From: a virus
IMG/VR virus record: IMGVR_UViG_3300033553_000531
Coordinates: 1-33,284 of that record
Length of the DNA: 33,284 bases
Reading direction: 5' to 3' (one strand)
Made by a program: the position numbers and the translations under genes. The notes under the pieces are model-generated. The model made no database searches. It was not told the DNA's origin and saw only the letters and a program-made list of their open reading frames with translations. Positions 1 to 33,284 of this stretch are shown in pieces (within the stretch, counting starts at the first letter, position 1; every line of letters begins with the position of its first letter).

Positions 1-1
1 T

Positions 2-279
2 GTTGTGAATTGCTTTCAATTTGTATATTTACAGTGGTAACTCACAAGAAGAACCCCTATACCTTAAATACTTTACTCGTTGTGAATTGCTTTCAATTTG
101 TATATTTACAGTGGTAACTCACAAGTAGAGAAAGAAAGTCCTTTTTATTGGTCTCGTTGTGAATTGCTTTCAATTTGTATATTTACAGTGGTAACTCACA
201 AGTGCATCAGGTAAGGCATTAACGTTAAATCAGTTGTGAATTGCTTTCAATTTGTATATTTACAGTGGTAACTCACAAG
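2..279 (+). CRISPR. type II-C CRISPR array, right end (4 repeats, 3 spacers)
   Basis: Four identical 47-bp repeats lie at 2-48, 79-125, 156-202 and 233-279, separated by three 30-nt spacers (49-78, 126-155, 203-232). Base 1 is probably the last base of a further spacer, so the array continues left of the window. Repeats of 47 nt starting GTTGTGAATTGCTTTC are typical of type II-C systems in Bacteroidota. The repeat ends are weakly palindromic (TTGTGA / TCACAA). Each repeat holds TTG, an 18-nt gap and TATATTTA, close to the Bacteroidota promoter consensus (TTG, TAnnTTTG), so each repeat may start a crRNA rightwards as in other II-C arrays. I see no match of the three spacers to the prophage in this window by eye. 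Confidence 0.97.
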
Positions 280-383
280 GTCTCCACTGTAAATATTTGT
301 TTGTCAAAAAGTTAACCCATAAACTAGAATTATAAATATTCAAGCTTTTAACTAAAACAATAGTTAAACTTTAGTTTTTTTTT
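268..383 (+). ncRNA. candidate small RNA next to the array (possible tracrRNA)
   Basis: The last repeat carries the same embedded promoter as the others but has no spacer after it. Transcription from it would begin near 268 and run into a clear terminator ending at 383, giving an RNA of about 110 nt. Bases 284-296 (CCACTGTAAATAT) are a perfect 13-nt complement of positions 258-270 in the repeat, so the RNA could pair with crRNA or fold back on the last repeat. Against a normal tracrRNA: the complementarity is to the 3' half of the repeat, whereas known type II duplexes use the 5' half. It may instead be an array-end terminator hairpin. Its size, position and terminator are suggestive only. 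Confidence 0.3.
347..383 (+). terminator. intrinsic terminator right of the CRISPR array
   Basis: TTTAACTA (347-354) pairs with TAGTTAAA (361-368). An overlapping alternative stem AACTAAA (350-356) / TTTAGTT (370-376) runs directly into a T-run at 375-383. Either fold gives a rho-independent terminator for rightward transcripts leaving the array. Confidence 0.6.
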
Positions 384-450
384 ATTCTACCGTGTCTTTA
401 TTTAAAATGAAAGATATTAATACTTTTGTTTAAAAACTCTAATACGTTTA

Positions 451-481
451 TTGATACGATGACTTAAAGTCATTGTATCAA
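451..481. repeat. REP-like palindrome, copy 1 (3' of cas2)
   Basis: A 31-bp imperfect palindrome, TTGATACGATGACTT centred on AAA and returning as AGTCATTGTATCAA, lies 14 bp past the cas2 stop. The same palindrome occurs at 1759-1791, 2400-2430 and 2526-2558, so it is a dispersed element and not just a local terminator, although it could act as one for cas2. Confidence 0.8.
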
Positions 482-495
482 TAATAATAACTAGA

Positions 496-1735
<1,240 letters not shown>

Positions 1736-1758
1736 CTTTTTATTACTTTACTTGTGTG

Positions 1759-1791
1759 ACTCATACGATGTCTTCAAGTCATCGTATGAGT
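1759..1791. repeat. REP-like palindrome, copy 2 (between cas1 and RAYT)
   Basis: ACTCATACGATG ... CATCGTATGAGT arms (1759-1770 / 1780-1791) around a short TCTTCAAGT centre. Same family as the copies at 451-481, 2400-2430 and 2526-2558; the outer bases differ but both arms changed together, so the stem is preserved by compensating changes. Confidence 0.85.
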
Positions 1792-1799
1792 AATACCAA

Positions 1800-2375
1800 T
1801 CATTTCAGTATTAAATATTCTTCTGCTAATCTCTTGTCAATTAACGTACCTTTTCTTAGGCCAGCATAATCTAAAGCTGAAGAAAATTCATAATCTTCTG
1901 CTTTAATTACCAATTTTGCTTTTACAGGGTTTTGATGTATATAATGATAACAAACTTGAGGGTATTCTTTTTCAGGGGATGAAATTTTTAATTTTGTTCC
2001 ATTTAGTTCATTTATAAATGAAGGTGTAATTTGATTGAGGCAATTAACGCACTCTGCTTTTGTGTGTGCTTTAAACAAAGAACCACTTCTATTTTCTTGT
2101 TTATTTATAGCTCTAGTATAGGAACGTAAAAGAATACCAATAGACTGGTTTAGTATCCGCTCTTTTTCGTTGATCAAAAGCTTTGAAGTTTTTACATATA
2201 CCATTAAATGAAAATGGTTAGGCATTAGACACCAAGCTAAAACACTACAATGAGGAGTTATATATTGTTTTAATTTTCTTAAAAAATAAAGTTTATTTTC
2301 TCTATTAAAAAAAATTAATTGTCGGTTGTTACCTTGGTTGAACACGTGATAAATAAAATTATTTTCAAAATTCAT
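1800..2375 (-). CDS. REP-associated tyrosine transposase (RAYT, IS200-like Y1)
   Basis: A 191-residue single-strand HUH transposase. The metal-binding HUH motif is H54-F55-H56 in MPNHFHLMVYVK. The catalytic tyrosine is Y145 in YHYIHQNPVKAKLV, a signature of the RAYT branch of the IS200/IS605 superfamily. RAYTs nick and rejoin DNA at REP palindromes and are usually single-copy, domesticated genes. Here it is flanked by REP-like hairpins at 1759-1791 and 2400-2430, with two more copies nearby. It sits inside the cas operon on the same strand, between cas1 and cas9, and appears complete. Leftward transcription of cas1-cas2 must pass through it or start inside it. Confidence 0.9.
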   Translation of the reverse strand: MNFENNFIYHVFNQGNNRQLIFFNRENKLYFLRKLKQYITPHCSVLAWCLMPNHFHLMVYVKTSKLLINEKERILNQSIGILLRSYTRAINKQENRSGSLFKAHTKAECVNCLNQITPSFINELNGTKLKISSPEKEYPQVCYHYIHQNPVKAKLVIKAEDYEFSSALDYAGLRKGTLIDKRLAEEYLILK

Positions 2376-2399
2376 ATTATAGGGGGCTTAGTTAAGTTA

Positions 2400-2430
2400 T
2401 TGATACGATGACTTGGAGTCATCGTATCAA
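2400..2430. repeat. REP-like palindrome, copy 3 (5' of the RAYT gene)
   Basis: TTGATACGATGACT / AGTCATCGTATCAA arms around TGG. It lies 24 bp upstream of the RAYT start and is almost identical to copy 1, with one arm base differing. Confidence 0.85.
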
Positions 2431-2525
2431 GGAAAAACTATTCGTTTTCTCCAATTGGAAGTGTTTTATTAAGAGATGCATAGACAGGGTAAATTATGAG
2501 TGAGGGGGGCATTTCTTATTCAAGA

Positions 2526-2558
2526 ATTCATGCGATGAATTGGAGTCATCGCATGAAT
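2526..2558. repeat. REP-like palindrome, copy 4 (3' of cas9)
   Basis: ATTCATGCGATGA (2526-2538) pairs with TCATCGCATGAAT (2546-2558). It lies 6 bp beyond the cas9 stop codon. It could serve as the cas9 terminator as well as a RAYT substrate. Confidence 0.85.
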
Positions 2559-2564
2559 CTTGTT

Positions 2565-5500
2565 TTATCTAATTACATTAAGAACATTACCTAATCTATC
2601 TAATTCTAATTTCCAGCAGCGAGTTTTAATCATTACAGGTTTACCATCTTTATCATCAAACACACAATCATCATTATAAAAGTTTTGAATGCGCTCACTC
2701 TTTGCATTTGTACCATTTTCATTTTTTTTTATTTCAACAGAAATTGTATTAGGAACAAAATGCAATTCAGCACCGGTACAACTCACCATTTTATAGATCC
2801 TTTCAACTTGCTCTTTATTTAAGTCATTAAAATCAACCAAATTAAAATTATCAATTTCCTCGTCTGTAGGAACAAAGACCAAATCATTTGGTGATAATGA
2901 GAATAATAATTTCCCTTTATTATTACCTACAGGAATTGAAGTTCGGTGTTCTTTAGGTATATTAGCCGTCTGTTTTTGATGCTCTATTACAACATTTAAA
3001 GGTATCGTTTCATAGGTTCTCTTTTTATCCTCCCCCTCATATATAGCAAAAAACAGATTGGTTCCTTTAGCCGCTTCAACGTACTTATCTTTTCGATTTC
3101 CCTCTTGCCCTACGGCAAATTTACTTCCAGCTTCATAAATTCTAACTTTATAAATCGGATTATGCTTTTTTCCGTTATTTAACTCTTTTATATTTTTATT
3201 TAATTCCTCTACTCCTTCTTGATTAAAAGCATTTTCAAAATCGCTATCTCCTTTTTCTGTTACATAACTCTTAAGGTGATTAATCAATATTTTCTGAATC
3301 CCTCCATCTGTTATTTTTTCTAAAACCTTTAGATTCTTCACTTCCGACAATGCTTTTCTTGTTGCCGTCGCTTTAGTAAAGACAGTAACTTTAGCTATTT
3401 TCTCTCCATTTATGGAGATAGGGTTCTTCTTTAAGTAAGCTTGCTTTTCTTTTACTGTTTTACCAACTAATTCATCTACTTTATTTCTGATATTTTTATC
3501 AACGATTAAATTAGAAACCTCTACAGCTTTACTTATTTGAACTATTTTACCTTCATCTATAAAAACTAGACCTGAAACAGTCTCTTTATGAAGAGCCTTT
3601 CGTATTGCCCAATTTTCACCCTTTGTTTGTTTTACCAACTTTTTATTATATTTTCCTTTTTCTTCTACCCATTGCCAGGTCTTATTATTTGTTTTATTTA
3701 TAACTCTATTGTTAGATTTAAAACTAATTATAGTCTTATCCAAACTATCTTTGGCTTCTACTGCAAACTTGCTCCAAGGAGGTAGAAAATATTTTGTATA
3801 ATCGCTGTTCTTATTTTTAATCAGTAGAGCATCCCTTAATCCGAAATTTTCTTTTTCTGAATTAAGAGAACTTAAATAATGCGTATGCTTTTTAGTGCAA
3901 CAAGCTATAACAAGAGCATCTAATGCATGATGACGATGATCTATACGTTTTTTATTAAACCCTTTTGCTATATCATCGGGTACAGTTGGCACTTCAACTC
4001 CCTGCTCATTTAAATAAGTAAAATCTTTCGTTCTTGTCAATTCGTTTAAGCGTTTAAAACGAGGTATAATCAGTTCATTCCACTTATCATTTAGGCCCCA
4101 ATCTTGCTTTAGTTTAGAAGTAATACTACCTGTAACAGGGATAAGATTTTTAGAAATAGCTTCTTTTTCGTCATCTTCTCTTACTATGTTACTCAACAGA
4201 CTTTTTATTACCGAACTTATATACCTACTATCATTTAATTGTCTATTAATAAACCCTTCAGGAATATCTTCGCTTAATAAGTTTTTAAGTTTTGTTCTAT
4301 TTTTCTTAAAGTATTGATTACAATGATTTTCATATGCCTCTAAAGAAAATAGCTGAACAGATTTCCCCTGCCCAAGAGAGACCATTTCTCCCGAATGTTT
4401 CTTTATAAATTCAGCTCCCGTTTTATTATCTTTTAAACGATTAACTTCGCTTTCACAAATAATTTTATTCCCCATAGAATTATCAAAATAACGAGACTGT
4501 GGTATAATATGCTCTATTTCATACTTTGTAGTAAATAATTCGCTTAAAGAAATAATTTTTCCAGTATAAGGCGAAATATACCCTTGTTCGAGCCACAGTT
4601 TATACTTTACTATTTCGGATGAAGTTGGAGCATTAGATTTTCTTATTTTACTTATGTCATCTTCATTTACCTTTAGGAAAGAAACTGCTGGATTTTGAAA
4701 GACTCCCTCTTCAAATATTTTTAAAATACTCTGTTGACTTGGAGAGTATGGATTTATATCACCTTCTATATTCCCATCATCTTTCAATTCTTTTAAAAGT
4801 CCTTTTATACGCTCATTTGTATTTTCATTATCAGAAATACGGCTTGTCATTTGTTTTCTTTTATCAGCCGAATTTTTCATTTCACGGCCCAACTCTACGT
4901 GAATTGAGTCGAAAAAATTCTCTTTACCTTCCCCATAAAACTTCCAAATATCTCTAACTGTCCTTAGTGTTTCTGTTACAATTTTTTCGACTATTGGGTT
5001 TCTTAAGCTATGTTGTTTAAATGTAGTATTTAAAAACACATCTATATCAGCTGATGTTCTCCATTTGTCAATAACTCCTGGCTCCGAATGTCTATTATAT
5101 GTAGCATACGAAACTTGATAGGTATTTAAACCTGAAAACGGGTTCCTATCTTTAAATGGTATAAAACTTTTGATTAAACGAACAGGCACATCACTATCTG
5201 AGAGCCTTTCCAGTTCATTTTTTAAATCATCATCTTTTAAACTTAAATTAATATCATTTACGCGAGCCATAATTTGCTCTATTCTCGTTTTTATAGAGAC
5301 TAAAACATCTGAATCAGAAAAGTATTTCCCTCTCCTCATTAACGGGAGCATCTTTTTGATTGCTTTTTCTGAAAAAGCTCCATAATCACTTCCAAAAGGA
5401 GGAAAACTTTTAAAACTTTCAACAAAGGAGTTATTGTCTAAATCATTTCTTAACGCAAAGTTATCTAATGCCCTTTCATATTCGACCTTATCGGTAACTG

Positions 5501-6914
5501 AATAAATAATATGCCACAATTTTAACTCCATTTCGTTAGTTAAAAACTCTTTTACACTTAAGTCTGACACTTTTTTTAGACGTGTTATAAACTGAGCTTT
5601 AGTCTCATTACATGGATATTTGTTATCTTCTACATAATTCCATCTATAATCTGACTTTTCTGTTTTTGATATTATTTTTTGATCTATGAAAAACTTTATC
5701 ATCTGATCTTGGTTAATTTCTTTTCTCACATTCAAGAAATCAAATAACTCAACCCAAGCTTCTTCATCTTTCAACCATTCATTTGTTACTTCCTCCTCTA
5801 CTAAGCCACCATCAGCATCTACCTTTTTATAAAACTTTAAATTCTTTAAAAACTGCCATAACCTAAATTCTTGAAACAAAGGGTGAGATTTAGAAATTGC
5901 TTTTAGAGGTTTAAATGTTAAATCTCCATCTTCGTTTTTTATATAATTACCCTCCTTATCCTTTAAAGGGTGCTTTTCGAACTGGCAACCAGAAATTAAT
6001 GATTTTTTACTTTTTAAAGGTCGTTGATAAAAGATAATATCATCTAAAAACAAATAATCAAAACCTTTCGATTTTATATTATTTTTGTGTGCTTCATTTC
6101 TTCTATATAATTCGTTTAAACATTCTTTATATAAATCATTGTTTTCCAATTCCGAATGAAATTTTAACTGAGTTTTTAATATCTCTCTCAATTCGTTTTT
6201 ATAAAACTTTCTTTCTATCGTCTTTATTAAACTCCCTCTTATTTTTTGATCAGGATTTTGCAATAAAACTTCATAAATATAAGTGCCAACAGTTTTATTA
6301 TTTCCAGACTCCACGTAGTTTTCTATATCTTGTTCTGTTTTAGACTTTATAGCCAACCAATCCTTTGTAGAGTCAACTGACTTGTAAGACCTTTTTATAT
6401 CTCCCGATTTTAATGTTGATTCAGTTACAATAAACTCTCTAGTTTTCCCTTCCCAATCTTCTTTCTTTGCTATAGGCTGAGAATAGGTCCATCCATTTTC
6501 AAAAATAACATCATATAAAACGATGTCTTTTCCTTTTATGGTTTGTTCAGAAACTACCAATTCTTTCACCTTTAGCACCTCAAATGTTTTGGACACTCCT
6601 TCTTTTTTCTCTTCTTCCTCTCCTCTTAACTGATAGTAACCTCTTTTTTGATTAAAATTAAGTAAAACCCACGACAGTTCCTCCTTAGATATTTTTTCTG
6701 TTAGTGCTTTCTTTCTTAAATAATATAGTGTCCAATCGTATGCTATTTTTGTTTCTTCTCCGTTTTCTTTTTCATAAAACAAATCGGGTTGATTAAGCCT
6801 GAAATCCTTTAGCATTTCGTTGTAAGAGTCTATAAATAAGAACTTATAGTTCCCTTCATTTTCTTTTATAATCGCAAAATCGAAATGTGCAAATTTATAA
6901 ATCGAAATGTACAC
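2565..6914 (-). CDS. cas9: CRISPR-associated endonuclease Cas9, 5'-truncated
   Basis: 1449 residues of a large Bacteroidota type II-C Cas9. RuvC-II is present with E674 in IHVELGREMK; the HNH nuclease has H802 in EIEHIIPQ; RuvC-III has H996 and D999 in HRHHALDALVIA. Recognisable family sequence starts at NYKFLFIDSYNEMLKDF; ahead of it should stand roughly 110-130 residues with the RuvC-I aspartate (LGLDLGTNS-type motif) and the arginine-rich bridge helix. These are absent. The open frame instead begins at a GTG at 6914, and the first 15 or so codons do not look like Cas9. With no RuvC-I aspartate and no bridge helix the product cannot be a working dual nuclease. The break coincides with the left edge of the prophage. 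No internal frameshift or stop is seen. Confidence 0.93.
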   Translation of the reverse strand: MYISIYKFAHFDFAIIKENEGNYKFLFIDSYNEMLKDFRLNQPDLFYEKENGEETKIAYDWTLYYLRKKALTEKISKEELSWVLLNFNQKRGYYQLRGEEEEKKEGVSKTFEVLKVKELVVSEQTIKGKDIVLYDVIFENGWTYSQPIAKKEDWEGKTREFIVTESTLKSGDIKRSYKSVDSTKDWLAIKSKTEQDIENYVESGNNKTVGTYIYEVLLQNPDQKIRGSLIKTIERKFYKNELREILKTQLKFHSELENNDLYKECLNELYRRNEAHKNNIKSKGFDYLFLDDIIFYQRPLKSKKSLISGCQFEKHPLKDKEGNYIKNEDGDLTFKPLKAISKSHPLFQEFRLWQFLKNLKFYKKVDADGGLVEEEVTNEWLKDEEAWVELFDFLNVRKEINQDQMIKFFIDQKIISKTEKSDYRWNYVEDNKYPCNETKAQFITRLKKVSDLSVKEFLTNEMELKLWHIIYSVTDKVEYERALDNFALRNDLDNNSFVESFKSFPPFGSDYGAFSEKAIKKMLPLMRRGKYFSDSDVLVSIKTRIEQIMARVNDINLSLKDDDLKNELERLSDSDVPVRLIKSFIPFKDRNPFSGLNTYQVSYATYNRHSEPGVIDKWRTSADIDVFLNTTFKQHSLRNPIVEKIVTETLRTVRDIWKFYGEGKENFFDSIHVELGREMKNSADKRKQMTSRISDNENTNERIKGLLKELKDDGNIEGDINPYSPSQQSILKIFEEGVFQNPAVSFLKVNEDDISKIRKSNAPTSSEIVKYKLWLEQGYISPYTGKIISLSELFTTKYEIEHIIPQSRYFDNSMGNKIICESEVNRLKDNKTGAEFIKKHSGEMVSLGQGKSVQLFSLEAYENHCNQYFKKNRTKLKNLLSEDIPEGFINRQLNDSRYISSVIKSLLSNIVREDDEKEAISKNLIPVTGSITSKLKQDWGLNDKWNELIIPRFKRLNELTRTKDFTYLNEQGVEVPTVPDDIAKGFNKKRIDHRHHALDALVIACCTKKHTHYLSSLNSEKENFGLRDALLIKNKNSDYTKYFLPPWSKFAVEAKDSLDKTIISFKSNNRVINKTNNKTWQWVEEKGKYNKKLVKQTKGENWAIRKALHKETVSGLVFIDEGKIVQISKAVEVSNLIVDKNIRNKVDELVGKTVKEKQAYLKKNPISINGEKIAKVTVFTKATATRKALSEVKNLKVLEKITDGGIQKILINHLKSYVTEKGDSDFENAFNQEGVEELNKNIKELNNGKKHNPIYKVRIYEAGSKFAVGQEGNRKDKYVEAAKGTNLFFAIYEGEDKKRTYETIPLNVVIEHQKQTANIPKEHRTSIPVGNNKGKLLFSLSPNDLVFVPTDEEIDNFNLVDFNDLNKEQVERIYKMVSCTGAELHFVPNTISVEIKKNENGTNAKSERIQNFYNDDCVFDDKDGKPVMIKTRCWKLELDRLGNVLNVIR
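6877..6910 (+). repeat. paired 12-bp direct repeats at the prophage edge
   Basis: AAATCGAAATGT occurs at 6877-6888 and again at 6899-6910, exactly 22 bp apart. Tandem sites with about 22-bp pitch at an element end recall Mu transposase end-binding sites. They fall where similarity to Cas9 stops. The assignment to a phage end is inference. Confidence 0.4.
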
Positions 6915-6933
6915 AAAAATAATTATTTACCAT

Positions 6934-7067
6934 TACCTTTGTACTACGACAATTATAATTCTTTCTAGAACTTCAACGTAATGACATTTACCAAGGTAGG
7001 GTTACCTTTGGGTAGCATTTGTTGGAGTTCTAGAATTATAACAGATTGTCGCAACCTACCTTGGTTA
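6934..7067 (+). ncRNA. strongly folded intergenic region with a promoter-like box
   Basis: TACCTTTG (6934-6941) matches the TAnnTTTG promoter box. Immediately after it starts a long nested inverted repeat: CGACAAT (6947-6953) pairs with ATTGTCG (7045-7051), and the inner arms around 6954-6976 and 7021-7040 (CTAGAACTTCAAC / GTTGGAGTTCTAG) extend it. A second pair, ACCAAGGTAGG (6990-7000) / CCTACCTTGGT (7055-7065), is perfect over 11 bp, competes with the first, and overlaps the stop codon of the methylase gene. It could be a small RNA, a bidirectional terminator or a phage-end structure. No -33 box is visible. Confidence 0.35.
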
Positions 7068-7889
7068 CTTTAGATCAAAGTTCGCTGTCATTACTTCAAT
7101 CTTAGTTTTCTTAGTCTTACCCTTGTTATTGATAGACACGTTCTGTTTTACGCTTGTTTGATGCCATCCATTAGCTCTTGTGTACTCTTTTAGTATATCG
7201 CTAGGATAACTGCTTAAAATGAACTTTCCTTCAATTTTAGATAATGTTTTCAATAACACTTCAAAGTCATCTATTGAATAACCATCATAATGTCCACAAT
7301 CAGAGTTAAAGTATGGTGGGTCGCAATAAAAGAACGAATCTATGTTATCCCTTGAGTTTATTATTCTAATAGCGTCTGTGCACTCTATTTGAACATTCTG
7401 TAAGCGAATAGCTAAATCCTCAGTAAAAGATTCCCTTTTATTATTAATTTTCTTTGATGTAGTTGGTCTCTTCTTATCGTAACCCCAAGATCCATCTAAC
7501 ATAGAAGCAAAGCTTTGAGCTGATAAAACCCAAGGAGCCCAAGCTCTTTCAATTGTTGTAAACATGTGAGGATTGCTATTGATAACTACAGCATCACTAT
7601 GAATAGATCTAGAGTGTAATGATATTCTTATCATTTTCTCTAGATCTACAAAGTTGTTCTGAACTTGCTCATAGAAATTTATTAACTCTCTATTGGTATC
7701 GTTAATTACTTCAACATTACTTCTTTGCTTTGCCCAAAATATAGCACCACCCCCGACAAAAGGTTCAGCATACAAATTATGTTCAGGGAACAATGGTAAT
7801 ATCTTTTTTATTAAATTTTGCTTACCTCCATAGTAGGTAATTGGTGTTTTCAGTTTGTTTGCGACAACTGATAATTCTTGTTTTTCCAT
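7065..7889 (-). CDS. phage DNA adenine methylase (Dam/D12 class)
   Basis: 274 residues with the motifs of D12-class N6-adenine methyltransferases. The N-terminal TPITYYGGK stretch and FVGGG (residues 44-48) form the AdoMet-binding part, and DPPY (190-193) is the catalytic motif. Members of this family usually methylate GATC, but the target here cannot be read from sequence. It is the last gene of the leftward late block, beside the prophage edge. That is the place occupied in phage Mu by the mom modification gene, so protection of phage DNA from host restriction is a reasonable role. The frame is intact, with an ATG start 41 bp after the preceding gene's stop. Confidence 0.92.
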   Translation of the reverse strand: MEKQELSVVANKLKTPITYYGGKQNLIKKILPLFPEHNLYAEPFVGGGAIFWAKQRSNVEVINDTNRELINFYEQVQNNFVDLEKMIRISLHSRSIHSDAVVINSNPHMFTTIERAWAPWVLSAQSFASMLDGSWGYDKKRPTTSKKINNKRESFTEDLAIRLQNVQIECTDAIRIINSRDNIDSFFYCDPPYFNSDCGHYDGYSIDDFEVLLKTLSKIEGKFILSSYPSDILKEYTRANGWHQTSVKQNVSINNKGKTKKTKIEVMTANFDLK

Positions 7890-7929
7890 TTGTTGTTTAA
7901 TTTATGTTTAATTAGTGTTCAAAACCTTT

Positions 7930-8697
7930 TTAAAGGTAATCGAATATTATTTTAACAGCATTTGCCTCTAGAAAATCCCTTGATGCGCTGCTTGACACAC
8001 TACTAGAACTATCTGTAATAGTTATATTTGTAGAATCAAAAGAATAACTAAAATTTTCAAACAAATATGCCCCTATAAAAGGAACTAATAAAGAACTAGA
8101 AAGATCCCAAATCATAACCGACATACCTTGGGTATTAAATTCAGTTAGAGGCAAATTATGAGGGATTATACTCTCCCATCTGTTTAGAGATGAATTCCAT
8201 GAAAAAGCAGGAGGCGTTGCATTAATATAACTTCTCTTTATTTGATCAACCAAACCAAACTCTGTTTTTAAGGTTTCTTTTAATTGCTTAATGTTCTTTA
8301 ATCTAACATCTTCCCCCATAGCTGGTAAATAGGGTTCTAATTTGAATTGCCTGATTTCATGAGGCTTAAAGCTTGCTCCAGCTTGTGTTATCTTAACAAC
8401 CGAGTTATCAACATAGTTATCTGCAATTATTCCATAGCTATTACTTAAAACGTCTAAATCTAATCCGCCAGTTTCAGGAAGATAACCGATCTCTCCATTG
8501 ACTACCACCCAGCCAGCATTTAAAACGTCATCTCCATTAATATCAGTTCCTCCATAGTCACAACCAGTAAGTATTGCAAAACTTGAAAGAGCTTGAATTA
8601 TCTGATGTATTCCAGTTCTATAAATATCGTCTAAAAATCTAAAATCATCTAATTCAACTGGATAGCCTCCGTTAACATTTGTGTCTAAATTATTCAT
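7930..8697 (-). CDS. putative phage tail fibre / baseplate-distal protein
   Basis: 255 residues, no family I can name with certainty. It follows the baseplate genes and precedes the methylase, the usual place of tail-fibre genes in Mu-like phages. The N-terminal part (about 1-110) is rich in Gly, Asp and Asn with short beta-type segments such as DYGGTDINGDDVLNAGWVVV, which resembles fibre N-termini that attach to the baseplate. The C-terminus is Ser-rich (TITDSSSSVSSSASRDF). No chaperone or fibre-assembly gene follows. Function is by position only. Confidence 0.5.
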   Translation of the reverse strand: MNNLDTNVNGGYPVELDDFRFLDDIYRTGIHQIIQALSSFAILTGCDYGGTDINGDDVLNAGWVVVNGEIGYLPETGGLDLDVLSNSYGIIADNYVDNSVVKITQAGASFKPHEIRQFKLEPYLPAMGEDVRLKNIKQLKETLKTEFGLVDQIKRSYINATPPAFSWNSSLNRWESIIPHNLPLTEFNTQGMSVMIWDLSSSLLVPFIGAYLFENFSYSFDSTNITITDSSSSVSSSASRDFLEANAVKIIFDYL

Positions 8698-8707
8698 TTG
8701 TTTATTT

Positions 8708-9181
8708 TTAAAAAGTTTCTATTGTGTATTTCTTGCCTGCTATTTTATAATAATCAATTTGAGTTCTTAACACCGATTCATTAAATGTAACTCCAATGGG
8801 AATTTTTATTATAAAATCAATATTATCAACCGCCTCGCTATTATTATATATGTAAACAGGAACATTTTCAGCAGCATTATACACCATTAACGTAGGTAGT
8901 AATTCAGCTTGATTATATATGTAGCTGTAATCTATGTTAGCAGTATCTTCTATATAAATTCTCCTTAGAGTATTATCATATAAATCATTTAAGTAGTGTT
9001 CTAAATAAATAACCTGCCCATTAAATATTAACTTGTAATTAGTAGTTGCCTTGTATTGATCAAACAATATATTCACAGCCTTTAATGGATGAAGAATCAA
9101 ATATAGAAACGCTAATATTTTATTCTTTTTTTTAGAAAGAGGCACTAATTTATCTGTAGAAGAATTAAAGTCTATTGACAT
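8708..9181 (-). CDS. phage tail protein of unknown function (gp48 position)
   Basis: 157 residues. Its ATG overlaps the stop of the baseplate J-like gene (TAATG), so the two are translationally coupled. Residues about 20-40 (KKNKILAFLYLILHPLKAV) form a hydrophobic helix, followed by alpha/beta sequence ending KKYTIETF. In Mu the gene after gp47 is gp48, a baseplate wedge protein of similar size, and this is the likely counterpart. I do not see sequence motifs that prove it. Confidence 0.5.
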   Translation of the reverse strand: MSIDFNSSTDKLVPLSKKKNKILAFLYLILHPLKAVNILFDQYKATTNYKLIFNGQVIYLEHYLNDLYDNTLRRIYIEDTANIDYSYIYNQAELLPTLMVYNAAENVPVYIYNNSEAVDNIDFIIKIPIGVTFNESVLRTQIDYYKIAGKKYTIETF

Positions 9182-10044
9182 TATTGATAAGTTATAGTTG
9201 TTGAAATAGGATTAGCAATCGAAGTCTTTAAATGACCAGCATTAGGCTTATAGTAGTTGTTTAAAACTGTTTGGTAGGGCAATACTCCATAACGTGCTGA
9301 AGCTTTATTAAATAGAGGATCAATAACTCCTTCAATTTTTTGTATATCATCAGTTAATTTTGTAAAATTCAAAACTCCATCAAAAGGTAGGTTTTGAATG
9401 TAAGCATTGACAACATCAACAATTGGATAAGTACCTGGAGAAATTAAAGATTCTCCTGATGTTGATATAACTTGCTGATTTACTGTTATAGTGTAGTAAA
9501 TAGCTATTTCGTCAGCTATAGAACTAATAATAGCGATGTTTGTGCCTGCAAATTTTATCTTATTTATGTAATTATTAAATGCTGTTAGTTCTGTGCCTGT
9601 TAATGGTTCAGGGATTCCTCCTCCATCTAATTTAGCTACTTTTATTCTTAATTGTGATCCCACTTCAGATACTGAAGCTCTTTCGACGATTTGAATTGAC
9701 TGATTAAGTGTAGCGTATTGATATTTATCATCAATAAAGTTCAATGAATCTCCGTATTGAAACAATAATGATTGTTTCCAATACCACCTAGTATTGCCTG
9801 TAACAGCATCTTTTACCTTTTCATCCACTTCTAATTTATATGCATCAAAAATTTGCTCGTGAACCCAAATAGCAACAGAGATAAGATATATATATAACCT
9901 CCACAAAGCTACTTTACTTGTGCTTGTAAGATCGGCTAATAGAGTTTGTCCAGAATCTATTGCAGGTTGTAATTCATTCAACTCTGACATTGTTTGCTTC
10001 TCTGTTATTATTGAGTCGTATATTGCTATTATTGTTCTTGACAT
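9181..10044 (-). CDS. baseplate J-like protein (Mu gp47 type)
   Basis: 287 residues. The C-terminal half (about 155-270) has the baseplate-J pattern: TAFNNYINKIKFAGTNIAII, a two-strand segment IAIYYTITVN, then IVDVVNAYIQNLPFDGVLNFTKLTDDIQKIEGV, as in gp47/gpJ proteins that form the wedge arms of contractile-tail baseplates. It is shorter than Mu gp47 (about 360 residues). Position after the gp45/gp46-like genes and before the gp48-like gene supports the call. It shares a TAATG stop/start overlap with the next gene. Confidence 0.8.
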   Translation of the reverse strand: MSRTIIAIYDSIITEKQTMSELNELQPAIDSGQTLLADLTSTSKVALWRLYIYLISVAIWVHEQIFDAYKLEVDEKVKDAVTGNTRWYWKQSLLFQYGDSLNFIDDKYQYATLNQSIQIVERASVSEVGSQLRIKVAKLDGGGIPEPLTGTELTAFNNYINKIKFAGTNIAIISSIADEIAIYYTITVNQQVISTSGESLISPGTYPIVDVVNAYIQNLPFDGVLNFTKLTDDIQKIEGVIDPLFNKASARYGVLPYQTVLNNYYKPNAGHLKTSIANPISTTITYQ

Positions 10045-10056
10045 TTTATTGTTTAA

Positions 10057-10227
10057 TTAGACTGGTTTTATAAATTTATTTACCCATTCAGTATATTCTA
10101 ACGGTTCTGTATCAAACCAATTCCATCCACCTACCTCTGTTTTATTGTCAGCATTTAACTGTTGTCCATTTGGTAAGTTAATTATTGAGCCAACTAACCA
10201 ATTATTATTTTCTTTTTTATAAAACAT
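10057..10227 (-). CDS. small phage protein, unknown
   Basis: About 56 residues from the ATG at 10227. The frame is open to a TTG at 10254, which would overlap the upstream gene by 19 bp; the ATG, 9 bp past the upstream stop, is preferred. The sequence is aromatic and Asn-rich (KKENNNWLVGSI, GGWNWFDTEP) and resembles small proteins found among tail genes in Bacteroidota phages. No function is assigned. Confidence 0.55.
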   Translation of the reverse strand: MFYKKENNNWLVGSIINLPNGQQLNADNKTEVGGWNWFDTEPLEYTEWVNKFIKPV

Positions 10228-10235
10228 ATCAATTT

Positions 10236-11663
10236 TTAATAAGCTGTTATCCAATTTTTGGAAGAAGCCAAAGCATTAACACTTGTGTAACTTGTTACTT
10301 CTTGCATTAAGATAGATTGAGAAGTCCCTCCTGTTAAATCAGCAAGACTATTAACAAAATCTAACAATGCTAGCTCACTCATACTAATACAAAATCTTAT
10401 ATCAACATTAACACTTAATTCATTGCATATTAGTCTTCGAGCATTTTTACAATTATAAAAAGCTGTATTAGCATTAGTTACACCACTACAATCACTTATT
10501 TCATATCCCCAGTCAAAAGTTCTATTTTGGGCAAAATTTTGAATATTTACCAAAGCATTAGTTGTATTAACCTTTACTATTTGTTGTGGTCTATAAGTTG
10601 AATTATAAAACATATACCCCAAATATATTATACTAGGTAGATTAAATTCATTTATAGGAGAAAACGCTCTCCTAAACAATTGATTGACTGTAGTTACTAG
10701 ACTTGTGTCTGGAAAATTTGTAATATACTCCAAGCTAAACATTGCTTGAAACATTTTAGTCATGTTTTTAATAGTACTTATATCGTTAAATTGTACGTGT
10801 TTTATATTGGCAAAAGACATTGCCCTAATATCTCCAAAATCAGGAGTTGACCAAGGGACGAAAGAATTATCATGATGTGGCATATTAACCACCATTTCAA
10901 CAAAATTGGTAGTTCGATAATTTGTATTTCCAGCTTCTGAATTATGAAAATTAATTGTCGTTAAATGTTCTCCTGATTGTGGTCTTATCTTAACCCAACA
11001 CCATTTAACTCCATTTTTATATACTCCATAATCATTTGAATTTACTATATAACTTCTATATGTAGCTGATGGTAAATTTGCATCTATTAGAGTGTCGTCT
11101 ATCCATATTTCGCAATTTCCTATAGCTGTAACAGAAAAAAAGTTGTCAATATCATAATCTCCTTCTAACCTTAATAAAAAACTAACCTCTTCCTCTTCAG
11201 GTGTTGGTTGATCTGGCCAAGAAGCTGGGCGACTCCATTCAACTATTGGATTTGGTGTAGCTATTATATTCTCCATAGATGGAACACTAGTTGTTGTACC
11301 ATCACTATCAGTAAAATTAATATTTGGCAATTCTAAATATCCACCAACAGGAACAGTTGTATAATAGCTATTTGTTGTGTTATGAACAACTACAACTGAT
11401 GAATTACTAGACTCTGAATTAGTTGCAAAAGAATAACTTCCTGAAAAGGATTTAATGTTTAGTGAATTATAATAATCAACTACTTTTTTGTTTAAAGGAG
11501 CTCTTTGTGGAATTAAAATAATATCTCCAGCAACTAATGAACTATTAATATTCAAAGTTGGATTTACTTCTAAAATAAAAAAAACACCCTCAATACTTCC
11601 ATATTCTTGAAGAGATAGATCAAATAAACTTTGGTTTGCTTCTATGTATATATTCTTATTCAT
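10236..11663 (-). CDS. LysM-like tail protein fused to BspA/DUF285-like repeats
   Basis: 475 residues. Residues 1-55 look like a LysM or tail-protein-X domain: QSLFDLSLQEYGSIEGVFFI ending in AGDIILIPQR. A long middle section is beta-rich and Asn/Ser-rich. From about residue 285 to the end there are leucine-rich segments of the BspA/DUF285 surface-protein type (KNMTKMFQAMFSLEYITNF, TTVNQLFRRAFSPI, YLGYMFYNST, ANTAFYNCKNARRL). It starts inside the end of the gp25-like gene (8-bp overlap). Baseplate-linked LysM domains often bridge tail parts, while BspA repeats bind surfaces, so a receptor- or cell-wall-binding tail accessory is plausible. The combination is unusual. Confidence 0.6.
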   Translation of the reverse strand: MNKNIYIEANQSLFDLSLQEYGSIEGVFFILEVNPTLNINSSLVAGDIILIPQRAPLNKKVVDYYNSLNIKSFSGSYSFATNSESSNSSVVVVHNTTNSYYTTVPVGGYLELPNINFTDSDGTTTSVPSMENIIATPNPIVEWSRPASWPDQPTPEEEEVSFLLRLEGDYDIDNFFSVTAIGNCEIWIDDTLIDANLPSATYRSYIVNSNDYGVYKNGVKWCWVKIRPQSGEHLTTINFHNSEAGNTNYRTTNFVEMVVNMPHHDNSFVPWSTPDFGDIRAMSFANIKHVQFNDISTIKNMTKMFQAMFSLEYITNFPDTSLVTTVNQLFRRAFSPINEFNLPSIIYLGYMFYNSTYRPQQIVKVNTTNALVNIQNFAQNRTFDWGYEISDCSGVTNANTAFYNCKNARRLICNELSVNVDIRFCISMSELALLDFVNSLADLTGGTSQSILMQEVTSYTSVNALASSKNWITAY

Positions 11664-11955
11664 CTTTATCCGCTTTTACATTTACAACACCATCTTCTTT
11701 GACGTTTATAAAAATATTTTTAAAACCATCACTTTCTAACTGTAGCTTTATTTCCTTTTCTAATGAAACACGCACTTTAGAAGATAGAGGAGCATTTAAA
11801 AAATTAGATATTCCAACACCTATCATAGGGAATTGTTTAAACTCTCCTTTTTGCGCCAAAAGAATACTCTCTATGTGCCCAAGATTATTATTATCAACTT
11901 TAAAATCTCCTGTTGAAAAATCTAAATCACCATTTTGATCTAACATAAAATCCAT
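11656..11955 (-). CDS. gp25-like baseplate wedge protein (Mu gp46 type)
   Basis: 99 residues of the GPW/gp25 family. The diagnostic pattern is DLDFSTGDFKV early, then IESILLAQKGEFKQFPMIGVGISNFLNAPL, then a KVRVSLEKEIKLQLESDGF helix and a final strand. This protein belongs to the baseplate wedge next to the sheath initiator in T4 gp25 and Mu gp46. It lies 1 bp after the spike gene and overlaps the LysM/BspA gene by 8 bp, the compact spacing of this block. Confidence 0.88.
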   Translation of the reverse strand: MDFMLDQNGDLDFSTGDFKVDNNNLGHIESILLAQKGEFKQFPMIGVGISNFLNAPLSSKVRVSLEKEIKLQLESDGFKNIFINVKEDGVVNVKADKDE

Positions 11956-11956
11956 A

Positions 11957-12547
11957 CTAATGTTTTATTTTAGGGTTTTCTATATTTGAAAAATTACCAA
12001 CCTGTTTTCCTGCTAATGCAGCTTTAAGAGCAACTTGCAATGAAGATGGTGTTGTTACTGCAGAAGTCGGAATTGGCGAGCCATTTATTATAGATAAAAT
12101 TGACGTTAATATTTTATTATTTTTGTTAAGTTCTTTTACTAATTCAGGCTGTTTAACAAGCCCTTTATTTTCCCCTCCATTAAATATTACTTCTTTAGCT
12201 TCAATATCTAATTTACCTTCGCTGTTTAAATAGAGTTTAAACTTTGTTTTATTGGTGATTAAAATACTTTCAAATTCTGTTATTTGAATAATAAAAGTAT
12301 CTGCTTTATTATTTTCTATTATTCCAAAATGAACAACAGAACCAATTGCTGGGTAAACAACCAACTTTGTATCTGTTTGCTTTATAACTGCTTTTAGACG
12401 AACATCTAAATAATCAGCTCCACCTCTTAATGGCTCAACATCGCAAGTGTCCTGGTCTTTGTTTACAGAAACAACTTTCCCTCTAATAACAGTAGTAGGA
12501 ATCATTGGTTTTACCAATCGTTGTATTGCTTTAGCTACTTCGCTCAT
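11957..12547 (-). CDS. baseplate spike protein (Mu gp45 / gpV-like)
   Basis: 196 residues. The N-terminal OB-like part (about 15-90) reads VIRGKVVSVNKDQDTCDVEP then AIGSVVHFGI, as in gpV/gp45 spike proteins. A beta-helical stretch follows (KTKFKLYLNSEGKLDIEAKE), then a flexible tail. Such proteins form the trimeric membrane-piercing needle tip under the hub. Its start overlaps the hub gene's stop (ATGA-type), and order hub-spike-gp25 is that of Mu gp44-45-46. Confidence 0.82.
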   Translation of the reverse strand: MSEVAKAIQRLVKPMIPTTVIRGKVVSVNKDQDTCDVEPLRGGADYLDVRLKAVIKQTDTKLVVYPAIGSVVHFGIIENNKADTFIIQITEFESILITNKTKFKLYLNSEGKLDIEAKEVIFNGGENKGLVKQPELVKELNKNNKILTSILSIINGSPIPTSAVTTPSSLQVALKAALAGKQVGNFSNIENPKIKH

Positions 12548-13503
12548 CTCTTGGCTAATTTTCCTAATTCTAAAACTCTTCTATACCCTATGCCAACACC
12601 AACTCTTGTCGTGACACTATCAATATCATAACTAGCGTTATGCTCAGGATATAGTTCGTCTTCCAATTCAGCAACATCTCCATGCTGAGCAAATGGATCT
12701 CCATAAGCTTCAAAAGTTCCTGATAATCCAGTTGACTTTAAATCATCAAAAGATTGTGCTGCTTCATACTTTAACTCTTCTTTTGTAAGGTTAAAGAACG
12801 TTAGTGTTCTAATCGCTCCTTCGTCATCTCCTAATTCAATTGTTTCTCTTGTATTGTCAGGAGAAATACTAGTGGCTTTTAGTTTTATTTTATGATCATC
12901 TTTATTATGATATTTTAAATTGTTTTTACCCTCTACAGTATTTCTTTGAAAGTGATATTTAACCGTATTATATTCTGTTAAAGGAGTGGCAAATCCAACG
13001 TGTAAAACATCATTTCGAAAGTAGGACTTAATTCCTATTCCTTGTAATTCGTTTAAAACAGTTGAGGCATTTACATCTGAAATTCTAAACGCACCAATGC
13101 TTCTATCGTTAACTTTATTTTCATAATCAGGAGCTATAAAACTCACTAATTCCTGTAAACTAACTTTTCTCCAGCTTTTATTTATTTTAGAAGTTTGTTT
13201 TAACTGCCACATACTATCTTCACATTCAATAATTAATGGAATACCTGTAGTAAATGAACTTACAAAACCTGTAAATTCAACATTCAGCTGATCATTATAA
13301 CCAGCCATTATCAATACTTTATCACCTCTTTTAATAATGTCTTGAATTGGTTTTTTAACCTGGTCTTTTTCAATCATTATTTTTTTTGGAAGCGATATTT
13401 TAGCAGTATCCGTCAATGTTTTCCAAGAAGACTTAATTTCAATTTGAGAGCAGAAATCAAAAGATAAACTCCCTATTTCGATATAGACACTGACCTTTTT
13501 CAT
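12544..13503 (-). CDS. tail hub protein (Mu gp44 / gpD-like)
   Basis: 319 residues, with the layout of gp27/gp44-like hub proteins: an N-terminal beta domain (SSWKTLTDTAKISLPK, RGDKVLIMAGYNDQLNVEFTGFVSS), a central LysM-like helix pair (SLQELVSFIAPDYENKV), and a C-terminal part ending with TTRVGVGIGYRRVLELG, where the last strand docks on the spike. Overlaps both neighbours by a few bases (ATGA with the upstream gene), typical of tightly coupled translation. Length agrees with Mu gp44. Confidence 0.8.
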   Translation of the reverse strand: MKKVSVYIEIGSLSFDFCSQIEIKSSWKTLTDTAKISLPKKIMIEKDQVKKPIQDIIKRGDKVLIMAGYNDQLNVEFTGFVSSFTTGIPLIIECEDSMWQLKQTSKINKSWRKVSLQELVSFIAPDYENKVNDRSIGAFRISDVNASTVLNELQGIGIKSYFRNDVLHVGFATPLTEYNTVKYHFQRNTVEGKNNLKYHNKDDHKIKLKATSISPDNTRETIELGDDEGAIRTLTFFNLTKEELKYEAAQSFDDLKSTGLSGTFEAYGDPFAQHGDVAELEDELYPEHNASYDIDSVTTRVGVGIGYRRVLELGKLAKR

Positions 13504-14072
13504 AATGATAATTCAATAGGCTCGTCGGAAAAACAGCTAATAACATAAGGTTGAACATTAGTCATAGGACTAGGTCGATACTGAATATTACTAACAACTA
13601 TATTATGAACGCCTAATAGATTTAATAAACGACTCTCTACCTCTAATTCTTGATCTATAACAATAACATTATTTAATTCTGCTATTTTATTATAAGGCAA
13701 ATCTTCACCATCATGATTAACCAGCAAACCTTTTATTTGTATAATATAATCCCCATCATTAATATACTCTTTTACGGTGCCTTTGCGTTTCTGAACATGT
13801 GATAGGACTATGTTTTTGCTCATATTAATAGTCATTAAAGGAGCATCTTCAAAGTCTAATACTTGCGTTGAGTTTGGGATCTTTATACTTAAAGTCTCAA
13901 AAATTGCCGTTCCAAATATAGAAGTCGCTGATTGCTCAGCGACTTCTATTGTTTCTAATCCTCCAGCAAACTTTAATTCAGGATTAACAGTACCTTCTGT
14001 TTTGGCAACAAAACCTTTGATGCCGAACACTTCCTGTGTTAATTGTGATACGTTAATGTTAAAGTCAGCCAT
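13500..14072 (-). CDS. tail protein, DUF6046-like
   Basis: About 190 residues from the ATG at 14072. The frame is open to 14123, but those codons overlap the frameshifted chaperone tail, and the ATG at 14072 overlaps that tail's stop as TAATG, so it is the better start. The sequence has the DUF6046 pattern of Bacteroidota contractile-tail phages: FGTAIFETLSI, DAPLMTINMSKNIVLSHV, RKGTVKEYINDGDYIIQIKG, then LNNLGVH-type end strands. It occupies the slot of Mu gp43 between tape-measure chaperone and hub, though here no tape measure lies between them. It probably belongs to the tail-tip or baseplate. Confidence 0.7.
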   Translation of the reverse strand: MADFNINVSQLTQEVFGIKGFVAKTEGTVNPELKFAGGLETIEVAEQSATSIFGTAIFETLSIKIPNSTQVLDFEDAPLMTINMSKNIVLSHVQKRKGTVKEYINDGDYIIQIKGLLVNHDGEDLPYNKIAELNNVIVIDQELEVESRLLNLLGVHNIVVSNIQYRPSPMTNVQPYVISCFSDEPIELSL

Positions 14073-14613
14073 TAGATTCTCTCTTGTTGTTTCTGTTTGT
14101 GTAACCATTTTGCCTGCGCCCACTTTCTTTTAAATATGGCACCTGATAGCTCTTCAGGGAATGGTATGTGCAAGTAATAGCTTATAAGAGCTGATGCATG
14201 TTCGATGCCCGTCTCGCTTTCTTTATCAGAGAGACGAACATCGTTTAATGCTTTTTTACCTCTCCAGCTAAGATTTCAATCGAATGAAAAGCTTGAATTC
14301 CTCCAGATAAACGAACTTTAGTATTCGTTTTAAACTCTTGATCACCATCAATCCAAAGATTATCTATGATGTAGTTATTTCTTTCCAAAGGAGTGTCATT
14401 CATGGTAGAGATTGCAGACAGAACAGAAATGTTTTCATAAGGATCCTTCAAGAAACATCTTACTTTGTTTTTCTTTTCTTTATCTAAAAATACACTTACT
14501 TCAATTACCTCTCCATGCGCTTTTCTCCAAGCTTCTATTTGAGTTTTAGTAGCTGGAAACCCAGCTGAAACTAATCCAGCTTTATCTTCTTTATGTTCTT
14601 CTTTTTTAGCCAT
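14072..14613 (-). CDS. tail assembly chaperone, long form made by -1 frameshift
   Basis: The upstream reading frame (122 residues, stop at 14245) continues in the -1 frame for 59 codons to a TAA at 14074-14072. The continuation reads as real protein: ALNDVRLSDKES, ALISYYLHIPFPEE, FKRKWAQAKWLHKQ. The switch point is the heptamer A AAA AAG at 14257-14251 in the correct phase, followed by a potential stem-loop. Tail phages commonly make such a G/GT pair of chaperones that coat the tape measure protein; in Mu these are gp41 and gp42. The long form would be about 180 residues. Confidence 0.75.
14240..14260 (-). promoter_or_regulatory. -1 ribosomal frameshift site (A AAA AAG)
   Basis: On the minus strand GGT is followed by AAAAAAG (14257-14251), in phase as A AAA AAG, the same heptamer used in E. 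coli dnaX. Nine nucleotides further on a hairpin is possible: ATGTT plus CGTCTC on one side, GAGACG and, after a bulge, AACAT on the other. The zero frame stops 3 nt after the heptamer, so slippage is the only way to reach the 59-codon extension. Confidence 0.75.
14245..14613 (-). CDS. tail assembly chaperone, short form (gp41-like)
   Basis: 122 residues ending GEVKKH at the TAA at 14245. Lys-rich N-terminus (MAKKEEHKEDK), then GFPATKTQIEAWRKAHGEVIEVSV and a helical middle with NDTPLERNNYIIDNLWIDGD, the pattern of small tail chaperones such as Mu gp41. It follows the tail tube gene after 4 bp. It is the zero-frame product of the frameshift pair; normally most ribosomes stop here. Confidence 0.8.
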   Translation of the reverse strand: MAKKEEHKEDKAGLVSAGFPATKTQIEAWRKAHGEVIEVSVFLDKEKKNKVRCFLKDPYENISVLSAISTMNDTPLERNNYIIDNLWIDGDQEFKTNTKVRLSGGIQAFHSIEILAGEVKKH

Positions 14614-14617
14614 TTTC

Positions 14618-15046
14618 TTAACCTTTATAATTAATATCTCCGATTGCTAATTCAATTTGTTTTTCAACATCTGTAGTGTCTGTATTCACGTCTACACCTC
14701 TGTTTTTAAATTCACAATACAATAATTTATGAACTGTATGAACTCCGTTATTATTCCAAGCTACCATAATAGGAAAAGGCTTAATATCCATTAAATCTTT
14801 TCCTGCTGGTAGAGCTTTTTCAATTGCTTGAATTAACGACTCTTTTAATGTTACAGATCCTGAGTATGATTTCTTACCCCTACCTCTAGAGATAGGCTTA
14901 ACACCCGCTCCATAGTTCTCTGTTTTTTCTTGAGCTGACTCATAGTTAATGGCTGAAACTCCTATCCAATCTCTATTTAGAGCGTGAATAGTTATTTGCC
15001 CATAAGAGTATGATTCACCATTGATCATTGATGTGTTATTTGCCAT
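14618..15046 (-). CDS. tail tube protein (Mu gpM-like)
   Basis: 142 residues beginning MANNTSMINGESYSYGQITI, with the compact beta-sandwich pattern of contractile-tail tube proteins (SGSVTLKESLIQAIEKAL, FPIMVAWNNNGVHTVHKLL, VEKQIELAIGDINYKG). It stacks in hexameric rings inside the sheath. The gene directly follows the sheath gene (8-bp gap) and precedes the chaperone, the invariant order sheath-tube-chaperone. Confidence 0.82.
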   Translation of the reverse strand: MANNTSMINGESYSYGQITIHALNRDWIGVSAINYESAQEKTENYGAGVKPISRGRGKKSYSGSVTLKESLIQAIEKALPAGKDLMDIKPFPIMVAWNNNGVHTVHKLLYCEFKNRGVDVNTDTTDVEKQIELAIGDINYKG

Positions 15047-15054
15047 TTTACTAT

Positions 15055-16269
15055 TTATATTTGTTTGGCTAAGCCAAGTTGAATTTCAATTTCTCTTCCT
15101 GTTGCAATAGAAACTATTTTAATTATTACAACTACTTTTCCAGTGTTTAATACGTCTTGATCTGTATCAACATAAGCACTCAATCCTGAAACTTCACTTT
15201 GTTGTAACATTATCGACAAACCATCTTCAGCATCTTGCTCAAAAGATTTAGCAACTCCAATATCCATTTGACCAGATGTAGCATCTAATTTTATTGGAGA
15301 GTTAATTCTGTCGAATAAAGCATCGTATGTTAATCGAATAGCTTTCTGAATGACTCTTTGTTCTTGTCCCCATGCATAATCGCTTGTTAGAACTTGACAA
15401 GTAGGAAAAGCATCAAAGTATGTTCCTGTTTGACCCACATAATTATGAGCGAAAATATAACCTTTGTCAGTCAATGCTTGAAAGTTAGCTTCTAAACTAG
15501 AAGCCTTAACTCCTGAACTTAAATAAGGATCCAAATACAACCCATTTTCACGATCAGATAAATCAAACTTACCAGTCCAACCAATACTTTCATTAACCAA
15601 AGCTGAACTTATAATTCCTAACGTTGCTCCGACTGCTGCATAACCTGCATGAATAGCATGTGTATCTGCAATTACTTTATCTGCAAGAATGGTAACATGT
15701 ACATTTTCAGCATCAAGTGTTCTAAGATCAGTTGCAGTTGCTACAGTCCCATTAAAGCTTCTACCCTCAAGCAATATCTGTAATGGACGTTTATAACTTA
15801 ACTCTGATTCTGCTAACGCTTGAGCTTTTGGAATTGCAGCTATAACATCAGAATCTAAACCTCCAGCTAATGTTTCTGTGTAAGTTGTTAATGGATTTAA
15901 TACAACACTTGCTTGTCTAATGTCTCCACCAACATCTAGTGTTAATGTTTTTAAATGTGGTTTAGTAACATCACACATATCTGTCATTGAAGTGCCTTGA
16001 GCTGTTAATCTTATATAAAGCTCGCCATTTTTATTTTTACGAAAGAACTCTTGAATATGATGATAAACCAATACATTGTTAGTAGTATCGTAAGTAGAAT
16101 CTATTCCTAGATTCTCGGCATCTTCTTTTCTTGATAACTTTGGAGATGTTGTATCTAAAGCTAAACCAGAAGCAGATACTCCTCCAAACATAATGGCACT
16201 AACCATATCTTTTGAAGTAGCTCTTCTTCCTAAGCCGTTTTGCCCTTTAACTATTATGATATTTCCCAT
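15055..16269 (-). CDS. contractile tail sheath protein (DUF2586-like)
   Basis: 404 residues. Pattern of DUF2586 sheath proteins: a short N-terminal lead, then SAIMFGGVSASGLAL, a segment with YHHIQEFFRKNKNGELYIRL, and a C-terminal domain with YAWGQEQRVIQKAIRLTYDALF and SGLSAYVDTDQDVLNTGKVVV. It forms the contractile outer sheath. It is the first of the tail module in this block, following a small acidic protein gene after 2 bp. Confidence 0.85.
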   Translation of the reverse strand: MGNIIIVKGQNGLGRRATSKDMVSAIMFGGVSASGLALDTTSPKLSRKEDAENLGIDSTYDTTNNVLVYHHIQEFFRKNKNGELYIRLTAQGTSMTDMCDVTKPHLKTLTLDVGGDIRQASVVLNPLTTYTETLAGGLDSDVIAAIPKAQALAESELSYKRPLQILLEGRSFNGTVATATDLRTLDAENVHVTILADKVIADTHAIHAGYAAVGATLGIISSALVNESIGWTGKFDLSDRENGLYLDPYLSSGVKASSLEANFQALTDKGYIFAHNYVGQTGTYFDAFPTCQVLTSDYAWGQEQRVIQKAIRLTYDALFDRINSPIKLDATSGQMDIGVAKSFEQDAEDGLSIMLQQSEVSGLSAYVDTDQDVLNTGKVVVIIKIVSIATGREIEIQLGLAKQI

Positions 16270-16271
16270 GA

Positions 16272-16586
16272 TTAATCTTCTTTTTTAGATTCAATGAAAT
16301 CAATTAAAACCTGTTTTTTTGGTCTTGATTTACCATCATAACCTAAATCAACAGCAGATTTTATTAACTCTTCATAAGTTAAACTTTCATCTGAATCTTC
16401 ATCTTTAGAGTCTTCTAAGACAGAACGATCAAACTCTTCAACCTCTTCAGCTTTTAATTTATTAGTAACCGAATAATTAACAGCTGCATTTTTAGAGACA
16501 AAGACCTTCTTATCTTCAGAGATAAAAACATTATTCATTCCTTTGTTGAATTTTAGAGCTTCAACCGCTGCATCTTTTTTTGACAT
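16272..16586 (-). CDS. small acidic phage protein with SAP/HeH-like C-terminus
   Basis: 104 residues. The C-terminal 40 residues (LTYEELIKSAVDLGYDGKSRPKKQVLIDFIESKK) look like a helix-extended-helix nucleic-acid-binding motif, preceded by an acidic linker (DSKDEDSDES). The N-terminus is a small beta segment (NVFISEDKKVFVSKNAA). It lies 2 bp before the sheath gene, between lysis and tail modules. Small proteins like this are common next to capsid genes of Mu-like phages, and it may be a head or connector accessory. Function unknown. Confidence 0.6.
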   Translation of the reverse strand: MSKKDAAVEALKFNKGMNNVFISEDKKVFVSKNAAVNYSVTNKLKAEEVEEFDRSVLEDSKDEDSDESLTYEELIKSAVDLGYDGKSRPKKQVLIDFIESKKED

Positions 16587-16598
16587 AATTTTATTTAT

Positions 16599-17069
16599 TT
16601 AAATGACTTTAAAATATGTATTAAACACTTTTTTAATAATTAACAGAACAATTGCAATTAGTACCAACCAAAGACTGGCTTTATACCACCAAGGCACATG
16701 TTTTGTTGTTTTTTCAATCACTTCTTTAGTGTGTGATTGTTTTGATAGTTCTTTAAGTTCTGTTTGTGTTGACAGAACTAACTTTTCTAAACTATCACAC
16801 TTTGTTGTTACATTCAGAACACCCTTGTTACTTTCTATTCTAGAAGAAGCTCTACCTGATCTACAGATAATAACTGTATCTCTAGAAAAAAAAGATTTTG
16901 GATAAGATTGAGAAAAGCCTTCAGAAGGAATTCTTACAGTATCAATAGTCGTTCGCTCTATATAAACAATACTATCACTTGACGATATTGTTTCTTTTGT
17001 TTCCACTTGTTTTCTCGCCTTGCAAGAAAAGAGCATTGCCAACATTGATATGTAAATTATATACTTCAT
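16599..17069 (-). CDS. u-spanin-like lipoprotein with C-terminal membrane segment
   Basis: 156 residues. N-terminal lipoprotein signal: MKYIIYISMLAMLFSCKARK, lipobox LFSC with the acylated Cys at residue 16. The C-terminus has one membrane helix, WYKASLWLVLIAIVLLIIKK (about 129-148), and a short basic tail. The periplasmic stretch between them contains a Ser/Thr-rich beta part and a helix (CDSLEKLVLSTQTELKEL). An outer-membrane lipid anchor joined to an inner-membrane helix in one small protein is the architecture of unimolecular spanins such as T1 gp11, which fuse the two membranes at lysis. Adjacent amidase and single-TM genes support this. Confidence 0.7.
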   Translation of the reverse strand: MKYIIYISMLAMLFSCKARKQVETKETISSSDSIVYIERTTIDTVRIPSEGFSQSYPKSFFSRDTVIICRSGRASSRIESNKGVLNVTTKCDSLEKLVLSTQTELKELSKQSHTKEVIEKTTKHVPWWYKASLWLVLIAIVLLIIKKVFNTYFKVI

Positions 17070-17338
17070 TTACTGTTAATTAACTTTTTTTCTAGATCGC
17101 TAATCCTATTTCTTAAATCTAAAATCTCATCACGCATTCCTTTTTCCTGATTTCGCTTTTCTTCGATTTCTTTTTTCAAATCCTCAGCGATTGATCTCCA
17201 TATAGCAACAGCTTTATCAAGATTCTCTATTTCATTAGAGTCGGCATCTACTTTGTATTTTCTTCGAGCAAAAATATACGTTGAAAACGCTGATGCAAAT
17301 CCAATTATAACCTCAGGCAAGTAGTCTCCGTAGCTCAT
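17066..17338 (-). CDS. single-TM coiled-coil protein of the lysis module (holin-like position)
   Basis: 90 residues. A membrane segment near the start (PEVIIGFASAFSTYIFA, about 8-24) is followed by RRK and then a long coiled coil (about 35-88, with IENLDKAVAIWRSI and LRNRISDLEKKL). It lies between the amidase and the spanin-like lipoprotein and shares an ATGA overlap with the latter. A holin or a holin-associated regulator fits the position, but one TM with a large coiled coil is also seen in other phage membrane proteins. Confidence 0.55.
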   Translation of the reverse strand: MSYGDYLPEVIIGFASAFSTYIFARRKYKVDADSNEIENLDKAVAIWRSIAEDLKKEIEEKRNQEKGMRDEILDLRNRISDLEKKLINSK

Positions 17339-17352
17339 GTTTAAACCCTAGT

Positions 17353-18069
17353 TTAGACTATGTTTTTTAAAATTACTTTCTCTACTGTATTACAAATGGC
17401 TAATGCTATACGTTGTCTAATTTTTGGATCCAATAACATTTTACACTCTTTATAATTGGTATGAAACATTGTCTCCACCAATATAGCGGGGCAAATGGTA
17501 TCATTTATAATGGTGTACTTTGCTTCTTTATCAATGTCATTATCATCAAAGTCAGTCCGCTGTTTAATTTCAGGAAATAGACTCTTAAATTCTTCCATCC
17601 AAATAGTGGCTATTGTATCTGATTTTGTTTTACCAGGGGAGGTAAAGACTTCTGTGCCGTTAGCTGACTCTTTTCTAAAGCCGTTACTATGAACAGATAT
17701 TAAAATAGCCTTCTTATTTTTGTTTAAATAGTGCTTATTGGCTGTATTAACTCTTTTATATAAAGCAACATCTTTATAATTTTCAGGTTCAACAGTAAAA
17801 ACAGTATCAATACCTTTATTTAACAATAAAATTGACGCATGTTTAACAATGTCTCGATTCCCAACTCCTTCGTAATAGATAGTATCATCTTCCCAAAGTG
17901 GAGAACGATTACCATTCGTTACATAAGTATTTGTAATAGGATTAACTCCTCCATGTCCAGCATCTAAAATAACCGATATACTTTTACTGTCTGTTTTCAT
18001 TAATTCTGTTTTTGCATGTCCTACAGATACAAATAGTACCATTGACATAATTAAGATTAGATTTTTCAT
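17353..18069 (-). CDS. N-acetylmuramoyl-L-alanine amidase (phage endolysin)
   Basis: 238 residues of the Amidase_3 family. A signal peptide spans 1-19 (MKNLILIMSMVLFVSVGHA). Zinc ligands are H39 in LDAGHGG, E67 in YYEGVGNRD and H127 in SVHSNGF; the catalytic glutamate is E199 in ILVETMF. It cuts the amide bond between MurNAc and L-Ala in peptidoglycan. In the prophage it is the endolysin; the signal peptide means it is exported by the host Sec system and does not depend on a large holin hole. It stands between the capsid gene and the small lysis proteins. Confidence 0.9.
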   Translation of the reverse strand: MKNLILIMSMVLFVSVGHAKTELMKTDSKSISVILDAGHGGVNPITNTYVTNGNRSPLWEDDTIYYEGVGNRDIVKHASILLLNKGIDTVFTVEPENYKDVALYKRVNTANKHYLNKNKKAILISVHSNGFRKESANGTEVFTSPGKTKSDTIATIWMEEFKSLFPEIKQRTDFDDNDIDKEAKYTIINDTICPAILVETMFHTNYKECKMLLDPKIRQRIALAICNTVEKVILKNIV

Positions 18070-18157
18070 TTTCTTGTTTTTCTTTTTGGTTTAACAATTA
18101 CTTTTTAACCAAGGGATTAAAACTGAATTTTAATCCCTTGATATATTCTTTACTATT

Positions 18158-19015
18158 CTATTGGCTAATGATTGCTCCAATTGCTTCTGCTTTCTTAGGC
18201 ATTACAATATCATACAATCTGTAACCCATAACACTATCACGTGTTGTTGGTCTATCTTCAGCCTTACCATAGTACATCTTCACCTGACCTTGAGCGGTAA
18301 ACATTCTAGGAGCAAAAAACGCCACTGAAGATTCTTTATCCCCTACTACTGGTGCTGCACCCCAAGCTTGTTTAGTTCCTGCATTAAAAACAGGTGTATC
18401 AACAAATTCAAAGATGTCAAATCCTAATAAACGTCCTATCTTACCTTCTTTATTATCTAAAGAGTATTGCTTTTCAAATGTTTCATTTGTTTCCATCAAC
18501 TCCTCAACGTGCTTAGGACACAAAACTAACCTTCTTCCTTTTTGTGGGATTTTAGCATCATCAAACTTACGTTTCATCTTACGAATATCAGCTATTGTTA
18601 ACTTAGCAGCAGCTGTTGAAAAAACAGGAGTTTTAGCAGCATCAGAAGTTGGTGCAATAGAATGAATAGCCATTTTAGAAGTTCCTTCTTCCAATGTAGA
18701 AACATGTTGTTCATTAACACTTCTGATCTTTTCATAAGACAAAGACTTAATTTCATCATCAGTTACAGATGTATTAGTTGTTTCTACTTTATTTAATGAA
18801 ATTGCAACATCACCATCTGTCCTTGTAGAGGTTGCAATTGGATAAACTGTATTGTTAATTAATATATCAGGATCTGCTCCTACATCTACAAGGTGAATCG
18901 TATTGTTTTCTGCTACTTTTCCTGAATAATTAGGTAACCCAGTTAAAAATGTAGCATCTTGTCTAAAAGCTTTTAATAATTCTCCTGTCCAAATTTCTGT
19001 TAATAAACCTGCCAT
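18158..19015 (-). CDS. major capsid protein
   Basis: 285 residues directly after the protease-scaffold gene. N-terminus MAGLLTEIWTGELLKAFRQD, then the HK97-type layout: an E-loop-like beta region with HLVDVGADPDILINN, a long spine helix around IADIRKMKRKFDDAKIP, then GRRLVLCPKHVEELM and a C-terminal strand region GYRLYDIVMPKKA. It is shorter than Mu gpT but in the same gene position. Most abundant virion protein expected. Confidence 0.85.
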   Translation of the reverse strand: MAGLLTEIWTGELLKAFRQDATFLTGLPNYSGKVAENNTIHLVDVGADPDILINNTVYPIATSTRTDGDVAISLNKVETTNTSVTDDEIKSLSYEKIRSVNEQHVSTLEEGTSKMAIHSIAPTSDAAKTPVFSTAAAKLTIADIRKMKRKFDDAKIPQKGRRLVLCPKHVEELMETNETFEKQYSLDNKEGKIGRLLGFDIFEFVDTPVFNAGTKQAWGAAPVVGDKESSVAFFAPRMFTAQGQVKMYYGKAEDRPTTRDSVMGYRLYDIVMPKKAEAIGAIISQ

Positions 19016-19023
19016 TGTACTTT

Positions 19024-19491
19024 CTATTTTTTATGATTATATTCCGCTTCAACCAACTTTTGGTAATTAGCAGGTGATTTTTCTTTCATCTCATTTAAAG
19101 CTTCTCCGTCGTTCTTTAAATAATCTGTGATTGTCCATTTAGAACGATCTACTTGTTGACCATCTTCTGAACCTCGATTAATTAAATCCATAGGTTTAAC
19201 AATTGGACTAATAGCATTTAAAGCTACTTTAGCTGAATCAAAATCTTTTGTTGCTAAATTCGCCCAGTTTTCTTTTTGATCTACAGCTATTCTTTTATCA
19301 TCAACCGCATCATTTACTAGATCTTCAACTCTAGACTTTTCAATTGCAGCTAACTTATTCGCTAATGCTGTTTTCTCCTTATCTTCTTCAGGAGGTGTGC
19401 CTTTACCTTTCAATGCTTTAATTGCATTGTTAACATCTTCCTGAGAAGCGTTTTTAGGTAAACCAAGTTCTTTTAAAAGTTCTTCGTTCAT
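19024..19491 (-). CDS. nested scaffold protein (internal start in the protease gene)
   Basis: An in-frame ATG at 19491 (residue 216 of the protease) starts at MNEELLKELGLPKNASQEDV, exactly where the scaffold domain begins after the linker. A 155-residue scaffold-only product would parallel Mu, where scaffold gpZ is made from an internal start in protease gene I. Inferred from position; no strong ribosome-binding signal is expected in this phylum. Confidence 0.45.
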   Translation of the reverse strand: MNEELLKELGLPKNASQEDVNNAIKALKGKGTPPEEDKEKTALANKLAAIEKSRVEDLVNDAVDDKRIAVDQKENWANLATKDFDSAKVALNAISPIVKPMDLINRGSEDGQQVDRSKWTITDYLKNDGEALNEMKEKSPANYQKLVEAEYNHKK

Positions 19492-20136
19492 CTTTATTTT
19501 GTTGTTTAAATTATTACTTATTTGAGTATCATAATACTGCCATAGATTATTGACAGATTCATCAATTGTATTGCTTGGAGCTTCAATTTTATTATCAACT
19601 ATTTCATCAATTAAACCATATTCAAGGGCTTCTTTAGGACTTAACCAAACATCTTTGCCTTCTTGAAAAAAAGTGCTTTTAATTACTTCAAATGACATTC
19701 CAGTTTTACTAGCATATAATTGATAAAGATCTTCCTCCCAACTATCCATCATATCAGCTGAGTCTCTAAAATTCTTTGCAGAACCATAAGCTCCACCACT
19801 AATTTTATGCAACATCATTCTAGTTGCTTTGCCCATAACAACTTTATTTGCTGCCATACATATAAATGAGGCAGCTGAAGCAGCAATGCCTTCAATAATG
19901 ATAGTTACAAAAGCATCAATAGATGCAATTATATTATAGATCGCTACCCCTTCAAGTACTGATCCACCACCACTATTCATTCTAATTGTTATATGGGAAT
20001 TTGTCTTCGCTATCTCTCTTAACTTATTAGATAAATTTCTAGAACTACCCTCTCCATAAGACCAAATTTCACCATATAAACGAACCTCAGCCGATTTGTT
20101 TTTTAAGTTGATAATATTATAATAATTCTTTCGCAT
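19024..20136 (-). CDS. ClpP-like head maturation protease with C-terminal scaffold
   Basis: 370 residues. The N-terminal 200 are a ClpP-fold (S14) protease: MNSGGGSVLEG substrate groove, nucleophile S87 in GIAASAASFI and H110 in MMLHKISGG. After an Asn-rich linker the last 155 residues are a helical scaffold domain (LKALKGKGTPPEEDKEK, then KLAAIEKSRVEDLVNDAV). It directs capsid assembly and then cleaves the scaffold. It is the first gene of the leftward late block, divergent from the terminase genes. Confidence 0.9.
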   Translation of the reverse strand: MRKNYYNIINLKNKSAEVRLYGEIWSYGEGSSRNLSNKLREIAKTNSHITIRMNSGGGSVLEGVAIYNIIASIDAFVTIIIEGIAASAASFICMAANKVVMGKATRMMLHKISGGAYGSAKNFRDSADMMDSWEEDLYQLYASKTGMSFEVIKSTFFQEGKDVWLSPKEALEYGLIDEIVDNKIEAPSNTIDESVNNLWQYYDTQISNNLNNKIKMNEELLKELGLPKNASQEDVNNAIKALKGKGTPPEEDKEKTALANKLAAIEKSRVEDLVNDAVDDKRIAVDQKENWANLATKDFDSAKVALNAISPIVKPMDLINRGSEDGQQVDRSKWTITDYLKNDGEALNEMKEKSPANYQKLVEAEYNHKK

Positions 20137-20303
20137 TTACACTTACTTTTTTTGTGTTTTGACAATGCAAATATTAGCTTAAAAAAAGAATTTAAAAAGC
20201 GTTTAAATAATTACAAAACAAGTAGTTACATCTAATTATATTAATAAAGCAGTTAACTATTTAACAATTATATAATGTGTTATATAGAAGTGATATTTGT
20301 ATC
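20137..20303. promoter_or_regulatory. divergent control region of the two late blocks
   Basis: 167 bp between the divergent protease and terminase genes. GATATTTG at 20293-20300 is one base from TAnnTTTG and only 3 bp from the terminase start, so a near-leaderless message is possible. On the minus strand TAATATTTG lies upstream of the protease, one base too long in the spacer. The region is very AT-rich. It must hold the start signals for both late operons. Confidence 0.4.
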
Positions 20304-20732
20304 ATGAAAATCGCCCAAAAGAAAGAATTAGCGAAGGAGTTATTCTTAAATACTACGCTAACACAAAAAGAAATTGCTGAACGTGTAGGGGTAACAGCTA
20401 ATACTATTAGTAAGTGGTGTATTCCTTGGAAAAAAATTAAAGCTGCTAAAACTTCAACACGTGACGAGATTGTTGCCAGGTACTTTAGAATGATAGACAA
20501 TATTCTAAAAGGTGCTGAAGATGAAGACAGATGCATTACAGATGGAGAGGCTGATAAGATATCTAAACTCAATAAAGCAAAAGACTCTATTGATAAAGAG
20601 TTAAGCTTATCAATGTATATCCAAGTCTTTATTGAATACAATAGTTGGCTTATCAATTTAAACGCAGACTTAGCAAAAGATAATAATACGTTTCAAAATA
20701 AATTCATTAATGTAAAAGCGAGTGGAAAGTAA
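20304..20732 (+). CDS. terminase small subunit-like HTH protein
   Basis: 142 residues from the ATG at 20304; the frame is open to a GTG at 20277 but MKIAQKKELAKEL is the natural start. Residues about 10-40 (LFLNTTLTQKEIAERVGVTANTISKWC) form a helix-turn-helix like that of phage terminase small subunits. A long helical region (YFRMIDNILKGAEDEDR to LSLSMYIQVFIEYNSWLI) follows for oligomerisation. It overlaps the large subunit start by 11 bp. It selects phage DNA for packaging. Confidence 0.72.
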   Translation: MKIAQKKELAKELFLNTTLTQKEIAERVGVTANTISKWCIPWKKIKAAKTSTRDEIVARYFRMIDNILKGAEDEDRCITDGEADKISKLNKAKDSIDKELSLSMYIQVFIEYNSWLINLNADLAKDNNTFQNKFINVKASGK

Positions 20733-22227
20733 AAAGGATCAATTAAAAAATTGGCTGGAACATTCTTTAATGGTTCAGCAGGCGACTACACTAAAACTAG
20801 AGGAAACTTTAGTTGATGTAGAGCAACGTATTGAAAGATCTCAAAAGGACTATGCCTATTTTGTTGAATATTACTTCCCACACTACGCTAAATCTAAATC
20901 GGCAAAATTTCATGTAAAAGCCGCTAATAAGGTTCTGAAAACTAAAAATTTAAGAGCATTGTTTGAATGGGCTCGTGGACACGCTAAATCAACTCACTTT
21001 GATTTATTTATCCCCTGCTGGCTTAACATTCAAAAAGAAAAAGGAATTCACACAATGGTTTTGGTTGGTAAATCTGAGGATTCAGCCATAAAACTACTTG
21101 GAGACATACAAGCTGAATACCAATTTAACCAAAGACTAATAAATGATTTCGGACCACAATACAATAATGGCTCTTGGGCTGAAGGTCAATTTGTAACTAA
21201 AAATGGTACCGCTTTTTATGCGGTTGGGAGAGGTCAATCGCCAAGGGGGTTAAAAAATAGAGCTGAAAGACCTGATTATATTGTTATTGATGATTTAGAT
21301 GACGACATCATGTGCCGTAATGAAGCTAGAGTAAATCAAACATTGGATTGGGTTTTAGAGGCTTTGATTGGAGCAATGGACATGGGTAGAGGTCGATTTA
21401 TTATGGTAGGTAATAGAATTCATAGAAAATCGGTATTAGCCAAGTTTGCTGAGAGACCTAATATCTATCACACCATCGTTAACGCTTTAGACAAAAAGGG
21501 AACTCCGAGTTGGTCAGAAAAATACACTAAACAGGAGATTCAAGAGCATATTGAATTTATGGGCTATAGAAGAGCTCAAAAAGAGTACTTCAACAACCCA
21601 ATAGAGGAAGGCACAGTATTTAAAGAAGCATGGATAACATGGGGTAAAGCTCCAAATCTTAAAAAGTTTGAAGCCTTAATTGCCTACTGTGATCCTTCGT
21701 TTAAAGAAGGCTCTAAAAACGATTATAAAGCTATTCGACTTTGGGGTAAGTATCAAAATAAACTGTATTTACTAAAGTCATTTGTTAGACAAGCTACAGT
21801 TACGAGTATGGTTAGCTTCTTTTATAATTTACACGAAAGTTTACCTGAAGGAGTAAGTTGTCGATATGAAATGGAAGCTAACTTTTTACAAGACATCTTA
21901 TTGGATGAATTTACGGCAGAAGGAAATATAAGGGGATATCAATTACCGATAAGAGGTGATAAAAGGAAAAAACCGAATAAGTTTTTAAGAATAGAAAACA
22001 CTTCTCCATTATATGAACGTGGAGTTATCATTTATGATGAAAAGCTAAAAGAGGATGAAGATACAAAAACAGGTACCGAACAGCTTTTAGCATTTGAAAA
22101 AGGATCTAATGTACATGATGATGCTCCAGATGCAGACGAAGGAGCAATATACTTTTTACAGAAGTCTAGTAGAATAATGAAAATCGCCCCAATTTTTGGA
22201 GCTAGAAACCATAGAAGAGCTTGGTAA
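20722..22227 (+). CDS. terminase large subunit (Mu gp28-like)
   Basis: 501 residues, GTG start inside the end of the small-subunit gene. An N-terminal ATPase has a Walker A-like loop ARGHAKST (84-91) and Walker B with YIVIDDLDDD (186-195). The C-terminal RNase H-like nuclease begins with AYCDPSFKEGSKNDY, whose aspartate is a metal ligand, and ends with DDAPDADEGAIYFL. It powers packaging into the procapsid and cuts DNA; in Mu-like phages this is done headful from the integrated copy, including flanking host DNA. Confidence 0.92.
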   Translation: MESKKDQLKNWLEHSLMVQQATTLKLEETLVDVEQRIERSQKDYAYFVEYYFPHYAKSKSAKFHVKAANKVLKTKNLRALFEWARGHAKSTHFDLFIPCWLNIQKEKGIHTMVLVGKSEDSAIKLLGDIQAEYQFNQRLINDFGPQYNNGSWAEGQFVTKNGTAFYAVGRGQSPRGLKNRAERPDYIVIDDLDDDIMCRNEARVNQTLDWVLEALIGAMDMGRGRFIMVGNRIHRKSVLAKFAERPNIYHTIVNALDKKGTPSWSEKYTKQEIQEHIEFMGYRRAQKEYFNNPIEEGTVFKEAWITWGKAPNLKKFEALIAYCDPSFKEGSKNDYKAIRLWGKYQNKLYLLKSFVRQATVTSMVSFFYNLHESLPEGVSCRYEMEANFLQDILLDEFTAEGNIRGYQLPIRGDKRKKPNKFLRIENTSPLYERGVIIYDEKLKEDEDTKTGTEQLLAFEKGSNVHDDAPDADEGAIYFLQKSSRIMKIAPIFGARNHRRAW

Positions 22228-22242
22228 CAATAAAATAAAATT

Positions 22243-22650
22243 ATGTTTTTAACAGACGACGATTATAACAATCACCAAAGGAGCAATGATTTATCTATTT
22301 TGACTAATGGAGGTGTTGCAGCAGTTAGAACTTTTGCAGAAAGTGCTTCTGAGGAAGAAATGGCATCCTATTTAAGAATGAGGTATGATGTTGAAAACAT
22401 CTTTAATAAAGTTGGTGCTGAACGGAATGCATTAATTGTAATGAGATATATAGATATTTCTATTTATCACATGTACGCAAAAATACCACAACGCCAAACT
22501 CCACAAGATGTAACCGATAGATACCTAGACGCTGTTAGTTGGTTAAAGGGAATAGCCAAAGGAATGTATAAAATGAACTTACCAGTAATTTCATCTACTA
22601 CAGAGGGAATAAGATATGGAAGTCAAGACAAGTTAAACAACGGTTGGTAA
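22243..22650 (+). CDS. DUF1320-like connector protein (Mu gp36-like)
   Basis: 135 residues. The pattern YDVENIFNKVGAERNALIVMRYIDISIYHMYAKIPQR then RYLDAVSWLKGIAKG is that of DUF1320/gp36 proteins, helical head-tail connector components. In Mu gp36 lies after the capsid gene; here the gene is between terminase and portal. It ends 34 bp before the portal start. Confidence 0.78.
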   Translation: MFLTDDDYNNHQRSNDLSILTNGGVAAVRTFAESASEEEMASYLRMRYDVENIFNKVGAERNALIVMRYIDISIYHMYAKIPQRQTPQDVTDRYLDAVSWLKGIAKGMYKMNLPVISSTTEGIRYGSQDKLNNGW

Positions 22651-22684
22651 AACACTATTTACAGAACATTTAAACAGCATTAAA

Positions 22685-23953
22685 ATGAATAAAATAATAC
22701 AATCAGTCATAGGTTCTACTACATGGGGTAAACATGCAATGGATGCTTTAGAATTTAAGAATGAACTTTCTAAAGGTTTAACCAAACGAAAAGCTAACAA
22801 AGCAACTGCTAAAATAGTATCAAAGTTTGAAGGCTTAAAAGAGAGCGACACGAATCAATGGAGACAAGCACATCAAATGGCTTTATTAACTGAAAAGCCA
22901 AGTCGTGTTGAATTGTATAGGATTTATAAAGATGCATTGCTTAATGATCATTTAAAGTCAGTGATAAAGGTAAGGTTAGAGAAGTTGCTTAAGAGTGAAT
23001 TTCAAATTGTTGATATAAAAACAGGCGAAGTTGAAAACGAGTTAGAAGAGTTATTTGAGAAAAGTTGGTTTTGGCAGTTTCTTACTTACTCATGGAATGC
23101 AAACTTATATGGCTTTTCAGTGATTCAGTTTGGTGACTTAATTGAATCTGCTTCAGGAATTGTTCCTTATGAAATTTCAGAAGTAGAAGAATTTCCAAGA
23201 GAACATGTAAAGCCTGAATCAGGAATTATTGTTAGAGAACCCAATGATGATAAAGGTTGGGATTATAGAAAAGGAGCTTTGGCTGAATGGTTGATAGAAG
23301 TTGGAGAAAAAAAAGACTTAGGGCTTTTGTTAGAAGCGTGTCCATTGGCTATTTCTAATAAATACATGGGTATATTTTGGGATGAGTTTGCCGAAATGTT
23401 TGCTGCGCCAATTCGTATTGCTAAAGTTAACTCCTCGCAAGAAACAGAAAGGACAAGAGCAGCAGATATGTTGGAAAGCATGGGTCGAAATTCTTGGGGA
23501 GTATTTGACCAGGACACAGACATTGAAATTGTGGAAACACAAAAAAAAGATGCTTACTTAGTTTACGATAAACGAATGGAGCGAAACGAAAAGGGCATGT
23601 CTAAACTCGTACTTGGAAACACAATGACAGTAGATGATGGTTCTTCTTATTCTCAAGGAAAGATACATTCTGAAACAACAGACGATATTGTAGCTTCTGA
23701 TAAGCGTGAGATAATGTTTCTAATTAATGAAAAGTTGTTTCCTTTCTTAATAAACAAAGGATATCCATTAGAAGGAAAGAAATTTAAGTGGGACAATTCC
23801 GAAAAGCTAAGCATTGAAAAACAAGCAGACATTGACAAGTGGTTAATTGACTATTTTGACATCGAAATTGAATATTTCAAAACAAAATACAATTCATCTA
23901 TAACTGACTATAAACAAAAATCAGCTGAGGGGGGAGCTGATGTGGGAAAGTAA
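22685..23953 (+). CDS. portal protein (DUF935, Mu gp29-like)
   Basis: 422 residues of the DUF935 portal family: LYRIYKDALLNDHLKSVIKVRLEKLL near the start, the SWFWQFLTYSWNANLYGFSVIQFG core, YMGIFWDEFAEMFAAPIRIAK and the C-terminal GYPLEGKKFKWD stretch. It forms the dodecameric portal through which DNA is packaged and ejected. The last codons GTG GGA AAG TAA contain a -1 slippery heptamer in phase, so part of the product may continue into the MuF frame. Confidence 0.9.
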   Translation: MNKIIQSVIGSTTWGKHAMDALEFKNELSKGLTKRKANKATAKIVSKFEGLKESDTNQWRQAHQMALLTEKPSRVELYRIYKDALLNDHLKSVIKVRLEKLLKSEFQIVDIKTGEVENELEELFEKSWFWQFLTYSWNANLYGFSVIQFGDLIESASGIVPYEISEVEEFPREHVKPESGIIVREPNDDKGWDYRKGALAEWLIEVGEKKDLGLLLEACPLAISNKYMGIFWDEFAEMFAAPIRIAKVNSSQETERTRAADMLESMGRNSWGVFDQDTDIEIVETQKKDAYLVYDKRMERNEKGMSKLVLGNTMTVDDGSSYSQGKIHSETTDDIVASDKREIMFLINEKLFPFLINKGYPLEGKKFKWDNSEKLSIEKQADIDKWLIDYFDIEIEYFKTKYNSSITDYKQKSAEGGADVGK

Positions 23954-23998
23954 ATAACGCCTATCGTTTTGAAGCGTTGAATAACGTAATTGATAGGC
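23944..23998 (+). promoter_or_regulatory. -1 ribosomal frameshift site at the portal/MuF junction
   Basis: The heptamer G GGA AAG (23944-23950) is in phase directly before the portal TAA. Eight bases later a perfect 7-bp stem can form: GCCTATC (23959-23965) with GATAGGC (23992-23998), and the loop holds a smaller CGTT/AACG stem. Slipping -1 gives GTA AAT AAC GCC and enters the MuF frame, which is open from there and has no ATG at its start. Confidence 0.6.
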
Positions 23999-25272
23999 TC
24001 TATAAAAACACTTGTAATAATTGTGAGGATGTTACTTTTGAAATGAAAGAGAACATTTCTTTAAGTGATAAATTGTTGAAATCAATATTTAATGGCAAAA
24101 AGCCAAAGGATCAATTGGATTTAGACCTTTATGAAACAATTAAGACTAACTTATCTAAACCAATTGATAAACAGTTTGGGTTAAAATTTGGATATAATGA
24201 TCCTGATAATGTCATGAGGGCTATGCTAAAAACAAACGTATTTAAGTTTGCTGGAGCTAAGTCATTATCAATGATGTTAGATTTAAGAACACAATTGGTT
24301 GATGCAGATAATAAGCCTCGTTCATTTTCTGATTTCAAAGTTGAAGCTTTAAAAATAAATGACAAGTACAATATTAATTGGCTTAGAGCAGAATACCAAC
24401 AAGCAATAGCACAGTCTCAAAACGCTAGTAATTGGTTAAGTTATGAAAAAGACCAGGACATCTATCCGAACCTTAGATATGAAACTGTTGGAGACGATAG
24501 AGTTCGTGATGAACATGCTGTTTTGAATGGAATTGTAAAGCCTGTCAAGGATCCTTTTTGGAACACTTACGCTCCTCAGAATGGATGGGGATGTAGATGT
24601 GATCTGATTCAAGAAAATGAAGATGTTGAGTTAACAGAAGATGATGAGTCTTATGCACGTGGAAAAAATGCAAAATTAGCTAAACCATTTAAAACGAATG
24701 TTGGGAAAACATTTTCGGCATTACCTGAAGACCATCCTTATTACAAAAACATAAGTGGTATTGTAGACAGGAAACATCAATTAGGAGCTGTTAAACATTA
24801 CGGAATGGATACTATAGAAACTATCTATAATAACCCTAATAAGCTTTCTAACTATAAAAAGGAGCTTGAAACCAAAGAGGAATATGAGAATTGGTGGGAT
24901 GATAAGGTTAAAAAATATGGAACTGGCAAAGACAAAGAGTTTTCTTATCAGAGTAAAGCAACTGGACACAATATTTTATTCGATAACAAACTATTTAATA
25001 AACGTAAAACAATTTCTGAAGAACGCTTTAAATACATTAATGAAGTTACACTAATATTAGATGATCCTGACGAAGTATTTACCTTGATAAAAGATAAAAC
25101 AAAAGGAACGTCTGAAGCAACAACTACTTACATAAAGTATTATAAGAATGAACCAATTATTGTAGTGACAAATTCGCAACGTGAAAACAAAATAATAAAG
25201 TGCTGTCATTCTATAAAATTGAAAACTTTAAAAGTTCAGGAACAACAGAAGTATATAGAAGAGGAATTTTAG
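23977..25272 (+). CDS. MuF-type head protein with nuclease-like C-terminus
   Basis: 431 residues counted from the TTG at 23977. The frame is open to 23941, and codons from 23950 read VNNAYRFEAL before that TTG, which looks coding. Residues about 90-210 are the phage Mu F-like domain with RYETVGDDRVRDEHAVLNG and the PQNGWGCRCDL signature. The last 100 residues (INEVTLILDDPDEVF, TTYIKYYKNEPIIVV, IIKCCHSIK) resemble PBECR-type nuclease domains that are often fused to MuF proteins and injected with phage DNA. No ATG start exists near the N-terminus, which fits translation as a portal fusion. Confidence 0.8.
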   Translation: MNNVIDRLYKNTCNNCEDVTFEMKENISLSDKLLKSIFNGKKPKDQLDLDLYETIKTNLSKPIDKQFGLKFGYNDPDNVMRAMLKTNVFKFAGAKSLSMMLDLRTQLVDADNKPRSFSDFKVEALKINDKYNINWLRAEYQQAIAQSQNASNWLSYEKDQDIYPNLRYETVGDDRVRDEHAVLNGIVKPVKDPFWNTYAPQNGWGCRCDLIQENEDVELTEDDESYARGKNAKLAKPFKTNVGKTFSALPEDHPYYKNISGIVDRKHQLGAVKHYGMDTIETIYNNPNKLSNYKKELETKEEYENWWDDKVKKYGTGKDKEFSYQSKATGHNILFDNKLFNKRKTISEERFKYINEVTLILDDPDEVFTLIKDKTKGTSEATTTYIKYYKNEPIIVVTNSQRENKIIKCCHSIKLKTLKVQEQQKYIEEEF

Positions 25273-25379
25273 AAGAAAAAAAATAGGTTAAAAAGTAGTT
25301 AGGGATTGGTTGTTTACTCCGTACCGTTCGATTACTAATTAACCTATTCAATACAAATATAGTAAAAAAACAAAATATA
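25273..25379 (+). other. intergenic region with long inverted repeat
   Basis: AATAGGTTAA (25282-25291) pairs with TTAACCTATT (25339-25348) across a 47-nt loop. It is the only gap over 40 bp within the rightward block. It might end MuF transcripts or mark a module junction. No T-run follows the stem. Confidence 0.4.
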
Positions 25380-27281
25380 ATGCAAGGTACAGTTTGGGAA
25401 TTCGATCTAAGGTATAAGCAATCAGACTTTAATAAGTTAAATAAAAATTTTGATACAATGGATCGAAAGGTTGCTGGAGTAGAAGGCAATACTTCGAGAA
25501 TCTTTGATACGATGGGTAAGAAGGCTAATAAATTTGGCTCTAACTTTAAGAAAAACCTTGCAGGAATAAGTAATGAATTGCCAGGCGTTGGTCATGGATT
25601 AGCTTTATTATCAAATCCACTAACAATAGTAGCAGGTGTAGCTATTGGGGCAGTAGCAGCAATTAAAAAAGCGAGTAAAGAACAGGCTATATTTAATAAT
25701 GAATTTTTAGAACTTCAAAACTTAAACCTTGACAAAACAGATAAGGAAATTGACGATTTAAGATCTAGAGTATTAGGAATCTCATTTGACAAAGCTTTGA
25801 ATCCTCAAAAAACAAGTAAAGCGTTTTTTGATGTTCAGTCGGCAACAGGCAAGTATGGGTATGAAGTAGAACAGACTGTTGGTAAAATTGGGGTGTTTGC
25901 TCGAACTATGAAAGCTGACTTTAATACAGCGGTTGAAGGTGGAGCTAAAGCAATGGGTATTTTTGGGTTCTCATCCAATCAATTAGATGACTATTTAGCT
26001 TCTTCTTTTAAAACGGTGCAAGTTGGGGTAACGACTTTTGATCAACTATCTAAAGTTCAGGTGGAATATCTAAACTCAGCTAAATCTGCTGGACAAGGGT
26101 TTGATGAAGCCAATAAACTTTTCTCTGTATTTAGTAAGAATGCAAAATCGGTAGATATTGCAGCCAATTTAACAAAGACTGCATTTGAAGACTTAGGTAA
26201 ACAAAGTACTCAAAAAGGATTGAAAAACATAGGAGTCAATCTGTTTGATGCTACTGGAAAGATGAAAGGCTTAGATGCCATTGCTTCTGAAATTGTACCG
26301 AAATTATCTAACATGAATGATGCTGACTTTTCTAAGCTTAAAGAAGAGATCGGAGGTTCTGAGGGGATTAGAGGTTTATTGGATCAGCTTAAAAATAGTG
26401 GCGAAAATGTATTAGATACTTTTAAAGCATTTGATAACACTGAGTTTGATTTTGATACAGCATTAAAAAACGCCAATGGCGATTTAACTATAATGAGTGA
26501 AATCGTTGATAATAAACTAACAGCATCTTGGATAAGATTTGGAGAAGCAATAACACCAATGTTACTAAAAATGAAAACACTTGCTTCTAGTCTATTAAAC
26601 GTTGTGAGTGGAGTTGCTAATAGCATTAGTTACTTGTCAAACACTAATGAAGGATATAGAAAACAAAAGCAAGAACAAAATCAAGCAGTCTATTCTAGTT
26701 TCAATAATGAGTTATCTAAATCATTTAAGTCAAATGATGATATAAATAATTTTTTAAATAGTCCAAAAAGTGACCAAGAAAAACTTATTAACAGCCTTAA
26801 AAATAGCTTTTCTGACAAGAAAAAAACTGCGTCTAATACTCTTTCAGAAATAAATGGACAATGGTTTCCTAATAAAAAAATACAGAACCATTTTACCGCT
26901 AGAAACAAGTCTTACCAGTCACTAACAGAAATGTTGACCGCTGTAGAAAAAGGCGGTTCAATAGAAGATCTATTTAAGCAAGTTGGATTTAACATTCAAG
27001 GTAGTGGAGGTGCTCCAAATACTAATACAACAGGCTTAGGTGTTCCAACACAAACTGACGAAGGTGGAACAGGATCTTCAAACAAAGGAGGACTTGCTGG
27101 CATTTATGCTGCTGCTGATAAAGTAAGAAATGTAACTGTTAATATTCAAAACTTAGTGGAGAAGTTTACAGTACATACAGAAAACGGAGAAGGACTATCT
27201 TCTGATGAAATACTACACAAGATTGAAGAGGTTCTAATAAGAGCGGTAAATGATGCAGAATTAACACTAAGTAATAACTAA
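25380..27281 (+). CDS. tail tape measure protein
   Basis: 633 residues of the TP901/tape-measure type. Coiled N-terminus (NKLNKNFDTMDRKVAGVE), a hydrophobic stretch LALLSNPLTIVAGVAIGAVA at about 74-93, a TMP core with FFDVQSATGKYGYEVEQTVGKIGVFA and AMGIFGFSSNQLDDYL, and a low-complexity, Gly/Asn-rich region before a C-terminal helix. It sets tail length. At this size it predicts a short contractile tail of roughly 95 nm if 0.15 nm per residue applies. Oddly it is coded on the opposite strand from sheath, tube and chaperone, away from its usual place after the chaperone pair. Confidence 0.85.
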   Translation: MQGTVWEFDLRYKQSDFNKLNKNFDTMDRKVAGVEGNTSRIFDTMGKKANKFGSNFKKNLAGISNELPGVGHGLALLSNPLTIVAGVAIGAVAAIKKASKEQAIFNNEFLELQNLNLDKTDKEIDDLRSRVLGISFDKALNPQKTSKAFFDVQSATGKYGYEVEQTVGKIGVFARTMKADFNTAVEGGAKAMGIFGFSSNQLDDYLASSFKTVQVGVTTFDQLSKVQVEYLNSAKSAGQGFDEANKLFSVFSKNAKSVDIAANLTKTAFEDLGKQSTQKGLKNIGVNLFDATGKMKGLDAIASEIVPKLSNMNDADFSKLKEEIGGSEGIRGLLDQLKNSGENVLDTFKAFDNTEFDFDTALKNANGDLTIMSEIVDNKLTASWIRFGEAITPMLLKMKTLASSLLNVVSGVANSISYLSNTNEGYRKQKQEQNQAVYSSFNNELSKSFKSNDDINNFLNSPKSDQEKLINSLKNSFSDKKKTASNTLSEINGQWFPNKKIQNHFTARNKSYQSLTEMLTAVEKGGSIEDLFKQVGFNIQGSGGAPNTNTTGLGVPTQTDEGGTGSSNKGGLAGIYAAADKVRNVTVNIQNLVEKFTVHTENGEGLSSDEILHKIEEVLIRAVNDAELTLSNN

Positions 27282-27796
27282 TGCCATTACATCATAGTTC
27301 AAATATAGAAAAGCAAATAAGATCATTAAAGAATCTATTTAACAATCAAGCTCCTCGTATTGTTGGGATTGAAGCAAAGAACTTCTTTAAAGACAACTTT
27401 AACAAACAAGGATTTGATGATCTTGGTGTTGAACCTTGGAAAGAAAGAAAAACTAAAGATAAGAACAACAAAAGGGATAGAGCGATTTTAGTTAAATCTG
27501 CTAGACTTAAAAAATCTATTCAGTATAAGCTGATAGGTAAAGGGAGAGTTTATGTTTATTCTGCAGATGTTCCTTATGCAAAAATACATAATGAAGGTGG
27601 AACAATTCAAGGAACATTTAATGTTAGAACTCATACAAGAACCAGGAGAGGAAAACGTACTGAAGTTAAAAGTCATAAAAGAACTGTAAATACTAAAATT
27701 CCAAAACGTCAATTCATGGGTAACAGTAAGACATTGAATTTAAAAATAGAGAAAGAGCTAAAGCGTAGAATTAATAAAATAATGAATAATGTATAG
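27281..27796 (+). CDS. virion morphogenesis protein (Mu gpG-like)
   Basis: 171 residues, TAATG overlap with the tape measure gene. Pattern of the phage virion morphogenesis family: FKDNFNKQGFDDLGVEPWKERK, LVKSARLKKSIQYKL, YSADVPYAKIHNEGG, PKRQFMGNSKTL. Such proteins (Mu gpG, P2 gpS) act in tail completion and head-tail joining. The C-terminus is strongly basic. Confidence 0.85.
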   Translation: MPLHHSSNIEKQIRSLKNLFNNQAPRIVGIEAKNFFKDNFNKQGFDDLGVEPWKERKTKDKNNKRDRAILVKSARLKKSIQYKLIGKGRVYVYSADVPYAKIHNEGGTIQGTFNVRTHTRTRRGKRTEVKSHKRTVNTKIPKRQFMGNSKTLNLKIEKELKRRINKIMNNV

Positions 27797-28349
27797 AGAT
27801 CCATATTTAAAAATAGCAACACAATTAGATGTTAAACTTAACTTAACTTCAGTTACTACAGTTCATGGCAAATTACAATTTATAGCTCCTTACAATAATC
27901 AGTTTAATTCTTCCGAATTAGAGCATACACTTCCAAAACCTGCTATATTAATTCAGTTCTCTGACAGCGACTGGAAAAGCAAAGGGAAAAACCAACAAGA
28001 AGCATTAACGGCTATAAAATTTCATGTTGCTCAGCATAATATTGCTGATGATAATTTTTATAGTGCTGATAATACTGAAGCCTTAAAAATTGATGCTTAT
28101 ATGGATTTAGTACATGTTGCTTTGCAGGGATTTTCAGCTATTGGACTAAGTGCTTTAAACAGAACTAGAAGTTATCAAGATGAATCGCATGATCATATAT
28201 TTGTTCATGTTATGGAATACGAAGCTAAAATTAGCGACTGTAGTGCAGACATTACACAAAACTATGTTGATTTTAATGCAATCTTAGAGGTTAAAGAAGA
28301 TGTTGTGCCTATTATTACAACTAGCTCTCCTTTTATAGCTAAAACTTAA
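27789..28349 (+). CDS. tail terminator-like protein (Mu gp37 position)
   Basis: 186 residues, starting 8 bp inside the gpG-like gene. Alpha/beta layout with HTLPKPAILIQFSDSDW, AIKFHVAQHNIADDNF, MDLVHVALQGFSAIGLSALNRTRSY and a conserved-looking end HDHIFVHVMEYEAKI, as in gp37/DUF1834-type proteins that close the head-proximal end of tails. Last gene of the rightward block; its stop is overlapped by the convergent gene. Confidence 0.65.
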   Translation: MYRDPYLKIATQLDVKLNLTSVTTVHGKLQFIAPYNNQFNSSELEHTLPKPAILIQFSDSDWKSKGKNQQEALTAIKFHVAQHNIADDNFYSADNTEALKIDAYMDLVHVALQGFSAIGLSALNRTRSYQDESHDHIFVHVMEYEAKISDCSADITQNYVDFNAILEVKEDVVPIITTSSPFIAKT

Positions 28350-28768
28350 TTAAATAGGGTTAGTTCCTTTTGTGTCTTATAATAACTCCACTTCATAACT
28401 ATTAACTCAGTTGTACGTGGCAATAAATAGAACTCTTCATTACTTAGAGTATTTAAAGCATCATCTATTCGCTGTCTTTTTTCTTCGGTTAGGTATTCAA
28501 AACGTTTGATTAACTTATTGTTGCGAGCCTGCATTAAACTAATGCCTTCTTTCTTTTTTACGCACAATGGTCTGCGGGGTAAATCGACATTATTATCTCT
28601 TAAAATTTGTTTGATTGTTCGTTCTTCTAAAAAAAAGTAACTCCATTGCAGTTCGGTCATAACATCGTCGAATCTCTTTCTCTTTACATCATATAAATGA
28701 GTATAAGTTTCAACAATTTTTTTATTTCTTTTCTCTAATAATTCTAAATCCCAAGTGCTGTGGCTCAT
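28346..28768 (-). CDS. phage-associated protein with duplicated helical unit
   Basis: About 140 residues from the ATG at 28768 (MSHSTWDLELLEKRN); a TTG at 28777 is also in frame. It has two related segments: RNKKIVETYTHLYDVKRKRFDDVMTEL ... YFFLEERTIKQIL, and RNNKLIKRFEYLTEEKRQRIDDALNTL ... FYLLPRTTELIV. Each looks like a small helical DNA-binding unit. It is convergent with the late block and could be the last surviving gene of a leftward early operon, cut off by IS30. I do not recognise the family for certain. Confidence 0.6.
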   Translation of the reverse strand: MSHSTWDLELLEKRNKKIVETYTHLYDVKRKRFDDVMTELQWSYFFLEERTIKQILRDNNVDLPRRPLCVKKKEGISLMQARNNKLIKRFEYLTEEKRQRIDDALNTLSNEEFYLLPRTTELIVMKWSYYKTQKELTLFN

Positions 28769-28855
28769 TCGTAACAAAGTAGTGGTTCTTTATTAAATAC
28801 TTTTTGAAAGAGTTGAGGGTTACAAAAAATCAATATTTATTTATTAAATAGCTGC

Positions 28856-29951
28856 ATTCAAGGTTCTAACGCAACAAACCGTTGCTATTTAATTAAGATA
28901 CTAAGCTACATTTTTTAATTCAAAATTCATCATTTCTGTAGGAGTTTTATATCCAATAATTTTTCTTGGTCTATTGTTTAATTTTTCTTGAATATATTCG
29001 AGTTGACTTAATGTTATTTCGTTAAAATTTGTTCCCTTAGGAAGGTATCTTCTAATTAAGCCGTTTGTATTTTCATTAGTCCCTCTTTCCCAAGATGAAT
29101 ATGGATGAGCAAAGTAAATTTTCATTCCAGTTTTTTTGGTTATTTTTTCGTGCCTAGCCATTTCAATTCCGTTGTCGTATGTCATAGATTTTTTGAAGAC
29201 CGGATTAAGTTTATTCAGTATTTTACTAAATTCTTTAGCCACTTCATTTGCTTTTTTTGACTCTAATTTTACTATTAAGGTATATCTAGATTTACGTTCT
29301 ACAATGGTTCCAATTGCGCTTTTATGGTTCTTTCCAATAACTAAATCTCCTTCCCAATGACCAATTTCTTTTCTTAGTTCAATATGCTTGGGTCTACTGT
29401 CTATACTGACTTGATTAATGATTTTACTACCTCCTCCTCGTCTCTTTTTAATGAGGTTTCTCCTTGCTTTTTTTCTAACAAGTAGTTTTATTAGTTTTCT
29501 GTTTAGACTAGCTTGAGGCCTGGTGTATATATGTCTATAAATAGATTCATGAGAAATTCTCATTATAGGGTTATTTGGATAATCTTCCTTAATTCTTCCT
29601 GCTATTTGTTCAGGCGTCCAATCCGATAAAAGGCCTCTGTAAACATAAATTTTCAATAATGAATATGAACTTATTTTATCAAGATTTCTCTTGTTTAAAT
29701 AATTGTCTTTAGCATTCCAGTGAGCTAATTCTGCATCATATTTATCCGTCTTATTACTTACCCATTTATTAACTTCTCTAGAGATTGTTGAACGTGATCT
29801 GTGGAGAGTTTTTGCAATGTATGACTTCGTCTTTTTCTCTACTAAAAGAGTCTCTATTTGGACACGTTCTTTGTGAGTAAGTCTACTATTCTTTTTTCTA
29901 ATCATTTGTACAAATCTATTAATTTAGATTTGTTGCGTTAAGTTCTTGAAT
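28856..29951 (-). mobile_element. IS30-family insertion sequence
   Basis: 1096 bp bounded by 25-bp imperfect inverted repeats: ATTCAAG...TAACGCAACAAACC (28856-28880) and its counterpart at 29927-29951. It holds one intact transposase. Flanking triplets (TGC on the left, AGA on the right) do not match, so no target duplication is visible. This suggests that one flank was lost by an IS-mediated deletion or other rearrangement. Confidence 0.85.
28901..29905 (-). CDS. IS30-family transposase
   Basis: 334 residues, complete. An N-terminal HTH (LTHKERVQIETLLVEKK, SYIAKTLHRSRSTISREVNKW) binds the terminal repeats. The DDE core shows the first Asp in GHWEGDLVIGKNHKSAIGTI, the second in MTYDNGIEMARH and the Glu in WERGTNENTNGLIRRYLP. 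The end reads LEYIQEKLNNRPRKIIGYKTP as in other IS30 members. Length normal; probably active. Confidence 0.96.
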   Translation of the reverse strand: MIRKKNSRLTHKERVQIETLLVEKKTKSYIAKTLHRSRSTISREVNKWVSNKTDKYDAELAHWNAKDNYLNKRNLDKISSYSLLKIYVYRGLLSDWTPEQIAGRIKEDYPNNPIMRISHESIYRHIYTRPQASLNRKLIKLLVRKKARRNLIKKRRGGGSKIINQVSIDSRPKHIELRKEIGHWEGDLVIGKNHKSAIGTIVERKSRYTLIVKLESKKANEVAKEFSKILNKLNPVFKKSMTYDNGIEMARHEKITKKTGMKIYFAHPYSSWERGTNENTNGLIRRYLPKGTNFNEITLSQLEYIQEKLNNRPRKIIGYKTPTEMMNFELKNVA

Positions 29952-29972
29952 AGAGGCGTCATTTTTGTTATT

Positions 29973-30173
29973 GTGTACAACGTTAAGGCTATGGTTTTGT
30001 TTGGGTTTAGAAAGCACTTCACTTTCGTTTTTCTAACGAGCCACAACTTTGTTTTTCTTTGTAAATTTATTACTTTATCAAACAAAATCAATTTTTTGGC
30101 GGACTTTCTTTTAAGCAGCTCGTTCTAAATTGTCCCTTCACCCCAAATAAACTATAGGTAGTGTTGTGTGCCG
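29973..30173. repeat. attC-like long palindrome, element C
   Basis: About 200 bp. The outer arms are related inversely (TACAACGTTAAGGCTATGG on the left; ACTATAGGTAGTGTTGTGTG on the right), and an inner TTTTTGGCGG stretch matches the core layout of elements A and B. It starts 22 bp from the IS30 end. No ORF inside. Confidence 0.5.
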
Positions 30174-30607
30174 TTTTGTTCTTCATTAAATTCAGCTATT
30201 CATCTTTTAAATCAACCCGTTTGCAAAGGTATCTTTTAGACAATTTTTTGCAAAGGATATAGCTGGCAGTTTTTGTGCTCAAAAAACATTGTGGGAATCA
30301 ATCAGACCGAAAACCTAAGTGATAGATTTCCGAATCAATCCAAGCGATGCTTTTTCGCAAGCAGAAACCTTGAATAATCGTTTAAAATACAAAAAAAAAA
30401 TCTTGATTATTTATTGCGTTTCGTGGGAATTAATCAAACCGAGACCAAAGTGATAGTTTTGCGAATCAATGAGTTTATAGATTTACAAACACAACCAAAA
30501 GTAATTAAATTCTAAGCTTTCAAGTTGATAGATTTGGGAATCAAATACTCTAATAGTTTTTCTATGTTATTTGGAATAAACACCTTTTAAATATTTTTTC
30601 TCGATGG
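30174..30607. other. gene-free cassette-like stretch with GAATCAAT repeats
   Basis: 434 bp without a supported gene. A 48-50-bp imperfect direct repeat occurs at 30291-30340 and 30423-30470 (GTGGGAATYAATCARACCGA ... AGTGATAG ... CGAATCAAT), and a third partial copy is near 30523-30547. The octamer GAATCAAT or a one-base variant appears five times. It lies between two attC-like palindromes, so it may be a cassette with no gene or with a decayed one. Confidence 0.45.
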
Positions 30608-30802
30608 CATCACAACGATTCTTATATGGCAAGTATGGCAGTGAAACGCACTGCAATTTCAATTTTGCACATAGCCAAATTTACGATTTTGTTTTTAATT
30701 TTTTCGTTATAAAAGCCAAATTGTAAATTTGGCGGAGTAGGTAGGTAACGCTGAACCTTCTTAACCTACTAAGCGCCATATTTGCTATATAAACTGTTAT
30801 GC
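30608..30802. repeat. attC-like long palindrome, element A
   Basis: About 190 bp. CACAACGATTCTTATATGGC on the left and the inverse of AAACTGTTATGC on the right form the outer arms. The inner hairpin GCCAAATTTACGATTT (30674-30689) / AAATTGTAAATTTGGC (30718-30733) has one mismatch. The right end lies 6 bp from the stop codon of the next gene. Confidence 0.6.
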
Positions 30803-30808
30803 ACTTTT

Positions 30809-31468
30809 TTATTTATTTTTAATTGCAGATATTATTGGAATTGAAGATGATGCTAAAATAAGAACCGGAAAGATCCTCATTTGTTCAGTTAGAAGCATGT
30901 AAATAGCGAGTACGTTCAGAATTAGAATTAATACTCCAAAAATTTTGCCTGCTTTTGTTTTATAAAATGACTTTTCTAGAATTGGCGAGTCTGAGTTATT
31001 GTTCATTTTATTGATGTGCTCTAAGAATTTGGATTTAAATTTGAAATAATGGGCGCTCTTCTTCTCGTTGTCAAGCCCAGTTAAATGAATTGATTTCCCA
31101 GAATTGAATCTTATTGTTAGAGTGTCAAAATACAAAGTGTTAAATGTTTTATATGAACTAATGTCACTCCAATAATAATTGCTTTCTCCAATTTGTATAG
31201 ACTCTTGATTAACTGCTAAATGTTCTGTGTATTGACTTACTTTAAAAGCGATATAAGCACCAAACAATAGAATGAATATAATGACGCCAGCAATTATACG
31301 TAGCGTGTTCTTATTTTCTATTTGCTCGAGAGGATAGTACTTTAAGAATACTATGAGAACAATAGCAATTGGCAGAAAAACAAAAGCCAATTTCTTTCTT
31401 GATATTAAAATGTCCTTTTTCAGTTTATTTGGTTGTGCATAACGATTCTTGTATGTTTTGTAGGGCAT
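30809..31468 (-). CDS. membrane protein with PH-like domain, single-gene cassette
   Basis: 219 residues. Two hydrophobic helices near the start (FVFLPIAIVLIVFLKYY, IIAGVIIFILLFGAYIAF), then a cytosolic beta-rich part (about 90-150: EHLAVNQESIQIGESNYYWS, LTIRFNSGKSIHLTGL) like bacterial PH-like domains, then two more helices (IFGVLILILNVLAIYMLL, FPVLILASSSIPIISAI). Its first 12 codons lie in the outer arm of palindrome B, and no other ATG is near, so the element appears to supply the start. Its stop lies beside palindrome A. Function unknown. Confidence 0.7.
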   Translation of the reverse strand: MPYKTYKNRYAQPNKLKKDILISRKKLAFVFLPIAIVLIVFLKYYPLEQIENKNTLRIIAGVIIFILLFGAYIAFKVSQYTEHLAVNQESIQIGESNYYWSDISSYKTFNTLYFDTLTIRFNSGKSIHLTGLDNEKKSAHYFKFKSKFLEHINKMNNNSDSPILEKSFYKTKAGKIFGVLILILNVLAIYMLLTEQMRIFPVLILASSSIPIISAIKNK

Positions 31469-31630
31469 TGAAAAGCGCTTTGCTTTCAGGTTTGCTCTAA
31501 GCCAAATTTACAATTTTGTTTTTACATTTTATTTGTATTAAAGCCAAATTGTAAATTTGGCGGTGCTAGTAAGAAACCTAGACTCCCTACAAACCTCTGC
31601 TGGCCCTATGAAATATACAAACTGTTAGGC
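31437..31630. repeat. attC-like long palindrome, element B
   Basis: 194 bp with ends GCATAAC (31437) and GTTAGGC (31624-31630). Outer arms pair over about 30 bp with few mismatches (TTGTATGTTTTGTAGGGC against GGCCCTATGAAATATACAAA), and a perfect 16-bp inner hairpin joins 31501-31516 to 31546-31561. It overlaps the start of the membrane-protein gene and the stop of the fic gene. Confidence 0.65.
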
Positions 31631-32872
31631 GTTGTTATACATTTCAACTTCCTTGTCTCCTGGGTATAGACCAGGGAATATCATAGGAGAATACTTTATT
31701 GGGTAGTTAACGTAATACATCATTGCTGGACCCTCTCTTTTTTGTGAAATCAATCCCATTTTTGTTAATTTATCTGTAGTTATTTTTACAGTTTTATCTG
31801 ATGTGCTTGTAATTCTCATAGCATCTCCCTTACTAATTTTGCCTTTTAGGAATAAGTCGCTAAGTATGAACTGGGCCTCAGGTCTTAATTCTCCTTTGTT
31901 TACCATCAAATTTGTAAAACTTTCAATACGAGAAAGTATATTGTTTGTATCAATGGTTGTGAACATAAAATCTGTTTGATCAATAGCGACTTCTAGAAAG
32001 AATTTACAAAATTGGATAAGTTTTTTATTAGATAGATTTCCTCTACCATCATAATCGTTATATCTTGTTGAATCGGCTTGGGCGAGATTACTCTTGTAAT
32101 CCTCGTTTCTTCTTGCGAGTCCTCTTGAAATTGACCATAAGCCAGCAGAGTCTAGACCTTCGTAAGCAAAAGAAGCATCAGAAAATAAACGAATAACTCT
32201 TCCATTACCATCTAAAAATGGGTGGATCCATGCTAGTCTGTGGTGTGCTGCTGCAATAGAAATAATTCGTCTAATTTTTGATTTATTAGTGATGCTTTTA
32301 GGATCATAAAATGACTCAAACCTATTGGTAAATAACTCAAGATTACCAGAGAATGGAGCAATATGTCTTCCTACTTGAACTTCACAATCTCGAAATTCAC
32401 CAGGGACAATAATCTTTATTTCTCCTTGCTTTGTTTTAGACTCTTTAAAATTGTCAGGCAAATGGTCGTAAAATCTTTTGTGAATAGATTTTAAATAATT
32501 CATTGATGTAGGGTTGGCTTCAGGGGCACCTTTTATTATCTCTTCTGAAATACTCTTATGTAGGTTAATGTGTGCTTGTGCCTCTAGTTGCAAATCACGT
32601 TTTGTTTTATCATCGGAATAATCATTGTTTAAGGCACGTGCAATGTCAATTGGATGTGTATCATGTCCTTCTATTAAATTTGAATAATAACTATTCATTG
32701 GGCGAAGAAACTCTGCAATTGCTTTTCGTGTTTCTATATTCAGTACTCCAGAAAGTTTTCCGGACTTACTAATTAACTCAATTGCGAGGTGCTCAAGTTC
32801 ACCAGTATCATCCATAGGGAATAAAGGCTCCATAGCGTCAGGAGTCATATAATATTCTATCAACTTATCCAT
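31625..32872 (-). CDS. Fic family protein (class II) with winged-helix C-terminus
   Basis: 415 residues from the ATG at 32872; a TTG at 32881 also opens the frame but lies on the promoter box. The Fic core motif is HPFLDGNGR (217-225). An N-terminal inhibitory motif SNLIEG (64-69, pattern S/T-xxx-E-G/N) marks a class II, self-inhibited enzyme. Fic enzymes transfer AMP or other nucleotides to protein hydroxyls. Residues 330-400 form a winged helix (GDAMRITSTSDKTVKITTDKLTKMGLI), so it may also bind DNA. Its last codons AAC GCC TAA are part of the GCCTAAC core of palindrome B. Confidence 0.93.
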   Translation of the reverse strand: MDKLIEYYMTPDAMEPLFPMDDTGELEHLAIELISKSGKLSGVLNIETRKAIAEFLRPMNSYYSNLIEGHDTHPIDIARALNNDYSDDKTKRDLQLEAQAHINLHKSISEEIIKGAPEANPTSMNYLKSIHKRFYDHLPDNFKESKTKQGEIKIIVPGEFRDCEVQVGRHIAPFSGNLELFTNRFESFYDPKSITNKSKIRRIISIAAAHHRLAWIHPFLDGNGRVIRLFSDASFAYEGLDSAGLWSISRGLARRNEDYKSNLAQADSTRYNDYDGRGNLSNKKLIQFCKFFLEVAIDQTDFMFTTIDTNNILSRIESFTNLMVNKGELRPEAQFILSDLFLKGKISKGDAMRITSTSDKTVKITTDKLTKMGLISQKREGPAMMYYVNYPIKYSPMIFPGLYPGDKEVEMYNNA

Positions 32873-32878
32873 ATTGAA

Positions 32879-32886
32879 CAAAGTTA
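32879..32886 (-). promoter_or_regulatory. promoter -7 box of the fic gene
   Basis: TAACTTTG on the minus strand is a perfect TAnnTTTG box. It ends 6 bp before the ATG at 32872, so the message would be nearly leaderless. No clear -33 TTG box is seen at the right distance. Confidence 0.5.
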
Positions 32887-32906
32887 CGAAAATCTATTCA
32901 TATTTC

Positions 32907-32990
32907 GGTGGTTATTCCGGTAGTTATTCCGGTGGTTATTCCGGTAGTTATTCCGGTAGTTATTCCGGTGGTTATTCCGGTAGTTGTTAA
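32907..32990 (+). repeat. 12-bp tandem repeat upstream of fic
   Basis: Six full copies and a seventh partial copy of GGTRGTTATTCC, R being A or G in the order G A G A A G A. It starts 20 bp upstream of the fic -7 box. A length-variable array here could alter fic promoter spacing. It is not coding: the minus-strand frame meets TGA before the fic start and the plus-strand frame has no start codon. Confidence 0.9.
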
Positions 32991-33033
32991 TAACTCATAG
33001 AGATGTAGTAGTGGTTTTGTAGTCCAAATAGAC

Positions 33034-33077
33034 TAACTTTGTATCATACAGTGTAAACAAAGTTTACACTGTATGAT
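33034..33077 (+). promoter_or_regulatory. promoter-like box overlapping a 35-bp palindrome (operator-like)
   Basis: TAACTTTG (33034-33041) precedes a perfect inverted repeat: ATCATACAGTGTAAAC (33043-33058), AAA, GTTTACACTGTATGAT (33062-33077). The palindrome covers the expected transcription start, the common place for a dimeric repressor site. It has no T-run, so is unlikely to be a terminator. No gene follows rightwards within the window. Confidence 0.5.
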
Positions 33078-33182
33078 AGGTTTAATTCAAATTTTCCCCA
33101 GAATTACGTTTAATTAGTAGTCTTTATAAGTGCTTAGGTATGGGGCGTAATATTGTGTTGGATGTATAGATTTCCCAATAAC

Positions 33183-33248
33183 GCCTAACGTAAATCTAAA
33201 ATTAGCTTCTAGCGATAGCTAGTAGATTAATTTTAGATAGTGTTATGG
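33183..33248. repeat. attC-like short palindrome, element D
   Basis: 66 bp from GCCTAAC (33183-33189) to GTTATGG (33242-33248). The arms TAAATCTAAAATTA / TAATTTTAGATAG and TAGC / GCTA make a long hairpin. On the minus strand it reads CCATAAC ... GTTAGGC; the latter fits the GTTRRRY core of integron attC sites, and the length is within the usual attC range. Confidence 0.55.
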
Positions 33249-33284
33249 TTAGTTTTTTATTTCTTTGAAATATACTAAAAAAAA

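Follow-up and report, generated by a model that had tools for sequence, protein, structure and literature searches.

The locus described here raises the question of how a cas9 gene comes to lack its beginning at the very point where the DNA of a Mu-like phage ends. The DNA studied, referred to below as the window, is a whole IMG/VR record of metagenome type with a length of 33,284 bases, and consists of a CRISPR-cas locus (1-6867), the right-hand portion of a Mu-like phage (from 6868 to about 28768, as judged by homology), an IS30 element (28851-29956) and a set of cassettes (29957-33284); the individual features are listed in Table 1. We consider it probable that cas9, in the type II-C locus of a Flavobacteriales bacterium, was hit by a Mu-like phage through an ordinary low-specificity transposition that happened to disable the gene.

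Table 1. Features of the window, with strand and the basis of each assignment; L002 and L032 are the nearest relatives of the CRISPR-Cas locus and of the phage, respectively
Feature	Position	Strand	Basis or remarks
CRISPR array	2..279	+	Truncated by contig end; four identical repeats (47 nt), three spacers (30 nt)
cas2	496..837	-	PF09827, TIGR01573; 92% identity to L002
cas1, type II subtype	845..1735	-	TIGR03639, 318 bits; 84% identity to L002
cas9 without first 118 codons	2565..6867	-	Profile matches and alignment to L002
Predicted 5-bp target site AAAAG	6863..6867	-	5-bp duplications in G180 and G419; one copy visible in window
Phage right terminus	6868..6915	-	Two ~20-nt repeats, GTACATTTCGATTT / GCACATTTCGATTTTGCGATTAT, then ...CGATTAT
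DNA adenine methylase, phage right end	7065..7889	-	PF02086, phrog_56
Tail, baseplate and other structural genes	7930..20136	-	Profile matches
Tail sheath	15055-16269	-	Within 7930..20136 block
Endolysin	17353-18069	-	Within 7930..20136 block
Capsid	18158-19015	-	Within 7930..20136 block
Clp/Mu-I protease	19024-20136	-	Within 7930..20136 block
Terminase, head-tail adaptor, Mu portal, Mu F, tape measure, virion morphogenesis	20277..28349	+	Gene order as in L032
Last recognisable phage gene	28346..28768	-	phrog_17154; homologue of L032 16375-16806
IS30-family element	28851..29956	-	NF033563, 292 bits; boundaries from G044 copies; flanks ATA / CGT
Integron-type cassette array	29957..33284	-	219-aa ORF and Fic protein

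The locus fits type II-C, with cas9-cas1-cas2 and an array and without an additional cas gene. Its nearest relative is a Flavobacteriia type II-C locus of the uncultured Flavobacteriales RB_MAG_00007 (CAMZKF010000114.1, here L002), which has the same cas9-cas1-cas2 order, Cas9, Cas1 and Cas2 proteins identical to those of the window at 78.5%, 84% and 92% of positions, and the same REP palindromes past cas9. The window differs from L002 in that cas9 lacks codons 1-118, that no tracrRNA-like sequence is present, and that a gene for a REP-associated tyrosine transposase (1800-2375; the NCBIfam match is weak and below the cut-off) lies between cas9 and cas1. Four REP palindromes accompany this gene (448-481, 1757-1790, 2397-2430 and 2524-2557); L002 has REP palindromes in the corresponding place without the transposase gene. 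The tracrRNA-like sequence of L002 lies upstream of cas9; no tracrRNA was found in the window, where an Rfam scan also gave no matches. The interval 281-380, which has a short complement to the repeat, was considered as a tracrRNA and dropped, the L002 counterpart being upstream of cas9.

The initial annotation held that Cas9 similarity begins abruptly, with loss of RuvC-I and the bridge helix, and comparison with L002 bears this out and fixes the break at 6867/6868. By blastn, window 2517-6867 aligns with L002 6771-2468 and the similarity stops at 6867; at the protein level it begins at residue 119 of the intact, 1534-residue L002 Cas9 and continues at 78.5% identity over 1415 positions. The minus-strand ORF that encodes the remnant (2565-6914) extends beyond the cas9 DNA, which is confined to 2565-6867, and its match to the type II Cas9 model begins only at position 61. 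The absent residues 1-118 comprise RuvC-I (D10) and the arginine-rich bridge helix. When 84,980 species genomes were scanned, 30 Cas9 relatives emerged, in 26 of which the contig reaches far enough upstream to judge; all 26 have 115-173 extra in-frame codons ahead of the match, holding the RuvC-I motif and the bridge helix in a recognizable N-terminal block (...LGLDLGTNSIGW...(R-rich bridge helix)...LRR(E/D/Q)R(L/I)HR(V/I)L). A short cas9 without a prophage, which had been named beforehand as an observation that would speak against interruption, was seen in none of the relatives. In two of the 26, L005 and L020, the N-terminus is intact and the Cas9 ORF stops early further downstream, at lengths of 738 and 1121 residues; these are possibly decayed or frameshifted genes.

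The remainder of the window Cas9 retains RuvC-II E674, HNH H802 and RuvC-III H996 and D999, exactly as first numbered, and matches PF18541, PF13395 and TIGR01865. It had been argued from this preservation that the loss is recent. There are no premature stops, and comparison with L002 gives dN 0.135, dS 1.52 and dN/dS of about 0.09; at a dS of about 1.5, this ratio is without power to date the break, so the preserved remainder does not show the loss to be recent. The gene is a remnant of cas9 and not a working Cas9: with RuvC-I and the bridge helix cut off, that chromosome should no longer be capable of Cas9 interference, as judged from the known roles of these two elements. A naturally split Cas9 was also considered, and no feature supports one.

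The non-cas9 N-terminal codons of the Cas9 ORF are supplied by the right terminus of the phage (6868-6915). An assembly join error had been suspected at 6870-6915; this interval proves to be the terminal repeat region of the phage, with the break just below it. In related phages the DNA adenine methylase (DAM) gene is followed by two repeats of about 20 nt, the motif (C/G)GATTAT and then unrelated DNA (L034, L036, L040, L042, L045, L052 and L055), and three prophages that a portal-protein search located in genome assemblies (G444, G180 and G419) have the same layout where they end on the right. Of these three, only G180 and G419 also yielded a left end, with the termini TATGGGGC and TATAGGGGC and with 5-bp target duplications of AGGTA and ATTTG, respectively; in G180 an ORF reads across the empty insertion site. 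The corresponding target predicted in the window is AAAAG, and we infer a second copy beyond the other end of the phage. Host similarity ends at 6867 (from L002) and the phage terminus falls at 6868 (from related phages); these two positions were estimated independently and coincide to the base, and this is the strongest evidence for a genuine transposition junction as opposed to a random join; the phage end that is joined to host DNA carries the conserved terminal elements, two repeats and CGATTAT. This is a real, well-located insertion of a known kind. The coincidence of a phage terminus with the end of cas9 homology also provides a clear way to recognize such insertions; a search of viral contigs for the exact phage-end pattern returned none.

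That the adjoining DNA belongs to a Mu-like phage, as first proposed, is confirmed by its Mu-type structural genes (portal, F, I protease and tail sheath; PF06074 at 222 bits, PF04233, PF10123 and phrog_907) and by a right end placed exactly at the cas9 break. Bacteroidota Mu-like myophages such as Winogradskyella phage Peternella (Winoviridae) and Flavobacterium phages FPSV-S1 and lotta8-1 likewise have a Mu portal, Mu F, a Mu I-type protease, a sheath and a terminase; the window phage differs from them in that its sheath is only 28-31% identical to theirs and its early half is missing. The phage had no megablast match among 50,697 phage records, and 397 genomes from a different Flavobacteriales family, the one that includes Winogradskyella, yielded only relatives of about 23-32% identity when searched with the portal. 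The nearest viral relative is the IMG/VR contig L032 (portal 63%, terminase 69% identity), and relatives of the DNA adenine methylase (58-77%) occur in 80 viral contigs, mostly at contig ends. In L032 the structural genes are followed by the homologue of window 28346-28768, a helicase-loader-like gene, early genes, a MuB-like ATPase (288 aa), a transposase (678 aa) and the left terminus, about 10 kb in all; the transposase and MuB-type ATPase are at the expected place in L032/L119 (phrog_310 and phrog_296). Our contig has none of this left part of the phage: the left end, the early genes, the MuA-type transposase and the MuB-type ATPase are all absent. The window phage is therefore the right part of a Mu-like myophage and not a complete phage. 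Two of its proteins deserve mention: a 475-residue product with DUF285 repeats in the tail-gene region (10236-11663), possibly a receptor-binding protein, and a Mu F-like protein with a C-terminal PBECR2 nuclease-like domain (23977-25272).

Insertion by transposition has been described for Winoviridae (PMC10367356) and for Bacteroidota phages (PMC10367356; PMC12135933), and Mu-like phages show little sequence preference and cause loss-of-function mutations (PMC11406979). In the history that we propose, a Mu-like phage would have transposed with low specificity into cas9 at about codon 118, so that its right end came to abut codon 119 and what follows; the beginning of cas9, together with its promoter and with the tracrRNA gene, would then have been placed across the phage, on its far side, and the truncated ORF without RuvC-I and the bridge helix would leave Cas9 interference dead. 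The contig itself stops short of the phage left end and runs through an IS30 element into unrelated integron cassettes, by IS30-IS30 recombination or misassembly. By our own estimate a random insertion would hit cas9 in about 0.15% of cases (4.6 kb in about 3 Mb), so that one such hit should turn up when many phages of this type are scanned; for a gene of about 4.6 kb, an isolated hit is expected as an occasional product of low-specificity transposition, and it is on this basis that we infer the hit to be random. Packaged virion DNA alone does not explain the host part of the contig, since the hankyphage packages about 2 kb of host DNA at its right end (PMC12135933), less than the 6.9 kb present here.

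The initial annotation further stated that the 5' part of cas9 is not elsewhere in the window, which is correct, and took it to be lost, which does not follow, since the contig does not extend to the left side of the phage, where that part should lie. The start of cas9 and the tracrRNA may lie beyond the missing phage end or may have been deleted, and a contig with one phage end cannot tell these apart; searches of viral contigs for the other side of the insertion, with the Cas9 remainder and a Cas9 N-terminus as queries, confirmed none. A deletion adjacent to a resident phage and caused by its transposition, in which the 5' part of cas9, the tracrRNA and the upstream genes are truly gone, would leave a junction that looks identical from this side, and the Mu-like phage DMS3 makes such deletions in and around the cas genes of Pseudomonas aeruginosa lysogens, including deletions that start in cas genes, and with phage sequence at every boundary (PMC11406979). 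Adjacent deletion could also yield unequal flanks, which were found in all four metagenomic relatives with both ends readable, where the phage flanks have no 5-mer in common (G002, G007, G009 and G012; L115-L120, L045, L055 and L075); these could equally come from multiple copies or assembly. We regard such a deletion as unlikely, as it needs an extra step and its other boundary is not seen in the contig. Contigs of this phage type often carry flanks foreign to one simple insertion, and a single junction from such a contig speaks for an insertion in at least some cells, not for the state of the population.

Simple, untargeted insertion has also to be weighed against the proposal that selection favoured the event, the host CRISPR having targeted the phage so that a lysogen survived only with Cas9 off. 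Self-targeting of a Mu-like prophage does select cas and array mutations in P. aeruginosa (PMC11406979), and the DMS3 system resembles ours in that ends of a Mu-like phage lie within or beside cas genes and immunity is removed; it differs in being experimental evolution with known self-targeting and mostly deletions, whereas the window holds a single junction of natural origin, in the cas9 of a type II system, and shows no sign of self-targeting. When the three visible spacers were compared with the phage and the retrieved relatives, all matches stayed at chance level (best 19-20 of 30), and random hits are in any case expected at the frequency given above, which makes selection distinctly improbable. 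The suggestion that the phage gains by inserting in the effector gene, made when the locus was first annotated, is thus without support. This single case indicates that immunity can be lost by phage insertion; that such loss is favoured by selection is not thereby shown.

The other arm of the contig (28851-33284) is, by way of correction, not phage DNA but an IS30 element and an integron-type cassette array. The IS30 begins about 80 bases past the last gene common to the window phage and L032, and is nearly identical to a multi-copy element of G044, a genome in the same family as L002. Fifteen sites in G044 carry an end of this element, and at almost all of them the contig stops about 140 bases inside it, which marks a break in the assembly. 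The left flanks of four of seven G044 copies match a right flank (P of about 0.009 under an A/T-rich random model), indicating a 3-bp target duplication; the flanks in the window (ATA and CGT) do not match, so its two sides are probably not from one insertion. The cassette region is not the natural neighbour of the phage, the second join having arisen by IS30-IS30 recombination or misassembly.

These features make the far arm itself suspect, and together with the many flanks that transposable phages have in a metagenome they lend some weight to the idea that the cas9/phage junction, too, is an assembly chimera of a phage end and a cas locus from different molecules. The join is exact for both partners, however, with the terminal base of the phage directly adjoining the last cas9-homologous base, and a chimera at precisely the phage terminus would be an odd coincidence unless a real phage-cas9 molecule existed; we judge this very improbable. 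A phage that makes a habit of switching off type II CRISPR in its hosts by cas9 insertion or deletion, selected by self-targeting spacers beyond the visible array, is to us scarcely credible. The flanks of more than 80 related viral loci contained no cas genes.

The insertion is best seen as an instance from nature, resolved to the base, in which a transposable phage landed in cas9, and a search of open-licence papers found no report of a Mu-like prophage in this gene. A parallel exists in Vibrio cholerae TM 11079-80, where a mobile element also interrupts a cas effector gene; there it is a simple transposase and not a phage, in the cas3 of a type I-F variant (PMC6360697).

The cassettes encode a Fic/DOC protein and a 219-residue ORF without a family match. 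Hairpins resembling attC sites lie near 29970-30175, 30600-30795, 31432-31625 and 33170-33270, with folding energies, predicted with RNA parameters, of about -41 to -70 kcal/mol for the three long ones and -21 to -25 kcal/mol for the short one. Repeats of this region recur in five genomes of the L002 family (G042, G043, G015, G046 and G044), some paired about 900 bases apart, and since they are common to these genomes the cassettes probably come from the same kind of host. Directly upstream of the Fic gene, at 32901-32988, is a 12-bp tandem repeat (TATTCCGGTGGT/TATTCCGGTAGT) in about seven copies.
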